64,000 bases of DNA from the IMG/VR virus record IMGVR_UViG_3300022821_000013, positions 29,251 to 93,250 of that record, one strand, 5' to 3'. Below the pieces are notes generated by a model. The model did not search any database. It was not told the origin of the DNA and saw only the letters and a list, made by a program, of their open reading frames with translations. The DNA comes from a virus. Position 1 is the first letter of the stretch. Every line of letters starts with the position of its first letter. The translations under genes were made by a program, and so were the position numbers. This document shows positions 1-64,000 of the stretch, one piece after another.

Positions 1-521
1 TTATTCAAAAGATGTGATTTAGGTGAAAACTTAACAGTTCCATTACTTAAATCTGTATCTTCTAATGCTATAAATACTTTACATATATGATTTGTTGATG
101 TAGTGTTCAAATGTAATAATTGATTGTGTATCGCTTTAGTTTCACCTAAAAACGTATTCATAGTATGAAATGGTTTAGGTTTCTTAGCGAATAAATACTC
201 TATTGTATTTAATATAGTTGTATTATACAATAATTCTTCTGATAAAGAATTAGTCTTAAAATAATCATAAACTGTATTTTTATAACCATATGAATAATAT
301 GGAGATTCTAAGTTTACATCACCAGTTATTATTGACTTTTGTAATTGAGATTCAAATTCATCAATGAATAATTGATCTATATCCAAATCAATTTTTAGAA
401 ATCCAAATCTATGAAAAAATAATATATCTTTTAAATGGTTCTTATCAAATTCATTTCTAATAGGATATAGATACATTGGTAGATTTGGCATTTCCGACAT
501 AGGCAATGGGAAATCTATCAT
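1..521 (-). CDS. PhyH-like Fe(II)/2-oxoglutarate dioxygenase, 3' end cut by window
   Basis: This reading frame starts at ATG 521, overlaps the upstream glycosyltransferase stop as ATGA, and runs off the window after 173 codons. The N-terminal segment reads FFHRFGFLKI. Residues about 129-170 follow the phytanoyl-CoA dioxygenase layout: NQLLHLNTTS, then KVFIALEDTD, then SNGTVKFSPKSH, like QLxHxD...KvFiyLxDvd...G.f.f.PGSH. The family hydroxylates small molecules or glycans using Fe(II) and 2-oxoglutarate. The usual second metal ligand (D of HxD) reads as N here (HLN), so activity is uncertain. The rest of the fold, including the 2OG-binding Arg, lies outside the window. The gene sits at the end of a sugar-transfer cluster, which suggests a role in glycan or nucleotide-sugar tailoring; that is inference. 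Confidence 0.65.
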   Translation of the reverse strand, partial: MIDFPLPMSEMPNLPMYLYPIRNEFDKNHLKDILFFHRFGFLKIDLDIDQLFIDEFESQLQKSIITGDVNLESPYYSYGYKNTVYDYFKTNSLSEELLYNTTILNTIEYLFAKKPKPFHTMNTFLGETKAIHNQLLHLNTTSTNHICKVFIALEDTDLSNGTVKFSPKSHLLN

Positions 522-1144
522 ATAGAGTTATAAAGGTTATTCTGTTTAACTTGTTTATCTAAATCTTTAATATGTATAAGTTCATAACCAGAATCGCTTG
601 GTAATTTTGAATATTTATCAAATCCAACTATAGTTTCGTGAACTGCACCTTGCCATTTAATTTTATCTGTATTCTTATATAATCTAGCTTGGTAATCTGG
701 ATAATTTATATATCCATTCAAATCTATCTGCCATCTCATTTTTTTAATATAATCTTCTGTTATACCATTAACTATATTAATTCTTGGTAAATAGAATAAA
801 TCTATATCTGAGTATTGAGTTAAAAAATCCTTTATAATATCAGGAAAATACTCATTTATATATTCATCTGAATCTATATTAAATATATAATCACCAGAAC
901 ATTTAGAATTTAAAAAATTCTTTTGGTGTGCAAAATCTCTATTTAAAGGATTTTCATATACTTTGATTTGATCTGATGTTGATGTATATTCAAAACATAA
1001 ATCTATAATATCACGTGTAGTATTACCTTGATCTTGTACTATGACTATTTCATCATTAGATTGTATAGATTTTAATAATAAATCAACTAAAAACTTAAAT
1101 TCTTTATATTCATTACATACTAAAATTGCGTATGATATTTTCAT
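518..1144 (-). CDS. Glycosyltransferase family 2 (GT-A fold)
   Basis: This 208-residue protein begins MKISYAILVCNEYKEF, the typical first strand and nucleotide-binding loop of family 2 glycosyltransferases. It continues with DEIVIVQDQG and the sugar-nucleotide/metal motif FNIDSDEYI near residue 92. Enzymes of this type move a sugar from a nucleotide donor to an acceptor in the cytoplasm. It is short, essentially the catalytic core only, and the acceptor cannot be read from sequence. The gene overlaps the next gene by an ATGA and is separated by a single base from the preceding one, so it belongs to the same operon as the GT-B enzymes. Likely roles are glycosylation of a virion protein or of phage DNA. 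Confidence 0.85.
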   Translation of the reverse strand: MKISYAILVCNEYKEFKFLVDLLLKSIQSNDEIVIVQDQGNTTRDIIDLCFEYTSTSDQIKVYENPLNRDFAHQKNFLNSKCSGDYIFNIDSDEYINEYFPDIIKDFLTQYSDIDLFYLPRINIVNGITEDYIKKMRWQIDLNGYINYPDYQARLYKNTDKIKWQGAVHETIVGFDKYSKLPSDSGYELIHIKDLDKQVKQNNLYNSI

Positions 1145-1145
1145 A

Positions 1146-1985
1146 TTATTTCTTTTTCTTTATATTTTTCATTTTATCAGAATATAGGAAATCTGACTGT
1201 TTCTTTATATAATCTCTATCATCTTGGTATTGTTCCATCATACTATTAATTGTATCATCATCCGTTCTACCAGAACGCATAGAGTTTATTATTTCGTCCT
1301 TTAATTCCATAGAAGTCTTCATTCTATGTGTTATATCGGCTTTAACATATTCTTCTTTTGTTTCTGGAATACCATTATAATCAATACCTTTAAATTTATG
1401 AGCTTGTAAATAATCTCTCTGTGCTTGGCTCATCTCTACATATTGATCTATAGTTATAGTATTTGGATTACCTGGATCAACACCCAATCCATATAAAAAT
1501 CTATATTGTATTTCTTCTGGAAAATTATAATCTATCAATTGATAATAATTAAAATTCTTTATTATCATCCGTCTATATGCTTTAGGCTTCTTATCAGTAA
1601 CATATTCACGTATAACACCATCATAATAACGTCTAGATGATAAATCCATTTTTAATTTTGGTATATCAAGTATAGTGTGCTTCTGCTCATAATATATATA
1701 TTTCAATCCATATTTGTCTGCTATATCATCAAATGAACTTACATCAAATGCGTCTAAATTTAATGCATGGACATAACCATCATAATTCTTATTAAGAACT
1801 AATAATAAATATTCATGTGGTTGATCTAAACCCTTACGTTGATATTCTTTGCTTGATGGGGTATAGTTACCAATGATAACCATACCTTTTTCAAGTCTAT
1901 TATGAACTATAGGAGTTTTACGTAAAATCCTATCACGATGTTGTAAGTTTTTAAAATGTCGTATATCTTTATATGACTTAGCCAT
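1146..1985 (-). CDS. Conserved phage protein, possibly related to DNA end-protector-like proteins
   Basis: This 279-residue basic protein has the segment GMVIIGNYTPSSKEY followed by GYVHALNLDAFD (about residues 34-80). The arrangement 'Y.P......D..P..lvL....gY.haLNl..l' recalls a group of T4-like phage proteins annotated as DNA end protectors, but similarity is by eye only and the remaining 180 residues are not recognised. The start ATG lies inside the 3' end of the upstream GT4 gene (8-base overlap), so translation is probably coupled. No signal peptide or membrane segment is visible. The C-terminus is lysine-rich (KNIKKKK), which would suit contact with nucleic acid. Confidence 0.45.
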   Translation of the reverse strand: MAKSYKDIRHFKNLQHRDRILRKTPIVHNRLEKGMVIIGNYTPSSKEYQRKGLDQPHEYLLLVLNKNYDGYVHALNLDAFDVSSFDDIADKYGLKYIYYEQKHTILDIPKLKMDLSSRRYYDGVIREYVTDKKPKAYRRMIIKNFNYYQLIDYNFPEEIQYRFLYGLGVDPGNPNTITIDQYVEMSQAQRDYLQAHKFKGIDYNGIPETKEEYVKADITHRMKTSMELKDEIINSMRSGRTDDDTINSMMEQYQDDRDYIKKQSDFLYSDKMKNIKKKK

Positions 1986-3300
1986 TAGACTTTACTTTAT
2001 TTAATTTAGGTAATTCTATCTTTTTCAATTTAGGTAATTCCATCTTAACTTCAGTTGGTATATCAGGAATATATCTATCTAATATCTGCTCAAACTTCAC
2101 TTGCATTTTATCCAATGAGAAGTTATTTCTAATTGCATTCATACCAGATTTGGCGTTTTTAGATAATTTAAGTTCATTAGTATGTTTATAATGCAAAAAC
2201 ATAACTTGCTTAAAATGTTCATAATCAGGTTCAAACCAATGTGATTCTGGTATTAATACATCTTCCCAAACAGCAGATTGGTGTATTTTCTCTAATTTAC
2301 CAGGTAACATATGATGGTCTTTTTTATTTAGAAAATCTAAATGTCCAGACCAACCACTTGCAATTACAGGTTTACCTATAGATGCAAATTCCAACATAGG
2401 TCTACCATAACCCTCACCCCTAGTTAGATTTACCATTGCTGATACTTTCTTGTGATTATACAATGAAACCATTTCTTTTTTGCTTAATTCACCATGTAAT
2501 AAGTAAATATTTGGAATTTTACTTTTATCGGTAAATATAGATTGAATCTTGTTGATTTTTTCAACTACCATATCTCTATCTGTTATAGATAATGTTCCAA
2601 CTGATGTTTTCAATATTAATGCTGGTTTAGCTCCTTCAGTATTATAGAATGTTTCTATAAATGATTTTACTAACATACCAGTATTCTTGCGATCTTGACC
2701 TAAATCACCATTTAACCAATGACCAACATATAAATATGCAAACTCTTCATCTATATTGTCTAATATATTAGCTATACTTGGTTCTACAGGAGTCTTCTTA
2801 TTAATTAATTTAGTATCAACACCCTCAAATAAAACCTCACATGGTCTCATAAGTTCAAGTTGACCAGTTCGATTACCATTATTATCTTTAATTTCATATT
2901 TAGAAACTTCAAATACATCTTTGCTATGTTTAGATGGAACTATAACTAAATCCATTTGATTACAACCCTCAATCCACTTAGCAGATGATAGGTTTGTTTC
3001 TATTCCAGCTGTAATACCAATATTGTATTTTCCTAACCTTTTAAATAATGATGGAACTGTAACCTGCATAAATATATCAGGTGCTTCAGTAACTTTAACT
3101 GCTATTCTATCAATAATACTTATATCATCAGGATCATTAGTATCTAATGCACCCATAGGAGTTGAACCCCAACGTGTAGGTAATATTGTAATATCATATT
3201 TGTCCATATTAATCAATGATACTGCTAAATCACGTGCGTGATGTCCGTATCCTGATAGGGTATCGACTGGCCCTTCAAAATATAATTTTAATTTTGACAT
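1978..3300 (-). CDS. Glycosyltransferase family 4 (GT-B fold)
   Basis: This 440-residue protein has the GT4 two-domain layout. The N-terminal domain opens with KLKLYFEGPVDTLSGYGHH, whose Gly-rich loop contacts the acceptor. The C-terminal domain has LTRGEGYGRPMLEFASIGKPVIAS (about residues 294-316), the E-x7-E type nucleotide-sugar motif. It should transfer a sugar with retention of configuration. After the catalytic domain comes a tail containing ELPKLKKIELPKLN, a peptide that recurs at the N-terminus of the split glycosyltransferase half at 4624-5244. Its ATG follows the stop of the preceding gene with no spacer (TAAATG). Confidence 0.9.
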   Translation of the reverse strand: MSKLKLYFEGPVDTLSGYGHHARDLAVSLINMDKYDITILPTRWGSTPMGALDTNDPDDISIIDRIAVKVTEAPDIFMQVTVPSLFKRLGKYNIGITAGIETNLSSAKWIEGCNQMDLVIVPSKHSKDVFEVSKYEIKDNNGNRTGQLELMRPCEVLFEGVDTKLINKKTPVEPSIANILDNIDEEFAYLYVGHWLNGDLGQDRKNTGMLVKSFIETFYNTEGAKPALILKTSVGTLSITDRDMVVEKINKIQSIFTDKSKIPNIYLLHGELSKKEMVSLYNHKKVSAMVNLTRGEGYGRPMLEFASIGKPVIASGWSGHLDFLNKKDHHMLPGKLEKIHQSAVWEDVLIPESHWFEPDYEHFKQVMFLHYKHTNELKLSKNAKSGMNAIRNNFSLDKMQVKFEQILDRYIPDIPTEVKMELPKLKKIELPKLNKVKSNG

Positions 3301-3684
3301 TTATAATTCCTTTAAGAAGTTTTCTGGTATTTCTTTTTTATCACTAAATTTTCTAACTTTATCTATTTCGGCAACTACATTATCATCCGAATCTGTTATA
3401 ATCCACATAATAGTATTTTTTCCAAACTCTAACTCATATTGTAAATCAACTATTTCAAACTCGTAACGTATAGTTCCGTATGTAGTTGGGATTATATTAT
3501 GAACTGATATATTATTATATACTTCTTCTGGAAATAACTCTATAAAATTAACTAAACAATTTATAGATTCTATACATGGTGCAGGAGAACCCATACAATC
3601 AAAGTTATAATGTAATTCTTTAATTCTATAAACCTTCTTAATAAGTTTATTCTTCTCTATCTTATTTTGATTGATCATATACAA
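3301..3684 (-). CDS. Hypothetical protein between glycosyltransferase genes
   Basis: This 127-residue protein starts MYMINQNKIEKNKLIKKV. It has no membrane segment, signal peptide or recognised motif; alternating hydrophobic stretches such as IRYEFEIVDLQYELEF and IMWIITDSDDNVVAEI suggest a small beta-rich fold. It overlaps the upstream glycosyltransferase C-terminal half by 23 bases and abuts the downstream GT4 start, so it is co-translated with the sugar cluster. Its function is unknown; an accessory role in the glycosylation pathway is a guess from position. Confidence 0.7.
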   Translation of the reverse strand: MYMINQNKIEKNKLIKKVYRIKELHYNFDCMGSPAPCIESINCLVNFIELFPEEVYNNISVHNIIPTTYGTIRYEFEIVDLQYELEFGKNTIMWIITDSDDNVVAEIDKVRKFSDKKEIPENFLKEL

Positions 3685-4612
3685 TTTTAGATGATTTGTT
3701 TTTAAATTGATCTATTTTAACATTCTCAAATGAAAACGTATCTACATCAGCCATATAGCCAACGAAGTCAGAATGTAATGTATCTATACATTTAATCATT
3801 CTGTTACACATATTCTTAGAAGTCATACCAGTTCTAACATCTAAACAATATTCTCTGGCTAATCGACCACGTCTATCACGTTCTTCTTTACCCATATCAT
3901 ATACTTTCTTTAGTGCATCAGCTACATCATTAGTAGAACAATAATCTTCGTATATATATGGTGTTGGTGGTGATCCAACCATAGTTCTTATTTTTGGATA
4001 TACTGGTAATACCCACTCACCATGTGTAGTATATTTACCATCAGCATTAGTCATCCAATCAGAGTTATAGTAACTTTCGTCAATTAACACGTCGTTTTCA
4101 TCTCTAAAGCCCATTTGATCTTGTAGCCCACCAGTAACATTTCCAATTATCATAGTACCAGCCATCATAGACTCGTGACTACTCAAACCCCAACCCTCAG
4201 CAAATGATATATTTAATGTTACATCTGATATATTATATAATCGGTTCATAGTTTTAGTATCTACTTTCTTAGGTGAAAATGCAACTTTATAATCAGGACA
4301 TAATGCCTCAATTACAGCTGGTAGATCAGTACCATTATTATCAATTGGATCTGTATGTAATATCAATACACATTTATCAGCTTTATCTTTTGGTAACATA
4401 TCACAGAACATCTTATAAGCTAATATAACATCGGATGGTCTTTTTCTTCTTATATTTCTATTAGACCAAAACACAGTAAATTCAGCATTTGTTCGTTGTA
4501 TATGGTCATTCTTAAACTTTAAAAATTCTTCATCATCTTCCTCAATAGGAAAATAATAATCTTCATTTATACCATGTGGTATATAGGATAAATACCTATT
4601 ATAATCTATCAT
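3662..4612 (-). CDS. C-terminal (nucleotide-sugar binding) half of a split GT-B glycosyltransferase
   Basis: This 316-residue protein begins in the linker region of a GT4 enzyme (YIPHGINEDYYFP) and contains only the C-terminal Rossmann domain. Visible elements are FTVFWSNRNIRRKRPSDVIL, then LYNISDVTLNISFAEGWGLS and HESMMAGTMIIGNVTGG (about residues 128-165), the E-x7-E donor-sugar site. The acceptor domain is missing from this protein and is encoded immediately upstream (4624-5244). The two frames are separated by tandem stops and 11 bases containing AAGG before this ATG, so this half has its own ribosome binding site. The two products probably assemble into one enzyme. Confidence 0.85.
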   Translation of the reverse strand: MIDYNRYLSYIPHGINEDYYFPIEEDDEEFLKFKNDHIQRTNAEFTVFWSNRNIRRKRPSDVILAYKMFCDMLPKDKADKCVLILHTDPIDNNGTDLPAVIEALCPDYKVAFSPKKVDTKTMNRLYNISDVTLNISFAEGWGLSSHESMMAGTMIIGNVTGGLQDQMGFRDENDVLIDESYYNSDWMTNADGKYTTHGEWVLPVYPKIRTMVGSPPTPYIYEDYCSTNDVADALKKVYDMGKEERDRRGRLAREYCLDVRTGMTSKNMCNRMIKCIDTLHSDFVGYMADVDTFSFENVKIDQFKNKSSKIVYDQSK

Positions 4613-4623
4613 CGTTAACCTTA

Positions 4624-5244
4624 TTATTTATGATCTATTGTTCTAAATTGCTCATCTCTAAGTACATCTTGATTTAAGGCATATGTTTGTTTTGATATAC
4701 CAATTAATAAATCACATGACTTATACGCACTTTTATTCCACATTGGAGATGGTGAATCATCCCAAATATTATAATATATTAATGGGATACCTTTTGATCT
4801 TATCTCATGTTCCATCATATATAACCAACCCCATTGTCTAGGATCCGTAAAGTGAAATATCATATCTGGTTTCTCATATGTCATAACTTCTAATAGAATA
4901 TCTCTATTGCCATATCCATTATTACAATATATATTAAAATATGAATCTTCAACTCCTGTTTCCTTTTCAATAGAATCACTAAGTAATATTTTTTTACCTT
5001 TCTCTGGGTGATTTAACCCAGCTCCAATCTGTGACCAATTATAACGATGAATAGTTCCTAAAACTATCTCTTTACTTTGAGTTGCAACACCACTAAAATA
5101 CCTAACATCATCAGATAATAATAATATCTTCTTACGCTTATCAGGTGCTAATACTTCGGTTCCATTTCTATCATCACCAACTTTAAATCTTATATGATCC
5201 TTGTTGGTTGGTTGTATAGGCTTTAACTTTGGTAATTCTACCAT
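4624..5244 (-). CDS. N-terminal (acceptor) half of a split GT-B glycosyltransferase
   Basis: This 206-residue protein carries the N-terminal GT-B domain: KKILLLSDDVRYFSGVATQS (strand 1 and its loop, about residues 39-58), then PDMIFHFTDPRQWGWL and GIPLIYYNIWDDSPSP, ending with SCDLLIGISKQTYAL. That is where a GT4 enzyme normally continues into 'YIPHGVD'. That continuation is the first part of the next gene. The N-terminus, MVELPKLKPIQP, repeats the ELPKLK peptide found in the tail of the neighbouring intact GT4. Its ATG overlaps the upstream stop as TAATG. Confidence 0.8.
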   Translation of the reverse strand: MVELPKLKPIQPTNKDHIRFKVGDDRNGTEVLAPDKRKKILLLSDDVRYFSGVATQSKEIVLGTIHRYNWSQIGAGLNHPEKGKKILLSDSIEKETGVEDSYFNIYCNNGYGNRDILLEVMTYEKPDMIFHFTDPRQWGWLYMMEHEIRSKGIPLIYYNIWDDSPSPMWNKSAYKSCDLLIGISKQTYALNQDVLRDEQFRTIDHK

Positions 5245-5510
5245 TAGTTACCTCTTGATTTTCTTGTAGTTGTTTTAGAAGTCTTTTTAGATTCAGATTT
5301 GATAGTTTCTTCGGTTTTCAAATCTAATTCATCTTGAATACCTTGTTCGATTTCTTCTTCTAATTCAGCTTGGATGTATTCTTCCAATGAATCAGTTGTA
5401 ATAGTAGCTTCCTCTTGAATAGGAGTTTCAACTTTAACTTCTTCTACTATCTCTATCGTTTCTGGTTCAACTCTTACTGGTGGAGTTGATTTTATAGCTC
5501 TATGTGCCAT
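5244..5510 (-). CDS. Small acidic low-complexity protein with basic tail
   Basis: This 88-residue protein is strongly acidic in the middle (EEYIQAELEEEIEQGIQDEL) and basic at the end (KKTSKTTTRKSRGN). It is rich in Glu, Thr and Val and probably mostly disordered. No family was recognised. ATG 5510 is preceded by AGGAAAC, an acceptable ribosome binding site. It is the first gene after a weak promoter-like site and overlaps the glycosyltransferase half that follows (TAATG). The charge pattern could serve as a linker or chaperone-like protein; that is speculation. Confidence 0.65.
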   Translation of the reverse strand: MAHRAIKSTPPVRVEPETIEIVEEVKVETPIQEEATITTDSLEEYIQAELEEEIEQGIQDELDLKTEETIKSESKKTSKTTTRKSRGN

Positions 5511-5532
5511 GCTCAGTTTCCTGTTTAAATTA

Positions 5533-5570
5533 AAAAATTCAAAGATAAATATAAACTAATTTTACAAGAA
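5533..5570 (-). promoter_or_regulatory. Weak Bacteroidota-type promoter candidate
   Basis: On the minus strand TATCTTTG (5541-5548) fits the -7 consensus TAnnTTTG, with CTTG 17 bases upstream (5566-5569). The spacer is shorter than the 20 bases in the five strong sites of this window. It lies between the Cas4-like nuclease stop and the 88-residue acidic protein and would drive the glycosyltransferase operon. Confidence 0.35.
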
Positions 5571-6533
5571 TTAACTTCGGTTGGTTTTTGTGCAATATTC
5601 ATCTGTATTATAAGGACAATAATTGCAATTAAAATTATTACGTCCAGTTTTTTTATCGAATGTCTTATCATATAAATAACTTCCATTACCGTCGAATCCA
5701 CCTTCCAAGAAATCAGTTATTATCTTTTTAGATTTATTGATTGTTACATTTCCATGTGGAACATCAACCTTTTGTATATAACTAACTTTAACTGGAAAAT
5801 CAACTGTCTCTGGATCTAATACCTTTCGTTTCAAAACATAAAAAACTGTTTTTATTTGTTCTAATGGTATATTCATTATATGAGAAAAGAATGTTCTATA
5901 TAATATTAATTGGGTTCTAATCACATCATCTTTCTTTTTATAGTCATTCCAAGATTTAGTAGCTGTCTTTAAATCTATTATTAGATATTCTTTTGTTTTC
6001 TTATCTTGTAGGACAATATCTAGTTTTTGTAATATAGCAACACCATAATCCTCTAATAGAGTATATATTGGAAATTCTATAGCAAATAACTTATATGTTT
6101 TTGTAGAAAAATACTTTAGTCTATTGGTTTTTAACCAATCTAATATTCTCACACCATCATTATAGAATTCAGCCATATCATCACGTGATATATCCATATC
6201 AACTTTTTCATTAATATCATTCTCTTGATATATCTCAACCATATAATGATGTAATAACTCGTTAAGATTTATAGCATCAGCTTCTTTAACCGATACATTA
6301 AATATATAATGTAAATACATCTGTATTGTCTGGTGCATTGCAGTACCAAATAACAGATGTATATTATATTTATCTATTCTATTCTTATCAATATATCTAA
6401 GTTTCCATTTATTAGGACAAGCAGTATACATCTGTATCTGACTGAATGATATTAATGGTGTGTCCTTTAGAAGTATTGGTTCTGGTTTATATGTTATATC
6501 ATCGAACTTTGGTAGTGTTTTTATAAAACTCAT
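5571..6533 (-). CDS. PD-(D/E)XK nuclease, Cas4/RecB-like with probable Fe-S cluster
   Basis: This 320-residue protein shows the RecB/Cas4 nuclease motifs in order: SFSQIQMYTACPNKWKLRY (first cluster Cys at C39), FGTAMHQTI (H67), KLDIVLQ (D172), LIIDLKT (D187, K189), and RTQLILYR (Q208). The C-terminal cysteines follow as C303-x2-C306-x7-C314. Four cysteines in this layout bind a 4Fe-4S cluster in Cas4 and AddB proteins. The family cuts single-stranded DNA ends. In a T4-like phage it may assist recombination-dependent replication or degrade host DNA. The ATG overlaps a small upstream frame (6499-6657). Confidence 0.88.
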   Translation of the reverse strand: MSFIKTLPKFDDITYKPEPILLKDTPLISFSQIQMYTACPNKWKLRYIDKNRIDKYNIHLLFGTAMHQTIQMYLHYIFNVSVKEADAINLNELLHHYMVEIYQENDINEKVDMDISRDDMAEFYNDGVRILDWLKTNRLKYFSTKTYKLFAIEFPIYTLLEDYGVAILQKLDIVLQDKKTKEYLIIDLKTATKSWNDYKKKDDVIRTQLILYRTFFSHIMNIPLEQIKTVFYVLKRKVLDPETVDFPVKVSYIQKVDVPHGNVTINKSKKIITDFLEGGFDGNGSYLYDKTFDKKTGRNNFNCNYCPYNTDEYCTKTNRS

Positions 6534-6657
6534 ATGCTAAATCAAATGTTTTAAATTGTTTAAATTTAATAATAATATCTCGGTCGTATATATCAATTAC
6601 CCACATCTTAGTTGATGATGAGTATATAGGGAATTTGTATCTTATTCGTCTATCCAT
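6499..6657 (-). CDS. Small hypothetical protein filling the gap between kinase and nuclease
   Basis: This is an open frame of 52 codons starting at ATG 6657 inside the last codons of the dNMP kinase gene and ending at TGA 6499 inside the start of the nuclease gene. The product begins MDRRIRYKFPIYSSSTKMW and continues VIDIYDRDIIIKFKQFKTF, a plausible small beta-rich basic protein. It exactly bridges a 108-base gap in an otherwise gapless operon and uses the same overlap style as its neighbours, which is the main argument that it is real. No function was recognised. Confidence 0.5.
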   Translation of the reverse strand: MDRRIRYKFPIYSSSTKMWVIDIYDRDIIIKFKQFKTFDLAYEFYKNTTKVR

Positions 6658-7196
6658 TCTTTAACCAATTGTTTAGCTTTTGTTTCTAATCCTATATAAT
6701 CACTATCGTTAAGTATGATATGGTCAAATTCAGAGTAACTTCTATCTAAATCCACTTCTGATTGGTGTTGGTCATCTGGTATAGAATAACCTTCATAACT
6801 AGCATCAATACGTACTACGATACCACCTAATCTCTTAATTGCATCAAGCTCACCCTTAAATCTAACATCAGTTATTATCCAATTACTATGATCATTATAA
6901 GTTGACATTAAAGATTTAATCCAAATATCATTATCGAAGTTATCTCTCAAACTTTCAGTTCCTAATATCTGTAACATTTGACGAACACTCATACCCCAAT
7001 CTTCTAAGTAATAAGGTTTGTAGTTATCATCAAAAAAATAATATTCTGGTAATCCAGTTATAATACCACATATTCGTTTTAAATTATTAGCAAATGATTT
7101 AGTTTCATACTTTTCATATAAACTACGCTGTAGTATTTTAGCAAACGTATCCTTTCCAGATCGTTTCTTACCTGATATACCTATTAATTTGTTCAT
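6642..7196 (-). CDS. 1: Deoxynucleoside monophosphate kinase (T4 gene 1-like)
   Basis: This 184-residue kinase has the P-loop GKKRSGKDT at residues 9-17. It continues with RQMLQILGTESLRDNFDND and WIITDVRFKGELDAIK, the sequence pattern of phage dNMP kinases. It phosphorylates dNMPs to dNDPs to feed phage DNA synthesis. The position next to the clamp loader subunit, and in the same genome as dUTPase and ribonucleotide reductase, fits a nucleotide-supply role. ATG 7196 overlaps the upstream gene's stop by 4 bases (ATGA). Confidence 0.92.
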   Translation of the reverse strand: MNKLIGISGKKRSGKDTFAKILQRSLYEKYETKSFANNLKRICGIITGLPEYYFFDDNYKPYYLEDWGMSVRQMLQILGTESLRDNFDNDIWIKSLMSTYNDHSNWIITDVRFKGELDAIKRLGGIVVRIDASYEGYSIPDDQHQSEVDLDRSYSEFDHIILNDSDYIGLETKAKQLVKEWIDE

Positions 7197-7645
7197 ATAG
7201 TTCCTATTTTTTTAATTATTTTTTTATATTCTTTATTATCTAAATTTGATTCCGATATAATATGAATTAACTCGTCTTTTCCATCCTGTATATCAATTAA
7301 CATATTATAATATGAAAGTGCAATTCTACCATTACAATTATAATAATTCATTATAGATTTTATTATAATATCAATATCTTTATCAGATTTGGTATTAGAT
7401 TTTATAAGTTTATTATATCCTAATTTACGTGGTAATACAAGTTGCATTAGTTTATACTGTTGTTCTGTATCAAGATATAGATTAGATACTATCTGTAGTG
7501 TATTGATAGTATCTAAATATTCAATATCCATTGATATTAATCTATTAACAATATAAAATGGAAACGTAGCCATTTCATGACTATCTATATCATCAAAGTT
7601 AGTTTTATAAGTTGTTAGATGTTTTATCGCTGTGTTTATATCCAT
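7193..7645 (-). CDS. 62: Clamp loader small subunit, gp62-like
   Basis: This 150-residue protein has no strong motif alone, but the central segment LPRKLGYNKLIKS (about residues 70-82), followed by YYNCNGRIALSYYNMLI, matches the layout of T4 gp62 ('PRGKRYGKWAKL ... Y.VN..DA..Y'). gp62 is the delta-like subunit that with four copies of gp44 opens the sliding clamp at primer ends. Gene order 45 / 44 / 62 as in T4, interrupted here by two extra genes, supports the call. It is shorter than T4 gp62 (187 residues). Confidence 0.7.
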   Translation of the reverse strand: MDINTAIKHLTTYKTNFDDIDSHEMATFPFYIVNRLISMDIEYLDTINTLQIVSNLYLDTEQQYKLMQLVLPRKLGYNKLIKSNTKSDKDIDIIIKSIMNYYNCNGRIALSYYNMLIDIQDGKDELIHIISESNLDNKEYKKIIKKIGTI

Positions 7646-7646
7646 A

Positions 7647-7880
7647 TTACAGTTTAGGCATTAACTCTTCAAGTATTTCACCACATTTAGAGCAACAGAA
7701 TACATCTATTGGGATGAACTGATCTGTTGGTTGTCCTGTTAATATAGCGGACGCTCTACGTATAATCATTTTAGTTTCAAATACATCATAATCACATGAT
7801 TTACAATGTACTTCTGTTGTCTTAGTTATATCTAATCTTGGTTGTTGCATTTGCTGATTGTTAGCTCCTACTAAATCCAT
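7647..7880 (-). CDS. Small zinc-ribbon protein
   Basis: This 77-residue protein has two CxxC knuckles, C26-K-S-C29 and C63-S-K-C66, separated by a region with ASAILTGQPTDQFIPID. This is the usual spacing of a zinc ribbon that binds nucleic acid or another protein. It sits between clamp-loader genes 44 and 62 with one-base spacers, so it is produced together with them. Similar small zinc proteins occur in replication regions of T4-like phages; the exact role is unknown. The N-terminus (NNQQMQQP) is probably disordered. Confidence 0.75.
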   Translation of the reverse strand: MDLVGANNQQMQQPRLDITKTTEVHCKSCDYDVFETKMIIRRASAILTGQPTDQFIPIDVFCCSKCGEILEELMPKL

Positions 7881-7881
7881 A

Positions 7882-8823
7882 TTATCCTTTTGTTAAAATT
7901 GATGAGAACATACTCATTATATTTATTTCTTTATCTAAAGAGAAATAATCTTGATATTGATATTGACCTATCAATATTATATTTGACATCATATCACCTG
8001 GTAGTGATTCGATGTTAGTTGATATATATTTGTATATATCATTAAAATTAGTTATTCTTTCGTCAGCTATAAATTGACGAATAGATTTTATTTTTTCAGT
8101 ATTAGACTTTGTAGACTTCATAATTGTTAATAATATATTAAGTTCATCTTTAGTCTTTTTATTCTTATTATTAAGTTTATATTCTCCAGATATACATTTA
8201 CTCTGTAACTCATTATACATAGATCTCATATCTGGATATGAATTATTAATTATATCAACTATACCATTAATTATATCTGGATTTTCAGAATCGTATTTTA
8301 TTGATTCATTATCCATAACATACATTAATCTAGCCATTATATCTTCTTTTGGAGTATCAACAATATCATATAATTTACATCTTGATTTTATAGATGGTAA
8401 TATTCTATCCGAATAATTACAAGTTAATAAAAATCTAGAACTATCACTATATGTTTCTATTATATAGTTTAATGATTCTTGTTGTTTAATTGGTACTCTA
8501 TGAAACTCTTCAAGTAATATTATTTTTAAGTCTTTCTCTGGAACAGATTGACAGAAAGGTAATATTTGGTTTCTTATAGCATCCATATTCATACTTTCAT
8601 TTGTACTAATAATTAAACTTTCGGCATCCAACTCATTTATTAACATTTTTGCTAATGCGGTCTTACCGATACCAGGTGTACCACATAATAACATATGTGG
8701 TATATCCTTGTGTTCAATCATATCACTTATATCTTGCTTGAAGTCATCAGAACAAACATAATCATTTATTGTGCGTGGTCTATACTTTTCAGCCCATATT
8801 TTTGTGTTATCTCTAAATATCAT
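7882..8823 (-). CDS. 44: Clamp loader large subunit, gp44-like AAA+ ATPase
   Basis: This 313-residue protein begins with WAEKYRPRTINDYV, the hallmark of clamp loader ATPases. Other elements are Walker A GTPGIGKT (residues 48-55), Walker B IILLEEFHR (101-109), sensor 1 LLTCNYSDRI, and the SRC motif with the arginine finger (SRCKLYDI, 147-154). It loads the sliding clamp at primer-template junctions in an ATP-dependent manner. Walker B reads LEEF rather than the usual hDEf/DEAD, a conservative D-to-E change at the first acidic position. It overlaps the phosphoesterase gene by 4 bases. Confidence 0.93.
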   Translation of the reverse strand: MIFRDNTKIWAEKYRPRTINDYVCSDDFKQDISDMIEHKDIPHMLLCGTPGIGKTALAKMLINELDAESLIISTNESMNMDAIRNQILPFCQSVPEKDLKIILLEEFHRVPIKQQESLNYIIETYSDSSRFLLTCNYSDRILPSIKSRCKLYDIVDTPKEDIMARLMYVMDNESIKYDSENPDIINGIVDIINNSYPDMRSMYNELQSKCISGEYKLNNKNKKTKDELNILLTIMKSTKSNTEKIKSIRQFIADERITNFNDIYKYISTNIESLPGDMMSNIILIGQYQYQDYFSLDKEINIMSMFSSILTKG

Positions 8824-10214
8824 TTATCTTCTAATATAATTGGTGTATATAAAGTTCTACCACGTTTACTATCAATAACAAATAGATTTTGTGATGGTGG
8901 TTCATACTCAGCCTTGATACTTACTGCGTATGGGTTATACCCTATCAAACAACCATTTAATATAAATCCCTTACCAATTAATGATTGGTGGAAGTGACCG
9001 AATACATCTAAATCGGCTCTAATAGATCTATTCCAAGCTGCAATAGCTTTGTTAATTGGAATAGTTGGTCCACCAACACCACCACCATATCTCATAAAGT
9101 GTCCATGATGAAAACGTGTTATAGTTCCATATATATCTAATATAGTATGATAACTTCGTTGTGCGTGGAATGTAACCATCTTATTAGATTTATAATGTTG
9201 TTCTAATACATAATACATATATTGTTCTAATGAATGCCCCAATTCAGTTGATATTCTTTGTTGTTTAGTCATTCTACCATGATTACCAGTAGAAGATACA
9301 ATCTCAATAGGCAATCCAGTATTAGCAAGTATATAGTCTATAGCACCTGCAATTCTATTTTGTACTTCTATTATAGCTTCGGTTGGCATTAATGAATTTG
9401 ATTCCATTAAATCATCATGAATATCACCAGTTATAAAGTCACCACCTAAATGGATAATTATTTTTTTGGTTTTATAAGGAACCTTAATCATATCAACCAT
9501 TCTACCTGTATCATGCATAAGACAATTAATACGTTTCTCTGCTATACCAAGATTAAACTCATTTAATCCATTTACAGAATGATAATGTACTGTTTCTTCT
9601 ATGTGCCAATCAGACCATTGCAATACAATTGCTGATTCACTACCCTTTATAATATTAGGAGTTGATTTGATTATTTTAGGTGTAAAGTTGTTAGATAGAG
9701 TATCTACCATTTTAGATTCAACTTTTAATTCTTCAATTTCACTTAATGCACGTTTATACTTTTCATTTAATAGTTTATTCTCTCTATCTTTATTTCTAAG
9801 TTTTATATCTACACCAGTATCAATTACAACCGTAGTGTTATCTTGTATACCTTCATCGATTTCATAATCGTTAAATATATCATCTAACTCTAACTCTGAA
9901 TCATCAATATCAATGATCTTGTTATTAATACACCAATTCTTAACTACTGTATAGGAAAGCCCATATTTAGTAGCTACTGATTGTATATCATTTGACTGTT
10001 GAGCTTCAGATATAACTTTGTTTTTAAATTTATCGGAATAATCACTAACTAGTTTGGGTCTATCTAAAAAACCCAAATCACATCTGGTTTCCCAATTTGG
10101 TATTGTGTGATCACCACCAATACCATATTTCTGTTTTAGTTCTTTATAACTTGCACCTGCACGTCTTTCAGCAACTATCCGTTTCTTAGCTTTATTAGAA
10201 TATTTCTTAGCCAT
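8820..10214 (-). CDS. Fusion of tandem helix-turn-helix domains with a calcineurin-like metallophosphoesterase
   Basis: This 464-residue protein starts with two transposase-like HTH units: residues about 1-45 (KAKKRIVAERRAGASYKEL...IPNW) and 55-100 (KFKNKVISEAQQSNDIQSVA...VKNW). An acidic segment and a coiled coil (about 140-170) follow. The C-terminal 265 residues are a metallophosphoesterase with SDWH (D202, H204), GGDFITGD (257-264), GNHGR (310-314), HHGH and FGHFH. Such enzymes hydrolyse phosphodiesters; relatives include SbcD/Mre11 nucleases. It is placed between sliding clamp and clamp loader genes, so a DNA-repair or end-processing role at the fork is plausible. It overlaps gene 44 by ATGA. 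Confidence 0.85.
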   Translation of the reverse strand: MAKKYSNKAKKRIVAERRAGASYKELKQKYGIGGDHTIPNWETRCDLGFLDRPKLVSDYSDKFKNKVISEAQQSNDIQSVATKYGLSYTVVKNWCINNKIIDIDDSELELDDIFNDYEIDEGIQDNTTVVIDTGVDIKLRNKDRENKLLNEKYKRALSEIEELKVESKMVDTLSNNFTPKIIKSTPNIIKGSESAIVLQWSDWHIEETVHYHSVNGLNEFNLGIAEKRINCLMHDTGRMVDMIKVPYKTKKIIIHLGGDFITGDIHDDLMESNSLMPTEAIIEVQNRIAGAIDYILANTGLPIEIVSSTGNHGRMTKQQRISTELGHSLEQYMYYVLEQHYKSNKMVTFHAQRSYHTILDIYGTITRFHHGHFMRYGGGVGGPTIPINKAIAAWNRSIRADLDVFGHFHQSLIGKGFILNGCLIGYNPYAVSIKAEYEPPSQNLFVIDSKRGRTLYTPIILEDK

Positions 10215-10229
10215 TAAAATGCCTTTTGT

Positions 10230-11018
10230 TTATTTATTAATTTTTAAAGGTGTCAATACATATTTTGCGTGTATATCAGAGTTTTCAAAATCAAAGAATA
10301 ATGCTGACATAGGAATATCATTTGATTGTGTTGCAATTGCATAATCTAAAATTACATCATCTGTTATTGATTTTCCCTGTTCCAATATCTTTAATAGATA
10401 TATAGGGTCATAAACATCAACATGATTATTCTTCTTTGGTACATTTGTATCTATAAATTCACAATCTAATCTCAACTCTACATTACCAGATAGATTTTCA
10501 CCTTCAAATTTCAGAATATTATATTCATCTCCATCTGAATTTGCAATTCTAACCGAAGTTGGCTTGAATATAGATATTAATTTAGAGTATGAATTAATAA
10601 AGTCATTGTTTAAATGACATGTTAATGTTGGAACTGGAATATTAACAATATCTCTAACGTCTTCATATTCTGAATTGCATCTAAATGATATTTTTCTTTT
10701 TGTGTCATTAGCATGTAAATATAATGGAATCCCATTATGATTGCCTTCAACCTTAAAGTTTATATCATCTTCCATTATAGATAGAGTTTTCTTCAATTCA
10801 TCTGCATTTTTTAAAATAACACCACCAGTCTCACCATTTATAAATGGATGTTTGAATATAGTTGTAGTTTTAAACTGTGTATGTGTTGGTGGTTGCATAG
10901 TAACTTTAACTCTGCTATCATCGTAATTCAACTTAAATGATAAATGTTGTTCATTTATCTTACCTAATAAAAAGGTATCTATGTATTTGACAAATACATC
11001 TCTCTTAACTGACATCAT
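10230..11018 (-). CDS. 45: DNA polymerase sliding clamp, gp45-like (by position and fold pattern)
   Basis: This 262-residue protein has no catalytic motif but shows the strand-rich, lysine-dotted pattern of a processivity clamp. It ends with SDIHAKYVLTPLKINK, resembling clamp C-termini that finish in '..yvLAPl'. It lies two genes upstream of the clamp loader, as 45-44-62 do in T4. T4 gp45 has 228 residues, so this is slightly longer. The first two codons are both ATG; GGAGG lies 4 bases before the second ATG (11015), so translation may begin at residue 2. It overlaps the methyltransferase remnant by 14 bases. Confidence 0.6.
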   Translation of the reverse strand: MMSVKRDVFVKYIDTFLLGKINEQHLSFKLNYDDSRVKVTMQPPTHTQFKTTTIFKHPFINGETGGVILKNADELKKTLSIMEDDINFKVEGNHNGIPLYLHANDTKRKISFRCNSEYEDVRDIVNIPVPTLTCHLNNDFINSYSKLISIFKPTSVRIANSDGDEYNILKFEGENLSGNVELRLDCEFIDTNVPKKNNHVDVYDPIYLLKILEQGKSITDDVILDYAIATQSNDIPMSALFFDFENSDIHAKYVLTPLKINK

Positions 11019-11337
11019 CCCTCCAAGGGTTAATAAAAATTTGATAAATTATATTCTTCTTCTTTTCTTTTTCTGTTTTCTTTATTACGTCAATTTCTTT
11101 TGGTTCAACTTTCTTATTTACAAATAACTCATGTTTGGATATTCTATCTTTGGTAGTATTAAAAGATTTTTCTTCTAATTCTATACCAATAAAATTTCTA
11201 TTTAGATTAGCACATACTATACCAGTTGTACCAATACCATAAGGTGGGTCGGTAACTACTGCATCAACTGAATTATCATTTAAAACCTTTAAAACTTTAA
11301 GACTATCGCCTTGTAACAATGTGTGTGTATTACTCAT
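11005..11337 (-). pseudogene. Internally deleted DNA methyltransferase remnant, frame still open
   Basis: This 110-residue product starts like a beta-class DNA methyltransferase, LLQGDSLKVLKVLNDNSVD then VVTDPPYG (motif IV). It jumps directly into the end of motif I, GTTGIVCANLNRNFIGIELE, and the following helix (TTKDRIS). The intervening target-recognition region and the first half of the SAM-binding loop (FxGS) are absent, so the product reads DPPYGIGTTG across the seam. A clean in-frame deletion of a longer gene is the simplest explanation. It cannot be a working methyltransferase. It directly follows a strong promoter (11367-11398), so it may persist as a leader cistron for the clamp gene. 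The lysine-rich C-terminus (KKTEKEKKKN) is not part of the family. Confidence 0.8.
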
Positions 11338-11366
11338 TAATTTCCATTATTACCTATATTATATTA

Positions 11367-11398
11367 CAAACTTACGAAAAAGAAATTACATTACCAAA
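11367..11398 (-). promoter_or_regulatory. Bacteroidota-type promoter for the clamp/clamp-loader operon
   Basis: On the minus strand TTTG (11395-11398), a 20-base spacer, and TAAGTTTG (11367-11374). This matches the Bacteroidota -33 TTTG / -7 TAnnTTTG consensus exactly. It begins two bases after the DNA polymerase stop and lies 30 bases before the ATG at 11337. One of five near-identical copies. Confidence 0.85.
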
Positions 11399-11400
11399 TT

Positions 11401-14148
11401 TTAATAAAAATCATTACAATTTACATTATCAGTTGGTAATCTCCAATTAGCCGTATCATATATAGCTGATAGCTTATTACTTAACTCACTATCGTATATC
11501 TTCTCTATATTAATATATGTTTTTATAAACTCCATAATCTTAGGGTATGGTGTCTCCATAGGATAACCAATAATACTAAGGTTAAATGGATTATGTTTTA
11601 AATATACATATTTAATCTTATCACCTTGTTTTATAGCTTGATACTTAAAATCAGCATCGAAGAACTTCAATAATCTATTATACCCCAAAGCAGCCTTAAC
11701 TGGTGCAGTAGCACCTTTTTGAAACACATATATAGTTTTGTCCAACTCTGGATCATCATATTGATCTAACGTCTTAACAGATGATATTTTCGATATATAT
11801 TCTAGATCATCAGCAGTTATAGAGTTCATCAAATCAATTATTAGTTTATCACATTTAGGTTTATCATTTTCAATTAACATTATATTCAATAACGTAGATA
11901 AATGGTCTTGGAATTTAACTGGAAATGAAGATCTAACAACTTCAATACCTTTAAAGTCAATTGGATTGGCTAAATCACGTTTTCCCTCACTATCAACTAC
12001 ATATTGTGCATATCTCTTCTTACCTAACCATAAACCACGTCTAGTTATTTTCTCACGGTTAAACTTCAATCTATTATTATTAGAATGTAATGCTGATTTT
12101 GAGAATATCTCTAATGAATCATTTATAGAATTACAATAATCTTCTGCTATATCTGATAATTTATCTAAGTCTTCTTCTTTGTATTCTGATGGGTGAAATG
12201 GTAGATAACTTGAATCGGTATCATTATAGATAATAACATCATCAAATGGTAAGTCGTGTTTTACAGAGTATAGTTTGTTGAATACATACGATGCATATTT
12301 AATAATATCTCTACCAGTAGATGTTACTGCACTTGCATTCTCCAAGTCATAAAATCTAAATGTTTCTAATCCTAACACACCATATATAGAGTTTAATAGG
12401 ATTTTTTGTACTAATTGTAATTTATCATAATATCGTTCCATATCATAATCACCGTCTTTTCTACAAGACTTCATCTTATCTTTATAATCTAAACGTTTAT
12501 CAAACCAATCAGATAATATTTCTGGTATTAGACCTATTTTATCAGTAGAATACATCATACCATTAGAAGCTATAGTATATTTATTTTCTAATATAAACTC
12601 TATAAATTCATCTTTAGTAACTTCAAATACTTCTTTATTTAGATTTTCAAGTCTAAGTATAGTATCATCATTTATATAACCAAAGTCATAATTAATCTTA
12701 TCAAAATCAACATCACCATCAACAAAGCGTGATATATACTTCATCAGATTGACTTCTTCCCAATTCAATATCTTACCTGCTTTAGTTTCAGGAGATATAT
12801 TCAACGTTATAATGATAGATGGGTATAATGACTGTAAATCTATAGAGAATAACCATTCATATATATTAGTCTCTGGTAATCTAACGTATGCACCCTCAAA
12901 TGCTAATTTTATTTCTACGTTCTCTTTGAATGGTTTGGTTATATGTTTATTTAGATAAAATACACCATCTTCATAGTTATGATATTCATATACATCTGCT
13001 TTCTTAACTCTAAATACCTTTAATAAGCCATTAGTTGGTATTCTATGTCTTACAGCATCACAATCTACATGTAACTCATTAAGTCCTATTGTATGAGCTT
13101 TATTAGATGTTATATTCATACGTGGTTTCTTATTAGGTGCTATTATGGATTTTCTATCCATATAACTCATAATAGCACCTTCGATAACAGATGATGAATG
13201 TTTGAATTGTTGATATGGTATATGTGATATATGACATATTCTACGTGTCAACTCCACAAAGTCCAACTTAGCATCTAACTCTTTTATTAACTTAACATCG
13301 ACTAAGTTATACTCTATGAATTTTTCAATGTCTTCTCTGAATAACGTATCTAAACTACCCTCATAATCTATCTTACCATGACCTAATTCATGTTTAGATA
13401 CATAGTCTAGTTTATAACTTGGTAACTCTGAATAGTTATAGTTCTTATATACAATCATATAGTCTAATGACGCTAAACCTGCTATATCAACATACTTATT
13501 TCTTTCGCTATATTTAACTATACCTATAGGACTTAATTTCTTTACCCAATTATACCCTAATATATTTTTAATTCTAAAATATAGGTATCTAATATCAAAG
13601 TTATCACTGTTCCAACCTAATATTATATGTGGGCTTATTTCAGACATTTTATTTATAAACGCCTTTAATAGATTAACATCATTATTATAAGATGTAACAA
13701 TTACATTAGCTTCTTTATCATACGAATGTTTATGTTCTGACACTACAAATACATAATATATATCTGATGTCTGGTCGTACAACGCAATTGACGTTATATA
13801 ATTATTGGCTTCTTCCGTTATCAACTGACCAGATACCATTTCAACCTCTATATCGACAATAACTGTCTTTATATTAGTTGATACATCATCACTAAAATTA
13901 TACAATTTAATTAATTGGTCTATATCAGGTGATAGATCCACTTGTAGATAATCATCCGAATTTCCATTGTAAGTTTTGGATGTTACAACTGGATGATCAC
14001 TAAACAGATATTTCAATTCTGTTTCTTCTTTTGGATCCTTAGCTAATCTAAAAAATTCGGAATCACGTTCAAAAGATACATATCCTTCAGTGTCATCCCA
14101 TAAATGATATAGATTTTCCTTTCTATCAAAGTATATAGATTGGTACAT
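11401..14148 (-). CDS. 43: Family B replicative DNA polymerase, gp43-like
   Basis: This 915-residue polymerase has the 3'-5' exonuclease motifs VIVDIEVEM (Exo I, D99/E101), GWNSDNFDI (Exo II) and YNLVDVKLI (Exo III). Polymerase motif A SIDLQSLYPS is near residue 433, motif B KILLNSIYGVLG near 583, and motif C YNDTDSSYL near 641. All catalytic acids are present, so it should be an active proofreading enzyme that works with the gp45 clamp. Length matches T4 gp43 (898). It is the last gene before the promoter at 11367. Confidence 0.97.
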   Translation of the reverse strand: MYQSIYFDRKENLYHLWDDTEGYVSFERDSEFFRLAKDPKEETELKYLFSDHPVVTSKTYNGNSDDYLQVDLSPDIDQLIKLYNFSDDVSTNIKTVIVDIEVEMVSGQLITEEANNYITSIALYDQTSDIYYVFVVSEHKHSYDKEANVIVTSYNNDVNLLKAFINKMSEISPHIILGWNSDNFDIRYLYFRIKNILGYNWVKKLSPIGIVKYSERNKYVDIAGLASLDYMIVYKNYNYSELPSYKLDYVSKHELGHGKIDYEGSLDTLFREDIEKFIEYNLVDVKLIKELDAKLDFVELTRRICHISHIPYQQFKHSSSVIEGAIMSYMDRKSIIAPNKKPRMNITSNKAHTIGLNELHVDCDAVRHRIPTNGLLKVFRVKKADVYEYHNYEDGVFYLNKHITKPFKENVEIKLAFEGAYVRLPETNIYEWLFSIDLQSLYPSIIITLNISPETKAGKILNWEEVNLMKYISRFVDGDVDFDKINYDFGYINDDTILRLENLNKEVFEVTKDEFIEFILENKYTIASNGMMYSTDKIGLIPEILSDWFDKRLDYKDKMKSCRKDGDYDMERYYDKLQLVQKILLNSIYGVLGLETFRFYDLENASAVTSTGRDIIKYASYVFNKLYSVKHDLPFDDVIIYNDTDSSYLPFHPSEYKEEDLDKLSDIAEDYCNSINDSLEIFSKSALHSNNNRLKFNREKITRRGLWLGKKRYAQYVVDSEGKRDLANPIDFKGIEVVRSSFPVKFQDHLSTLLNIMLIENDKPKCDKLIIDLMNSITADDLEYISKISSVKTLDQYDDPELDKTIYVFQKGATAPVKAALGYNRLLKFFDADFKYQAIKQGDKIKYVYLKHNPFNLSIIGYPMETPYPKIMEFIKTYINIEKIYDSELSNKLSAIYDTANWRLPTDNVNCNDFY

Positions 14149-14214
14149 TTATTGTATTTGTATTTGTATTGAATGTCATATATGATATGACTTAAAAACT
14201 AAAAAAACTAAAAA

Positions 14215-14643
14215 TTAAGATCCAGTAGAACCAAATCCACCATCACCACGTTCGCTATTAGATAATTCATCTACTTCGATTAAATTAATATCTTCTAACT
14301 TCTCAATTATCAATTGAGCTACTCTATCACCAACACCATATACATCGTATGGTGGGTAGGCATTTGTGTATTTAAACATTACGAATATCTCACCTGTATA
14401 ACCACAATCTATTATACCAGTTGAATTAGCTAACATCAAATCAGTCTTTGATATTGAACTTCTTGGATATATTTTACCAACATAACCTTCTGGTATTTCA
14501 ATTGACAACCCAGTACCACATTTAATACCTATATTAGTATCAATTACTGATGTTGCAACCATATCAAACCCAGCATCTGTTTTATGTGCTTTGGTTGGTA
14601 TTTGTGCGTATTCATTTAATCGTTTAAATTTAACATTTAACAT
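14215..14643 (-). CDS. dut: dUTPase (dUTP diphosphatase)
   Basis: This 142-residue trimeric-type dUTPase has all five motifs: DAGFDMVA (I), PRSSISKT (II), GIIDCGYTGEI (III), GDRVAQLII (IV) and the C-terminal GDGGFGSTGS (V). It converts dUTP to dUMP, keeping uracil out of phage DNA and providing dUMP for thymidylate synthesis. The start MLNVKFKRLN is at the expected place for the family. It is preceded by a hairpin terminator (14673-14701). Confidence 0.97.
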   Translation of the reverse strand: MLNVKFKRLNEYAQIPTKAHKTDAGFDMVATSVIDTNIGIKCGTGLSIEIPEGYVGKIYPRSSISKTDLMLANSTGIIDCGYTGEIFVMFKYTNAYPPYDVYGVGDRVAQLIIEKLEDINLIEVDELSNSERGDGGFGSTGS

Positions 14644-14672
14644 TTGAACCTTAGAATTAAATTAAAAATCAA

Positions 14673-14701
14673 GAATCACTACTATATATTAATAGTGATT
14701 C
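14673..14701 (-). terminator. Rho-independent-like hairpin
   Basis: A perfect 9-bp stem, GAATCACTA/TAGTGATTC with an 11-base loop, followed on the minus strand by TTGATTTTTAATTT. It ends transcription coming from the 66-residue gene before dUTPase. Confidence 0.75.
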
Positions 14702-14736
14702 CGTTACTTTTTCTCCACATGGAAGATAAGCTAAAA

Positions 14737-14937
14737 CTACTTAACTGAAAAATTAACATCATGTTTTTTCATTTGGTCTATTTTGACTGGAGTTAAATAT
14801 TGAACTATTGCTCCAACAACAAGCTCTGTTTCTGGATCAACTATAAAATTTATAGTCTTGTTATCAGATTCGTCCTTAACTGACACTGTAAGTTTGATGC
14901 CATTTATAGCACCTAACAATTCATAAATAATTTCCAT
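14737..14937 (-). CDS. Small hypothetical protein
   Basis: This 66-residue protein begins MEIIYELLGAINGIKLTV and has segments that look beta-rich (INFIVDPETELVVGAIVQYL). No motif, signal peptide or membrane segment was recognised. It is flanked by a terminator on each side (14955-14984 upstream and 14673-14701 downstream), so it is a single-gene unit whose promoter was not identified; read-through from upstream is possible. Confidence 0.6.
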   Translation of the reverse strand: MEIIYELLGAINGIKLTVSVKDESDNKTINFIVDPETELVVGAIVQYLTPVKIDQMKKHDVNFSVK

Positions 14938-14954
14938 TATTACCTTTTATTTAA

Positions 14955-14984
14955 AATGGGTAGTGGATTAAAATACTACCCATT
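14955..14984 (-). terminator. Terminator after the T9SS-sorted surface protein gene
   Basis: A perfect 10-bp stem AATGGGTAGT/ACTACCCATT with a 10-base loop, followed by TTAAATAAAAGG on the minus strand. It lies 8 bases after the stop codon at 14992. Confidence 0.85.
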
Positions 14985-14991
14985 ATTTTAT

Positions 14992-16548
14992 TTACATTGT
15001 AAATTTATAAACTGATGTTGTACCATCAAATTCAATTATAATCATAAAATACATACCACTATTATAACCTGATATGTCTATAGTTGGTTGTACAGAGTTA
15101 CCACTAACTTCATATACGACCTGTCCTATATAATTAGCTATATATAGATGTGATACTGTTCTTGGATTATCAATAGTAATTATACCATTGCTAATAGAAC
15201 TATATACACTTATATCTTGAATATTATTTTTATCTTCTATTTCAACACTTAAAGGTATATCCTTAATTAAAGTAACCAATATATTAACTGTATCTGGCTT
15301 AACGCTCTTTAAGCTATCAATAACAATAGCCATATCATCAATTACTTTATATAAACTATCTTCTTTACATTCATCTATAATAGTAACTAAACCAGTTTCA
15401 ACATTCAATTCCGTATATACATCATCAGTAACAAATTTGAACTTTAACGTTGAATCCATTGGATTAACTGTATATTTGTAATTAGTTTGTAATTGCCAAT
15501 TAGTATTTATTTTGGTAAATGTTTCTGATGAATTACGCTGAACATATACATATACATATCTAAAGTTAGTAGAATACGCCCAAGCAAACTCTATAACATC
15601 AGTAACTTTATATATACTTCCGATTGGACCAACTTCAAACCACTTGTATTGACTTTTGATTGTAACTTCATTTAACTTATAGCCCCACTCAGTATAAAAC
15701 TCTAATAATATAGTTTCATCTATACCAATTGAAGTTGTATATTCATATACAGATTGGTTATAAGGTATAATACCATACTCAACACCATCTTTATAAACTA
15801 CTATATGCGTATATTCTGATATTCTATTTGAGTTAATTAATAATTGTACTTTCTGACCATCTTTATAAGTTGATAGTTCAACTTCATTCTTATTGATTAC
15901 ATATAACTCTGCATTTACAAACGTAGCATTTTGTGTCTTTGCTATTGCATAATTAATACCGTCATAAGCAAGTCTAAATTTAACATCTTGCATAGCAAAT
16001 TCATTATGAACTGCTATAGTTTTAGATGCTACATCAACATCACCCAATCCAGTCCATGTACCTGATGCTAATTTATATTGTAGTTCTAATCTACTTGGAA
16101 CTGTACTAATATCAATATCCCAAGTTAAATAGAATATATCATCATACCAAATAGTATCTATGTTATTGAATGTACCTGATGCATAAATGACATTTATATC
16201 TACATCTGTAACGTCAGTTGGTAATATTGAGAATGTTCCAGAATTTCTATTTCCTGTGTGTATTCCAAGTTTACCATTTGAAATTAATCTATCGGGTATA
16301 TATTCTACCGATATAGTATTTGAGTTTCCCCAACCAAATGTATTAGATATTTTAGTCCATGTATTAGATGCTACATCTAACTCAGAAATATAAAAATCTG
16401 TTGGTGTGTTTGTTTCAATTACTTCTAATTGATATTCAACATCATAAAAATATTCCGATTTATTCGCTGTTTGTTGCTCGAACGTTTGTTCTGCATTTAC
16501 ATTGGTAGCGATTACCAGTAATAATGATAATATTAATTTGTTTATCAT
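14992..16548 (-). CDS. Secreted protein with Sec signal peptide and type IX secretion sorting domain
   Basis: This 518-residue protein starts with a clear signal peptide (MINKLILSLLLVIATNVNA, cleavage after A19). The middle is beta-rich, apparently of fibronectin/Ig-like repeats. The last ~75 residues fit a type A T9SS C-terminal sorting domain: ISVYSSISNGIITID, then LYIANYIGQVVYE, then IDISGYNSGMYFMIII and a final VYKFTM. In Bacteroidota this domain sends proteins across the outer membrane to the cell surface. The gene stands alone between two terminators (16613-16632 and 14955-14984), like a moron gene. A plausible role is changing the host surface, for example superinfection exclusion. A virion role is less likely given the secretion signals. 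Confidence 0.85.
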   Translation of the reverse strand: MINKLILSLLLVIATNVNAEQTFEQQTANKSEYFYDVEYQLEVIETNTPTDFYISELDVASNTWTKISNTFGWGNSNTISVEYIPDRLISNGKLGIHTGNRNSGTFSILPTDVTDVDINVIYASGTFNNIDTIWYDDIFYLTWDIDISTVPSRLELQYKLASGTWTGLGDVDVASKTIAVHNEFAMQDVKFRLAYDGINYAIAKTQNATFVNAELYVINKNEVELSTYKDGQKVQLLINSNRISEYTHIVVYKDGVEYGIIPYNQSVYEYTTSIGIDETILLEFYTEWGYKLNEVTIKSQYKWFEVGPIGSIYKVTDVIEFAWAYSTNFRYVYVYVQRNSSETFTKINTNWQLQTNYKYTVNPMDSTLKFKFVTDDVYTELNVETGLVTIIDECKEDSLYKVIDDMAIVIDSLKSVKPDTVNILVTLIKDIPLSVEIEDKNNIQDISVYSSISNGIITIDNPRTVSHLYIANYIGQVVYEVSGNSVQPTIDISGYNSGMYFMIIIEFDGTTSVYKFTM

Positions 16549-16612
16549 AACTAACCTAAAAATTTAACAACTATAAATAAATATAAGTTAAAATTTTAAT
16601 TCCTTTAAATAA

Positions 16613-16632
16613 AGCCGAGTTTTAAGTCGGCT
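16613..16632 (-). terminator. Terminator upstream of the T9SS protein gene
   Basis: A GC-rich stem AGCCGA/TCGGCT with an 8-base loop, followed by TTATTTAAAGG on the minus strand. It closes the small-gene unit that ends with the 34-residue frame and insulates the surface protein gene. Confidence 0.75.
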
Positions 16633-16641
16633 AATTTATAA

Positions 16642-16746
16642 TTAATCTTTCTTAATATTAAAAAACCTAAGTTTCCACCTTTTATTTTCGTATTGTGCTC
16701 CATAAATACCAAAAAGATATTCATCTGCATTCATCATAATCGCCAT
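16642..16746 (-). CDS. Very small hypothetical protein (34 residues)
   Basis: This open frame begins at ATG 16746, after AGGATGG, and ends at TAA 16642, just before the terminator at 16613-16632. The product starts MAIMMNADEYLFGIYGAQ and ends WKLRFFNIKKD. The acidic/aromatic N-terminus and basic C-terminus look protein-like, and the frame fills most of an otherwise empty 228-base gap. No homologue is known to me; the evidence is limited to position and composition. Confidence 0.45.
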   Translation of the reverse strand: MAIMMNADEYLFGIYGAQYENKRWKLRFFNIKKD

Positions 16747-16776
16747 TTACACCATCCTAATATTCATCAATAGATT

Positions 16777-17091
16777 TCATAGCCGCCTTTGTCTTATAGT
16801 TCTATTTTCAATTTCTTCTAAAAACTCATCTGGTAATCTAGGAATTTCAGACCAATATAAAATATCTTGTCCGAAGTATGTGGATGGTCCAAAAGTCTTC
16901 CAGTTGTAATCCCTCTTGTTATTACTTTCATTTTTAGCTTTATTCCGCCACATAATAACTGACCTATGATACATATCTTCAGGATACTCCCAATTATCTC
17001 CGTGATACCATCCAATAACACATTTACCAAATTCTGGTAAACTGTCAGATGTACGATTCCATTTAAACTCACGTGTTTTTTGACTAAACAT
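16777..17091 (-). CDS. DUF551-like small protein
   Basis: This 104-residue protein has the DUF551 layout: RTSDSLPEFGKCVIGW near the start and FGQDILYWSEIPRLPDE near the end, like 'W...de.lPe.g..Vl ... vthWmplPepP'. It is Trp-rich. Proteins of this kind are common in phages, but the function is unknown. It is the first gene downstream of a strong promoter (17145-17176). Its stop overlaps a 7-codon frame (MKSIDEY) that I do not annotate. A second frame over the same bases is a shadow. Confidence 0.75.
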   Translation of the reverse strand: MFSQKTREFKWNRTSDSLPEFGKCVIGWYHGDNWEYPEDMYHRSVIMWRNKAKNESNNKRDYNWKTFGPSTYFGQDILYWSEIPRLPDEFLEEIENRTIRQRRL

Positions 17092-17144
17092 TTAGTCTCC
17101 TGTAATTAATTAATATTAAATACTACATGTATTTATTTATTTTA

Positions 17145-17176
17145 CAAACTTACAAAAAAGAAATTACTATTCCAAA
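17145..17176 (-). promoter_or_regulatory. Bacteroidota-type promoter upstream of the DUF551-like gene
   Basis: Minus strand TTTG (17173-17176), 20-base spacer, TAAGTTTG (17145-17152). Same sequence family and spacing as the other strong sites. The -33 part overlaps the last codons of the small gene 17167-17325. Confidence 0.85.
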
Positions 17177-17325
17177 TTATTTATTTCCATAGTATCATAT
17201 TTTAATTTTACATTGATACCTGAACCACCAGTAAAATAATCACTAATATCAAAATCATGATCAGACATAATAATATATACTATATCTAATATAACGTATT
17301 TACGATATACAATAGTTTCATACAC
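17167..17325 (-). CDS. Small hypothetical protein overlapping a promoter
   Basis: This open frame ends at TAG 17167. The longest plausible form begins at GTG 17325 (52 residues), 10 bases after the previous stop and preceded by AGG. A shorter form begins at ATG 17268 (33 residues, MSDHDFDISDYFTGGSG). The sequence is acidic and soluble-looking, and the frame fills the gap between neighbours. Its 3' end runs into the -33 element of the promoter at 17145-17176. The start is uncertain and the function unknown. Confidence 0.45.
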   Translation of the reverse strand: MYETIVYRKYVILDIVYIIMSDHDFDISDYFTGGSGINVKLKYDTMEINNLE

Positions 17326-17334
17326 AACACCTAC

Positions 17335-17559
17335 CTAATTTAGACGTGTTACAGTTATATCATGTACATTTCTATCAGTACCAAATGTGTTTATTAAGAA
17401 CACATCAACATTATCCTCTATAGAATTATATAAGTTAACTTCTAACGTTTTATCCTTTACTGACGTTAGAGCAACTCTACATATATCATATTCTGGTATT
17501 TCATTATACCATTTAGTCACTACACAGCTCAAATCTTTATCTTTGAATATTCCAAACAT
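17335..17559 (-). CDS. Small hypothetical protein
   Basis: This 74-residue protein starts MFGIFKDKDLSCVVTKW. It contains no recognised motif; the pattern of short hydrophobic strands (CRVALTSVKDKTLEVNLY) suggests a small beta fold. It follows the AAA+ ATPase gene after 21 bases and is probably read from the same message. It could be a cofactor of the ATPase, but this is only positional. Confidence 0.65.
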   Translation of the reverse strand: MFGIFKDKDLSCVVTKWYNEIPEYDICRVALTSVKDKTLEVNLYNSIEDNVDVFLINTFGTDRNVHDITVTRLN

Positions 17560-17580
17560 AATCTTATACCCACTTATTAA

Positions 17581-18999
17581 TTATAAAATAAAATCTTTTT
17601 TTGAATCATCGAAATTCTCATCAGTTGCGAAAGTTATAGATTGTCTTTCTGATAACTTGCTATATATTGATGACACTGTTGTCTTCTTACTTTTTAATAA
17701 AACATCATCTTCTATTTTTAATTTGTCCATTAACACCTTAACATTTTTAGATGTAACATAACCAAATTTAAAATTACCTATCAATCTACCTTCTCTTAGA
17801 ATAGCTTTATCTATATCAAATTTATCAGTATTAAATGTTAATATCATTTGTATCTTCAAAGCACTATTTAATATACCATCAGTTGAGTTTAATAGATTGG
17901 ATATACCATTTGATACATTACCATTATCTCTACTTAATAATATCGATTCTGCCTCTTCGACGATTAATAATATATTCTCCTTTACGTCCTTATTCTGAGC
18001 TGATAGCTCAGTTAGAAAGCCAATAAACGAAGGATCAGTTAAGTTATTAATCATATTAGGCTGTACAAATATAACACATTTATTATCTAATCTACGTAAC
18101 ATATGCTTTATACAATAAGACTTACCAGAACCAGGTACACCGTGAAATAACACGATTCCTTTAGTTGATGTTCTTATATTAGAAACTAAACTTTCATATC
18201 TATCTTCAAACCCATCACCATAATGAATATCCAAATCTTCAAATTTATCATTTATATAATCTAATTTTATAGATTTCAATGTAAATCCAGAATGTGTTGT
18301 GCTTATTAAATTAACATATTCAGTCTTATTGATAATATCATTATATGATATAGTTGCTTTGGAAAAATACCCTATTATAGAATTATATACATCTATAGAA
18401 TCTTGTATTTTATCTGCACCATAAGGATTTATATCTAAAGTAATTGAACCTATATAAGAATCATTTAATGTTTCTGAATCGTAATCATCATCGTAATATA
18501 TATCATCGTCATCTGTATCAACTTGATATTTAGTATCATCATTTAAACCCATTATATTAATTGTTAATATACAAGGCAAACCATTTAATGTATACTTAAA
18601 GTCTAAATATAAATCTCTATTTATTTTACCACGCATCCCTATCAATGAGAAACCAAGTGATAATATTTCATCTAATACAGAATCGTCGTATTTGTGAACT
18701 ACTCGTTTTTTACTTTTAAAACTATTATTTAAAATGGAAGTTATATCAATTGTTATTGGTGTATTAAGACCACCAGAAGTTATGAACCTACGTTTTATCA
18801 ATGTAGAATTAGAGTTAGTATCATAATCCAACGTAACAATAGCATTAGCATCGTCATCACGTGACAATTTATTAGTTATATCTATTTTTGATATTAATTT
18901 AAGAATACTCTTATACATTCTATTAGTTAATATATTATTATGTATTGTATTAGAGTTTATTTTTTCTATACTACTATTAGTTCCATTTGATATTAACAT
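17581..18999 (-). CDS. AAA+ ATPase of the classic AAA type
   Basis: This 472-residue protein has a poorly conserved N-terminal ~270 residues including an acidic run (DTDDDDIYYDDDYD, about 161-174). A C-terminal AAA module follows: Walker A GVPGSGKS (287-294), Walker B LLIVEEAE (344-351), LLNSTDG, sensor 1 TFN (388-390) and ILREGRL. The order matches BCS1/proteasome-type AAA proteins that remodel or unfold proteins. Many T4-like phages of marine bacteria carry such an ATPase with unknown substrate. It starts downstream of nothing obvious as a promoter; the reductase terminator lies on the other side. Confidence 0.88.
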   Translation of the reverse strand: MLISNGTNSSIEKINSNTIHNNILTNRMYKSILKLISKIDITNKLSRDDDANAIVTLDYDTNSNSTLIKRRFITSGGLNTPITIDITSILNNSFKSKKRVVHKYDDSVLDEILSLGFSLIGMRGKINRDLYLDFKYTLNGLPCILTINIMGLNDDTKYQVDTDDDDIYYDDDYDSETLNDSYIGSITLDINPYGADKIQDSIDVYNSIIGYFSKATISYNDIINKTEYVNLISTTHSGFTLKSIKLDYINDKFEDLDIHYGDGFEDRYESLVSNIRTSTKGIVLFHGVPGSGKSYCIKHMLRRLDNKCVIFVQPNMINNLTDPSFIGFLTELSAQNKDVKENILLIVEEAESILLSRDNGNVSNGISNLLNSTDGILNSALKIQMILTFNTDKFDIDKAILREGRLIGNFKFGYVTSKNVKVLMDKLKIEDDVLLKSKKTTVSSIYSKLSERQSITFATDENFDDSKKDFIL

Positions 19000-19029
19000 C
19001 GATCACCTTATTATTAATTAAAAATAATA

Positions 19030-19047
19030 GAGAGTGTTTCCACTCTC
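19030..19047 (-). terminator. Terminator after ribonucleotide reductase
   Basis: A perfect 7-bp stem GAGAGTG/CACTCTC with a 4-base loop, followed by TATTATTTTTAATTA on the minus strand, 7 bases after the reductase stop at 19054. Confidence 0.88.
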
Positions 19048-19053
19048 ATTAAA

Positions 19054-22000
19054 TCACCCACATTTACTAGAGCCACAATCTAAACAAGTAAGACACCCAT
19101 CCTGATATGCTAAATTTGTGGATTTGCATTCGGAACATTCATGCCCAGTTACAACTTCCAAATCATTTATATATCGTTTAAGTATACGTTTAACACCTGA
19201 TTTCCATGATGTTATAATATCACCATCTAAATTAAGACCATCTAATAAATCAACCACATATTTGATTGGCATACCATGCCTTAAAATAGCACTTACAATT
19301 CTACTAACATCATCGAATTCCTTAATCCCATACATTTTCAAATCAATAGTTGTAATTCTATCATCACCCTTCATATATATAAATATATATTCTGATTTAC
19401 CGTTTATTTTGGTTCGTTCAATCCAACCATTAGTAACATTATTAAGATTAAAATCTATATTATCAACTGGAATGGTAAATAGTTCGTATGGCTTATCATT
19501 ATATAATCCAACAAAACCAAACCATTTAGTACCATTAGATGTAAAATGAATAACATCACAATTTATTGTTTTGGGTCGTTTTGGTGCTTTAGTATCTTCA
19601 AATAAATCAATTTTAGTATCATTATTTGAAATTAAAACTCCACTACGAGATCCATCTCTATATATAGTACACCCCTTACATCCACTTTCCCAAGCAGTCA
19701 AATATATTTTATCAACTGTATCCTCATCAATATCATTTGGTAAATTAACCGTTACTGATATTGAGTGATCTACCCATTTCTGTATTTCACCTTGCATCTT
19801 AACTTTCTCCACCCAATTAACATCATTTGATGTTGCTTTATAATATGGAGACATAGATATTATAATATTAATCGTATTTTCATCTAAACCTACAAGATAT
19901 TCTTTACATTGATTATAATCCCATGATTCACTTATAACATCATTAGTTATATTAGAACGTATGTCATTCTGATTGTAAAAGAACCAATCTATGAATTTAT
20001 GGTGAAATACATTAAATTCCATCCATTTATCACCTAATTCATCTACAAAATCAACACGTGTATTTCTATCAGTTGGATTTATTTTTCTTCGTCTTCTATA
20101 TGAAACTAAAAACACAGGTTCAACCCCAGATGAAGTCTGTGTCATCATTGATACAGTTCCAGTTGGAGCAATAGTTAGTAACCCAATATTACGTCTTCCA
20201 TATTTCAATAAGTCATCTTTTATAGATGGGTCAGATTCTAATATCCTATTTATAAATGGATTGTCTTTCTCTATATCCCAATCCCATATTGGAAAATTAC
20301 CTCTATCTTTTGCTAATTGAACTGATTCCCTGAATACATTTATAGCATAACGTTTATGAACTTCTACTGAAAATTCAGTAGCAGGTGGAGTTCCATATAT
20401 TAATCCCATAGCAGCTAACATATCACCTTCACCAGTAACACCTATACCAGTTCGCCTACCCATCTCACATTTATATTTAATTTTAGTCCATAAATCAATT
20501 TCAGTTTGCTTGGTATTAATATCTTCAGGGTCTAAATTTATTTTTTCTAATATAGAATCAATTTTTTCTAATTCCAAATCAACTATATTATCCATTATTC
20601 TCATAATATATTTAGAATGTTCATCGAATAATTCCCAATCAAATTCAGCGTGTTTTGTAAATGGATTTTTAACGTAACTATATAAATTTAAAGCAGTTAA
20701 TCTACAACTATCATATGGAGGTAAAACAATTTCACCACATTGGGCAGTGAATACACCTATCATATTATTATGTCCAATTGAATTTTCTTTTATATCAGTT
20801 ATAAATGCCAATGTATGATTATCATCAACAGTTATATTATATACATCTTCATAACCATATATCTCTACAGATTTTACTTTGTGGTTATAATCAATGGATT
20901 TATATTTTAATTCTTTATATGTTTTAAATGGTGAATTAGGTCCAAATCTAAATGGAATATTATTTGTTTTACATCGTTCCTCCCACTCTACTTTGAGTGG
21001 GGTTCTATCCAATTCAAATTTCAAATCAGAATATATCTTAATTTGTAAGTCTTTATGTTTAATTTTAGTATCACTTGCTTGTCTACGAAGACCATTTAAA
21101 TTAGAGTTATCTGGTTTAGACCATGAATTCAAAGTAGAACATTTACGTGAACAAAATGTAGACTCTTTTGCATCATACGTAGTGTGGAATTCAGAGTTGC
21201 AATTTTCACATTTTTTATTAATGTAAACCTTACCTGTATCTATAAATACATCCAAATTCAAATCCATACCTTTATGTAATGTTTTAACTACTCTAGGATC
21301 AACATCATTATATTCACCAAATCCAAGTTTATTTGCTGCCCACACTGATAAATCGTTTAAATCATACCCTAAAGTATCAACTCTCCATTTTGATAATGAC
21401 TGTGGTATACCTTTCGATTTAGCAAATGTTGACCATTCCTTATAAGAAAATCTTCTTCTGAGTGTACTCGTTAAATCCAACGCATATTCTTTAATGTCTT
21501 CATTTGTAAATCCAGAGTATTTTCCATTCTTTTCTCCTTGTGTATCATTATCAGCATGATACTTGGCATGTTCTCTGAATGTCATAATCTCTAGATTATC
21601 AGGTGAATTATTTAATCCATTATAATCTTTATGATGTACAACCAAGCCACCATTAACCCAACCATTAACCTTATTTGCATTGTATTTTTCAGACCATAAT
21701 TCTGGATTGTTATATTTAGCAATTAACTTATGCTCAAATAATTTATCAATCGTAGAATCTTTGGTATTAGTATTAATTCTATAATATGGATTAGTATTAT
21801 TCTTTGATATGCGTTCTGAACGTTTAGTAAACCTCATTAAACTATCACCACATTTCAAATCCTTAGCCTCTATTTTAGTACCATCATATAATAAAAATTT
21901 ATGATTTGTAGTTGTCTTAATAGATGAGCCATCATCAAGTGTTATTTTTAGAATTTGTCTATCATTAACAGTTAGTCTTGGATTCCTACCCATTTTAATA

Positions 22001-23103
22001 TCTACTTTCCCAGTGATTGGATCTACACTATAAACAGGAACATCTTCTCCAATCTCAGCTAATTCTCGTATAGGAACACTATTTCTACCATCTGCAACCG
22101 CAACTAATGTATCCCCAGTCACACATGGATTTGTACTTACATCTCCAAAACCATATTCTTTATAACAATTACCAATTGATTCAGATAACATTTTATCCCA
22201 AAACATTACTCCTGGTTCTGCACTATTCCAAGCATTATGAATTATTTTAGACCATATATCCCTTGCTATTATTTTATTTCTTAATTCAGTCCCATCATTA
22301 TATTTAAAAACTAAATCATAACATATTTTATTCTCTAATTCATCAAGTTTAGTCTGTTCTGAATCAGTTATATCTAATTTATCACGTAACGTTTTATATA
22401 AATCTACATCTTCTTGGTTTGTTCGTTTGACAATAAACATAAATTCATCTAACATTTTAACTGATACATTAGCACCAGTTACCTTACCACTTTCCATTTT
22501 AGCATCTATAAAATCACCTACATCTGGATGCGAAACCAAAATAGATAGCATAAGTGCACCTCTCCTACCATCTTGACCAACTTCCCTTGTAGAATTTGAA
22601 TATCGTTCCATAAATGGAACTACACCTGTGGATGTTTTAGCTGAATTGTTCACAGGGCTATGTTTGGGTCTTATATGAGATAAATCATGACCAACCCCAG
22701 CTCTCCTCTTCATTAGATGTACTTGTTCTTCATCTATTTTAAGTATAGATCCATATGAATCTTCATCATTACCAATAACAAAGCAATTACTTATACTTAT
22801 AGTTTGTAAATCATTTCCTATGCCAAACATAGGACTTCCTTGTGGGATTATATATTTAAATCTATCAAATAAATTGAAATAAAAAGCTGAATCCTTCGCA
22901 TTTGGATATTTATTATCGATTCTAGAAATTTCATCCGATAACCTCCAATGCATATTTTCTGGATTTAACTCATAATAAATATTATCTTTATTCAATGAAT
23001 ATTTCGAAATCCAAGTTGTGGCTGAAATATCTTCATTGTTAAAATAGTTTTTTGTACTTTCTAATAAATCATCGTATGAATATGTATTCTGACTTATATC
23101 CAT
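19054..23103 (-). CDS. nrdJ: Class II (adenosylcobalamin-dependent) ribonucleotide reductase with intein
   Basis: The 1349-residue precursor holds an 887-residue reductase and a 462-residue intein (residues 327-788). Reductase signatures are SISNCFVIGND, RRAGVGHDLSHIRP, RRGALM, STNP-C, CGEIVLPPYDSCRL after the intein, APTGTVSMMTQTSSGVEPVF, and a C-terminal zinc/redox tail with CSEC and CLDCGSSKC. Class II enzymes make deoxynucleotides without oxygen dependence and need B12, unlike the NrdAB pair of T4. It stands in its own unit between helicase and a terminator. AGAGG lies 8 bases upstream of ATG 23103. After splicing, the catalytic cysteine region is restored. Confidence 0.95.
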   Translation of the reverse strand: MDISQNTYSYDDLLESTKNYFNNEDISATTWISKYSLNKDNIYYELNPENMHWRLSDEISRIDNKYPNAKDSAFYFNLFDRFKYIIPQGSPMFGIGNDLQTISISNCFVIGNDEDSYGSILKIDEEQVHLMKRRAGVGHDLSHIRPKHSPVNNSAKTSTGVVPFMERYSNSTREVGQDGRRGALMLSILVSHPDVGDFIDAKMESGKVTGANVSVKMLDEFMFIVKRTNQEDVDLYKTLRDKLDITDSEQTKLDELENKICYDLVFKYNDGTELRNKIIARDIWSKIIHNAWNSAEPGVMFWDKMLSESIGNCYKEYGFGDVSTNPCVTGDTLVAVADGRNSVPIRELAEIGEDVPVYSVDPITGKVDIKMGRNPRLTVNDRQILKITLDDGSSIKTTTNHKFLLYDGTKIEAKDLKCGDSLMRFTKRSERISKNNTNPYYRINTNTKDSTIDKLFEHKLIAKYNNPELWSEKYNANKVNGWVNGGLVVHHKDYNGLNNSPDNLEIMTFREHAKYHADNDTQGEKNGKYSGFTNEDIKEYALDLTSTLRRRFSYKEWSTFAKSKGIPQSLSKWRVDTLGYDLNDLSVWAANKLGFGEYNDVDPRVVKTLHKGMDLNLDVFIDTGKVYINKKCENCNSEFHTTYDAKESTFCSRKCSTLNSWSKPDNSNLNGLRRQASDTKIKHKDLQIKIYSDLKFELDRTPLKVEWEERCKTNNIPFRFGPNSPFKTYKELKYKSIDYNHKVKSVEIYGYEDVYNITVDDNHTLAFITDIKENSIGHNNMIGVFTAQCGEIVLPPYDSCRLTALNLYSYVKNPFTKHAEFDWELFDEHSKYIMRIMDNIVDLELEKIDSILEKINLDPEDINTKQTEIDLWTKIKYKCEMGRRTGIGVTGEGDMLAAMGLIYGTPPATEFSVEVHKRYAINVFRESVQLAKDRGNFPIWDWDIEKDNPFINRILESDPSIKDDLLKYGRRNIGLLTIAPTGTVSMMTQTSSGVEPVFLVSYRRRRKINPTDRNTRVDFVDELGDKWMEFNVFHHKFIDWFFYNQNDIRSNITNDVISESWDYNQCKEYLVGLDENTINIIISMSPYYKATSNDVNWVEKVKMQGEIQKWVDHSISVTVNLPNDIDEDTVDKIYLTAWESGCKGCTIYRDGSRSGVLISNNDTKIDLFEDTKAPKRPKTINCDVIHFTSNGTKWFGFVGLYNDKPYELFTIPVDNIDFNLNNVTNGWIERTKINGKSEYIFIYMKGDDRITTIDLKMYGIKEFDDVSRIVSAILRHGMPIKYVVDLLDGLNLDGDIITSWKSGVKRILKRYINDLEVVTGHECSECKSTNLAYQDGCLTCLDCGSSKCG
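20740..22125 (-). mobile_element. Intein with HNH endonuclease inside the reductase gene
   Basis: This 462-codon in-frame insertion interrupts the reductase between STNP and CGEIVLPPY. The N-terminal splice block is C-VTGDTLVAV; block B is KTTTNHKFLLYDG. The endonuclease is HNH: VVHHKDYNGLNNSPDNLEIM followed by HAKYH. A zinc-finger-like segment (CENC...CSRKC) follows. The C-terminal blocks are VYNITVDDNHTLAF and IGVFTAQ before extein Cys. The end is unusual: Ala-Gln where most inteins have His-Asn. Some inteins with terminal Gln do splice, for example the iridovirus RIR1 intein. Confidence 0.9.
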
Positions 23104-23162
23104 TAATTAACCTCTAAATTTTAAAATTATACTTATCGTGGATAGATAAATATAGTCAAATT

Positions 23163-24533
23163 TCAATAACGTGCAGAATGTTTTATTTTATCATTAAATG
23201 TAGTTCTTGCATTCCGTTTTAAGTTGTTTAATTTCGTAGTTTCATTATTAATATCAGCTTCTCCTGTTGAATTTATCAATCCATTTTCAAGAACAAAATC
23301 AAAATCTACTAAGAATTTATCCTTACCAAATCTATTTTTGATATTCCATAATCTACCTACTTCTTCTTCTTCTTCATTTCTATTCCAAGAAAATACAATA
23401 TCACATATATCAATCTTACCAATATGCTCCTTAACATGGTATTCTTTGATTACATCTGATTTCATACCTTCTCTGTTTGATTGCGTCACTATAACAACAG
23501 GAATATCATAATCCGTAGCTATAGCCTTACACCCTTTATATATAGCATCCAAATTAACAGCTTCACCATTACTAGTTAGTAAATCTGGATAATCTAATAT
23601 TACTATATTAGGTTTTATGTTCTTTTGAATTTTAGTTTCTATGTTGGAACGTATCATAGCTATTGTAGCTTGTCCAGGTGAATAATATGTTAAGTCAATA
23701 TTACCCTTTATAGATTGAATTGTATTGATGAATTGTATTTTATTCTCATCTTCATCTGGTAATCGCATTATAGCCTCTATCTCTGAATCTTCTAATGTAG
23801 TTGTTATAATATCATATCTACGACCAACATAGTCAGTTGATAACTCTAACGTATAATGAGCAACTCTATATCCATTCATAGACGCATATTGACCTATATC
23901 ACATAATAACCAAGATTTACCTCTACCAGACGCACCTATAAACATAGTTAATGAACCAGATGGTAAACCACCCTTTATTTTATCATTTACATGTTTCCAA
24001 CGTGTTGGTATAGATGATAATTTGTCTTCTTTATATCTATTATGTATATCTTCTTTATAATCGACATCATCATCATTTATATTACCAGCTACCATAGCTT
24101 TACCTATGATATTGAATATCTCTTCGAATTTTTTCTCTTCTAATAAATCAGCTGATTTCCATAATGCAAGTGTCATGTTAGCATTAACACAAAATTTTAA
24201 TGTATCATCTTTGATATATTGTAAGTCTGGAGCTGTATAATATTCTTTTATTGATAATATTGATTTTTTTACTTGCGTCTTAAATTGTTCATTTTCTTCT
24301 TTATTTAATTCATTGGCTAAAAATGATATATTTGGTATATTTTTATACTTCTCATAATAACCATTTATTAATTTTAATACCCATTGTAATGAATCACTAT
24401 CCAAATAATTATATTTTAGTATAGGTAACACCTTCTTAGCATATGATGCATCAGTTAATATAGATGATATTATCTTCTCTTGAAATTCAAGATCATATTC
24501 TAGTTTAAGTGTTAATTCATTTTGTTCAGACAT
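23163..24533 (-). CDS. 41: Replicative DNA helicase, gp41/DnaB-like
   Basis: This 456-residue helicase has a DnaB-type N-terminal domain and RecA core with Walker A GASGRGKS (about residues 200-207), then HYTLELSTDYVGRRYD and Walker B IVILDYPDLL. An upstream TTG would add six residues, but ATG 24533 is chosen because AAGGAG lies 4 bases before it. It unwinds the lagging-strand template as a hexamer. A strong Bacteroidota-type promoter is immediately upstream (24564-24595), giving a short leader. No primase (gp61) gene was seen in the window. Confidence 0.93.
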   Translation of the reverse strand: MSEQNELTLKLEYDLEFQEKIISSILTDASYAKKVLPILKYNYLDSDSLQWVLKLINGYYEKYKNIPNISFLANELNKEENEQFKTQVKKSILSIKEYYTAPDLQYIKDDTLKFCVNANMTLALWKSADLLEEKKFEEIFNIIGKAMVAGNINDDDVDYKEDIHNRYKEDKLSSIPTRWKHVNDKIKGGLPSGSLTMFIGASGRGKSWLLCDIGQYASMNGYRVAHYTLELSTDYVGRRYDIITTTLEDSEIEAIMRLPDEDENKIQFINTIQSIKGNIDLTYYSPGQATIAMIRSNIETKIQKNIKPNIVILDYPDLLTSNGEAVNLDAIYKGCKAIATDYDIPVVIVTQSNREGMKSDVIKEYHVKEHIGKIDICDIVFSWNRNEEEEEVGRLWNIKNRFGKDKFLVDFDFVLENGLINSTGEADINNETTKLNNLKRNARTTFNDKIKHSARY

Positions 24534-24563
24534 ACATCTCCTTGTTCGCAATTATTATAATTA

Positions 24564-24595
24564 CAAACTTACACAATAATATTTAAAAATGCAAA
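24564..24595 (-). promoter_or_regulatory. Bacteroidota-type promoter for the helicase gene
   Basis: Minus strand TTTG (24592-24595), 20-base spacer, TAAGTTTG (24564-24571). The spacer sequence differs from the other copies while both boxes and the spacing are kept, which argues that the boxes are what matters. Confidence 0.88.
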
Positions 24596-24597
24596 TT

Positions 24598-25647
24598 TTA
24601 TTTTTTAGATAGTATAGAATCTAATCTTACGAATGATCTATTTATCCAATTGTCGAATTGAAAGAATGATTTTGTCACTCCATCATTTATAATTAGTTCT
24701 CTAAGTTTAGTAGAGTTAAGTCGATTACTATATTTTATTTCTGTGAATAGGTTTCTTATCGTCATAACAGACTTAACATCTATTATTGGTTCCGATAAAT
24801 CCATCATATCCAAGTTACGCTCAAATAAATCCAAACTATTATTCATTTTATTAAATGTTTTATCATCTAAATTAGTAGCAAATTCCTCTATTCCAACTCT
24901 ATTAGGGCTTTTAAGGAATGAAAATGATTTTTTCATAGTTTCTTTTCCTATACCTTTAACTCCTTTTAAATTATCAGATATATCACCTATTATAGCTTTA
25001 TAATAAACAAAGTTTTTAGGTGTACAATTGAATGTATTTATAACATGTTCTTTATTTATAAGAATCTTGGTAGTTGGATTAAAAACATTACATTTATCAG
25101 GTTCTATCAATTGATAAAAATCTTGATCTGTAGATACAATAACACATTTTTTATATTCTAACTTCGTTGCTATATATGCAATCGTATCGTCAGCTTCTAT
25201 ATTATCAATTGAGATTATAGTAACTGGTAAATTATATAGATAATCTATTAATCGTTTAAATTGTAGTATCATTGATTCTTCTTCATCAACACCCTCAGAC
25301 GTTTCCTCTCGATTGTAGCGTTTTATTTTGCCTCTGTTAGCTTTATACCCAGAATACATCTTCTTACGTCTGTTAGAGCCACCAACACCATCAAAGACTA
25401 TAACTACTCTTGATGGTGCTAAGGTTCTAATCATATATTCTAAAGATATTAAGAATCCCACATACCCACCTACATAATAACCATTATCATTTATCTGTGA
25501 TGCCTTTATAAAACACGCTTTGTATCTATTGGTACCATCTAATATAAGAACATTGTCATTTAATTCAGTTGATATGTCAAGTCCGTTAGGTAATAATATA
25601 TCTTTAATCGTCATCAATACCTTTCTGATATGATACGGTTTCGTCAT
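24598..25647 (-). CDS. rnh: 5'-3' exonuclease / RNase H, flap endonuclease family
   Basis: This 349-residue nuclease has the FEN/T4 RNase H acidic motifs: VLILDGTNRYKACF, VVIVFDGVGGSNRRKKM, IEADDTIAY, VIVSTDQDFYQLI and GDISDNLKGVKGIGKE (helix-hairpin-helix-like). It removes RNA primers and flaps from Okazaki fragments, working with gp32. Its ATG overlaps the end of uvsX by 44 bases, so recombination and primer removal genes are translationally coupled. The stop lies two bases before the promoter of the helicase gene. Confidence 0.92.
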   Translation of the reverse strand: MTKPYHIRKVLMTIKDILLPNGLDISTELNDNVLILDGTNRYKACFIKASQINDNGYYVGGYVGFLISLEYMIRTLAPSRVVIVFDGVGGSNRRKKMYSGYKANRGKIKRYNREETSEGVDEEESMILQFKRLIDYLYNLPVTIISIDNIEADDTIAYIATKLEYKKCVIVSTDQDFYQLIEPDKCNVFNPTTKILINKEHVINTFNCTPKNFVYYKAIIGDISDNLKGVKGIGKETMKKSFSFLKSPNRVGIEEFATNLDDKTFNKMNNSLDLFERNLDMMDLSEPIIDVKSVMTIRNLFTEIKYSNRLNSTKLRELIINDGVTKSFFQFDNWINRSFVRLDSILSKK

Positions 25648-26770
25648 TCTCTACATCAGGTGCAGTCTTGTTAGTATAAGCCATAATATATCTATCAGCT
25701 ATCTTATCCTTTAGTTCATCTAATAGACCATTTTCACCAGTGAATATATCAGTAAAGTCTTTTTTCTGGAATCGAATCTCTTCACCAGAATTGGATTTGT
25801 AATCATAATAAGCTCCAGCCGATTTAACTATCTTATATGCTTTAGCTACTTTAAGAATAGAACCAACTTCATCAATACCAGACATAAAGTATAAATCAAA
25901 TAATTCTGTTTTTTCAGGTGGACCAAGTCTATTTTTCTTAATAGAAAACTTAACATTTTTACCTATCTTTTGTTCTAAACCATATTTATCAGTTTGTTTT
26001 AAAGTTCCAATTGTCTGTAACCTAACTTTTACTGATGAATGGAAGTCGATTGCTTTACCACCACTAGTTATATACTTATCTTGTCCTGGCATAGCACCTA
26101 TATTAACTCTAAGTTGGTTGGTAGCTATAAAAGTTATTACTTCTCTACCAAATACATTAGTTAGTTTACGCATAGCTTTAGATAATATAATTGGTTTTGA
26201 TGTTGCATATCCCTCTTTTCCAAATCCAGATGATAACTCTTCTGGTGTGGATGCCCCCATAACACTATCAAGTATTATAACAACTGGTATATCCTTGTCT
26301 CTAGATCTTATATCAACTATAACAGTTTCTATAATATCAAAAATAGTTTCTAAATCATCTTGTTCTATATGCAACCAATTTTTATTAAAATCAATACCAC
26401 ATACCTTACCAAAATATTCTGGTAAGAAAGAGTGTTCTGTATCTATATAGATAGCCATCCCACCCATTGCTTGTACCGACGCTAATATATGAGCTGATAA
26501 TAGAGTTTTACCTGATTGTTCTAATCCTGTAAGTTCTATTATTCTACCAGCTGGCATACCACCATATCTATTATTTGAAATTGCAAGATCAAGAATAAAA
26601 TTACCAGTTGATATATAATATGGAACAGTTCCACTATCTAAGAAGTCATCTGGTAGTTTGTACGCTACATCATAACCAAGTTTTTTACTGAACTTGGTGT
26701 TGAGACTGTCAGCTAATACGGATCCAAGATCTGGCATTTCCATAATTTCTTTTTCTTTCTTCTTTGCCAT
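25604..26770 (-). CDS. uvsX: RecA-like recombinase UvsX
   Basis: This 388-residue recombinase has Walker A GLEQSGKT (82-89), AIYIDTEHSF, Walker B VVIILDSVMG, and FIATNQLRVNIGAMPGQD (the L2/MAW-like region). It forms filaments on ssDNA and drives strand invasion for recombination-dependent replication in T4-like phages. The C-terminus is acidic (PDVENDETVSY). It lies between gene 32 and rnh in one transcription unit, 3 bases after gene 32. Confidence 0.95.
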   Translation of the reverse strand: MAKKKEKEIMEMPDLGSVLADSLNTKFSKKLGYDVAYKLPDDFLDSGTVPYYISTGNFILDLAISNNRYGGMPAGRIIELTGLEQSGKTLLSAHILASVQAMGGMAIYIDTEHSFLPEYFGKVCGIDFNKNWLHIEQDDLETIFDIIETVIVDIRSRDKDIPVVIILDSVMGASTPEELSSGFGKEGYATSKPIILSKAMRKLTNVFGREVITFIATNQLRVNIGAMPGQDKYITSGGKAIDFHSSVKVRLQTIGTLKQTDKYGLEQKIGKNVKFSIKKNRLGPPEKTELFDLYFMSGIDEVGSILKVAKAYKIVKSAGAYYDYKSNSGEEIRFQKKDFTDIFTGENGLLDELKDKIADRYIMAYTNKTAPDVENDETVSYQKGIDDD

Positions 26771-26773
26771 ATA

Positions 26774-27670
26774 TTACTTGTTCTTATTAAATAATGCCTT
26801 AAAATTAGCATTGTCTGTTTTAGGTTTTACATCTTCAGTTTTTGGTTTTGGTTCTTCGGTTTTTTCTTTGGTTGTAACCACAACTGGTTTTATAACTGGT
26901 TTCTCAACTTCTTCGATTTCTGTTTTTGGTTCTGGTTCAGATGTTACTTCTGAGTTATCAGATGTTTCCTCAGATAGATAACAATCTAATATTCTTAATA
27001 ACTCTGCTTCCGATTCATATTGAAAATTGTCTTTTAATGATGGTTGGTTCATTATTAATTCAATATCATCTTCCGTAAGTTGAGTCACTTTTTGTTTAAG
27101 TAATATAGTTGTTGTATTGTCACTATTCATTTTAACATTTAACGCATGCCCATTATCTGGATCTAAAATATCACCTAATTCATCTGGTTCAGCCAAAAAT
27201 GCACAAATCTGTTTGAATGTTCCGTATGGATAAGACCATAATTTTAACTCATTACCTGCACTTGTTTCATGTAAAACAAATGAGAAATATCTAGATTTTC
27301 CCTCTAATGGTTGTAAGAAGTTCTTAACTTGTTCATCATCTAAATTATCAGCATATTGAGTTCTTAATTCAAAGAACATAGTGATAATTGGATCTGGTTC
27401 TCCAAATGTCATAGGAGATACAATTTTCTTAAAGTTACCTTGAAAATAATCTTTTAATGGAAAATGTTGTTTAACCTCTATAATTGGGTATCCATTTTCA
27501 ACTGCAATTCCTATATCATTACCCTCTGTAAACGGAACTAATTTAACCGTTTGGCTTTTTTCTTTTGATGGTTTGAAGTAGCTAATTTTGTTCTTTTTAG
27601 AACCACCACCACTTAGTCTATTTCTGATCAATGCTGGATCAACATTGAATTTTAATCCTGGTGTACTCAT
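26774..27670 (-). CDS. 32: Single-stranded DNA-binding protein, gp32-like
   Basis: This 298-residue protein begins MSTPGLKFNVDPALIRNRL, the basic N-terminal cooperative-binding segment, then SYFKPSKEKSQTVKLVPFTE as in gp32 core domains. The C-terminal ~75 residues are acidic and Pro/Thr-rich (SEPEPKTEIEEVEKP), the usual protein-interaction tail, followed by a basic end (FKALFNKNK) that T4 gp32 lacks. The zinc-binding Cys/His set of T4 gp32 is absent. It coats ssDNA and coordinates polymerase, helicase and UvsX. Confidence 0.88.
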   Translation of the reverse strand: MSTPGLKFNVDPALIRNRLSGGGSKKNKISYFKPSKEKSQTVKLVPFTEGNDIGIAVENGYPIIEVKQHFPLKDYFQGNFKKIVSPMTFGEPDPIITMFFELRTQYADNLDDEQVKNFLQPLEGKSRYFSFVLHETSAGNELKLWSYPYGTFKQICAFLAEPDELGDILDPDNGHALNVKMNSDNTTTILLKQKVTQLTEDDIELIMNQPSLKDNFQYESEAELLRILDCYLSEETSDNSEVTSEPEPKTEIEEVEKPVIKPVVVTTKEKTEEPKPKTEDVKPKTDNANFKALFNKNK

Positions 27671-27685
27671 CGTAACGCCTTTATT

Positions 27686-28885
27686 TTAATTTAAAAAATA
27701 CAAATTTTGATAATCATTTCCAACTTTTATAGTTGTATTATAAATACAAGATATTAATTTATTTATATCATGTAATAAATCTTCACCATCATTTAAATCA
27801 TAATCAAATAAGAAACTATCATATGTATATAATATTAATTTTGTATTACTATATTGTAGTCTCTTTATTATATTATTCATTATAATCGCATTATGCTCTG
27901 ATTCAAATGATTGTATAAAATAATTAAATAGTTTCTTTGGTGTTGGGTTATCTATATATTCTATATAAATCTTTCGTTTAAAGAAAAATGTAGTTATATA
28001 TCCATCCATAACAAAGGAAGTATATAATTGTCTAATATATTTATTCATTTTATTTGTGAACGTGTTATCTATATCATGCTCACCGTATAAAATCTTAAAA
28101 TTTATTTTTTTTGATTGTTCATACTGTTCGTCAGTCAAAACATCAGTATTAAAATATTCAATTCCTAAATTATAATGTATATTGTCATTATAATCATAAT
28201 CATAGCCAATTAAATCTGATATTATCTTCATATGAAATGATACATAGTCAAATTGTATTAATTTACCATTATCAAATCTAGATTTGATTTTATTACGTTC
28301 TCCGTTCTTCTTAGATATAGCCATCAAATTCATATTATCAATTACATTACTAGGTCTTCCAGCAACGTTATAATATGTCATATTAGAATATATTATATCT
28401 TCATTATACAAAATACCACTATTATTTATATGATGTATAACGTTATTAATTGTATCATGATATTCTATAAAATCATTAGTTATATCATTAAATTTTATAT
28501 ATGATATAGCATCAAGTATCTTATTTTCTATAATATAAATCGGAATTAAATAATAACATTCATCACCATAAAATAACTTGTCTTTTTTGAATATATCATC
28601 TATACTCAATGTATTGGCATAATTATAATATACATATGTATTTAAATCTATAAAAATATTATTTACTTCTGATTTGTATTCATATTTAATAATATATTTA
28701 CATTTAAAATCTGAGATATTGAATTTAATATTATAATCTATGTGATTAACACCTATTAAATATATAGAACTATCATCTAAATTATATAAACATACAAACG
28801 CATTATCTATAAAAAAATACAATACAAATTTATCATGTAAATCGTTTATACAATTTACATATTCATCTTGACTACAAATTATCAT
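27686..28885 (-). CDS. Compact family-A DNA polymerase-like protein
   Basis: This 399-residue protein shows the order of family-A polymerase motifs: AGRPSN (175-180, as TGRLSS), LIQFDYVSFHMKII (motif A, D213), SKKINFKILYG (motif B, 258-268), NYFIQSFESEHN (321-332, as N.pIQG..AD) and ILYTYDSFLFD (motif C, D356). Both catalytic aspartates are present, but the usual HDE of motif C is YDS. Only about 230 residues are left for the palm/fingers, and no clear exonuclease motifs are visible in the N-terminal 170. The phage already has a family-B polymerase, so this may be a repair, primer or regulatory enzyme. It is co-transcribed with gene 32. It is rich in Ile, Tyr and Asn. Confidence 0.7.
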   Translation of the reverse strand: MIICSQDEYVNCINDLHDKFVLYFFIDNAFVCLYNLDDSSIYLIGVNHIDYNIKFNISDFKCKYIIKYEYKSEVNNIFIDLNTYVYYNYANTLSIDDIFKKDKLFYGDECYYLIPIYIIENKILDAISYIKFNDITNDFIEYHDTINNVIHHINNSGILYNEDIIYSNMTYYNVAGRPSNVIDNMNLMAISKKNGERNKIKSRFDNGKLIQFDYVSFHMKIISDLIGYDYDYNDNIHYNLGIEYFNTDVLTDEQYEQSKKINFKILYGEHDIDNTFTNKMNKYIRQLYTSFVMDGYITTFFFKRKIYIEYIDNPTPKKLFNYFIQSFESEHNAIIMNNIIKRLQYSNTKLILYTYDSFLFDYDLNDGEDLLHDINKLISCIYNTTIKVGNDYQNLYFLN

Positions 28886-29484
28886 TATCTATAAAATTGT
28901 AATAAATTACTTAAATATGATGTTATACCATTAAAATCAAGTTCTGTATTAATTAATACACGTTTATTGGTTTCATACACACCACTTTCCAATCTAACAC
29001 CATTAGAATTAAATTTATCATGTTTTATACCTGATATTTTCCATTTCAATGTAGTTAATTTATGAATTACACTATAAAAATTACTTGTATTATTATTCAA
29101 TATATTATAATCAGTTTCAGATATTTCAGATATTGGTGCTGATATATCGTTTCTGCGTTTCATAAAATATCTATTAATATATCCAATATTATAATCATCG
29201 TCATCTGGAAATGGTGAATATGGACTAATAGATATATTATCGTAATATGAATCAAACATACCATTACTAGCATTTCTATATTCAATTATAGAATTATCCA
29301 ATTGTGATAATAATTTAACGGATCTACCACCTATGTATGATGGTAATGAATATAGCTCACCAGTTACATATCTATGATACCAACCAATATATTCTTCGGT
29401 TGATGAATCATAAATTAATTCACCGCCTCTGGTATAAAGACCTTTTTCAATTTCATTGTCCGAGTAGGATAATCTGTTTCTCAT
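28885..29484 (-). CDS. Hypothetical protein, possibly virion-associated
   Basis: This 199-residue protein has the segment GLYTRGGELIYDSSTEEYIG followed by WYHRYVTGELY and SYIGGRSVKLL (residues 15-60). The pattern 'yT.GgEf....g.eYiG.YH...nG..y.G' recurs in uncharacterised proteins of T4-like phages of marine bacteria. The rest is Asn/Ser-rich. It is the first gene after a strong promoter (29519-29550) and overlaps the family-A polymerase-like gene by one base. Confidence 0.65.
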   Translation of the reverse strand: MRNRLSYSDNEIEKGLYTRGGELIYDSSTEEYIGWYHRYVTGELYSLPSYIGGRSVKLLSQLDNSIIEYRNASNGMFDSYYDNISISPYSPFPDDDDYNIGYINRYFMKRRNDISAPISEISETDYNILNNNTSNFYSVIHKLTTLKWKISGIKHDKFNSNGVRLESGVYETNKRVLINTELDFNGITSYLSNLLQFYR

Positions 29485-29518
29485 ATAATATTCATCTATT
29501 ATGTTAAATAATAATATA

Positions 29519-29550
29519 CAAACTTAACTAAAAGAAATTACATTACCAAA
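29519..29550 (-). promoter_or_regulatory. Bacteroidota-type promoter for the gene 32 / uvsX / rnh operon
   Basis: Minus strand TTTG (29547-29550), 20-base spacer, TAAGTTTG (29519-29526). It starts three bases after the stop of the structural gene at 29553, marking the border between late structural and DNA-metabolism genes. Confidence 0.88.
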
Positions 29551-29552
29551 TT

Positions 29553-31775
29553 TTATTTTTTGACAAGCATATTACCACGACATTGAGTTTCCAATGTTGT
29601 AGTCCAATCATGAGGTGTTATCTTATGATCAACTTTAGTAAGTATAAATATAACTTTTGCTTTACCGTCTTCATTGTAATATCTACTTGGCATACCATCC
29701 ACCTCAATTACATTGCCAAATCTAAATCCACTTATACCATCAATAGTTATAGTTAGTTCCAATGGATATATAGTTTGTGCTAAATATGAATTATATTGGT
29801 GTAATGTTGTGTTTTCTGGTGGAGTCTCTCTATATTCTTTAAGAGTATTATACAATCCAAGTATAGATGTGCGAGTAACACCAATTTTACCCATAATATG
29901 TTTTGCATGTCGTAAGAAATATAATGCTTTTTTACGTCTATTATTAATGTCATCTGCTAATTTTTTATCATCCTTAATTGCATCTGAGTATAAACTTCCC
30001 AATATAGCTCCAGATTCACCTGTTACATCGTTCATATTAAATCTACCTTCAACATACAATGCGTTTGCCATGGAATTCGGAACATTCAGATTAAAATTTA
30101 TAGATCTAACTATAGGTTTAGTATCATCGTGAGTGCTAAATCGCAATGGCTTCAATCCACCATGTTGTGTATAAGTAAAATTCAAATCAATTAGATTATA
30201 CCAAGAAATATATTTACCATTATCACCAATTATTTCTTCCATTATAAAACCAAGTTTATAAAGTCCACCTGATGCATATGATATTTTATCAAAAATTATA
30301 GTAAATAAATTAAAAATTGTTTTTTCCTGAGTATTATTTATATCTGATATTGATTCTAATATATCCAATACAAAATCAGTCGATATTAATATTTCACCTA
30401 AATTACAAAAATCAGGTGTATCAACCCTTTGGAATTGAGTATTAAATGTACCACCAGATTTGTCCTTACCTCTGTACATTCTAAAATACCCATTATCATA
30501 TCCAGCCGAACGACCCGGAACTTTATGTAATGGTTTATTTGGATGTAAGTTATAATGTGCAGAATTATATGTATCCGACTCATCTATACCACCGTTAAAA
30601 AATATAGTGTCTGGTATACAAGATACAACCTCTTTATCGTATATAGATATGCTCCTAACACCATAAGGAAATTTATATTGCTCTTCTAAATCTATTCTAT
30701 TACCATTTCCATTCTTCCAAGCACCATAATTAGCTGACATATATACACGTTTCTCATCTGGACCTATCCCGAATCTATCAGATCTAGCCGCAACTGCATT
30801 CGTATAATAATATATTAAATCCGAGAGTCCTATATAAACTGTCCATGTAGGAAGCAATGCTTCTGGATAAGATTCTAATGAATATAATTCATTATCCATA
30901 TTAACTGTATCATTTGATTTTGGTTTGGATTTTGGATATTTTATAGGTAATGATCTAGCTGCATATCTAAGTTCAGTATTATCTATAGTTTTGGTTTCAT
31001 TTGAACTTAGAAAATTACCACCCACATTACCTATATCAGCAATATCAATTATTATTTTTTCAGATAAACCCCTTGCATATGCAATTGTAATGTTAGTATC
31101 ACTTACTAATCTAGGGTGTTCACTTTGATTCATTTTAGCATCAACGACTTTAGATGATGCATTTGCTGATATACCTGATAGGAAATAACCTTCACCGACA
31201 GTTTGTAATTTTATAGACCAAGTTAGATCATCATTCATTTCCACATTAAAGTTATAAGTTATACCTTTATATGTATCTTGTGATGGGTCTAAATTTTTTT
31301 TATGTATTTTATTTGTAGTTGCTTTCTCAGAAGTTCTACCAACAGCCCAACCATATTTTATTTGTATATCACTACCTGGCTTTATAATGTCTTTCTCGAA
31401 CTTCTCTAGTTGATCTAACGTAAATACTCTAAAACTTATATCGGCTCTTTGTAACGCACCCCAAGTACCTTGATTTGATATAGTAACATCTTCTAATATA
31501 GGTTCTTTTGGTATAGGATAATCTGACTGATACATATCAATAAATCTATTATCATCACGACCAAAACCAAGTATAGGTTTATCACCTGGTTGTTTAGTTT
31601 TCTTATCTACATAGTAAACTTCACACCAAGATTGCTTTGCTGCTTCCCAATCAAATTTAGTACCATATACACCACGTGTATTATGACCATATATCCTAGA
31701 ACGTTCATTTATTTCAGCTCGGACATCTGGATGCACTTCATTGTATATCGGATTATAATCTATTTGTAATGCCAT
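29553..31775 (-). CDS. Baseplate hub-like structural protein
   Basis: This 740-residue protein contains ISNQGTWGALQRADISFRVF then FEKDIIKPGSDIQIKYGWAV (about residues 100-150), a pattern seen in large baseplate/hub proteins of T4-like phages. The C-terminus IFILTKVDHKITPHDWTTTL resembles the last domain of tail hub proteins. I infer a gp27-like role as the central hub that joins tube to spike, but assignment is by pattern and position. It overlaps the gp53-like gene by one base and is followed by a promoter for DNA-metabolism genes. Confidence 0.6.
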   Translation of the reverse strand: MALQIDYNPIYNEVHPDVRAEINERSRIYGHNTRGVYGTKFDWEAAKQSWCEVYYVDKKTKQPGDKPILGFGRDDNRFIDMYQSDYPIPKEPILEDVTISNQGTWGALQRADISFRVFTLDQLEKFEKDIIKPGSDIQIKYGWAVGRTSEKATTNKIHKKNLDPSQDTYKGITYNFNVEMNDDLTWSIKLQTVGEGYFLSGISANASSKVVDAKMNQSEHPRLVSDTNITIAYARGLSEKIIIDIADIGNVGGNFLSSNETKTIDNTELRYAARSLPIKYPKSKPKSNDTVNMDNELYSLESYPEALLPTWTVYIGLSDLIYYYTNAVAARSDRFGIGPDEKRVYMSANYGAWKNGNGNRIDLEEQYKFPYGVRSISIYDKEVVSCIPDTIFFNGGIDESDTYNSAHYNLHPNKPLHKVPGRSAGYDNGYFRMYRGKDKSGGTFNTQFQRVDTPDFCNLGEILISTDFVLDILESISDINNTQEKTIFNLFTIIFDKISYASGGLYKLGFIMEEIIGDNGKYISWYNLIDLNFTYTQHGGLKPLRFSTHDDTKPIVRSINFNLNVPNSMANALYVEGRFNMNDVTGESGAILGSLYSDAIKDDKKLADDINNRRKKALYFLRHAKHIMGKIGVTRTSILGLYNTLKEYRETPPENTTLHQYNSYLAQTIYPLELTITIDGISGFRFGNVIEVDGMPSRYYNEDGKAKVIFILTKVDHKITPHDWTTTLETQCRGNMLVKK

Positions 31776-32113
31776 TATCTATTCGCTTTGTTAAAGTTTC
31801 TAATTTTTTCAGATGGATTGCTATACTTAGGTGGTATTCTTAGTTTAGTGTTTGGTTCTAATGCATACGACGTTGGTAATAAACTATTAGCTAACGCAAT
31901 ATACCACCATAACGTAGTATCATTATAATACTCATCAGCTATCAAATCCAATCTATCACCGATTCTGGTGATTATATATATATCATTTAAACTTGACATT
32001 GGATATGGATATATATAATGATCTAATTTTCTTACATTTTTTAAATCAGTATCACCATGTCGTTTATAATCTATATTAACTATATCTGTATCATCATATC
32101 TTCTATTTGACAT
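31775..32113 (-). CDS. 53: Baseplate wedge protein gp53-like, LysM fold
   Basis: This 112-residue protein carries a LysM-like segment: YIITRIGDRLDLIADEYYND, then TTLWWYIALANSL and a final LEPNTKLRIPPKY (residues 47-100). T4 gp53 and related baseplate proteins show this 'GDrld.iA..yYgd..LWw.Ia..N....p..l..G..LriP' pattern, used to cement wedges around the hub rather than to bind peptidoglycan. It sits between the hub-like gene and the giant baseplate protein gene. Confidence 0.8.
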   Translation of the reverse strand: MSNRRYDDTDIVNIDYKRHGDTDLKNVRKLDHYIYPYPMSSLNDIYIITRIGDRLDLIADEYYNDTTLWWYIALANSLLPTSYALEPNTKLRIPPKYSNPSEKIRNFNKANR

Positions 32114-32122
32114 TTAATTACC

Positions 32123-35100
32123 TTAATTTACGGATTGATTTTCAGTTAAAATTCCAACTGTACCATTGTCCCATTTTGGATTTGATGGTAATACACCATC
32201 TTTATACATTGTAACTGTTACAACACGTTGACCTTTAGATTTTTCACCATAACCAACAGAACGCATATCACTACCAAATGCAATTGAAGCTAATATTTGA
32301 TTTGTTCTATTTGCATCACTAACACTACCACCAGCCTTAAAGTTAGATACGACTCCAGCCTTAATATTGGATGCTCGCCTAAATGATAATTTGTAATTAT
32401 ATTCATCTGGTCCGCTTGGTGATGCATGACCCTCTATATCAAATTTAGCTTTTGGATTTTTTAACTTCTGGTCTATTATATAATTAGTAACATTTATAAC
32501 CTCACTCGATTTTTTAGGTGTATCTACATTATCATCAAAATCAATATTAAATGTGTATATAACTGGTTCTGGTTTTTCTTCTTCCACAACTGGTTCTGGT
32601 TTTTCTTCTTCCACAACTGGTTCTGGTTTTTCTTCTTCCACAACTGGTTCTTCTGTATATACATCACCAACATAATCATAAATTCTACCCATTTTCCTAG
32701 GTTTGTAATTCCCAATTATAGTGTAATTCATATCAACCCTAACACCCATTGGTAATTCTAATATATCATTATCAGATGATTCTTGATATAAATTTTTTAT
32801 TTCCCAGTTATCTTCTCTAAATGTATATGTTAAATTAGTTATGAAACCTGGTACTTGCCAGTATAAATCACCTAATGTCAATCTTAATAGTGGCCCCCAC
32901 ATACGTTTATCTTTATATACAGGAGCTAACATAGAAGCTAAATAGTTTATTTTCTCATATATAACTTGCATTTCAACTCTGGAAAATGCATGCATATCAA
33001 AACTCAATGTCAAATTTCTATCATACGATTTATAAATATAAACTGGATCAGCTCTACCTATTAATCCATAAGAATCCCAATTAGCATTATGATTTTCAAC
33101 TACACTATTTAAGAATGCTCTCATTACGATAGCGTGATAACCTAAATTACTTTTGTGTTTTGGATCTGATTGTTCAGTTTGAATATCTATCGTATCATCA
33201 GATTCTTCTTTTGTATCACCAAATACAGATGGTTCTATATCTATCTCATTCTTATCTAATAACGTACCACGTGAATCATATTGCTTATCAAACATAAGCC
33301 CTGCACAAGTAATAAAGAATTTTATATAATCTCTTGATCCTTGATTGTATATCTCCGATGCATCTTGACTTAAAATATTTGATTTTTCACTTGCATCTAC
33401 AGTTTTAGAGAAGTCTCTAACCTTAATCATATTAATTTTATCTTCTCTATAAGTTCTCATTCTAGGATCAGACCTATCTATACCTGGTAATCCCTCTTGA
33501 CCCCAACCATATTTCATAATATTTGAATTGTCATAAGTGTTAACTATATTAGGATCGTAATTATAATTAAAGAACTTAGAATCTTTAGTATCTGTACTTG
33601 CTGATATGACATATCTATAGTCTTCTAATTCTTTTGGGTTATATGCTGGATCTCTATTATATCCAAAAAAATCATATCCTGTAGTTGCATATGCACCTAA
33701 TGATTGATCCATTGGTTTTAATCCATCTAAATATTTACCCTCTCGATTATAACTCTCTTCTAATAAATTATCAGTATTATTATGAGTCTTATTAGCTATA
33801 AACGTATTTATTAAATGATTATTGTGATCTACATCACCATATTTTAAAAATTTAGATATTAATGATTTATTTTTAGTTAACTCTTCAAATGGATCACCAT
33901 TATGCTCATCTAATAATTTAGTAGCTGTACTGTTAGGTACACGTGTTCCATTAGCAGATGAATAATATTGAAAGTAAGGTGAATAATATTGATATAATCT
34001 ACTATCTTCTGTTTCTGATATTGAATATCTACGTATTAACGTAGCTCCTATACCAAATATACTCTGTGCACCAGTAGATCTAGATGATATTTTATTTATA
34101 ATATCACCAACATACGAATCTTTTCCTGTTGCAATCCAAGTTATTAAATTTGATATTTTAGATAGAGTTTTATCATATACATCACTAGCATTTAAATATG
34201 AATCTCTAACTGAATAGTGGTGTGGGAATAATTCTTTTGTTAACATTAACAATCTATTATCTGTTCCTTGTTCACCTATAACTAATGACGTATCAACCTG
34301 TGATAGATTTTTACCTTGACTCGTCACATTCCTTTTATTTACTATATATTCGTAATTTTTATGCTTTTCAAATGGAAGTTCCAATCCATGCCTTTGAATT
34401 CTCATTCCACCTGAAGATAGAATAGTTGATAATGGATTGTATATCTGTGTTGATCTAATATTAAATATATTTTCTATCAAACCAAATCCATCCGATGGTG
34501 TCTCAACCGTAGAGTTCATCAATTGCATTCCAACTTGCCTAATAGTATTTAGTATTCCTTTTGCAGAACCCATATACTTTGTTATTCTATAAGCATGTGT
34601 CGCTGAACGGTCGATATACGGTGATAAACGTTCGTATAGGTAAGATTTGTCAAACCCATATCTATTTGGCTCACCATCAAGCTGAATACCACGTAGAATG
34701 TATGGTTGTTGCATCCAATCGTTTTGATGTGATGTATCTCTAAGATTAAACTTAGAATATTGTTCTTTTAGATTTTTATCCGAAAGTATAAAATCAGTTG
34801 ACTTTGGAATTTTGTAAGGTATAAATCCTTTACTGTATTTATTAGAGAACCAATCCACAGGAACCATATTATTCGCTTTCCAAACAAACTCTGATGTATC
34901 CATTATATATTCAGTTTGTTTGATAACATTAAATATAGTAAATCCAGTTGCATTAACATCAGCAAAGAAATTAACACTATTTGGAATCATACCTTTCCAT
35001 ACGAATATGGACGTGTCCATTATGTATTCGGTTATCAGTGGTGGTGCAAATAAAGTAAATCCAGTTGCATTTGTATTAGGGAACCAATTTACAGCTGGTA

Positions 35101-36883
35101 TATCATCACCTTTCCATACAAATATGGAAGTGTCCATTATGTATTCTGTAATTTTTAACTTACCATATATAGTGAAACCAGTCGCATTAACATCAGCAAA
35201 GAAATTAACACTATTAGGAATCATACCCTTCCAAACAAATTCAGAAGTGTCCATTATGTATTCGGTTTGTTTGAAAACAGGATATATAGTGAATCCAGTT
35301 GCATTCGTATCTAAAAAGAAGTTAACACTATTAGGAATTAATCCCTTCCAAACAAACTCGGAAGTATCCATTATATATTCAGTAGATTTTAATTTACCAT
35401 ATATAGTAAATCCAGTTGCATTTGTATTCAAAAAGAAATCCACAGACGGTATATCATCTGCTTTCCATACAAATACCGATGTGTCCTGTATATATTCTGT
35501 ATTTTTAAATATAGGGTATATAGTAAATCCAGTTGCATTTGTATTAAGGAATGAATCTGTTGATGGTATGTTATCCGCCTTCCATACATAATCAGATGTA
35601 TCCATTATAAAATTAGTTTCTTTTAATAAAGAAAATAATGTAAATCCAAATGCATCATCATCTATAAAACTATTAGAAAATGGTATATCATCTGCTTTCC
35701 ATACATATAACGATGTATCATCTTTATAATATGAAGTTAGTAATGGACTGTATATAGTAAATCCATCTGCATTTATATTAAGGAAAAAATCTGTTGATGG
35801 TATATCATTAGATTTCCATACATAATCAGACGTGTCCATTATAAAATTAGTTTCTTTCAATAAAGAAAATAATGTAAATCCAGTTGCATCATCATCTATA
35901 AATGAATTTGTAGTTGGTATATCCATACCTTGCCATACAAATTTAGAAGTATTATCTATATATTCAGTTTCTAATGATTTACCAAATAATGTAAATCCAG
36001 TTGCATTTGTATTTACTATAAAGTTTACAGATGGTATATTATTTGCTTTCCATACATAGTCGGACGTATCTTGTATATATTCTGTATTTTTAAATATAGG
36101 GTATATAGTAAATCCAGTTGCATTGAAGTTACTAAAGAAATCAACATTTGATATGTTATTAGCAGCCCATACATATAAAGATGTATCTTGTATATATTCA
36201 GTTTCCATTGGATTAGCAAATATAGTGAATCCAGTTGCATTAAAATTATCAAAAAAATCTGTTGATGGTATATCATTAGATTTCCAAACGAAATCGGATG
36301 TATCTGTTTTATATTTTGTTTCTTTTGGTTTTGGGAATATTGTGAACCCATCTGCATTCGTATTAGCAAAAAAATCAGTTGATGGTATATCATTGGATTT
36401 CCATACAAACTTAGAAGTATTCTCATTAAAATATGTTTGGTATTCTGTAGCAAATGAATCGAACCCAACAGCATTAAAATTATTAAAGAAATCAACCACT
36501 GGTGGCTCATCTGTTTTCCAAGCAAAATCACTACTTAATAAATTATAATCGGTTATCTTATTAACAGCAAAAGTAGTAAACCCTTTAGCGTTATTATTTT
36601 TAAAAAAATCAATTGAATCTGGCTCATCACCAACCCATACAAAGTTAGACGTGTCATATTTATAATTCGTTGTCTTCTGATTTGTTGTGAACCCAGATGC
36701 GTTCGTATCGGTAAAATTGTTGGTTTGTTGTGTAGTATCAATGTCAAATTTAGAATCTATAGAGGTAATATCAACATTTTGTATGTTGTTAATTGGTTTA
36801 TCATTAAGCAATTCAACCAATGGTTTAGTTTGGAATCGTTGTTTAAAATAATTTTGTGTAGTAATTAGATCTATAAGTGCCAT
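32123..36883 (-). CDS. Giant baseplate/tail protein: sixteen 39-residue repeats and an OmpA-like domain
   Basis: This 1586-residue protein has three parts. Residues about 60-705 are sixteen tandem repeats of 39 residues, each with a DTS-x-FVWK...IPs.dFF motif and NATGFTIF. The middle (about 720-1400) resembles baseplate proteins of other T4-like phages, with YIYKSYDRNLTLSFDMHAFS and MWGPLLRLTLGDLYWQVPGF. After a linker with three copies of VVEEEKPEP comes an OmpA-like domain (IEGHASPSGPDEYNYKLSFRR ending in YGEKSKGQRVVTVTMYK region), which in other proteins binds peptidoglycan. A role in contacting the cell wall during injection is plausible. AT-rich TATATTTATATA lies directly before the ATG. 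Confidence 0.75.
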   Translation of the reverse strand: MALIDLITTQNYFKQRFQTKPLVELLNDKPINNIQNVDITSIDSKFDIDTTQQTNNFTDTNASGFTTNQKTTNYKYDTSNFVWVGDEPDSIDFFKNNNAKGFTTFAVNKITDYNLLSSDFAWKTDEPPVVDFFNNFNAVGFDSFATEYQTYFNENTSKFVWKSNDIPSTDFFANTNADGFTIFPKPKETKYKTDTSDFVWKSNDIPSTDFFDNFNATGFTIFANPMETEYIQDTSLYVWAANNISNVDFFSNFNATGFTIYPIFKNTEYIQDTSDYVWKANNIPSVNFIVNTNATGFTLFGKSLETEYIDNTSKFVWQGMDIPTTNSFIDDDATGFTLFSLLKETNFIMDTSDYVWKSNDIPSTDFFLNINADGFTIYSPLLTSYYKDDTSLYVWKADDIPFSNSFIDDDAFGFTLFSLLKETNFIMDTSDYVWKADNIPSTDSFLNTNATGFTIYPIFKNTEYIQDTSVFVWKADDIPSVDFFLNTNATGFTIYGKLKSTEYIMDTSEFVWKGLIPNSVNFFLDTNATGFTIYPVFKQTEYIMDTSEFVWKGMIPNSVNFFADVNATGFTIYGKLKITEYIMDTSIFVWKGDDIPAVNWFPNTNATGFTLFAPPLITEYIMDTSIFVWKGMIPNSVNFFADVNATGFTIFNVIKQTEYIMDTSEFVWKANNMVPVDWFSNKYSKGFIPYKIPKSTDFILSDKNLKEQYSKFNLRDTSHQNDWMQQPYILRGIQLDGEPNRYGFDKSYLYERLSPYIDRSATHAYRITKYMGSAKGILNTIRQVGMQLMNSTVETPSDGFGLIENIFNIRSTQIYNPLSTILSSGGMRIQRHGLELPFEKHKNYEYIVNKRNVTSQGKNLSQVDTSLVIGEQGTDNRLLMLTKELFPHHYSVRDSYLNASDVYDKTLSKISNLITWIATGKDSYVGDIINKISSRSTGAQSIFGIGATLIRRYSISETEDSRLYQYYSPYFQYYSSANGTRVPNSTATKLLDEHNGDPFEELTKNKSLISKFLKYGDVDHNNHLINTFIANKTHNNTDNLLEESYNREGKYLDGLKPMDQSLGAYATTGYDFFGYNRDPAYNPKELEDYRYVISASTDTKDSKFFNYNYDPNIVNTYDNSNIMKYGWGQEGLPGIDRSDPRMRTYREDKINMIKVRDFSKTVDASEKSNILSQDASEIYNQGSRDYIKFFITCAGLMFDKQYDSRGTLLDKNEIDIEPSVFGDTKEESDDTIDIQTEQSDPKHKSNLGYHAIVMRAFLNSVVENHNANWDSYGLIGRADPVYIYKSYDRNLTLSFDMHAFSRVEMQVIYEKINYLASMLAPVYKDKRMWGPLLRLTLGDLYWQVPGFITNLTYTFREDNWEIKNLYQESSDNDILELPMGVRVDMNYTIIGNYKPRKMGRIYDYVGDVYTEEPVVEEEKPEPVVEEEKPEPVVEEEKPEPVIYTFNIDFDDNVDTPKKSSEVINVTNYIIDQKLKNPKAKFDIEGHASPSGPDEYNYKLSFRRASNIKAGVVSNFKAGGSVSDANRTNQILASIAFGSDMRSVGYGEKSKGQRVVTVTMYKDGVLPSNPKWDNGTVGILTENQSVN
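32561..32651 (-). repeat. 27-base tandem repeat coding VVEEEKPEP
   Basis: Three complete identical 27-base units (32561-32587, 32588-32614, 32615-32641) and part of a fourth encode a charged Pro/Glu linker before the OmpA-like domain. Identity at DNA level suggests slippage and variable length between strains. Confidence 0.9.
34790..36720 (-). repeat. Sixteen-fold 117-base (39-residue) repeat array
   Basis: The W of the FVW/YVW motif recurs every 39 residues from residue 83 to residue 668. DNA copies have diverged, so this is an old array kept by selection on the protein. Some adjacent units are closer to each other (WKGMIPNSVNFFADV occurs twice), suggesting later unit exchange. Confidence 0.9.
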
Positions 36884-36915
36884 GTATATAAATATATGTT
36901 AATGTATAATAATAG

Positions 36916-39900
36916 TTAATATCTACTTGGTGTCGGTCCGAAATTTGCATTTGCTTTATTAGTTGCTTCGCCAACTTTCTGTCCATCAAGATTAACATTA
37001 ATTTTCATATTAGCCATTAATCTATTAAATTCAGCCATAGCTTCAACCAATGCCTTGTAGTGTTGTTCAGCTGGATCATATATATTTGGATCAATTGGTT
37101 TACCGAAATATCTACTTTGTTCATTGGCTTTACTGTTGTTAGTGGCTTCTTGCATATTACGGTTAGATTTTTTAGTGGCATCATCCATTGGATTACCACC
37201 TTTTTCATTATCTGATTTTGATTTATTAGTATCACCCTTACCACTCCCATCAGCCATATATTTCACAAGTGGGTAAAATGAACCAAATATCATACGCATA
37301 AGACCATCACCCATAGCATAAAATAGGTTACCGAATGCGTTACCCATACCAGACATGATACCTTCACCTATCTTCTCACCTATAGAATAGAATATAGGTT
37401 TATCCGATGCTAACATTTCTAATAACCCATTCATCATTTTAGGTAGATTCATTAGAAAACCAGCTATACTTTTTATTGTAGATTCAAAATTATTATCTAA
37501 CCAATCAGATAAATTAGACACTACCTTAGCAAATGCACTATCTGGTCTATTAAGTTCATATACAAATCTATCTAATACTCTATTTAGAGGTTCTACTAAT
37601 GGCCCTAATAATACATCTTTTATTTTATCCCACGCAAGCCCAAGTGATTCCATAAATGATAATGATCTTTTACTACGCAACACTTCCTGAACTATCATAC
37701 GCTTCCTAGTATCAGTAATACCATCCAACTTATTTTTTAAATCATCAATACCCATATCATATACATTGAAACCTAAATCTCGTATGTTCTGTTGTCTAGT
37801 TAAAATATCAGTTAATTCTTCAGATGTCATACCCAATGCCTTAGCGAATGCTTGTTGTTGGAATGGTAATTTAGAAGTAAATTCATTTAGACTACCAGCC
37901 TGCTCTAAAATAGATTCAAACATTAAATCGGTTCTACCTATCATTTGATAATATCTAGCTGCATCAAGATTTATATTTTTACCATATATAATCCTAGCTT
38001 CCATTTCATCTTTCAATGAACTTTCAACATCAATTAATTTATTACCAAAACCATCAATATCTTTCAAGCTACGACCTAACATCTTAGATTTCTGAACTAA
38101 TAATACCATTTCCTGTGTAGTACCTTTAAATCCAGCTGCTATATCTAATGGTATATTAGATAATTCCTTAAATACATTTCTCCAATCTAGTATAACACCA
38201 GTACCATCTTCCATAGCCATCATAACACCAGAGATACCATGTACCATACTATTAAAATTAGAACCTAAAGCTAACGATACAAGATTTAAATTTGATGCTT
38301 CCTGTACAGATAGTCCTAAATTGGCAGTTATCAACATCAAACTTTCTAACATAGAATCGTATGTTTTTGATATACCACCACTCATCATCAAACCACCAAG
38401 TTCTTTTTGATAATCAACCTGTAATTCTAATACTTTTAGAAATGTAGTTCCTAACGCAGATGTCTTTTCAAATTGATTGGCTAGTTGTCTAGACGCATTA
38501 ACCATATTAGTTATCTGGTTTGCTGATGTTCCTGCTTTCTTACCTAAATCAGCTAATGATTGATTCATATCTACGATTGCTTTAACTACCAAAGCAATAG
38601 CTACTATAGCCCCAACTACAACTACAGCTACAATCGCCACGGTTGCCCCAACTACTACTGCTGCCGCAGATAAACCAGCCATCGCAGCTGACATACCTCT
38701 TACTGACGCAATAGCAGGGCCCAAAGTTTGGTTCATTGATTTAAACGCCATACCCATCTTACCAGGGTCTTTCATTAGTCCTTGTTTGACTGCATTTTCA
38801 TTAGCAAAATAATTATGCTTGAATTTCTCTTTGAAGTTAGTTGATTTTTTTGCAAACCCACCTAAATGTGATACCACCCTACCAACACGACTTTTCTCTA
38901 ATCGCTGTGTAAATCTTTCTGGTGCACCACCAATCATATTAACTGGGTGACTTTTAAATTTTAATTGTTCTTTTTGTAGTTTTTGTTCTTCATTGTATTG
39001 TTTTTTTAATCCAGTTAAATATTTTTTACCCTCACGTGCCTTATGTTGATCCATAACACGTTGATGCTTCATCATAGAATTGAATATTTTAATCTCAGTT
39101 CTTAATTTATCACGTGCTTCTTTCTCACGTATTTGTTCCATAACACGCTGATGCTTCATCTGAGCTTTAAATAGTTTAGTATTAACCCTTATACGTTCTT
39201 TCTCATCTCTATCTATCAATCGTTGCTTAATATTCTCTTCTTTCTGTTTATCACGTGCATCTTTATTTCTTATTTGTTCCATAACACGTTGATATTTCAT
39301 CTGAGCTTTAAATACTTTGGTTTCTGTTTTTATACGAAACGCTTCATCTCTATCTAATCGCATTTGTTCCTTACGTGCTTCTTTCTCACGTATCTGATCC
39401 ATAACACGCTGATATTTCATCTGAGCTTTAAATAGTTTGGTTTCTGTTTTTATACGAAACGCTTCATCTCTATCTAATCGTATTTGTTCCTTACGTGCTT
39501 CTTTCTCACGTATCTGATCCATAACACGCTGATATTTCATCTGAGCTTTAAATAGTTTAATTCTAGTTCGTAAACTATATTCACCATCCTCATTTTTGAC
39601 AGAAGTTGGATTATCAAAATTACGTTTGTATGCACCACTATTATGAAATGAATTGCGATTTGATTTAACCTCACCACCAACCATATTAGGTATTTTTGAA
39701 ATTGATCTTAGTTTGCGATTTAAATCTATTAATAGATTTGTAGACTTATTTAGGTTTGTATTGAATCTATGTAATGATTTATCAATACTAACATCTACAT
39801 TTTTATTATTTGATACATTACCTTTATTAGATAGTTTCTTTATATCAGTTAATATTTTTTTATTTTCTTTTTGTTTTTTTATAATCGAAGTATGTAATCG

Positions 39901-40023
39901 ATCTAGTTCTTCTTGTTCATACTTTTGGCTTTGTATAACATCATGAAGATCATCTTGTAACTGTCTCAATTCCTTTAAATTTTCAACACGTTTATTATGT
40001 AGTTCTTGTTCTTTAGGATCCAT
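36916..40023 (-). CDS. Tail tape measure protein
   Basis: This 1035-residue protein has a coiled-coil N-terminus (about 1-80). Five amphipathic charged repeats (about 150-345) follow, each with KLFKAQMKYQRVM.QIREKE. A long hydrophobic stretch (about 440-485, AAAVVVGATVAIVAVVVVGA) comes next, then a helical C-terminal half. This plan fits a tape measure that sets tail length and enters the membrane during injection. Repeat number would change tail length in steps. It lies between the baseplate protein and the gp26-like genes, and a strong hairpin precedes it (40040-40076). Confidence 0.85.
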   Translation of the reverse strand: MDPKEQELHNKRVENLKELRQLQDDLHDVIQSQKYEQEELDRLHTSIIKKQKENKKILTDIKKLSNKGNVSNNKNVDVSIDKSLHRFNTNLNKSTNLLIDLNRKLRSISKIPNMVGGEVKSNRNSFHNSGAYKRNFDNPTSVKNEDGEYSLRTRIKLFKAQMKYQRVMDQIREKEARKEQIRLDRDEAFRIKTETKLFKAQMKYQRVMDQIREKEARKEQMRLDRDEAFRIKTETKVFKAQMKYQRVMEQIRNKDARDKQKEENIKQRLIDRDEKERIRVNTKLFKAQMKHQRVMEQIREKEARDKLRTEIKIFNSMMKHQRVMDQHKAREGKKYLTGLKKQYNEEQKLQKEQLKFKSHPVNMIGGAPERFTQRLEKSRVGRVVSHLGGFAKKSTNFKEKFKHNYFANENAVKQGLMKDPGKMGMAFKSMNQTLGPAIASVRGMSAAMAGLSAAAVVVGATVAIVAVVVVGAIVAIALVVKAIVDMNQSLADLGKKAGTSANQITNMVNASRQLANQFEKTSALGTTFLKVLELQVDYQKELGGLMMSGGISKTYDSMLESLMLITANLGLSVQEASNLNLVSLALGSNFNSMVHGISGVMMAMEDGTGVILDWRNVFKELSNIPLDIAAGFKGTTQEMVLLVQKSKMLGRSLKDIDGFGNKLIDVESSLKDEMEARIIYGKNINLDAARYYQMIGRTDLMFESILEQAGSLNEFTSKLPFQQQAFAKALGMTSEELTDILTRQQNIRDLGFNVYDMGIDDLKNKLDGITDTRKRMIVQEVLRSKRSLSFMESLGLAWDKIKDVLLGPLVEPLNRVLDRFVYELNRPDSAFAKVVSNLSDWLDNNFESTIKSIAGFLMNLPKMMNGLLEMLASDKPIFYSIGEKIGEGIMSGMGNAFGNLFYAMGDGLMRMIFGSFYPLVKYMADGSGKGDTNKSKSDNEKGGNPMDDATKKSNRNMQEATNNSKANEQSRYFGKPIDPNIYDPAEQHYKALVEAMAEFNRLMANMKINVNLDGQKVGEATNKANANFGPTPSRY
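39040..39560 (-). repeat. Tape measure coding repeats, two copies nearly identical
   Basis: The 120-base units 39301-39420 and 39421-39540 differ at two positions only. Flanking units (to 39040 and 39560) are more diverged. The unit encodes 40 residues of charged helix. Confidence 0.92.
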
Positions 40024-40039
40024 AATTCCATTCTAAAAT

Positions 40040-40076
40040 AATAAGCATTTCTATTAAATAAATAGAAATGCTTATT
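40040..40076 (-). terminator. Long perfect hairpin before the tape measure gene
   Basis: A 16-bp perfect stem (40040-40055 / 40061-40076) with a 5-base loop that includes the stop codon of the 61-residue gene. The following minus-strand sequence is ATTTTAGAATGG, so termination may be partial; it may also protect or separate the messages. Confidence 0.75.
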
Positions 40077-40257
40077 TGTTTTTACTATCTTCATATTGCT
40101 TATTTTCAGTCTCAATCTGCTTAATTAACATATTAGTGTATAATTTTCGTTTATTGACTGGCATCTCATATACATCGTCAAATGTAAAACCACCTTTACC
40201 AAAATATATAAGATTAAAAATTTCTTGATTTATATACAGACTACTCTCGTAGCCCAA
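40072..40257 (-). CDS. Small conserved tail-assembly-region protein
   Basis: This 61-residue protein has the pattern IFNLIYFGKGGFTFDDVYEMPVNKRKLY, which recurs in T4-like phages of marine bacteria directly after the gp26-like gene ('yyGKGGf.wd..y.MP...R.fY...l'). It ends in a charged helix. The product may be a tail assembly chaperone, comparable in position to the short proteins made before the tape measure, but that is inference. It overlaps the gp26-like gene by 17 bases. Confidence 0.7.
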   Translation of the reverse strand: MGYESSLYINQEIFNLIYFGKGGFTFDDVYEMPVNKRKLYTNMLIKQIETENKQYEDSKNK

Positions 40258-41110
40258 CCCAAAAAAAGTCTACATCTGGGTAGATTTCCACTGTCTTTGT
40301 TATACCAGTTGATTCTGACGTTACTTCTTGATTCCAATCTAAACCTGGTGATATTGCTCTGATATATTTTTTTAAATCACGACTATCACTTATAGGAATC
40401 TCATTTATAAATTCACCTATAGTTTTGGGTGATGAATCACCATTAACTGATTTGATTATACTTTTTAGATATATAACATTATCAGGTATAACTTCAAGTT
40501 TATGTTTTAAGTTCTTCAGTGTATTTATTTCTGATTCGTATTGTAATGTTGATCCATGTGTTGGTAAACAGAATGTTATCGTTGCACCACATCTGGTTAA
40601 TTCCATTTCAAATTCATTCTTGTTAGTAAATATAGACCAATCATCAAGTTCTTTATCGGTTATGTCCTTTGTAAGATCGACATCTAACTCCATAGTATTA
40701 TATTCATCACCTGGATCAGTTATACTAACTTTATAATCCTTTCCATATGATAATACTCTTGCAGCTACAAGTAATGCTTCTTTATCACCCTCTATCATCT
40801 CATTTAGATTAACACCATTAGTAACTACTATACTTTTTAATAATCTATCAAATAATATACTAGCTCCTTTACTTATTAAGTTTCTAGATGTTAATATATC
40901 TTCATCTCTAGCAGTTAAATATCTCATCTCAACCTCTCCAGATGACAATATACTTTCTTTTGGATAAACCAATCCTTTACTAGGGAGTTTTATCGTTTCT
41001 GATGGGTATTTTGTTCTTACTGGTGCTACCGTGTGTTGTTGAGCTACCTTCATAGCCATTTCTTTGTCCGACAAAGCTGTCGTACTATGTTCACTTTCTA
41101 AATTAGCCAT
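40241..41110 (-). CDS. 26: Baseplate protein gp26-like
   Basis: This 289-residue protein shows the T4 gp26-like pattern: IKLPSKGLVYP (about 41-51), then GEVEMRYLTARDEDILTSRNL and LFDRLLKSIVVTNGVNLNEM. It continues with the segment ALLVAARVLSYGKDYKVSIT and a Cys-containing strand (TRCGATITFCLPT). In T4, gp26 is a hub assembly component. TATTTATATA (41152-41160) lies about 40 bases upstream. Confidence 0.8.
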   Translation of the reverse strand: MANLESEHSTTALSDKEMAMKVAQQHTVAPVRTKYPSETIKLPSKGLVYPKESILSSGEVEMRYLTARDEDILTSRNLISKGASILFDRLLKSIVVTNGVNLNEMIEGDKEALLVAARVLSYGKDYKVSITDPGDEYNTMELDVDLTKDITDKELDDWSIFTNKNEFEMELTRCGATITFCLPTHGSTLQYESEINTLKNLKHKLEVIPDNVIYLKSIIKSVNGDSSPKTIGEFINEIPISDSRDLKKYIRAISPGLDWNQEVTSESTGITKTVEIYPDVDFFWVGLRE

Positions 41111-41151
41111 TTGCTACCTTTATAATTAAAATATTTAAAAATTCGTCGTAT

Positions 41152-41160
41152 ATAAATACA
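41152..41160 (-). promoter_or_regulatory. Late-gene AT motif upstream of the gp26-like gene
   Basis: Minus strand TGTATTTAT, a one-base variant of the TATATTTAT motif found before many structural genes of this window; 42 bases from the ATG. Confidence 0.35.
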
Positions 41161-41172
41161 ACTTAAAAATAT

Positions 41173-41209
41173 ATAATACAACTAATATTTAATTTATTAG
41201 TTGTATTAT
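41173..41209 (-). terminator. Terminator after the tail tube gene
   Basis: A 15-bp stem, AATACAACTAATA on one side and TATTAGTTGTATT on the other plus two more pairs, loop of 7 bases, followed by TATATTTTTAAG on the minus strand. It lies 29 bases after the gp19 stop. Confidence 0.85.
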
Positions 41210-41237
41210 TAAATTCAATACAATTGAATAATTGATA

Positions 41238-41726
41238 TTAATATTGTAATATCGCATAATCATATGATAAAACTACTGTACTTTTTACAGCACCACCAGT
41301 TTCCCAATCTAATGCACCTGGTTCATAGTTATTAATAAATGCACCCTTTAATGTCCATTCTTCAATTTTATCACCAACTGGACCTAATAGGTTCAATGTC
41401 AAATCTTTTTTATAGAAATCAGCATAACCATCTCTACCAGTTAAAGACTCATGTGATAAACGAATCCATTCCATCATGGATTGTGCTGCTGATGGTACGA
41501 TTGGATCGTATAACGTTAATGATATATCATTCCAATTACTTTTACCCTTAACCTTTCTGTTAACATTGATGTGGTGTAATACAGTCACTTCATGTTCTAT
41601 TTTAGGTCTTTCTGCCCCATGTATGATAAATGCAGGTACACCTTCAATGTACAACACAAATCTATTAATCTGTTTTGGTTCATATGAGGTGAAAAATATC
41701 TCATTCGGGTCTAATAGTTCTGGCAT
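41238..41726 (-). CDS. 19: Tail tube protein gp19
   Basis: This 162-residue protein matches T4-like tube subunits: EPKQINRFVLYIEGVPAFII near the start, KGKSNWNDISLTLYDPI in the middle, and GAFINNYEPGALDWETGG before a final VVLSYDYAILQY. Hexamers stack to form the inner tube. The start is strong: AATTGAGGA lies 7 bases before the ATG, the same leader as in capsid and sheath genes. A terminator follows the gene directly, so it is expressed as a single, probably very abundant product. Confidence 0.95.
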   Translation of the reverse strand: MPELLDPNEIFFTSYEPKQINRFVLYIEGVPAFIIHGAERPKIEHEVTVLHHINVNRKVKGKSNWNDISLTLYDPIVPSAAQSMMEWIRLSHESLTGRDGYADFYKKDLTLNLLGPVGDKIEEWTLKGAFINNYEPGALDWETGGAVKSTVVLSYDYAILQY

Positions 41727-41761
41727 TTGCCTTCCTCAATTTTATTAGTTCTTTTCTATAT

Positions 41762-41770
41762 ATAAATATA
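41762..41770 (-). promoter_or_regulatory. Late-gene AT motif upstream of the tail tube gene
   Basis: Minus strand TATATTTAT inside ATTATATTTATATATAG, 36 bases before the ATG of gp19. A terminator-isolated, abundant gene needs its own promoter, which makes this the best candidate for a late promoter element. Confidence 0.45.
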
Positions 41771-41772
41771 AT

Positions 41773-42687
41773 TTAATTTCGTTTTTTAGTTAACAATGTA
41801 TTTATATCTCTCATTGCAACTGGTTTAAATATAGAAACCTCTATACCAGTATCTTGTATATATGAATCAAAATCAACTGGTTGGTACGTAGATGTGTACA
41901 ATTCTATAGTTCCATCTGGATATACCAATGCAATTACACGTTTTAAATCATTTTCATCAGATGCGTTTTTATCTAATATATAATATGGTTTTATCATAAA
42001 TTTATTAGTGTATTTCTTGTACTTTTCTGATGCTTGTAATGGAAGACACCATTCATAACCCATAGTCTGTATACAAGCAGTCACCTGTATATTTGGAGTT
42101 GTAATCATAATACCATTTTCATTATATATAGTTGATATTAGATTTTGGCTTTCATGGTTTATTCTGATTTTATCAGTATCTTCAACGCTATTCATCAATT
42201 TAAGTGCATCTAACGTTTTATCCATATTATCAGTATCTAATACTTCATCTGGATTAACAATTCCAAGACCAGATAGTCTTTGTAGATTTACCATGAAATC
42301 ACGTATATCATCTAGTTTCTTATCATGTTCCACAAAGAATCTAAGTAGTTTCTCAACATACTTCTTATTTGTGGATGGATCCAATGACAATAGTTTCTTG
42401 TATGTATCACCATCTACCTTACCAGACTTTACATATTTATTATATGTATCTTTCTTATAATCACGATTATCAACTCTACTCTTTGGATTTCTTTTAACTG
42501 ATGCTCTGGGTTTTTGTTTGGTAGTTTTACTATCTACTTCTTTCCCAGATGGATGTTTCCATGTACCGTCGGATTGTTTCTGTAAACCAGTTATTAATGA
42601 TATATCACCAGCCTTATATTTGGACGTTCTATATTCACTAATTATATTTTGTATTATATCTAATATTTCATTCTGATTCATCATCAA
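41773..42687 (-). CDS. Hypothetical protein between sheath and tube genes
   Basis: This 304-residue protein is basic in the first 120 residues (SKTTKQKPRASVKRNPKSRV) and contains GTWKHPSGKEVDSKTTK. The C-terminal half has GYEWCLPLQASEKYKKY and ALVYPDGTIELYTSTYQPVD, a pattern seen in uncharacterised phage proteins. No membrane segment. The first three codons are ATG, so the exact start is uncertain. It overlaps the 100-residue gene by 20 bases. A virion or internal-head protein is possible. Confidence 0.65.
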   Translation of the reverse strand: MMMNQNEILDIIQNIISEYRTSKYKAGDISLITGLQKQSDGTWKHPSGKEVDSKTTKQKPRASVKRNPKSRVDNRDYKKDTYNKYVKSGKVDGDTYKKLLSLDPSTNKKYVEKLLRFFVEHDKKLDDIRDFMVNLQRLSGLGIVNPDEVLDTDNMDKTLDALKLMNSVEDTDKIRINHESQNLISTIYNENGIMITTPNIQVTACIQTMGYEWCLPLQASEKYKKYTNKFMIKPYYILDKNASDENDLKRVIALVYPDGTIELYTSTYQPVDFDSYIQDTGIEVSIFKPVAMRDINTLLTKKRN

Positions 42688-42970
42688 CCTTATTTTTTTT
42701 AGATTTTATCTTATCTGGTTCAATCTTGGGTGTAGGTGTTATTTTGTCTATATAAACGTCTATATTTTTAGAAATACTATCATGTATATTATTATACAAA
42801 TAAGACCAAAATTCATCAGAACCTTTTCTAAAATATTCTTGTATTTTATCTTTATCCAGACTATCTATAAATAATTTATTTATATAATATGATTTATCAG
42901 CTAACATACATTCATCTTCTGTATGATACACTTTACCATTGTAAGACTTGTATAATTTAACTTGTTCCAT
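42668..42970 (-). CDS. Hypothetical protein
   Basis: This 100-residue protein begins MEQVKLYKSYNGKVYHTEDE and ends with a lysine/acidic tail (KSKKNKVDDESE). The segment LYKSYNGKVYHTEDECMLAD looks like a small strand-helix motif with one Cys. Function is not recognised. It follows the sheath terminator (42995-43015) and overlaps the next gene, so the two are translated together. Confidence 0.6.
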   Translation of the reverse strand: MEQVKLYKSYNGKVYHTEDECMLADKSYYINKLFIDSLDKDKIQEYFRKGSDEFWSYLYNNIHDSISKNIDVYIDKITPTPKIEPDKIKSKKNKVDDESE

Positions 42971-42994
42971 ATAATTCTCTTTAATTTAAATAAT

Positions 42995-43015
42995 GAGGGG
43001 AGTATTAGTCCCCTC
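42995..43015 (-). terminator. Terminator after the tail sheath gene
   Basis: A GC-rich 7-bp stem GAGGGGA/TCCCCTC with a 7-base loop, followed by ATTATTTAAATT on the minus strand, 8 bases after the sheath stop. Confidence 0.88.
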
Positions 43016-43022
43016 TATTATA

Positions 43023-45470
43023 TTATTGCTCGTTAAATGTAGCACCGGTCGGAGTAATATTGAACGGAATTATAATCTGTTCAATTGATTGTGCTGGTTG
43101 TAGTATGATTTGACCTACTAATTGTTTTCTATCTATAACTTCTGGTGTATTAACTGTTTCATTAACTATTACTTGGAATGAATACAAACCTTGTCTTTGT
43201 TGTACAGCTTCTAAATACGCATTAACTATATTCAAGAATATCAATCTTGTAGATGTAGTATTATTCTCAAACACCAACGATCTTACTTGTGACGTTATAA
43301 ATGATTTTAAGTTTATTAATAATCTTCTAACATTCACTCTGTCTAATGAGCTTGGAATACCTTGTAATGTTTTCTGACCCCATATTGCAATTCCTTCTCT
43401 TGGGAATGTAGCAATTGGATTGACTCTTGCATCATACAAAGTATCTCTTTCTTTTCTTGTTAATCTATTTCTAACATCAATAGCACTATTAACTTTACCT
43501 CTATTAAACCCAGCTGGTGCGAACCACGGATTTGATATTCTATCATTATATGCTATTACACCACCAACTACAGTTGTAGGTGGAACCCATACTGGTTTAT
43601 TAGTGTCTGTATCTAGGATTTTAACCCACGGATAATATGTAGCTGAATAATTACTGTCTATCGCTTGAATAGATGATATTGTAGTTGTTATATTTGAATC
43701 TAATCCAGATGGGTCTATTATATAGAATACATCTTGTCTTTCTTCACACATATTCTTAGCATACTCTATTATACCAGAGTGGTATTGATATACTAATCCA
43801 GGTGTTAATAACATATTAATATTATATACATCTGCATTGGATAATATATCTATAGCTCTTTTATAAGAGATGTAACCAGCTGACGTTGTGTTTGTTAAAT
43901 CAAGTCCTTGTGTATTAGCAGCTGACATATCACTACCAACTTTACGTTGTTGATTTGGTTTCCATCCATCAAATCCACCTTGAAATGGAACTATGAATTT
44001 TCTACTTGATATAGCAGTATTTAAACTATTTAAATCTATACTACCTGAGTATGGACTTGTTGAGTTTGGATAATTTGCACCTGCTTCTTGACTATAATTT
44101 GATAATAAGAAGTCTGTGTTTGATCCTGTAGTTTGACTACCAATAACTGGTAATGGTTTTAAGTAATTTGCATTATCAGTATTTGAGAAATCATAATTAA
44201 ATCCAAAATATTTATTTGCATTGTAAGATGCATTTATAGTCTGACTTGTAACATATGAACACGCTACTGGTTGTGTAAATGAACTTGGTAATGGACTTAC
44301 TAATGATTTAAATCCAAAAGGAACCAATGTAGGTGATATAGCTTTATTTTTAACTGTATTAGTTAATTCAACTCTAACATAGTTAGATTTTGTTGAGTAA
44401 TCTCCAGATACAGTTATTTTTCCAGTTGAATCGGATGTTACATATTGATCACCAATAACTCTACCAATATAAGTAGCTGAGTCTGGATCCAAATCACAAG
44501 TGAATCTTTCAACCACATCATGTCTAATATCATCATCTGACGATTTAAACGGTGAACCTTGTATTTTATCACTATTAACCTTTCTAACTACAACGTCAAA
44601 TTGACCATAGTTAGAACCTGCTATAGTTCCAGCTGCTCTGATATTATCAATTGCAACCTTAATTTCATAGTTTGAATTATCACCATGTGATAAAGTTTTA
44701 AACTTAAATAGGTTAGTAGTTGATGAACCAACTTGTTGTGATGTAATCCATGGAGTTTCAGCTTCTGAATATTCTGATGAGAAATCCCAATCTTCTGATG
44801 ATCCAGTTTCAATTGTTATATTAACTTCACCTTCAGATGTTGTAGATATTCTACTAGCTTCATTAGCAAAGTTAGAATATATATATACTGGTTCTGTAGA
44901 GTTTGGACTTGATCCAAATAAACTACCAATCCAACTATTATTCGTAGAGAATAATGATGATGAATATGAAGTTCCATTCTTATCAGTTGCACCAGTAAAT
45001 GCCGATGTGTCTGTTACGTATGAACCAGATACAGTTATTACAAATGATCCAGTTGTTGTAGAACTAGTTACCATTGTACTAGCCTCAAATAAAGCATCAA
45101 TACCATCACTTGTAACTACATATGTAGGGTGTAATGTTGTTATAGAATATTCTCCTAATGAAGACGATGCTACTATATTTATAGGATTTGTAAGTGAATA
45201 ACCACTTGTACCTAATAATCTAATAACAGTTAATGATGTTCCATTTGATAAATATTCTTTAGCTGTATATGATGTATATTGCTTATCGTTCATAGGTCCA
45301 AACTTGTTACTATATTCGTTTCTAGTAGAAACTACCGTAGGAACAAATGCCCTACCCTTAACAGTTGGGCCTATTAATGCTGCACCAATCTCACCTGCCA
45401 CTGTAGATACAAAAGAACTATCTATCTCTTGTGTGTGTATCCCAGCTGATGAACCCATTGCTCGTGCCAT
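43023..45470 (-). CDS. 18: Tail sheath protein gp18
   Basis: This 815-residue sheath protein starts with SSAGIHTQEIDSSF and AALIGPTVKGRAFVPTVV, as in T4-like sheaths. The conserved C-terminal part includes NPWFAPAGFNRGKV, RDTLYDARVNPIATFPREG and WGQKTLQGIPSSLDRVNVRR. It forms the contractile outer tube. T4 gp18 has 659 residues; the extra length lies in the central, Ser/Thr-rich region and suggests larger surface domains. The leader AATTGAGGA before ATG 45470 is shared with gp23 and gp19. Confidence 0.96.
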   Translation of the reverse strand: MARAMGSSAGIHTQEIDSSFVSTVAGEIGAALIGPTVKGRAFVPTVVSTRNEYSNKFGPMNDKQYTSYTAKEYLSNGTSLTVIRLLGTSGYSLTNPINIVASSSLGEYSITTLHPTYVVTSDGIDALFEASTMVTSSTTTGSFVITVSGSYVTDTSAFTGATDKNGTSYSSSLFSTNNSWIGSLFGSSPNSTEPVYIYSNFANEASRISTTSEGEVNITIETGSSEDWDFSSEYSEAETPWITSQQVGSSTTNLFKFKTLSHGDNSNYEIKVAIDNIRAAGTIAGSNYGQFDVVVRKVNSDKIQGSPFKSSDDDIRHDVVERFTCDLDPDSATYIGRVIGDQYVTSDSTGKITVSGDYSTKSNYVRVELTNTVKNKAISPTLVPFGFKSLVSPLPSSFTQPVACSYVTSQTINASYNANKYFGFNYDFSNTDNANYLKPLPVIGSQTTGSNTDFLLSNYSQEAGANYPNSTSPYSGSIDLNSLNTAISSRKFIVPFQGGFDGWKPNQQRKVGSDMSAANTQGLDLTNTTSAGYISYKRAIDILSNADVYNINMLLTPGLVYQYHSGIIEYAKNMCEERQDVFYIIDPSGLDSNITTTISSIQAIDSNYSATYYPWVKILDTDTNKPVWVPPTTVVGGVIAYNDRISNPWFAPAGFNRGKVNSAIDVRNRLTRKERDTLYDARVNPIATFPREGIAIWGQKTLQGIPSSLDRVNVRRLLINLKSFITSQVRSLVFENNTTSTRLIFLNIVNAYLEAVQQRQGLYSFQVIVNETVNTPEVIDRKQLVGQIILQPAQSIEQIIIPFNITPTGATFNEQ

Positions 45471-45483
45471 TTAATTTCCTCAA

Positions 45484-45759
45484 TTAATCGTTTTGTATGA
45501 ATTTTTTTCTATCTAAATCTGCTTGACCATGACCATATTTCTCTGAAAGTTCGTCTATCAATTCTCGTTCTTCTTGTATATAAACTTCTTCTTGTCTAAG
45601 TTCTTTCTGAGTGTCACCGTCAATTTTATTAATCATTTCTTGTAACTTATACTTATTTATAACTAATTCTCCAATCTTTAATCTCTGCTTAACTTTTTTA
45701 TCTCTTATTGCAGTGATTTTAGTTATATCGTTTTCTTCTAAATCTAGCTCTTTAGGCAT
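45484..45759 (-). CDS. Small coiled-coil protein before the sheath gene
   Basis: This 91-residue, highly charged protein is almost entirely helical-looking, with LEENDITKITAIRDKKVKQR and QKELRQEEVYIQEERELIDE. It has no membrane segment. It lies between the tail terminator protein gene gp15 and the sheath gene, 13 bases before the latter, with GAGGTTGAT before its ATG. It may be a tail assembly factor; function is not established. Confidence 0.65.
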   Translation of the reverse strand: MPKELDLEENDITKITAIRDKKVKQRLKIGELVINKYKLQEMINKIDGDTQKELRQEEVYIQEERELIDELSEKYGHGQADLDRKKFIQND

Positions 45760-45790
45760 ATCAACCTCTATCTTTTAATAATTAAAATAT

Positions 45791-45799
45791 ATAAATATA
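45791..45799 (-). promoter_or_regulatory. Late-gene AT motif upstream of the sheath transcription unit
   Basis: Minus strand TATATTTAT (in CTATATTTATATATTT), 32 bases before ATG 45759 and directly after a hairpin (45799-45826). Confidence 0.4.
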
Positions 45800-45826
45800 G
45801 ATATGAATGTATAAGTGTTCATATCT
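45799..45826 (-). terminator. Hairpin after the gp15 gene
   Basis: A 9-bp stem AGATATGAA/TTCATATCT with a 10-base loop, 35 bases after the gp15 stop; followed by TATATTTATATATTTT on the minus strand. Confidence 0.65.
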
Positions 45827-45860
45827 TATAATAAATATAAATAAAAAAGCTCAAAATTAT

Positions 45861-46676
45861 TTAACTTTGGTTTATAACGATTTGTTCAGGTTGTATAAAT
45901 TTGGTATTATTGTTATTGTACCAATATTCATCTTGGATTATATAACCATCTAATGTCAAATTGCAATTAGCAGTCACTTTTCTCTCTGTATTAACTGGAT
46001 TAACAGTATCATACATAAACGGACTAAACTTTGATGTGAATTTATAATAATGTTCATCTCCAAATGCAAGTCTATTATATGATAATAGTTTTTGTACTAT
46101 CTCATCTAACTGTGATTCCATATCAGTCCATATAAATACATTATATGTTATATATACATAATCTGGAAATACTATCTTATATTGTGTTTTCTGTCTTTTT
46201 GTATTATTTAATACTGAATATCTGTTGTATGTGTTGTTCTTGTCATAAGAACTATTTGTAGTCCACATAGTCTCGGATTCACGCAATACATTAGGCTTTC
46301 TCATTTCATCTCTGACTTGTATATCAGTCTTTCTTATAGCTATCAACGGACATTGTAATTTATGTTTATCATCTCTCAAATAACCAAATTCATTATGTTC
46401 AGTCCATTTCTCTCTATTCATCCATAATACAGGAACTTTTAAATTTTCATTTTGATTTATAGTTATGTAAGGTGATATTACATCATTAAAATATGTTAGT
46501 AATGCATCAGAATTATCTTCTAATGATACAGTTGGACCTTTTTTATCTGTACCAGTAAATTTTATTTGTTCATGTCGTTTATTAATAGTATGATTATTAG
46601 GTATATCAATATCATTAGTATGTGATGATATTGTATTCTTTAAATCAGGTTTATTATATATTTTAATTTTATCCAT
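45861..46676 (-). CDS. 15: Tail terminator / sheath stabiliser gp15-like
   Basis: This 271-residue protein contains LKVPVLWMNREKWTEHNEFG, YLRDDKHKLQCPLIAIRKTD and VFPDYVYITYNVFIWTDMES, which match the layout of gp15-like proteins of T4-type phages ('PVvygnperW.....dG.lRD..gk.q.Pli...R'). gp15 caps the finished tail and binds the head neck. Its ATG overlaps the stop of gp14 by one base. Adjacent 13-14-15 order supports the call. Confidence 0.85.
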   Translation of the reverse strand: MDKIKIYNKPDLKNTISSHTNDIDIPNNHTINKRHEQIKFTGTDKKGPTVSLEDNSDALLTYFNDVISPYITINQNENLKVPVLWMNREKWTEHNEFGYLRDDKHKLQCPLIAIRKTDIQVRDEMRKPNVLRESETMWTTNSSYDKNNTYNRYSVLNNTKRQKTQYKIVFPDYVYITYNVFIWTDMESQLDEIVQKLLSYNRLAFGDEHYYKFTSKFSPFMYDTVNPVNTERKVTANCNLTLDGYIIQDEYWYNNNNTKFIQPEQIVINQS

Positions 46677-47167
46677 TATCTAAGAACCCTCTGTGTCATT
46701 GGAAGAGAAGTATCTTTAATTTTATAACCTCTACATTTTATAGATACATTATAACCATGTTCAGTTCCATTGTAACTTGTAGTTGGATTCTTACCTGCAA
46801 AATATTCATTTTGGAATATTTCAGATAATTCAAAAAAATCATTATCCCATTCTAATATATCACCTGTAAATGGCTGATAATTAAAATTTTCTAATTCATC
46901 ATATAAAAATGAAAATGAAATTCCTTGATTATAGTTAAATCCTGTATTTGCACTTTCAAACATAGGATCAGTTCTATCCACTAAACAATTAATTAAAAAT
47001 GGTTCATAATACATTTTGTTCGTTGTTTCACCATAAGTATTATTTGATGTCATATTGGTTGGATCTAATTGAAATACCTTAACTTCGGTATTAATAACTT
47101 TATTTATTAATTCCATATTTAACTTTCTAAACAAGTCCATATCTCTAGATCTATCAAATAATGACAT
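46676..47167 (-). CDS. 14: Neck protein gp14-like
   Basis: This 163-residue protein begins MSLFDRSRDMDLFRKLNMEL, then VFQLDPTNMTSNNTYGETTNKMYYEP, as in gp14-like neck proteins. Its middle ISFSFLYDELENFNYQPFTG precedes a conserved IFQNEYFAG. With gp13 it closes the filled head and forms the tail attachment site. It is shorter than T4 gp14 (256 residues) but the same as homologues in T4-like phages of marine bacteria, as far as I recall. Confidence 0.8.
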   Translation of the reverse strand: MSLFDRSRDMDLFRKLNMELINKVINTEVKVFQLDPTNMTSNNTYGETTNKMYYEPFLINCLVDRTDPMFESANTGFNYNQGISFSFLYDELENFNYQPFTGDILEWDNDFFELSEIFQNEYFAGKNPTTSYNGTEHGYNVSIKCRGYKIKDTSLPMTQRVLR

Positions 47168-47173
47168 TATAAA

Positions 47174-48319
47174 TTACCTTATGTAAATTTTCAATGGTAT
47201 ATTCAAGAATTGATTTCTAATCGCTTCTGATTCAGCAGTCATTTTTTCTAATTGATTACGTTTAGATAATTTCTCTAATGTATCCATTAACTCTTGTCTT
47301 AAACTTTCTTTCTCTTGTTGAGCTTGTATTAGTAAATCATTATAATTTAATGATACAGTTGAATTTGGTATTGGTATAGTAGAGAATTTACCTCTTATCA
47401 ACCCAAGCCCTTCTTTAGCTAATGCTATAGCATAATTCTTAATCCATTGTCTACCTACAGAATTTATATCTGAGTATTGTATATTATCATAAGGAACATT
47501 ACTATAATCACTAACTATACTATTAGACCCACTAGGTTCAGAAACATCTAATCTTTCATCACGTAATATATATTGATATGTTAATTTATGTGTGTGTTCT
47601 GGAACTGGGAATATACGTAGGTTATTATTTATAAGTTCAAAGCTATACGATGATTTTCTAAATTGATCATTAAATTCAATCGCTTGCATTCTAACTAAAT
47701 CTTCAAACATACTATAAGGTGTTAATGTATAAGTTACACCCTGTGCATATCCTGATAAACCCATTGCATTTAAGAAATCTCTATTACCTAAGTTAGGATC
47801 AAAATATCTTAAATTAGCTGGTATAGCATAATGAAATACACGTTTAATCTCTATACTACCAGATCCACCGTTCTGCTCATACAAGTCCTGTAAATCGTAT
47901 AATTGCACACCTTCTTCTAACTGTACGAATCCCTCTCTCCAATCTAAATTACCACCTGCACCAACTTCAGCTGAATAGTTCTTTGCTATTCCAATAACTC
48001 TATCTAAACTGTGTTTTATTACCTTTCCACTTAGAGATGCATCTCTATCTGAACCTTGAACACTTATAAAGTTATCAATTGTATTGTATTCATTTACAAT
48101 AGCACTATATTCAGTTATAGATTCCTCTATAAATGAATACATTGATCCAGATGTCAATTCGACATCCATAATAGGATAACCAAGTCTATTAGCTATTAAT
48201 GTAGCTATCTTAGGTGCGTCATTCTGAAATTGAATATCATTATCATAATATCCAAAAGGAGTTGACCCTGATACTGGACCTGGACTTCCATCCCAAATAG
48301 GTATTGTTATTGTTGCCAT
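47174..48319 (-). CDS. 13: Neck protein gp13-like
   Basis: This 381-residue protein includes RLGYPIMDVELTSGSMYSFI, FVQLEEGVQLYDLQDLY, ELINNNLRIFPVPE, QYSDINSVGRQWIKNYAIAL and LGLIRGKFSTIPIPNSTVSL, the conserved blocks of T4-like gp13 head completion proteins. It forms the ring below the portal. It is followed by gp14 after 6 bases. The ATG is preceded by TTTATATTTATTAATATATGG, so its leader carries the AT motif only 7 bases upstream and has no clear Shine-Dalgarno. Confidence 0.88.
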   Translation of the reverse strand: MATITIPIWDGSPGPVSGSTPFGYYDNDIQFQNDAPKIATLIANRLGYPIMDVELTSGSMYSFIEESITEYSAIVNEYNTIDNFISVQGSDRDASLSGKVIKHSLDRVIGIAKNYSAEVGAGGNLDWREGFVQLEEGVQLYDLQDLYEQNGGSGSIEIKRVFHYAIPANLRYFDPNLGNRDFLNAMGLSGYAQGVTYTLTPYSMFEDLVRMQAIEFNDQFRKSSYSFELINNNLRIFPVPEHTHKLTYQYILRDERLDVSEPSGSNSIVSDYSNVPYDNIQYSDINSVGRQWIKNYAIALAKEGLGLIRGKFSTIPIPNSTVSLNYNDLLIQAQQEKESLRQELMDTLEKLSKRNQLEKMTAESEAIRNQFLNIPLKIYIR

Positions 48320-48343
48320 ATATTAATAAATATAAATGATTTG

Positions 48344-49069
48344 TTATTTTGTGTTCTGATATTTATCAAATCTAATCATAAATTCATCTAAGATTGGATG
48401 TCTATGGTTTGATTGCATTTCAAATGTAGTAAAACCATTTATACCTTGACCACATTCAATTAAAAATTCTAAACCACTATCACGTCTATTCTTTAAATCA
48501 ATTTGTCTATAATCACCACAGAATATCATTTTTGATCCTTTACCAAGTCTTCCAATTATCATCATCACTTGGTCTATAGTTATATTCTGACACTCATCAA
48601 TTATAAGACATGCATTTGAAAACGTAACACCTCGTAGATATGCTAATGGTGATATTACTATATCATCATTATCCATCATATTTTTTATAGTTTGTTTTTT
48701 TTGTGTGGAGCTACCATAACATTTTCTAAAGTTATCATATACTGGTTGTAACCAAGGTTCCATTTTTTCATTTATATTACCTGGTAGGAAACCAATCTCT
48801 TCCTTTGATACTGTTGGTCTAGTTATATGTATTCTATCTATCTCTTTATCAAAAAATGCTGATAACGCATAGTTAACAGCACTCAATGTTTTACCTGATC
48901 CAGGCTTACCGAATAACACGGTAATATCATTTTCGATTATAAGTCTTTTGACTTCTTTTTGTTCTTCATTTAACTGGATGTCAAATGTTGGTTTCGTTTT
49001 TGGTCTTGCTTTTGATTTATTATCAATCTTAATATCTAAAATTTCACCGTTAGTCTTCTTCTTAGCCAT
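48344..49069 (-). CDS. phoH: PhoH-like ATPase
   Basis: This 241-residue protein is a PhoH-type P-loop ATPase: QLNEEQKEVKRLIIEN, Walker A GKPGSGKT (54-61), RIHITRPTVSKEEIGFLPG, CLIIDECQNI (Walker B) and MIFCGDYRQIDL. Phage PhoH is common in marine phages; bacterial relatives act in RNA metabolism. The phosphate-starvation link is historical and unproven for phages. AGAGGT lies 5 bases before the ATG. It follows the accessory nuclease/methyltransferase gene and precedes gp13. Confidence 0.93.
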   Translation of the reverse strand: MAKKKTNGEILDIKIDNKSKARPKTKPTFDIQLNEEQKEVKRLIIENDITVLFGKPGSGKTLSAVNYALSAFFDKEIDRIHITRPTVSKEEIGFLPGNINEKMEPWLQPVYDNFRKCYGSSTQKKQTIKNMMDNDDIVISPLAYLRGVTFSNACLIIDECQNITIDQVMMIIGRLGKGSKMIFCGDYRQIDLKNRRDSGLEFLIECGQGINGFTTFEMQSNHRHPILDEFMIRFDKYQNTK

Positions 49070-49116
49070 AGAAACCTCTTGGTATATTTAAAACTCGTTA
49101 CTATTAATAAATAGAT

Positions 49117-50781
49117 TTAATATTTCAAAATATATTCGCTTTTATGTTTAGATTTGTTATTAAAATGAGAAGTATTATTCTGTAAAAAATACTCATCACC
49201 ATCAGGAAAATACTGCCTAAGATTAGAACTGAAATTTATCAATTTGTTATTAAATTTGTTAATTCCATTTACGATGAATTGGTCTACCCATTCTTCCAAA
49301 GAAGAGTAATAAATATGATTAGAGTAAATTTCTTTATCATAGTATGGTATAGAAGTAAACGTTAAATTAAAGTTGTAAGTATCACTATAATCTTCCAATT
49401 TAGAATTTAATATAGTTACATTATCAAAATTAGAAGATAATAATTTTAATTCATTATAAGTTTCTATATTAGGTTCTAACCCAATATATGTTCCATTTGG
49501 ATATATAGATTTGAATCCTAATAATCTACCACCAAACCCAGCACAAGGGTCTAATACAACTGGAGCTGTATTATCACCTATAAAATGTTTATATATTCTA
49601 GCAGCTACAACTGGTTTGAAAAATGATATTGTATGTCTAAGTGATGACATACCAACATTTATATTTCTAATTGAGAAATCATATACTTCGTCATTACTAC
49701 CAAGACCAAGTCTATTTTTAATAATTTCAGTTACATGTTCATCAGAATTGTAAATTTCATATGGGGATTTTGAGTTGTTATAATGTGATTTCCAATATGA
49801 TTTAAATATTGATTTTAAATATTCATTGCCTACAACTGATGTGTTGTTATTAAATGTTTTATCTTCTAATTTGAAGTTGATAGTTTTATCATATATAGAC
49901 TTTGTTATTGATTGTATATTATAATCACCAAATGGATATGGGTAATCGTCTATAAATTCCCTTATGAATTTTCTATATAACCACATATTTTTATTTATGT
50001 AATCGGCTTTTAATTCTATATAATCTTTACGTATTATAATATCTTTATATGATACATTAATATGGTTATTAGTATTATAATTTAAAATATCATCAATACT
50101 ATTTATATTATAAACGTCCTTCTCCATAATCCTAATTAAATTCGGTATATTTCTATTTTTACGATTATCATTTATAACTTCAGATAATTGTCTATGGTTT
50201 AAATCCTTTAATGTTGTTGGATGCCAATAAACACCATCAACCTCAATATACATATCATGATCATATAAGTAAAAATCTATTATACCAAATTCATGTTGTG
50301 CTTGTGGCTCAAATCTACATCCTGATTGTTCAAGTATAGATTTTATATGTAGTTCTATTTTTGTATCTTTATAGTCACTGGTCATTCCACGTTTTATAGC
50401 TGCTTCACGCATTTTAGATTTACTTTCTTCTGAAAATATATAACCTGTTTTAACTGGTTGATGGTGATCCACATAATTTCGTCTAAATGGTTCGGATACA
50501 AGTAATGTCACCTCTTCTCCACAACCACATTCACAGAATTTTGGTTCGTCATCAAATATATATTTTCTAACATAATCTAATTTATCCATATTATGTTTTT
50601 TCTTAACATGATGTGATAACGTAACTTCATTATGAAATTCGTTATTGCATATTTTACATGTTACTCCATTAGTTTCTTTTATTTTGATACGACGTAAGTA
50701 TTTTTGTCTGAATTCTGGATGTGTCTTTACATACTCATCAATTGTTAATCCACCATGACCATCTCTTAAATGTGTAGCCAT
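49117..50781 (-). CDS. Zinc finger-nuclease-DNA methyltransferase fusion (3' part of an interrupted gene)
   Basis: This 554-residue product contains a C2H2-like finger (C42, C45, H57, H63), a CxCxC knot (C83-C87), and a NUMOD3-like segment (FSEESKSKMREAAIKRG, 116-132). A DUF559/Vsr-like nuclease follows (E143, D169, then YIEVDGVYWHP with E180 and D182), and then a SAM-dependent methyltransferase with motif I LDPCAGFGGR (410-419), IGLEPN and motif IV SIPYY (477-481). The last motif suggests an amino-methyltransferase of adenine N6 or cytosine N4. The first residues complete a finger that begins in the upstream frame at 50800-50985; both frames are in phase and separated only by TAA. AGAGGA before ATG 50781 allows restart. 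It may be a mobile or exclusion element. Confidence 0.85.
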   Translation of the reverse strand: MATHLRDGHGGLTIDEYVKTHPEFRQKYLRRIKIKETNGVTCKICNNEFHNEVTLSHHVKKKHNMDKLDYVRKYIFDDEPKFCECGCGEEVTLLVSEPFRRNYVDHHQPVKTGYIFSEESKSKMREAAIKRGMTSDYKDTKIELHIKSILEQSGCRFEPQAQHEFGIIDFYLYDHDMYIEVDGVYWHPTTLKDLNHRQLSEVINDNRKNRNIPNLIRIMEKDVYNINSIDDILNYNTNNHINVSYKDIIIRKDYIELKADYINKNMWLYRKFIREFIDDYPYPFGDYNIQSITKSIYDKTINFKLEDKTFNNNTSVVGNEYLKSIFKSYWKSHYNNSKSPYEIYNSDEHVTEIIKNRLGLGSNDEVYDFSIRNINVGMSSLRHTISFFKPVVAARIYKHFIGDNTAPVVLDPCAGFGGRLLGFKSIYPNGTYIGLEPNIETYNELKLLSSNFDNVTILNSKLEDYSDTYNFNLTFTSIPYYDKEIYSNHIYYSSLEEWVDQFIVNGINKFNNKLINFSSNLRQYFPDGDEYFLQNNTSHFNNKSKHKSEYILKY

Positions 50782-50799
50782 TCCTCTGGTTGAATATGT

Positions 50800-50985
50800 T
50801 TATTTGCATATTCCACACTCCACAACATTATTTTTTAACTCTCTATTTTGGAACTTTAATTTATTTGGTCTAAATTCACCATATAAATTAACATATTCAT
50901 CTGACTTTATTTTATGTGCTTTGAATATATGAGCAGCCATTCCTTTATTGTCAACTTCGTTTTTGCATATGTTGCATATTATCAT
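50800..50985 (-). CDS. N-terminal zinc-finger part of the interrupted nuclease-methyltransferase gene
   Basis: This 61-residue product has one complete C2H2-like finger, C4-x2-C7-x11-H19-x4-H24, then DEYVNLYGEF, and the first half of a second finger (C57-G-I-C60-K). It ends there at TAA. The next codons in the same frame complete the finger with the same spacing (C60 to H: 11 residues, then x4-H). An ochre mutation of a Lys, Glu or Gln codon explains this. The gene is first after the promoter at 51019-51050. Confidence 0.75.
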   Translation of the reverse strand: MIICNICKNEVDNKGMAAHIFKAHKIKSDEYVNLYGEFRPNKLKFQNRELKNNVVECGICK

Positions 50986-51018
50986 AATAATTATTCATGT
51001 TTGTTAATTAATAATATA

Positions 51019-51050
51019 CAAACTTACGAAAAAGAAATGATATAACCTAA
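51019..51050 (-). promoter_or_regulatory. Bacteroidota-type promoter for the zinc finger-nuclease-methyltransferase gene
   Basis: Minus strand TTAG (51047-51050), 20-base spacer, TAAGTTTG (51019-51026). The -7 box and much of the spacer are identical to the copy at 11367; the -33 box has one changed base. It is the only such promoter in the head/tail gene region. Confidence 0.8.
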
Positions 51051-51101
51051 TTTTATTACAACGCATATTAATCTTTGTATATCATGTTAAAAATAAAAAA
51101 A

Positions 51102-51123
51102 CGATTGTCATTTCTAACAATCG
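51102..51123 (-). terminator. Strong terminator after the major capsid gene
   Basis: A 7-bp stem CGATTGT/ACAATCG with an 8-base loop, followed by TTTTTTTATTTTT on the minus strand. Located 32 bases after the capsid stop and before the accessory gene's promoter. Confidence 0.93.
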
Positions 51124-51154
51124 CTTTATTTTAATCAACTTACAATTTATAAAA

Positions 51155-52825
51155 TTATAAACCATAAATAGTTTCAAGTCCGTCAATTTTAATTCTACCA
51201 TAGAACTCAGGTCTATAGATTTTTTTAGCATAGCGAGTCATTAAGGCTTTAGATGGCACATAATTCACAGGATCCCATATAATTGGCGTAGAGATTAACG
51301 GAATGTAAGGAGCATACACCGCACCAGTGTGCAAGAATGAATTACCTTTATAACCCATTAAAATCTCATTGTTAGTATAGTAAGGAATCACATAAACATC
51401 AAACTCACCTCTAAAGTTACCAACTTTCTTAGTACCAGCTGAGAAGTTTTTAGTATAGTCTTTACTAGCGTCAGAACTGAATCCTGGCATAGATTGGAAT
51501 ATAGTTGCAATTTTAGGAGATGTAACTAAGAAGTTAGCACTACCCAATTGAGTTTTTTGATAGATTTGGTTTGATACACCATTAACCGTGATCATTAACT
51601 CTTGGAACCATTGTGTTCTTGTATATGCAGCAGTTTCACCTTGAACAGTAGAGAAATCTGTCATTTCAGTACCATTGAATGTTCTACCCAATTTAGCACT
51701 CCAAGCAGCTGTATTAGTAGCACCATCTCTTAACATTTGTAATATTTCTAAATCCTGCTCTCTCGAAATATAATCGCCCATTACAGTTGTTAATTCTGCC
51801 TCTGCATCAATTGAATGATAAGCATTAACGTCTTGTTGGAATTCAGGAGTCCATGTTGTTTTTAACTTTCTAGTCTTAGCCACGATCTCTTCAGATCTGA
51901 ATTCCATGTTTAATTCTGGAATATCTAAAGGTTCTTCTTGTGTTTTCGTATATTCAAAATCACCTCTCACTTCTGAGCTTGGTTGTTTGTGATATGTAAT
52001 CACTAAGTCAGTTGACAATGCATCTGCTGAACCAGAAACCACAAATGTAATTTGTGTTTTAGCACCATTGATTGATGTGAATTGTGGGTAATATGAAGAT
52101 ACACCAGTACCAGCTACTTTGAATGCAGATACACCAGCTATATCAGGAGTTGCTAATGAAGCAGCTGCTACAGTGATTGTATAGATTGAATTAGCTAAAG
52201 TTCCAAATGTATTACCTGTTGCCGTAACAGATTGTGACCATTCTGTATCGTAATTGTATGTTGCTGCTGATGCCATAGCACCAGAAACGAATGTTGATGC
52301 ACCAATAGTTGTTCCAACTGATATTGCTGATGAAGTTACGTCATTGATTGTATAACCAAATTTACCGTCACCATATAAACCACCTCTTGCTTCACCTTCT
52401 TCTTTAGTAACACCCCAAACGGAATCTTCTTGTGAGTCTTTACCAGAGTTATTTTCGAAACCTGGTTGAGCAGTACCATATTTAAACTCTAGATAGAATA
52501 CTAGTCCAGAAGGCATATTCATTGGTTGAACAGATACAAATTCCTTTGCTACTGTATTACCGAATACTCTTCTTACTAATGGTAATGCGATACCATTCCA
52601 TTCTTCTGAGTTAGCAGCAGTACCTAATCTTGATGATTCATGTACTAATCTTTTTGCTTGGTTTTCAAGCATTAATGCCATATTCCTTTTTTCGTAATCA
52701 GAAGATAAATCTTCTAATAGGTGGGTAGGTTCCCACTTTCTAATTAAATCTGCTGACTGTCTGATTAAGTTAGCTTCTGTGTTAGAAGTCTCAGTCAATA
52801 GATGTTGTAAGCCATTATTAGCCAC
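51155..52825 (-). CDS. 23: Major capsid protein gp23
   Basis: This 556-residue protein has T4-like gp23 landmarks: QSADLIRKWEPTHLLEDLSS near the start (the region cleaved by gp21 lies nearby), NGIALPLVRRVFGNTVAKEF, VQPMNMPSGLVFYLEFKYG, EITKTRKLKTTW-like AKTRKLKTTWTPE, and near the end PYIPLISTPIIWDPV and MTRYAKKIYRPEFYGRI. It forms the hexameric shell. The start codon is GTG with GAGGA 6 bases upstream. A strong terminator follows. Confidence 0.97.
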   Translation of the reverse strand: MANNGLQHLLTETSNTEANLIRQSADLIRKWEPTHLLEDLSSDYEKRNMALMLENQAKRLVHESSRLGTAANSEEWNGIALPLVRRVFGNTVAKEFVSVQPMNMPSGLVFYLEFKYGTAQPGFENNSGKDSQEDSVWGVTKEEGEARGGLYGDGKFGYTINDVTSSAISVGTTIGASTFVSGAMASAATYNYDTEWSQSVTATGNTFGTLANSIYTITVAAASLATPDIAGVSAFKVAGTGVSSYYPQFTSINGAKTQITFVVSGSADALSTDLVITYHKQPSSEVRGDFEYTKTQEEPLDIPELNMEFRSEEIVAKTRKLKTTWTPEFQQDVNAYHSIDAEAELTTVMGDYISREQDLEILQMLRDGATNTAAWSAKLGRTFNGTEMTDFSTVQGETAAYTRTQWFQELMITVNGVSNQIYQKTQLGSANFLVTSPKIATIFQSMPGFSSDASKDYTKNFSAGTKKVGNFRGEFDVYVIPYYTNNEILMGYKGNSFLHTGAVYAPYIPLISTPIIWDPVNYVPSKALMTRYAKKIYRPEFYGRIKIDGLETIYGL

Positions 52826-52852
52826 TTTTTGTCCTCAATTTATTTTTGTTGT

Positions 52853-53977
52853 TTAATCGCCTAAACTGTAATTTAGTATTGATTTGAATTTAGCAAATTG
52901 GTCACCTTTACCTTCTGTAATGTTTTTCTTTACAGTTTGATTACCAATGTGTTTAGCACTTTCTTTAATTTGTATTTTACTCTTAGGAGCTACATTATTA
53001 ATGTCAAATGCTTCTGTGAATGATTCGAAGTATATTTTAATATCGTTTTCTGATTTAGCAGAATCGAACTTTTCAATTATTCTCTGTCTTGTCTGTGCGT
53101 TAATAGGATACTTATCGAAGATAGTATTCAGATATTGTAATTTAGTTAAGTCTCTCTTCTGTTCAGTTAATGTTTTATTGTAAATACCAATAGCTTGTTT
53201 TAACTGTTCGTTCTCATTACTTAACGTTTTATTTTTGTTTTCTAAAGTGATAACCTTACCTTGTAACTGATCAAATGCATATTTAGATACACTATTAGTT
53301 TCTGATAAATTATTATTTACTTCTTCATCTTCTACTATTTCTAAAGAATCTTCTTCTTCACTAACAGTATCTTCTTCATTCATTTTCTTTTGTTCTGCGT
53401 CTGGAGAACTTTTCTTAACCGTACCCATTTCTGAGTTTGGTTCGTTTTGTTTTGGTGCATCCATATCTTGTGTAGGTGATGCATTTTCTTCTACTTCTTC
53501 TTGTTCTTGGTTAATACCAGGTTCGATTTCGTCAGCTGGATCTAATCCACGTTCTAAATCAGGATCCATTTCTGGTTCTAGTTTTATTCCTAACAATTCT
53601 TTCAAAGCATCGATTATATCTTGCTTATCAATTCCCATTTCTGGTTCTACCTCTGGTTCCATTGTAACTGATTGATCAGTTGCATCAGGTTCCAATGTTG
53701 GTACCATATCTTCTTCTACATTGGTTTCATCCAATTTTTCTGAATCTGGATCTTCATCCGAAACGTAAAGTTCACTCACCTCCTTTTCGTATGCTTCTTC
53801 GTCTTCCTCTTCGGAATCCATTTCAGATAATTTTTCTGAAACCACAGCGTTGTTTCTAGGAACAAACTTTTCAGTTAGTGCTCTCTGAACATGTTGCGTG
53901 AATAACTCCTTAGAGTCTTCAGCCATATTCATAGCCTCTTCCAACATTACGTGTGTATTTGATGTTTCTTTTGACAT
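52853..53977 (-). CDS. 22: Prohead scaffold (core) protein gp22-like
   Basis: This 374-residue protein is extremely acidic, with DSEEEDEEAYEKEVSELYVS and many Glu/Asp/Pro repeats. It has a coiled coil near residues 230-290 (VITLENKNKTLSNENEQLKQ) and a C-terminal helical end, the usual design of T4 scaffold. Scaffold is digested by gp21 during maturation. It lies immediately before the capsid gene as in T4 (21-22-23). GAGG lies 7 bases before the ATG. Confidence 0.85.
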   Translation of the reverse strand: MSKETSNTHVMLEEAMNMAEDSKELFTQHVQRALTEKFVPRNNAVVSEKLSEMDSEEEDEEAYEKEVSELYVSDEDPDSEKLDETNVEEDMVPTLEPDATDQSVTMEPEVEPEMGIDKQDIIDALKELLGIKLEPEMDPDLERGLDPADEIEPGINQEQEEVEENASPTQDMDAPKQNEPNSEMGTVKKSSPDAEQKKMNEEDTVSEEEDSLEIVEDEEVNNNLSETNSVSKYAFDQLQGKVITLENKNKTLSNENEQLKQAIGIYNKTLTEQKRDLTKLQYLNTIFDKYPINAQTRQRIIEKFDSAKSENDIKIYFESFTEAFDINNVAPKSKIQIKESAKHIGNQTVKKNITEGKGDQFAKFKSILNYSLGD

Positions 53978-54048
53978 CTAAAAACCTCTTATATTTCTAT
54001 GATTATTGTCAATCATAATATTATTATTAAATAACTATGTATGTTTTA

Positions 54049-54070
54049 AATGGTTATTACTAGAACCATT
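54049..54070 (-). terminator. Hairpin upstream of the scaffold gene
   Basis: A 7-bp stem AATGGTT/AACCATT with an 8-base loop in the 146-base gap between the 133-residue gene and the scaffold gene; followed by TAAAACATAC on the minus strand. A second small hairpin (TATGATT/AATCATA, 53998-54017) lies closer to the scaffold start. Termination or message processing are both possible. Confidence 0.55.
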
Positions 54071-54123
54071 ATAATTGATGTATTATACACCTTATAAATA
54101 AATATAAATAAAAAAACTCAAAA

Positions 54124-54525
54124 TTATTCGTCGTTACCAACTTCATAGTACCTATCTATAATGATACCAATGGAATCATAACAATTAGATAGTCTTTCTT
54201 TTAACGGTCGCAACTCTTGTGCTGTTTTTGTCATTAACTTATATGTATCTTTTAATGACTTCATATCTCTATTAACACTAACTTTATCCATCCAATCTTG
54301 TGTTTCTTGAAGAGTTAGTATCTCCATATTTTCTATCATATTACCTAAACTCTCAATAACTTCATATAATCTATCATCACCATACATAAGTGTTGAATGA
54401 TTACCATATTCTCGTATTTGATTTAATAACATAGGAACATCATTTTTATCTAACGTTCTCTCTGACATACCAGTTAATGATTCATTTATACGATTACTTC
54501 TATTTATAATGTCTTTAAAATCCAT
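54124..54525 (-). CDS. Hypothetical protein in the prohead gene block
   Basis: This 133-residue protein is mainly helical in appearance (RINESLTGMSERTL, SLGNMIENMEILTLQETQDW, SLKDTYKLMTKTAQELRPLK). No motif was recognised. It lies between the protease and scaffold genes, a place where T4 encodes small core proteins (67, 68), so a core component is possible by position only. ACATTTCC-type spacing separates it from the previous gene by 12 bases. Confidence 0.6.
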   Translation of the reverse strand: MDFKDIINRSNRINESLTGMSERTLDKNDVPMLLNQIREYGNHSTLMYGDDRLYEVIESLGNMIENMEILTLQETQDWMDKVSVNRDMKSLKDTYKLMTKTAQELRPLKERLSNCYDSIGIIIDRYYEVGNDE

Positions 54526-54537
54526 TACATTTCCTAT

Positions 54538-54957
54538 TTACTTTATTTTGCCAAAATTAACTTTTACTATATTATCATTAATTGGATTTTTAATATAGAC
54601 CATATATTTAGAACTATCACCTAACATTATTTCATTAAGATTAATACGATTACCATTGTATTCTCCCTCTTGTAACGTATTGTTCATAGTACCAATATAT
54701 ATATCCATTAATATACTATCTATAATACCTTGTATATTCTGTATATCTCTATCAGAATCCTTAGTTGGTTTTAATTTTGAATTTGTCTTATCAGAAAATA
54801 ATTCTAGTTCTTTCTCTGAAAGAGAATCTGATATATCTATTATTGTTTGTTCTACATCTTTAGTTTCACCACGCTTATACGCTAATGCCTGTTTTAGTGT
54901 ATCACGTTGTTTATCTGCTTTGGATGTCATATACCACATCTCTGGTTGTATTGACAA
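54538..54957 (-). CDS. Hypothetical protein in the prohead gene block
   Basis: This 139-residue protein starts inside the end of the protease gene (31-base overlap). It includes an acidic helical part (KDVEQTIIDISDSLSEKELE) and a C-terminal strand-rich part (KYMVYIKNPINDNIVKVNFG). Translation is likely coupled to the protease. Position suggests prohead assembly, but nothing in the sequence proves it. Confidence 0.6.
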   Translation of the reverse strand: MSIQPEMWYMTSKADKQRDTLKQALAYKRGETKDVEQTIIDISDSLSEKELELFSDKTNSKLKPTKDSDRDIQNIQGIIDSILMDIYIGTMNNTLQEGEYNGNRINLNEIMLGDSSKYMVYIKNPINDNIVKVNFGKIK

Positions 54958-55550
54958 AATATACCGTAGAATATATCATCTACATTTCTTTTTGTATTCT
55001 CTACGATAATCTCGGATGCTTCTGATATTGTGTTCTCTCTAACTGGATTCATAAAACTACCATGATTAGATGGATTAGTTACAAAATCCCAACCTATCAA
55101 CTCATAATCATCACATATCTCTGACGCTTCGTTGTTTATTTGTTTTGTTGAACCAACACCTCTACTTGATATTCCAAACTTATAACCACGTTTGATTATA
55201 TTAGCTACGATTCTACCGGCTGGATTATCATCTAATATTTCTAAACGACCCATCACATTATTACCTTCCCACCATATACGTGTTATTACATGCGATGCAT
55301 TCTTACCTTCAACTACTGTTGACTCTGGATGATCTAACTCACCATAAGCACGTTTCTCATTGACAAATTCTTTTATGTATTCTTCTATAATACGTTCAAA
55401 TATTTTTTTGGGATATACACGTCCATTCTTATTGACTTTATCAACTGTAGTTAGTATTCCCTCAACGAACATACGTTTAAGTCCGTTCGTAGATTCATAC
55501 ATAACATTTACAGGTTCAAATATATTATATTCTAATATTGTGTTTTTCAC
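54927..55550 (-). CDS. 21: Prohead protease gp21
   Basis: This 207-residue serine protease has the T4 gp21 signature: VDKVNKNGRVYPKKIFERI, YGELDHPES with catalytic His (H74), and KFGISSRGVGS with the nucleophilic Ser (128-129), followed by DDYELIGWDFVTNPSN. It cleaves scaffold and capsid proteins during head maturation. It overlaps the bS21 gene upstream by 26 bases, coupling these two genes. Confidence 0.95.
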   Translation of the reverse strand: MKNTILEYNIFEPVNVMYESTNGLKRMFVEGILTTVDKVNKNGRVYPKKIFERIIEEYIKEFVNEKRAYGELDHPESTVVEGKNASHVITRIWWEGNNVMGRLEILDDNPAGRIVANIIKRGYKFGISSRGVGSTKQINNEASEICDDYELIGWDFVTNPSNHGSFMNPVRENTISEASEIIVENTKRNVDDIFYGIFCQYNQRCGI

Positions 55551-55740
55551 GTTCCAGTTCCGTTTTCCGTTTTATAAACTTCTGTTTTTGCTTTATACTA
55601 TTCTTCTTTTCAGAAGGGGAAATATGATGTTTAGTTCTATTAACTTCGTCTATGAAGTTATGATTTTTTTGTTTCTTCTTGAAACGTTTAAGCATTGAAT
55701 CAACACTCTCAGTTCCTCTATTGGTAACACCAAAAGACAT
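55525..55740 (-). CDS. rpsU: Ribosomal protein bS21 homologue
   Basis: This 71-residue basic protein has the S21 layout: TESVDSMLKRFKKKQKNHN (cellular S21: 'e.ie.alrRfKRk.ek.g'), then FIDEVNRTKHHISPSEKKN ('l.e.rrr.y.ekPS.krr'), and a lysine-rich end. bS21 joins the 30S subunit near the anti-Shine-Dalgarno end of 16S rRNA. In Flavobacterium, bS21 helps hide that anti-Shine-Dalgarno sequence. A phage copy could replace the host protein on the ribosome and change which messages are preferred. It lies just before and overlaps the prohead protease gene. Confidence 0.88.
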   Translation of the reverse strand: MSFGVTNRGTESVDSMLKRFKKKQKNHNFIDEVNRTKHHISPSEKKNSIKQKQKFIKRKTELEREKHNIRI

Positions 55741-55743
55741 ATA

Positions 55744-56205
55744 TCACCTTTCTGTTTCGTTGTATATTGAATCTATCAAACTAATAACTGTATTAGTTTT
55801 CTCTCTTAATTTAATTAGCTTATCTTTAGATGATTTCAATAGTGATGTATCATCCATACCAGTTTCATGTTTTAACTTTGACGTATGCTTTAATTTCTTC
55901 TCTAATCCACACATCCAAGAATATAGCAATTTTATAGTTTTGTTCATTCTGTCTTTATCAGACTTATATGCATCATCAGACTTGTACTCTTTATACGATG
56001 CTTCCTTTATTTCATTTTCGCATTTACAAGATTTACCTTTGCACTTGCAACTTGATTTATTTCCGAATGCATTTGGTGTTAAGTACCCTGGTGTTGCATC
56101 ACTTGTATTTCCTGCGTCACACCCACCTGCCCCATCACCATCTTCATCTAATTCATCATCAGTATCAGGTTCTATTATTTTTTTGTGTATCTTACTAAAA
56201 TCCAT
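55744..56205 (-). CDS. Cys-rich hypothetical protein of the head gene block
   Basis: This 153-residue protein has an acidic N-terminus (EPDTDDELDEDGDGAGG) and then GNTSDATPGYLTPNAFG, a phrase seen in T4-like phage head-region proteins. A Cys/Lys knot follows, SCKCKGKSCKCEN (about residues 52-64), then a helical C-terminal half. Four cysteines in CxC pairs could bind a metal. It overlaps the previous gene by one base and ends 3 bases before the bS21 start. Function unknown. Confidence 0.65.
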   Translation of the reverse strand: MDFSKIHKKIIEPDTDDELDEDGDGAGGCDAGNTSDATPGYLTPNAFGNKSSCKCKGKSCKCENEIKEASYKEYKSDDAYKSDKDRMNKTIKLLYSWMCGLEKKLKHTSKLKHETGMDDTSLLKSSKDKLIKLREKTNTVISLIDSIYNETER

Positions 56206-56528
56206 TATCTAACTACTCCATTTCTAATAAATACATATTGTTTTGCGGATGCATTATTAACGACTTTAGATATACTAAATTCATATAATTCATTAACAGC
56301 CAATGCAGTTCCAGGTATAGACCCACCATCTGTAAAGTGTATTGTACAAGCTGTATTAGTTAGTATAATTGCCCCTGCACCATAATCTGATCCTGTAAAT
56401 GAACTTGTACTTGTGTTCTGGACTTCTATTACTCTGTTCCATCTACCTGGATGTCCTTGCATAGCAAATGAATCTAAGTTTATAGTAGGATTTAAACTGT
56501 TCTTCTGTTGTGGATTCGGTGTCGCCAT
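56205..56528 (-). CDS. Hypothetical small virion-like protein
   Basis: This 107-residue protein looks beta-rich: GRWNRVIEVQNTSTSSFTG, GAGAIILTNTACTIHFTDGG, LAVNELYEFSISKVV and KQYVFIRNGVVR. The composition (Thr, Ser, Gly, few charges) resembles small capsid decoration or fibre-associated proteins. No family was recognised. It lies between conserved head genes with minimal spacing. Confidence 0.6.
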   Translation of the reverse strand: MATPNPQQKNSLNPTINLDSFAMQGHPGRWNRVIEVQNTSTSSFTGSDYGAGAIILTNTACTIHFTDGGSIPGTALAVNELYEFSISKVVNNASAKQYVFIRNGVVR

Positions 56529-56530
56529 TA

Positions 56531-57358
56531 TTATACCTTTAATACATTAACTAATTCATAAATATATAACATTGTAGCTATATGATTCTTTTGTAATTTT
56601 TCTAAACTTGATAACTCGGTAAGTATATCCAATACTTCATCTAACTTCACGGATAATACGTTTGAGCTTTGAGTTGTCTTTATTTTATTTATCTCTTCTT
56701 GTAATAACGGAATTTTTGATTTTATAAACTCAACCGTCATTTTTGAATTGGATGAATTTGTTATATATTCAACCAATATTGATTTTTGTTCTTCTGATAA
56801 ATGTGAGAAACGCTCATTAAATTTCTCTATATATTTATCTAATATCTTAACTCTCTGATCAAATGGCCTATTTAAAAATGAATCCATTTGAATAGTTTGA
56901 CTTTGTTTTGTCGCTGTTAAGTGATCTAATACAAAATACATATGATTTGTAGAATCTTCTTCTGAATACCCACTTTCCATTATAGTATTTATAGATGCTA
57001 GTAATTTGTAATTAGGAACTTTAGTTTTAAATAAATCCTTAATATCAGACGTATCTTTTAATTCTTTAACTAAATTATATTTTTCTCTATCTAATTTGTT
57101 TTTGTCCAAACCATTAAATCGTTCTATAATATTATCAATTAATATTTGTGCTTTGGTTTCTGATTTTGATGTTGTATTAACTAAAGTTCTATATAAATCA
57201 TATTCCTTAGCTAATTCTGAATTGCCAGAAAAATACTTCTGTAATATAGGTGATACAGTTGATTCTCTTTGATGTAGAATATCATCTGTTATTTTTCTAG
57301 TTATAAATTCAAACATCAAACCAGTGTTTCTATATTTAGAATGCTTATTTTTGCTCAT
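56531..57358 (-). CDS. Conserved head-region protein of T4-like phages
   Basis: This 275-residue, mainly helical protein begins KHSKYRNTGLMFEFITRKIT, then HQRESTVSPILQKYFSGNSELAKEYDLY. That opening ('KYRNTGvlFE.lvrqit.d.l......a..il.kyF....eL.kEl.lY') recurs in T4-like phages of marine bacteria between the portal and protease genes. Function is unknown; a core or assembly factor is likely by position. An AT motif lies 29 bases upstream. Confidence 0.7.
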   Translation of the reverse strand: MSKNKHSKYRNTGLMFEFITRKITDDILHQRESTVSPILQKYFSGNSELAKEYDLYRTLVNTTSKSETKAQILIDNIIERFNGLDKNKLDREKYNLVKELKDTSDIKDLFKTKVPNYKLLASINTIMESGYSEEDSTNHMYFVLDHLTATKQSQTIQMDSFLNRPFDQRVKILDKYIEKFNERFSHLSEEQKSILVEYITNSSNSKMTVEFIKSKIPLLQEEINKIKTTQSSNVLSVKLDEVLDILTELSSLEKLQKNHIATMLYIYELVNVLKV

Positions 57359-57386
57359 TTAACGACTCGTTGGTTTCTTCTTAATT

Positions 57387-57395
57387 ATAAATATA
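57387..57395 (-). promoter_or_regulatory. Late-gene AT motif in the portal/head gap
   Basis: Minus strand TATATTTAT in TTTATTTATATTTATAATT, 29 bases before ATG 57358. Confidence 0.4.
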
Positions 57396-57403
57396 AATAA
57401 AAT

Positions 57404-59056
57404 TTAATTTTCTGTATTGGTTTTGTTTTTGATATACGACGTGTTAGCTAGTTTAGGCTTTTTCATTAACTCTTTATTGCCAAGTGTATCATACGCAAAA
57501 TTGTTATCATGTGATCCATATTTGTCTCCTTCGGGTGGTCTCCCAACTGGACTTGATTGTGCTTCACCACCAGTCATAGCAACACCAGTTGATACAGGAT
57601 CATTACCTTCCATCTCAATTTGTTTATATCTAAACTGTTGTTTCTTATCTTCTATCATTTGATTACGTGATATTTCTATCTCTTCATCATTCATATTAAA
57701 TATATTTTTATATATATATTCTGATGGAATCATGTCCAACTCTCTCATGTGTTTAGATACATTAACTTTTGATTGCATAAGAGTTAACATCTCTTGTTGG
57801 TATATAAGTGATGGATTGTTTAATTTTATATCAAACTCTATCAACTCATTTAATTCAAATCCCTGTGCAAATAGATGTGTATATGCTATTTCTACTAATG
57901 TAGCTTCAATTTGACGTTGTATTCTTTCTATAGTTCTTGCAAATCTAACATCTTGTGCTGCTAAACTTGACCTACCAGAACTTTCATCTTCAAATCCCAA
58001 ATATGATTTTGGAACCATTAGCCCAGCGAATAGTCTATTTTTTAAATAATCTATTTCATCAATCATATTATTATTATCTAAACCATCTAATGTTTCTATA
58101 CCAGAACCATCATCTTTACCACGTCTAGGAATAAAATAATCTTCGTTTAAATTTTGTATGTTATAACGTAAATTATATTCTCCAGTATTTTGATCATAGA
58201 TTGGAGTTTGTTTCATCTCAGCAGTGATACGTTCTATATAAGCATCTACAGCTGATGGTTCTATCCCAGCAACATCTATATTAAATACTCTTTTGTGTGG
58301 AGCACGTGTTATTCTATGAATCATCATTGCATCTTCCATCAATGATATTTGTTTCCAATGTTTTCTAACACCCTCTATTATAGACTTACCATAAGGTAGA
58401 AAGTTAGAATCTGATGTTAATCTAAAATGTGCTAATTCCCACTTCTCATATCTTTCTTTATTGAAATAATCACCGTATTCACCATAATCATCCTTAATCT
58501 TAAAGAATGTTGTTATTCTACCATAATCATCTGCATGCTCAACTCTCTCAACAATATAAGGTGATACTGACATTGCATTAACAACACCATAATCTTGCCT
58601 AACATCTAATAAAACTGGATAATCACCGTACTTACATGTTTCTCTAACCCAATTCCATAGGTTCATCTCTATATTCAACACATCATAAAATAAGTTGTCT
58701 AATATAGCCTTTAAATCTGCATTATCAGTTTTAACTACTAACATATCACCACGTTCATTGACTAGTGTAGCTTCATCAGCATACACCTTTAACGCAGCAG
58801 ATATGATAGAATCTTTATCCATCATCTCGTAATCTTTGAATAAATCCATACGTTCTTGATTGAAATTATATGAATTATTTTCATAATCCACCAAACTTCT
58901 ACGCATAACTAATCTTTTGTATCTATCAGATGTATAGGGTGAACCTGCACTCTGTATTACATTAGGATCAATTATTTTTAATTTATTCTTATCAATTCTC
59001 TGTACTATTACGTTTCCAGAGAATAGTTTATTTAACCTATCTTTTAAACTTGCCAT
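57404..59056 (-). CDS. 20: Portal vertex protein gp20
   Basis: This 550-residue portal has the T4-like opening QSAGSPYTSDRYKRLVMRRS and the conserved MDKDSIISAALKVYADEAT, LFYDVLNIEMNLWNWVRETC, WELAHFRLTSDSNFLPYGKS, RAPHKRVFNIDVAGIEP, DYFIPRRGKDDGSGIETLDG and NRLFAGLMVPKSYLGF. Twelve copies form the DNA gate that nucleates the head and binds terminase. The order 17-20 is as in T4 but without the intervening 18/19. The AT motif TATATTTATATAC lies 6 bases before the ATG. Confidence 0.97.
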   Translation of the reverse strand: MASLKDRLNKLFSGNVIVQRIDKNKLKIIDPNVIQSAGSPYTSDRYKRLVMRRSLVDYENNSYNFNQERMDLFKDYEMMDKDSIISAALKVYADEATLVNERGDMLVVKTDNADLKAILDNLFYDVLNIEMNLWNWVRETCKYGDYPVLLDVRQDYGVVNAMSVSPYIVERVEHADDYGRITTFFKIKDDYGEYGDYFNKERYEKWELAHFRLTSDSNFLPYGKSIIEGVRKHWKQISLMEDAMMIHRITRAPHKRVFNIDVAGIEPSAVDAYIERITAEMKQTPIYDQNTGEYNLRYNIQNLNEDYFIPRRGKDDGSGIETLDGLDNNNMIDEIDYLKNRLFAGLMVPKSYLGFEDESSGRSSLAAQDVRFARTIERIQRQIEATLVEIAYTHLFAQGFELNELIEFDIKLNNPSLIYQQEMLTLMQSKVNVSKHMRELDMIPSEYIYKNIFNMNDEEIEISRNQMIEDKKQQFRYKQIEMEGNDPVSTGVAMTGGEAQSSPVGRPPEGDKYGSHDNNFAYDTLGNKELMKKPKLANTSYIKNKTNTEN

Positions 59057-59081
59057 TGTATATAAATATAATTGAATTTTT

Positions 59082-60674
59082 CTATAATAGTGATCTTAAA
59101 TCAAATGAATCCCCATTACCAACTTTCATTTGCCAAGGATCTTCATTTTTAAATTGATGTTCGTTTTTAACTCGTTTGATGTTTCGTAGCATAGACATCT
59201 TAATATTACTACCTGCACCTCTAACTCTAACTGCAAAATCTCTAGTATATAGTCCTATTGCCATAGCAATAACTAAGTCATCATTATACCCTTTTGCTGC
59301 TTGTGTTTTTCTACCATCCCATATAAACGAATACATTTCATTTATAAGTCTAAGTGAATTTATTTTTGGTCGTGATGTATATACACCATTATGATCCATT
59401 TCTCTAAAATATAATGCTAATTTATCAATTATTAATTCACGTGTTACGTGTGACATAGTAAATCCAGGTGTCATACCATCTTTATTATATCTATAATCGT
59501 ATTTATAAGCATTAGAGCTATCATCAAGAACATTAATAGCTGATTTTGAATAATATATATTGTCATAACCAATATCAATAACATCCTGTATTACAGCCCA
59601 ACCAATACTATTATTCTCAACTACCAACATAGCATTATTATATTCTCTAGCTATAGATACAACTCTATTAGCGAATAACTTAGTATCAACCTGACCTTTG
59701 TATTCAGCCACTTGTTTTAATTCATTAACTTCTAATACTTGTACAGTTGAATAATCCGAACCGTTTCCACGTGCAACATCGACAGCAACTACATAATCAT
59801 GTTTGTTTGATGCCTCTTCCCATATCCAAAAATCATTGTTATAACGAGTTTCGATTGGATCATTACATAATTTTTTGTATTCTTCTAATATCCTATGCTC
59901 TATCAATGAGTTACCTGACGAAGCGAAATCGCAATCATATTCCTGTGCGGCCTGTTTTTCACCTAACTCTATAGTTTGTCTATCTCTGAATGCTTGGTCT
60001 TGATCTGGATGTAAGTACCAAGGTAATTTTATAAAATTAAATCCATTAACACCTGCTTCTGCATTAGCCCACATATTATGAAAGAAATTTGCAGTTCCGT
60101 TTGGAGTTGATAAAAGTATAGTCGAACCACCTCGTGATAGGGTTGCTTGTGCTGATGTCCAAATCTCCGAAATATCATTAATAAACGCAATTTCATCAAT
60201 TATTAATAGACTTAGAGCCTCTGACCTACCTGCATTCGGAGATGAACCAACTGCCTTTATTCTAGATCCATTCTTTAATACTAATGAAGTTTTATTATCT
60301 TCTTTTCTCGGTACCATAGACCTAAGAAATGTAGGTAGATTTTCATACATCAACTTAACTTTTCTAATTAAGTTTATAGCTGTCTTCTCATCAATTGCAA
60401 TTACAAGTATATTCCTATTCTGCTCAAATATCATCATATGAACACATCGCATAGCAGTTAGAGTAGATATTCCCATCTGTCTAGCTTTAAGTATTATGTT
60501 TCTATCATGTTCCATAATAGATAATAATGCTTTCTCTTGAAATTCATACAGTTCAAATGGAACAACACCTTTCATCGGATGTTCTACTTTACAATACTTT
60601 TTAGCAAAATAAACTATATCTTGCTTACACTTTAGTAATTCTGGTTTTAAACTTTCTAATATTTTCTTATTCAT
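59082..60674 (-). CDS. 17: Terminase large subunit gp17
   Basis: This 530-residue motor-nuclease has Walker A KARQMGIST (63-71), Walker B SLLIIDEIAFI (about 156-166), the coupling motif ILLSTPNGT, and the nuclease motifs VVAVDVARGNGSDYST, MLVVENNSIGW and YNDDLVIAMAIG. It translocates and cuts concatemeric DNA during packaging. A small terminase (gp16) is not seen in the window and may lie outside or be unrecognised among small genes. Confidence 0.96.
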   Translation of the reverse strand: MNKKILESLKPELLKCKQDIVYFAKKYCKVEHPMKGVVPFELYEFQEKALLSIMEHDRNIILKARQMGISTLTAMRCVHMMIFEQNRNILVIAIDEKTAINLIRKVKLMYENLPTFLRSMVPRKEDNKTSLVLKNGSRIKAVGSSPNAGRSEALSLLIIDEIAFINDISEIWTSAQATLSRGGSTILLSTPNGTANFFHNMWANAEAGVNGFNFIKLPWYLHPDQDQAFRDRQTIELGEKQAAQEYDCDFASSGNSLIEHRILEEYKKLCNDPIETRYNNDFWIWEEASNKHDYVVAVDVARGNGSDYSTVQVLEVNELKQVAEYKGQVDTKLFANRVVSIAREYNNAMLVVENNSIGWAVIQDVIDIGYDNIYYSKSAINVLDDSSNAYKYDYRYNKDGMTPGFTMSHVTRELIIDKLALYFREMDHNGVYTSRPKINSLRLINEMYSFIWDGRKTQAAKGYNDDLVIAMAIGLYTRDFAVRVRGAGSNIKMSMLRNIKRVKNEHQFKNEDPWQMKVGNGDSFDLRSLL

Positions 60675-60678
60675 AATC

Positions 60679-61074
60679 TTATAACATTATTAATATACCT
60701 AAAATCAACCCAGTTCCTAACCATAGTTCTTTTCTATCATACCATTTAGGTTGTAACTCTTCTATTCTTATCTTCTGTAGATTTATTATATCTTGATTTA
60801 ACTTCTGTGATTTATCATATTCAGTTAATAAAAATTGATGTTCTTTTATAGTTGACTTATATAGTTCTATTTGTGACATCCTATTATGTATAATACTATC
60901 TTTATTATCAGATATATCGGTTAATATTTCTATCTTCTTCTGTAACTCATATATCTTAAATCCATATTTATACAAGTTCTCTCTTGGTAAACAAGTATCA
61001 GATTTCATTATATCAACTTGCGAATATAAACTGTATGTTGATAATATGAATATTAATATTATTATTCTACTCAT
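60679..61074 (-). CDS. Spanin-like protein: signal sequence, coiled coil, C-terminal membrane segment
   Basis: This 131-residue protein begins with a signal-like helix (MSRIIILIFILSTYSLYSQ). A predicted coiled coil follows (KIYELQKKIEILTDISDNKD onward), ending in a hydrophobic segment (LWLGTGLILGILIML). The double-anchored layout recalls u-spanins, but no lipobox Cys is visible near residue 20. It overlaps the upstream spanin-like gene by 8 bases, as Rz/Rz1-type pairs often do. Position after the lysis genes and before terminase supports a role in outer membrane disruption. Confidence 0.55.
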   Translation of the reverse strand: MSRIIILIFILSTYSLYSQVDIMKSDTCLPRENLYKYGFKIYELQKKIEILTDISDNKDSIIHNRMSQIELYKSTIKEHQFLLTEYDKSQKLNQDIINLQKIRIEELQPKWYDRKELWLGTGLILGILIML

Positions 61075-61396
61075 TATCTATATTCCTAAGAATTGCTATT
61101 GATTCGTCATATGTTATTTTTTCTTGTTCTCTTATAGCTGAAAATGTGGCTATTAACTCTTGTTCTCTGGTATCTAACTCAGATAGTTTAATGTCTAATT
61201 CTTTTATGTTTCTATCTGAAACTTCTATATTATGTTTTAGTTCTTCTTTTCTACTTTCTATAAATTTAGATTCTGAACTTTTAGTATCTAACTTATTTTT
61301 ATTATCTTCTAATTTAGATTCTCTATTCTTTTTATCATAAACAAAAAATCCAATTATACCCAAAACAACAATAATTATATAATTTATAATTTCCAT
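61067..61396 (-). CDS. i-spanin-like protein
   Basis: This 109-residue protein has an N-terminal transmembrane segment (IINYIIIVVLGIIGFFVYDK) followed by about 85 residues of charged coiled coil (ESRKEELKHNIEVSDRNIKE). This is the topology of an inner-membrane spanin (Rz) that bridges the periplasm. It overlaps the next membrane gene. No catalytic motif is present. A Rz-like role is inferred from topology and neighbours only. Confidence 0.55.
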   Translation of the reverse strand: MEIINYIIIVVLGIIGFFVYDKKNRESKLEDNKNKLDTKSSESKFIESRKEELKHNIEVSDRNIKELDIKLSELDTREQELIATFSAIREQEKITYDESIAILRNIDNE

Positions 61397-61412
61397 AATA
61401 ACCTTAAATTTA

Positions 61413-61964
61413 TTAAAAAATACCTACCCATGGTATTGGTGGTGATGGTATTGGTCCAGTTGGAGAAGGAACCAAACCATTATAAACACCATTTATAGTC
61501 GTTGTATGCGTTCTTAACGCTAATATCATACTTTGTATGGTAATATTGGTTGTCTTACCACTAAACGCCATTAATGATGCTTTAAGTGCAACTTCCAATG
61601 AATTTATATCACCTGGAAATACAACTACACATGGAGTTGGTATTGGCATAGGTAATATAGTTGGTGGGTGAGGTGGTAATGGTGAAAATTGTGATCCAGC
61701 CCAAAACCCTACAAACCCACTAGCTACCAATTTCATATTTAACTTTGATGTGGCTCTAGCTAATAAAAATGCACTTTCTAAATTAGATTGTAATATAGCT
61801 TTGTTATAAGTTAATAAACTATTTTGTAACATTGTAGTTGCAGATAGCATTCCTATTTCATATGCATCTGCTATTGATTTAGCTGCGTCTCTTTCATTAG
61901 ATGGTCTTTTTTTTGTAAATATAATATCTAATTGAGTTTCTATCAACTTCCAATTTATAGCCAT
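61413..61964 (-). CDS. Hypothetical protein with proline-rich centre
   Basis: This 183-residue protein has a helical first half (RDAAKSIADAYEIGMLSATT) and a Pro-rich stretch (PLPPHPPTILPMPIPTP, about 94-110). A second helix (INSLEVALKASLMAFSGKTT) and a Pro-rich end (PSPTGPIPSPPIPWVGIF) follow. The pattern resembles uncharacterised small virion proteins in other phages, but I cannot name it. AAGGT precedes ATG 61964. It lies between spanin-like and PAS-domain genes. Confidence 0.6.
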   Translation of the reverse strand: MAINWKLIETQLDIIFTKKRPSNERDAAKSIADAYEIGMLSATTMLQNSLLTYNKAILQSNLESAFLLARATSKLNMKLVASGFVGFWAGSQFSPLPPHPPTILPMPIPTPCVVVFPGDINSLEVALKASLMAFSGKTTNITIQSMILALRTHTTTINGVYNGLVPSPTGPIPSPPIPWVGIF

Positions 61965-61970
61965 TAAACC

Positions 61971-62492
61971 TTAATTTTTAAATTCTTTGATTACATATGA
62001 TATTATACCAGCTATAGCAGTTAACCCAAATACTATCATTTGCCAATTAGTTCTAGCCCATTTAAATACATCAATACTATCAGTAACTGTACTTATAGAC
62101 AATATTGGTGGGTTTAAATTTATCAGTTCGGTTACTTGTGCTAAATAACATATAAATTCACCATCTGAACTTCTAACTGGTGATACATTCAATAAAACCC
62201 AAACTATAACTCCAGTCTTAGTTATATAACGTTTCTTCATTCTATAAGATGGAACTTCACCATCATATATACGCTTGGTCATCTCAACATCAGAATCTAC
62301 ATCATCTGGGTGAGTTATTGATTGGAATGTTTTTAATTGTATTTCTGCTAGATTATATTCAATTACATTCAAATATATATCATTTGCATGTAGAATTAAA
62401 CCATCTTTGGATACTAATAATATCCCAACTATAGAGTTGTTCCATATACTATCAAATATATTCTCTTTCATAGATGAATCTATAACAAACAA
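61971..62492 (-). CDS. PAS-domain protein with C-terminal membrane anchor
   Basis: This 173-residue protein is a single PAS fold (about 12-124): SIVGILLVSKDGLILHAND, YNLAEIQL, then SITHPDDVDSDVEM with the typical HPDD, YRMKKRYITKTGVIVWVLLN and FICYLAQVTEL. A C-terminal transmembrane helix follows (about 150-167, WQMIVFGLTAIAGIISYVIK) with a charged end. PAS domains sense small ligands, redox or light and mediate protein contacts. No kinase or output domain follows. The start may be TTG 62492 (GAGGA 6 bases upstream) or ATG 62471 (MKENIFDS). It sits within the lysis gene group, so it could sense membrane state for lysis timing. Confidence 0.85.
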   Translation of the reverse strand: MFVIDSSMKENIFDSIWNNSIVGILLVSKDGLILHANDIYLNVIEYNLAEIQLKTFQSITHPDDVDSDVEMTKRIYDGEVPSYRMKKRYITKTGVIVWVLLNVSPVRSSDGEFICYLAQVTELINLNPPILSISTVTDSIDVFKWARTNWQMIVFGLTAIAGIISYVIKEFKN

Positions 62493-62677
62493 GATAATTC
62501 CTCTATAACAACCTTAAATTCTGATGATCTAACGTTTTCATGACAACCTTTAATATCAGTACCACTACATAATTTATCAAGTACATAGTCTCTTAATTGG
62601 CATTTTAATGTACACCAATTTTCATTTTTCATATCATTGATAGTACACACATCACATTTATTAATACCATGTCTCAT
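62480..62677 (-). CDS. Small Cys-rich protein
   Basis: This 65-residue protein has seven cysteines (C8, C11, C22, C26, C37, C45, C63); the first four form CxxC-x10-CxxxC, a possible zinc site. It begins MRHGINKCDVCTINDMKNEN. No signal peptide or membrane segment. Its stop overlaps the TTG start region of the PAS-domain gene, so the two may be coupled. Function unknown. Confidence 0.6.
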   Translation of the reverse strand: MRHGINKCDVCTINDMKNENWCTLKCQLRDYVLDKLCSGTDIKGCHENVRSSEFKVVIEELSCLL

Positions 62678-62689
62678 TCATATTACCAT

Positions 62690-62968
62690 TTATTTATCGT
62701 TAAGACTTTTTATAGTTGCCTTAACTCTTCTAGTGGCATCTGTAAACTTTTCAGTTGCAGTTACACCTAATCCAACAACAACCAAATATAGAAACCCATC
62801 GAATATATAATCTAATATAATCATACCAAACCATAAATTACATACCCAAGTAATTATCATCACTAAAAACCCTAAAAATGTTATTAGTCTTTTAGATGAT
62901 AAATCACCATCTACATCAGAGAATATCTCTCTTAAATTTTTTAATAATGCTTCTAAAAAATTCTTCAC
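62690..62968 (-). CDS. Holin candidate with two transmembrane segments
   Basis: This 92-residue protein has two hydrophobic segments (about 28-48, ITFLGFLVMIITWVCNLWF, and 52-70, LDYIFDGFLYLVVVGLGVT) between charged ends (LREIFSDVDGDLSSKR and TRRVKATIKSLNDK). That size and topology fit class II holins, which perforate the inner membrane at lysis time. The ...LSSKR...-TM pattern is common in phage holins. No endolysin gene was recognised in the window. It overlaps the upstream gene by 4 bases (ATGA). Confidence 0.65.
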   Translation of the reverse strand: MKNFLEALLKNLREIFSDVDGDLSSKRLITFLGFLVMIITWVCNLWFGMIILDYIFDGFLYLVVVGLGVTATEKFTDATRRVKATIKSLNDK

Positions 62969-63573
62969 ATAACTTCCTCATCTGTTATATTATATTGTTT
63001 CTTAACTTCTGATTTATATCTCTCGAAATCATCAATTATATCTTTCTTCACTTGTTCTGGATCTAATTTAGACCATTTATCTACTGTTCCATTCTCTCGT
63101 ATAGTGCTAAAGTTCTCTAATGCATTCACCATATCTTGTAATTCTGTTTGTTTATCTTTAAGATAAGATATAGCATTTTGCTTAACTTTATTTTTTTCGT
63201 ATTCTTCCCAATTACCATCAACTCTAATTTTAGTTTCTAGTTTGGCTACACATTTACCACACATACCCATTAAATTTCTGAATTTCTTGTCTAATCTGGT
63301 TTCATTGTATTGATTTACATTACATATTTCCATAGGACATGAATTATATTTATTTATCTCTGCTCGAATATCGTCTAACTTGGTTACTTTAGATTTATAT
63401 CCATTCATCTGCTCCCATTCAATTCCATCTAACCCTACCCAAGTTTCACCTATCTTACGTTGAATATCTTTTTCATTACTACCATAACCAATTTGAACAT
63501 TTACAAAATCACCACTGAGAACTCGTTTTACATCATTAAGATTATTAATTTGTACTCTTTCTTTAGACATCAA
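62965..63573 (-). CDS. Hypothetical protein with Cys motif
   Basis: This 202-residue protein includes KIGETWVGLDGIEWEQMNGY, then SCPMEICNVN and MCGKCVAKLETK, so four cysteines in CxxxxC and CxxC pairs suggest a metal site. The C-terminal part is a long charged helix. This 'GktW...DG..WeQ.nG...' plus Cys pattern occurs in unassigned T4-like phage proteins. Function unknown. It overlaps the holin candidate (ATGA). Confidence 0.6.
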   Translation of the reverse strand: MMSKERVQINNLNDVKRVLSGDFVNVQIGYGSNEKDIQRKIGETWVGLDGIEWEQMNGYKSKVTKLDDIRAEINKYNSCPMEICNVNQYNETRLDKKFRNLMGMCGKCVAKLETKIRVDGNWEEYEKNKVKQNAISYLKDKQTELQDMVNALENFSTIRENGTVDKWSKLDPEQVKKDIIDDFERYKSEVKKQYNITDEEVM

Positions 63574-63595
63574 ACACCTTTAAATTTACAATTTT

Positions 63596-63610
63596 ATAAA
63601 TATAAATATA
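63596..63610 (-). promoter_or_regulatory. Late-gene AT motif, double copy
   Basis: Two overlapping TATATTTAT copies on the minus strand (63602-63610 and 63596-63604), 23-29 bases before ATG 63573. Confidence 0.4.
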
Positions 63611-63635
63611 AATTAAAATACTATCAATCTATTAT

Positions 63636-63971
63636 TTAACGTTCATGTTCTATATTGTTTAATGATTCTTCCATTTTATTCAGTTGGTTTGTTAATGTAG
63701 TGTTATTAGCAGCTGCACTTTCCAAATTCATCTTTAATTCTTTAACTTCTGATTTGTTGTATATTTCTTCTAAATGTAATATACGTTCTTTTATATCATT
63801 ATCTGCTAATATAAGTCTCTCATGACGTTTATCAGTTCTATCTTGTAAAGCTGTAAAATTCCAATATATAGTTGATAATGTAAATGTTGCTGACACTAAC
63901 ATTGAAGTCCACAATGCAATTGCACCGATGCTTATATTTATTTTTTTATTGAATTCTTCTATATTTGCCAC
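63636..63971 (-). CDS. Small membrane-anchored coiled-coil protein
   Basis: This 111-residue protein has one transmembrane segment near the N-terminus (about 13-35, IGAIALWTSMLVSATFTLST) and a coiled-coil remainder (LADNDIKERILHLEEIYNKS, SEVKELKMNLESAAANNTTL). The start codon is GTG 63971. Topology fits a membrane-anchored accessory protein of the lysis region; an i-spanin-like role is possible but another candidate lies downstream. Function unknown. Confidence 0.6.
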   Translation of the reverse strand: MANIEEFNKKINISIGAIALWTSMLVSATFTLSTIYWNFTALQDRTDKRHERLILADNDIKERILHLEEIYNKSEVKELKMNLESAAANNTTLTNQLNKMEESLNNIEHER

Positions 63972-64000
63972 TTTAAATCCAAATTTATGATTTGATTCTG

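Follow-up and report, generated by a model that had tools for sequence, protein, structure and literature searches.

Can a phage send one of its own proteins to the surface of the infected cell through the type IX secretion system (T9SS) of its host? The question is raised by a gene in a stretch of 64,000 nucleotides, hereafter the window, which spans positions 29,251 to 93,250 of IMG/VR record IMGVR_UViG_3300022821_000013. A first-pass annotation had described it as a phage gene whose product carries a Sec signal peptide and a type A T9SS C-terminal sorting domain (CTD), isolated between two terminators in the manner of a moron. In our assessment, the gene probably encodes a late phage protein that is exported by Sec and the host T9SS and that perhaps alters phage adsorption.

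The window carries terminase, portal, major head, and tail sheath genes as well as a family B polymerase, a dUTPase, and an intein-bearing ribonucleotide reductase, and the contig is a large T4-like phage. The open reading frame was found where it had been annotated; it encodes 518 aa on the minus strand, a detail missing from the first-pass annotation. The parts of the gene and its conserved neighbours, which are also present in a second viral contig (L004, IMGVR_UViG_3300007960_000028), are as follows:

14992–16548, minus strand: putative T9SS cargo gene, 518 aa from ATG (ORF translation, codon usage, syntenic L004 orthologue)
16492–16548, minus strand: Sec signal peptide, residues 1–19 (MINKLILSLLLVIATNVNA), cleavage expected before E20 (translation and hydropathy rule; cleavage site by eye)
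15373–16491, minus strand: mature N-terminal and middle region, residues 20–392, predicted beta-rich, without family (profile searches, low-confidence model)
14995–15189, minus strand: T9SS type A-like C-terminal sorting domain, residues 454–518 (PF18962, TIGR04183, Foldseek, VIA-align)
14737–14937, minus strand: 66-aa ORF adjoining the cargo gene, kept in L004 (52% identical)
14215–14643, minus strand: dUTPase gene, syntenic anchor (PF00692, E 6.5e-21)
11401–14148, minus strand: family B DNA polymerase (PolB) gene, syntenic anchor (phrog_262, E 5.8e-161; 64% identical in L004)

The N-terminus of the protein (MINKLILSLLLVIATNVNAEQ), read by eye, is typical of Sec signal peptides, and a hydropathy rule detected a strong N-terminal hydrophobic segment in 3 of the 64 window genes (14992–16548, 60679–61074, and 61067–61396), so that the signal peptide call, made by rule and by eye, agrees with the earlier one. 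Among these three genes a long body is found in 14992–16548 only, the other two encoding short proteins (131 and 109 aa) and adjoining the terminase gene. The body of the cargo protein is acidic and, in a low-confidence model, beta-rich. It had no match in Pfam or PHROG at E ≤ 0.1, and in NCBIfam at E ≤ 1 its sole match was a 37-residue stretch of SurA (E 0.0089); the protein had no match in PADLOC at E ≤ 1, its full length gave nothing meaningful against PDB sequences, and no enzymatic or carbohydrate-binding family was matched in NCBIfam, Pfam, or PHROG. The whole-protein model, built from a two-sequence alignment, consisted mostly of strands at low confidence (mean pLDDT 39) and was excluded from fold searches. 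Repeats within the protein that had been suspected by eye failed to reach significance (best z 1.9).

The sorting domain was sought with curated profiles. PF18962, whose cut-off is 27 bits, matched residues 454–511 of 518 (E 2.1e-5); it scored 25.2 bits in the protein search and 27.6 bits, over the cut-off, in a six-frame search of the whole 93,250-bp record. Concerning the two models with which a comparison had been proposed, TIGR04183 matched residues 456–516 (E 7.9e-4) but stayed under its cut-off of 23 in both searches (19.4 bits for the protein, 22 bits in six frames), while TIGR04131, the gliding-type type B CTD, was absent among the NCBIfam matches to the cargo protein at E ≤ 1. The six-frame searches of the record returned no second match to PF18962 or TIGR04183. 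Both matches lie at the extreme C-terminus, ending at residue 511 (PF18962) or 516 (TIGR04183) of 518. By their E-values they are better than chance, yet weak matches also occur beyond T9SS organisms: at E ≤ 0.01, PF18962 was found in 3 of 14 control genomes, including Deinobacterium chartae and Lactococcus lactis (0 over the cut-off), and TIGR04183 also matched in Deinobacterium chartae. In a T9SS-bearing Flavobacteriales MAG, 3 of the 42 PF18962 matches scored ≤ 26.3 bits in the same kind of search that gave 27.6 bits, and the score of the cargo, although low, is therefore inside the range of such cargoes.

Many T9SS CTDs open with a PNP motif, which is common without being universal and was not treated as defining; it is absent at the start of this domain (SSISNG in the window protein, NITDDN in L004), while PVP or PNP is present in the other phage CTDs aligned, those of G022 and G088 (two related phage records) among them. 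A conserved Gly, a GxY motif, and a C-terminal Lys are further features of T9SS CTDs; when five phage CTDs were aligned (the window, the L004 orthologue, and three other phages), these were the invariant positions, with GxY contributing its Gly and its Tyr. A mixed profile from these five CTDs matched solved CTDs (E down to 1.7e-10) and was discarded, as its rows other than those of the window and L004 drive the result; with a profile from the window and L004 CTDs alone, solved CTDs were reached at E 0.088 at best.

The C-terminal 88 residues were modelled template-free from a two-sequence alignment, giving a model of moderate confidence (mean pLDDT 70, with blocks of 72–84 from residue 21 on) with six strands of 3 or more residues. 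The best two of its 1224 Foldseek matches in the PDB at E ≤ 10 were the CTDs of NucA and RemZ (8glk_D and 8gl8_D; E 2.5e-3 and 9.1e-3, probability 1.00), both from structures of T9SS translocon complexes; no PDB match was obtained at E ≤ 0.001. With VIA-align, the fold was found to be shared with the CTDs of Flavobacterium johnsoniae NucA, RemZ (Z 8.8 and 8.5), and RemA (8gl6; Z 7.7) and of Porphyromonas gingivalis RgpB (5ag8; Z 7.5), which differ from the cargo CTD in being parts of bacterial proteins and in having 10–25% identity to it in these alignments. DUF3244 Ig-like proteins tie with them (Z 8.7 and 8.6), and therefore the fold, a common and unspecific Ig-like beta-sandwich, would not by itself decide the identity of the domain. 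Taken together, sequence profile, position, signal peptide, and modelled fold are best explained by a T9SS CTD.

The same gene stands at the same place in a related phage. L004 has the order cargo orthologue, 66-aa ORF, dUTPase (by eye), and PolB, as in the window; its contig ends inside the orthologue, of which the 256 visible C-terminal residues, 47% identical to the window protein, include the CTD, and the N-terminus with any signal peptide lies beyond the contig end. An identical copy of the cargo is found in IMGVR_UViG_3300023296_000416, and the codon usage of the gene is the third closest to the window average among the 35 genes > 600 nt. Because of its codon usage, the identical copy, and the syntenic orthologue, the cargo gene looks like a settled phage gene. 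In the gene lists used for the codon average and the upstream windows, four small ORFs were shifted by one base (7647–7880, 14737–14937, 17335–17559, and 40072–40257), which changes their upstream windows by ≤ 1 nt and adds little out-of-frame noise to the codon average. Relatives of the protein were rare: tblastn against 50,697 phage records gave no match at E ≤ 1, scans of viral contigs with the cargo returned nothing beyond the identical copy and the L004 orthologue, a scan with the cargo plus the 66-aa ORF found the same two contigs only, and 0 of 125 candidate stretches from a pattern scan of bacterial genomes were confirmed.

When the gene is expressed was addressed through the transcription signals around it:

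16613–16632, minus strand: intrinsic terminator that ends the upstream gene and sets the cargo unit apart (6 pairs, 4 GC, tail TTATTTAAAG)
16577–16585, minus strand: putative late promoter element TATATTTAT, starting 37 nt upstream of the cargo ATG (most frequent upstream 9-mer)
14955–14984, no strand assigned: 11-pair hairpin just 3' of the cargo stop codon (T tract good on plus, weak on minus; minus-strand fold −12.3 kcal/mol)

The 9-mer TATATTTAT is the commonest in the 60-nt stretches preceding genes, where 11 of the 64 genes have it; 300 shuffles gave a mean of 0.65 and never more than 4, but they take no account of its having been chosen by eye before the shuffle test. Its sites in the window are intergenic in 13 of 18 cases on the coding strand versus 0 of 8 on the opposite strand, in a window that is 3.9% intergenic, and 8 of the 11 genes with an upstream copy, the portal gene included, belong to the structural half (32–64 kb). 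Outside the window the element was not enriched: the remainder of the contig has 2 coding and 7 opposite-strand sites, and L004 has 3 and 5, in stretches that by eye carry mostly sugar and replication genes. Because of this scarcity the late reading of the cargo gene draws on the window alone. TTTG-N17-21-TAnnTTTG, which we take to be the Bacteroidota housekeeping promoter consensus, had 4 coding-strand sites in the window, all 4 intergenic, against 2 on the opposite strand (0 of 2 intergenic), and 7 coding-strand versus 0 opposite-strand sites in the contig remainder. These two classes of element therefore suggest late expression of the cargo gene and a host within Bacteroidota.

Two other promoter types were tried and rejected. 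The T4 late consensus TATAAATA was intergenic at 0 of 19 coding-strand sites and at 13 of 23 on the opposite strand, and since its reverse complement overlaps TATATTTATA runs, the direction of the late element was taken from gene orientation. Sigma-70-type sites around the cargo gene were not enriched (28 found vs. 30.9 in shuffles). Upstream of three further genes (32123–36883, 47174–48319, and 57404–59056), TATATTTAT sits on the minus strand 13–15 nt before the ATG (window 36896, 48334, and 59070), so that, if these are −10 elements, the late mRNAs would have no leader or next to none.

Terminator-like sites are concentrated here, with 4 in 14000–17600 against a shuffle mean of 0.6. Of the two terminators said to enclose the gene, the upstream one is present on the minus strand, but the downstream hairpin, though its stem is strong, passes the terminator rule on the plus strand and not on the minus strand, where its T tract is weak; the L004 orthologue is likewise followed by a hairpin (−20.2 kcal/mol) of different sequence. 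The core of the first-pass annotation (phage gene, Sec signal, type A T9SS sorting domain, moron-like unit) is supported by the profile match, the fold match, the syntenic orthologue, and the codon usage.

The promoters and relatives such as immuto make a T9SS-bearing member of Bacteroidota the likely host. The closest listed isolates by terminase were 'Microcystis' phage Mel-JY01 (45.7%) and Flavobacterium phage immuto (TerL, 45.3%). A PolB relative (34%) was found in a contig of a Flavobacteriales MAG from a bacterial genome collection, the same MAG as above, which encodes a full SprA (2384 bits) besides its 42 PF18962 matches; this relative is distant and the binning may be wrong. Mel-JY01 (PP395634) is also the closest listed isolate by PolB (35.3%); next to a Bacteroidota-type window phage, its recorded host may deserve checking. 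In Flavobacterium columnare, according to the part of the source available, resistance to phage V156 arises via gld and spr mutations (PMC9233685), and a protein displayed via the T9SS would for this reason be well placed to affect adsorption. If secreted, cargoes of this type might account for the way in which phages curb competition on these hosts.

Phage proteins of this kind have been predicted before, and the window gene is a further member of a class already in print, now with a link to the cultured phage immuto. In the sections available, Bellas et al. 2020 (PMC7468147) report three predicted T9SS type A cargoes in Cryophage and suggest superinfection exclusion, and a 2019 survey of crAss-like phages (PMC6949934) predicts T9SS sorting domains in phage contigs. 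Like the window phage, Cryophage is a Bacteroidetes phage that encodes proteins with T9SS type A sorting domains (PMC7468147, same sections), but its genome is a 76-kb circle with three variable cargoes (endoglucanase, GH39, and PA14 domain), whereas the window phage is T4-like, and its single cargo, for which no body domain is known, has a late-type promoter motif and a syntenic orthologue. The proteins of crAss-like cluster 2 (PMC6949934, as far as available) share with the window cargo sorting domains predicted in Bacteroidetes phage contigs; they carry BACON domains and lie near head genes, and the likeness is drawn from the sorting domains. The first-pass annotation knew of no well-characterised phage example, and no experimental test of a phage-coded T9SS cargo was found in the literature searched (most subscription papers being outside its reach), but predicted cargoes had been published (PMC7468147, PMC6949934, in the parts available), which weakens the novelty that the annotation implied.

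PF18962 was found in 4 of the 5 records of a first set (the window's, its copy, L004, and immuto), with no match in Mel-JY01. From the roughly 600 hits obtained with each of terminase and PolB, the best 80 were taken; a PF18962 cargo was present in 1 of 40 and 0 of 40 records of terminase relatives and in 1 of 40 and 0 of 39 records of PolB relatives (one further PolB hit was L004, already counted). CTD cargoes are thus sporadic, with 2 in 159 related records, which are mostly short fragments; among records of at least 150 kb in all these sets, a cargo was present in 3 of 7 (G022, G088, and immuto). First-look CTD candidates in five records of PolB relatives (G107, G109, G128, G131, and G153) did not pass.

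The immuto cargo, gp15 (MW353177, 12691–13422), is annotated as a cohesin domain-containing protein and nothing more. Its signal peptide, recognised by eye, and its PF18962 domain, which scores over the cut-off, make it resemble the window cargo, as does its place in a T4-like flavophage, but it differs from that cargo in its cohesin body, its position, and its conserved gene neighbourhood. The cargo of G088 is also a cohesin-CTD protein, and when both proteins were used as queries, 19 viral loci were recovered, the records of both query phages included. A complete CTD end is present in 17 of the 19 (the ORF of L195 stops or frameshifts earlier, and L200 runs off its contig), and in 18 of the 19 the next ORF of at least 70 aa starts with MSEE, the remaining locus having no downstream sequence. 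The neighbourhood comprises, in order, the signal peptide-cohesin-T9SS CTD protein, a small MSEE protein, a protein of ~237–246 aa that by eye resembles CsgG, and a signal-peptide protein of ~465–528 aa:

MW353177 12691–15868 (L182), L183–L201, and L178 4910–9488: immuto-like conserved neighbourhood, the later genes being visible in some loci only

For immuto gp17, two genes after the cargo, the CsgG assignment came from inspection by eye and was dropped: searches of Pfam and PHROG (E ≤ 0.01) and of the PDB (E ≤ 0.1) gave no match. The G022 cargo (L094 8864–12902, in a phage contig of 172.9 kb) has 985 aa with a signal peptide and a T9SS CTD and is rich in GCTDxxxxNYxxxANTDDGSC-like repeats; by eye, its gene is flanked on one side by an amidase-like lysin gene and on the other by one encoding a signal-peptide protein that resembles an outer-membrane barrel, the latter protein having no Pfam match at E ≤ 0.01. 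A search of phage records with the G022 CTD yielded three weak matches (best E 3e-4), all to records lacking annotation. The cargoes of immuto, G088, and G022 are unrelated to that of the window, and this phage group thus seems to have acquired CTD cargoes repeatedly, with differing bodies.

Under the reading that we prefer, the gene would be transcribed late in infection from its own phage late-type promoter, and the product would cross the inner membrane by Sec, lose its signal peptide, and fold in the periplasm. The C-terminal beta-sandwich would then be recognised by the SprA/PorV translocon of the presumed T9SS-bearing host, after which the protein would remain attached to the outside of the infected flavobacterium-like cell or be released from it. 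Conjecturally, the body could cover receptors or compete with them, such that other phages or the phage's own progeny would skip the doomed cell or its debris.

Whether the product would reach the surface at all depends on the CTD. It is unlikely, in our judgement, that the Sec-exported protein stays in the periplasm or outer membrane with a CTD that is degenerate, and no longer recognised by the T9SS, or an unrelated Ig-like domain. Profile scores under or near the curated cut-offs, weak PF18962 matches in control genomes such as Lactococcus lactis, the lost PNP motif, and the DUF3244 tie in VIA-align would all fit such a protein, but the Gly, GxY, and C-terminal Lys common to all five aligned phage CTDs, the T9SS substrates at the top of the Foldseek matches, and the three MAG matches at ≤ 26.3 bits, below the 27.6 bits of the cargo, speak against it. 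We regard as very unlikely that the protein is a fibre or decoration protein of the virion whose N-terminus merely resembles a signal peptide. The late-type motif that it has in common with the portal and other genes of the structural half, together with the beta-rich body of the low-confidence model, would suit a virion protein; however, tailed phages assemble in the cytoplasm, the signal peptide is canonical, the gene lies amid replication genes behind the terminator of its upstream neighbour, and there was no PHROG match at E ≤ 0.1. That a host gene was caught by misassembly or inserted very recently is extremely improbable: the isolated transcription unit would agree with such an origin, but the codon usage close to the window average (third of 35), the identical copy in a second record and syntenic orthologue in another phage, and the lack of any confirmed relative in the bacterial genome pattern scan all speak against it.

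The role of an exported cargo is a separate matter and, because the body has no family match, was weighed by context. Given export, we propose an effect on adsorption tentatively; the first-pass annotation had suggested that the cargo could block receptors or co-infecting phages or alter gliding and adhesion. Late expression would suit a task in the closing phase of infection, for instance preventing superinfection or the loss of progeny on infected cells and debris, better than early takeover. A displayed cargo could equally act on the host or habitat instead, by saturating the T9SS so that host adhesins go unsecreted, by gluing infected cells together, or by binding polysaccharide; this alternative, which concerns the role only and not the export step, is possible without being probable. 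It is in line with the cohesin domains of other phage CTD cargoes and the enzyme domains of Cryophage (PMC7468147, in the part available), but no enzymatic or carbohydrate-binding family was matched in the window cargo. It may also be that phage adsorption to such hosts depends on the T9SS itself. The broader proposition that T4-like flavobacterial phages, immuto included, mask receptors through a late surface protein delivered by the host T9SS, having recruited unrelated cargoes for it, we consider doubtful.

By means of the predicted secretion, the virus may cover or modify the outside of the cell that it infects. Should this secretion be shown, it would be, within the literature searched, the first demonstrated viral use of a host type IX system to remodel the host surface. 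The link to immuto suggests a recurrent phage trait and not a metagenomic oddity, and with this cultured phage and its host, Flavobacterium sp. LMO8, the idea is testable now.

Several other features of this phage were noted. The large subunit of ribonucleotide reductase (window 19054–23103, B12-dependent by profile) is interrupted by an intein with an HNH endonuclease. At window 11005–11337, a 110-aa piece resembles by eye the N-terminal part of a DNA methyltransferase and is probably a shortened methyltransferase-like gene, the corresponding ORF at L004 4363–5724 having 453 aa. Left of the window (G000 1–29300; L179, L180), a cluster of NeuB-, NeuA-, GDP-mannose dehydratase-, aminotransferase-, and glycosyltransferase-like ORFs, recognised by eye, suggests phage-coded synthesis of surface sugars. 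Several paralogous small proteins with repeats like KxEFDSNNNEIYWENSNGDW are encoded at L179 1122–2512 and L180 7274–9374.

Follow-up and report, generated by a model that had tools for sequence, protein, structure and literature searches.

Behind the major capsid gene in a 64,000-nucleotide stretch of viral DNA (the window, whose source record is a 93-kb virus contig), two minus-strand frames that look like parts of one protein are separated by an ochre codon. The locus raises two questions: whether the stop belongs to the gene, and why a zinc-finger arm, a nuclease and a methyltransferase would be joined in a single chain at this position.

Reading frame and stop codon

The minus-strand frame 50985-49117 comprises 622 codons with a single interruption, a TAA at codon 62 that falls inside the second zinc finger. 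It runs through 61 codons, the TAA, six sense codons (T-Y-S-T-R-G), an ATG at 50781 and 553 further codons, and the pieces on either side of the stop share one phase:

50803..50985, minus strand: upstream piece of 61 codons, with zinc finger 1 and the first half of finger 2 (zf-BED, E 5e-4)
50800..50802, minus strand: TAA in frame at codon 62, where the near-identical contig L002 has a sense codon (sequence and comparison)
49117..50781, minus strand: downstream piece of 554 residues, with the rest of finger 2, finger 3, the nuclease and the methyltransferase (sequence)

A first-pass annotation of this DNA had described two in-phase frames split by TAA and six sense codons, and its coordinates prove exact; the finger that it read across the stop, with the C-x2-C-x11-H-x4-H spacing of the intact finger, is confirmed in the sequence. 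The joined frame is not a product of chance, since intact relatives with >99%, 42% and 35% identity align with it from one end to the other. Uninterrupted homologues, which the annotation had suggested as a check, are present: one comes from the same phage population, the single-gene intact relatives further include L003 (LR756508.1, 42% identity), L008 (35%) and seven other distinct members, and none of the intact relatives is divided into two genes.

The contig from the same population, L002 (IMGVR_UViG_3300023296_000416, handle G001), represents the same phage. Its 64,000 bases are collinear with the window, with 24 substitutions and no gaps (99.96% identity), and a sense codon at position 62 leaves one open frame of 622 residues. 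The stop is absent from this near-identical contig and from all other family members, and when viral contigs were searched with the DNA pattern across the stop, the sister contig alone was found, with its sense codon. L084, a candidate second broken copy, was set aside as poor sequence because the capsid and homing genes that adjoin it are likewise disrupted. A reassigned stop codon was also rejected: TAA terminates normal genes of this phage, the 622-codon gene included. Given the sense codon in the sister contig and the single-gene state of all intact relatives, sequence comparison identifies the TAA as an ordinary change, which arose either by very recent mutation or as a base error, and not as a conserved feature of the lineage.

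A sequencing or assembly error, with the resident gene intact, is possible at somewhat less than even odds; this is a narrower question, compatible with the main reading proposed below. All 24 differences between the window and L002 lie within 47132-63828 (the last 17 kb), the first 47,131 bp being identical. Nineteen are non-synonymous (the stop counted), 4 synonymous and 1 intergenic, close to the expectation for unselected changes, and there is a one-way bias, with 10 sites at which the window has T and L002 has C and none in the reverse direction. Strain variation without selection would give such a pattern, and so would base errors. Against the error reading, both contigs are changed at sites that are conserved elsewhere, and a real strain mixture fits as well. 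Four of the differences, all non-synonymous, fall within the 622-codon gene, among them the following:

49366..49368, minus strand: residue 540, Asn in the window; Asp in L002 and every other aligned member, including the stand-alone methyltransferase L004 (alignment)

Of the annotation's readings of the stop, a recent mutation (or else a base-call error) fits. Unless the base is an error, the window copy is probably an inactive or shortened allele produced by one very recent base change.

The annotation had also offered regulated readthrough, or two interacting chains started from AGAGGA and the downstream ATG. Readthrough is contradicted by the absence of the stop from every relative, the near-identical contig included. 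The two-chain reading is unlikely because GAGG lies 1 base from the internal ATG (the distance is 5-7 bases in most normal genes with a match, and 10-11 in the others) and because the AGAGGA before position 50781 supplies the Arg-Gly codons of finger 2 in the intact relative; on that spacing, it was rejected as an effective ribosome site for an internal start. A functional stop of either kind, programmed readthrough or one message giving two chains, is thus very improbable: both frames are in phase, and the intact L076, L079, L083 and L085 have only one N-terminal finger, which means that a product of 554 residues would still be like an architecture that exists in nature, but no other member has the TAA, the second ATG has GAGG too close in front of it, and the same gene carries the change at residue 540, where the methyltransferase family has an invariant Asp.

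Domain architecture

The 622-residue protein has the following parts:

50914..50976, minus strand: zinc finger 1, C-x2-C-x11-H-x4-H, residues 4-24 (sequence)
50755..50817, minus strand: zinc finger 2, same spacing, residues 57-77, split by the TAA (sequence; intact in L002 and L003)
50593..50658, minus strand: zinc finger 3, C-x2-C-x11/12-H-x4/5-H, residues 110-131 (zf-C2H2_4, E 2.5e-5, in an intact relative)
50389..50535, minus strand: CECGCG zinc-ligand motif and NUMOD3-like helix, residues 151-199 (alignment; NUMOD3 match in L003)
50086..50373, minus strand: EDxHD/Vsr-like homing nuclease domain, residues 205-300 (profile matches and alignment)
49126..49875, minus strand: amino-methyltransferase domain, residues 371-620 (alignment and model)
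49525..49551, minus strand: methyltransferase motif I, DPCAGFGGR, residues 479-487 (alignment)
49342..49356, minus strand: methyltransferase motif IV, TSIPY, residues 544-548; TSPPY in other family branches (alignment)

The nuclease of the window protein matches Pfam Vsr weakly (E 4e-6), and its residues E211, D237, E248, D250, H255, D273 and K276 are invariant in 10 relatives. The best PDB match of the nuclease family profile is 3r3p (I-Bth0305I, E 9e-5), with which Glu, Glu, Asp and Lys align. By these matches the nuclease core is homologous to the EDxHD homing endonuclease I-Bth0305I, type enzyme of this class, and it would be expected to cleave DNA. A Vsr mismatch endonuclease proper was considered and rejected, as the TIGR00632 match scores 24 bits against a cut-off of 97.85.

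In a Pfam search of the window protein the methyltransferase domain was not matched; N6_N4_Mtase (Pfam) and PDB 2zie, a modification methylase, are matched by its relatives only. The AlphaFold2 model is mostly confident over the nuclease and methyltransferase part (residues 209-622), and Foldseek with this model finds methyltransferase folds, with ErmC', KsgA and similar rRNA/tRNA N-methyltransferases among them. In the gp23 group motif IV is SIPY, as against the S/N/D-P-P-Y usual in N6A/N4C DNA amino-methyltransferases. Because of this motif, and of ErmC' and KsgA among the Foldseek matches, RNA methylation is kept in view: RNA, instead of DNA, may be the substrate.

The architecture that the annotation had read from the letters, namely fingers, a Vsr-like nuclease and an amino-methyltransferase, thus stands, the last of these by way of relatives and the model. 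Its NUMOD3-like segment is found by profile in the homologue L003 alone (E 1e-3), the window protein having no match. The homing-type system that it had envisaged gains support as well.

A family of fusions

Nuclease-methyltransferase fusions were collected by scans with the methyltransferase domain, and L003 through a search of annotated phages. The scans gave two sets of nuclease fusions (18 distinct) and one set without a nuclease. Set 1, with 11 distinct members (window/L002, L003, L008, L076, L077, L079, L082, L083, L084, L085 and L086), combines zinc fingers with an EDxHD-type nuclease, has TSIPY as motif IV, and goes with the capsid protein gp23. Set 2, with 7 (L098, L099, L100, L101, L102, L104 and L105), has one or two LAGLIDADG_2 domains, TSPPY as motif IV, and zinc-ribbon tails. 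In the PDB the profile of this second branch matches I-SceI (E 4e-24) and the modification methylase 2zie (E 2e-7), and both acidic LAGLIDADG motifs, LGDGH and FDDG, are invariant. Where their neighbours can be named, nuclease-free members of the family adjoin clamp-loader, recombination or replication genes. A search for relatives of the fusion on plasmids and in cellular genomes found none.

In the methyltransferase tree the gp23-associated fusions form one clade (support 100/99). The LAGLIDADG fusions form one clade in 0 of 200 bootstrap trees, which suggests that the pairing of nuclease and methyltransferase probably arose, by joining or exchange, on more than one occasion. The intact relatives are under purifying selection, as judged from dN/dS values of 0.04-0.22 in their DNA-binding, nuclease and methyltransferase parts (diverged pairs with estimable dS).

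The slot behind the major capsid gene

The most informative fact about the gene, which the first-pass annotation had missed, is its place, a slot for homing genes right behind the major capsid gene:

51155..52825, minus strand: gp23-type major capsid gene (mcp), upstream neighbour and presumed target region (Pfam Gp23, E 2e-69)
51098..51127, minus strand: intrinsic terminator between mcp and the element, with a 13-pair stem and a T-rich tail (sequence)
48344..49069, minus strand: phoH, downstream neighbour; directly after mcp in many relatives, where the slot is empty (sequence search and comparison of loci)

All 18 distinct fusions from the methyltransferase scans lie directly 3' of a major capsid gene and on the same strand, with an additional homing-type gene between mcp and the fusion in L003 and L008. 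This fixed position recurs in two unrelated capsid lineages, the capsid proteins of the two sets being dissimilar (Pfam Gp23 for set 1, the major head protein phrog_2522, E 2e-47, for set 2). In the huge phage LR756508.1 (L003:3968-5680), the tandem of homing-type genes behind the capsid gene consists of a zinc-finger nuclease and the nuclease-methyltransferase fusion.

The contents of the slot were surveyed by scans with capsid proteins. Between the conserved mcp and phoH the fusion is an optional gene, absent from many gp23 relatives; the commonest downstream arrangement in gp23 phages is the empty slot, in which phoH follows mcp after about 100-150 bp. Other gp23 phages have nuclease-only genes there, either a zinc-finger nuclease (L151 and L164) or a GIY-YIG enzyme (L173-L175), and nuclease-only LAGLIDADG genes occupy the slot in L190, L209, L224, L240, L247 and others. 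Among 47 dereplicated capsid loci of the phrog_2522 group, LAGLIDADG genes without a methyltransferase are found in 13/47 and methyltransferase fusions in 9/47, counts that are biased in that the loci were gathered by capsid identity and pooled with known carriers. Protection by methylation is thus not a requirement in this slot, where genes with a nuclease alone persist.

The capsid scans also added four LAGLIDADG-methyltransferase fusions (L197, L198, L199 and L238), of which L197 and L238 represent a different pairing of the two domains, and three genes that combine zinc motifs, an unassigned domain and a methyltransferase (L194, L200 and L205); the L197/L238 pairing and these three genes are counted within the 9/47. 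The middle domain of L194 and L200 has no Pfam or PHROG match. These two genes (L194:1705-4089 and L200:6024-8378) carry CGNR zinc motifs, a methyltransferase of the same family and a middle region that is PD-(D/E)XK-like by eye only; this region is possibly a third type of nuclease.

Carriers are scattered on the gp23 capsid tree, with 6 changes, at least 4 of them forced by well-supported branches. A co-conversion footprint was sought at the 3' end of the capsid gene in the LAGLIDADG group and gave no signal, third codon positions being near saturation.

A proposed self-protecting homing element

The best explanation, to which we give a probability of roughly 0.6, is a free-standing homing element aimed at the capsid region, with a built-in methyltransferase that would protect the carrier's own uninterrupted target. 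The gene would be such an element, lodged in a T4-like phage between mcp and phoH, and its EDxHD nuclease would be guided by the zinc fingers and the NUMOD-like segment to a long site, which we infer to lie in the conserved capsid region or nearby, in the DNA of a co-infecting phage. After cleavage, repair would copy the element into the cut DNA. Homing of this intronless kind has precedents among free-standing endonucleases (PMC6083498, PMC2988022). An intron or intein would interrupt the sequence that it targets, whereas a free-standing gene next to mcp would leave its target whole; the fused methyltransferase would most likely mark the carrier's site, so that only unmarked competitor DNA would be cut. 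The element is accordingly classed as a variant of the free-standing homing endonucleases and not as a restriction-modification system.

A one-gene restriction-modification system of the Type IIG kind would instead cut unmethylated phage DNA at many short sites and exclude superinfecting phages, its position behind mcp serving late expression. The layout is that of Type IIG enzymes, with a nuclease and an amino-methyltransferase on one chain, and PADLOC Type II methyltransferase models match the LAGLIDADG and zinc branches. However, the nuclease domains belong to homing families (I-Bth0305I, I-SceI, PADLOC HEase) and not to restriction types, a terminator stands between mcp and the window gene, and nuclease-only homing genes without a methyltransferase use the same fixed genomic slot. 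This makes the reading unlikely, and with a homing-family nuclease and a separate zinc-finger arm the fusion was not assigned to Type IIG.

It is also rather improbable that the methyltransferase is cargo, shielding phage DNA from host restriction or modifying RNA, while the nuclease merely spreads the gene. Nuclease-free members lie beside replication genes in several phages, which indicates that the domain has uses of its own, and homing genes with cargo have been described (PMC10448857). Yet cargo does not need to be fused in the same chain, and in the mcp slot this domain has been joined repeatedly to different nucleases.

The self-protecting homing reading extends to a broader claim, for which we see about an even chance: that phages carry one-gene selfish elements in which a homing nuclease is combined with an antidote methyltransferase, and that behind the major capsid gene of unrelated phages, related methyltransferase modules were joined to two unrelated nuclease folds at a minimum, and probably to three. 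No description of a homing nuclease-methyltransferase fusion was found in the open-access literature. Free-standing homing enzymes with a conserved, uninterrupted target face the problem of self-cleavage, to which target polymorphism and a companion intron are the known answers; a fused methyltransferase would be a third. If this is true, "self-protecting homing" genes would link homing endonucleases to restriction-modification systems and show a path from a homing gene to a restriction-modification-like system, and co-infecting phages would be contesting the capsid gene. If carriers that are methylated cut capsid genes that are not, this would be a concrete mechanism by which phages compete in natural communities. 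Because one slot, behind the major capsid gene, is used repeatedly, the idea can be tested directly, with one target region and one expected modified site.

Comparison with known systems

The closest structural reference, I-Bth0305I (PDB 3r3p), shares the nuclease core, the aligned acidic and Lys residues and a multi-domain DNA-binding arm; it is intron-encoded, whereas the window gene is free-standing and has a C-terminal methyltransferase. To our knowledge, I-Bth0305I has no methyltransferase. I-SceI resembles the LAGLIDADG nuclease part of set 2, but set 2 is fused to a methyltransferase and a zinc-ribbon tail, occurs in huge phages, and was not seen in an intron.

The free-standing Seg and Mob genes of T4 are likewise optional genes between conserved ones, and segD, which sits between genes 23 and 24, also adjoins the major capsid gene (PMC2988022). 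In contrast to the fusion, segD is a GIY-YIG gene on the opposite strand and is uncharacterised. The same review mentions no methyltransferase for any Seg or Mob gene (PMC2988022). Free-standing homing genes need protection from self-cleavage, which an intron can supply: in the "collaborative homing" of F-CphI from cyanophage S-PM2, a free-standing enzyme must also spare its own genome (PMC6083498), but protection there comes from an intron in the target, whereas in the fusion it would come from methylation. The ShiLan insertion also brings a homing nuclease and a methylase together in one locus, an HNH gene having invaded a phage methylase gene out of frame (PMC11855218). It differs from the fusion, in which both domains are in frame and which has nuclease-only relatives in the same capsid-side slot.

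Other features of the window

Several other genes of the window deserve mention. The ribonucleotide reductase large subunit (19054-23103) has an in-frame intein containing an HNH endonuclease. A 110-residue DNA methyltransferase remnant (11005-11337), identical in L002, has DPPYG and then the C-terminal part within a few residues, as if its middle had been deleted. In the tail gene region, a 1586-residue protein (32123-36883) has many NATGFTIY...DTSxFVWK repeats and an OmpA-like C-terminus. Finally, the C-terminus of a 518-residue secreted-looking protein (14992-16548) resembles a sorting signal for type IX secretion, a hint that the host may belong to the Bacteroidota.
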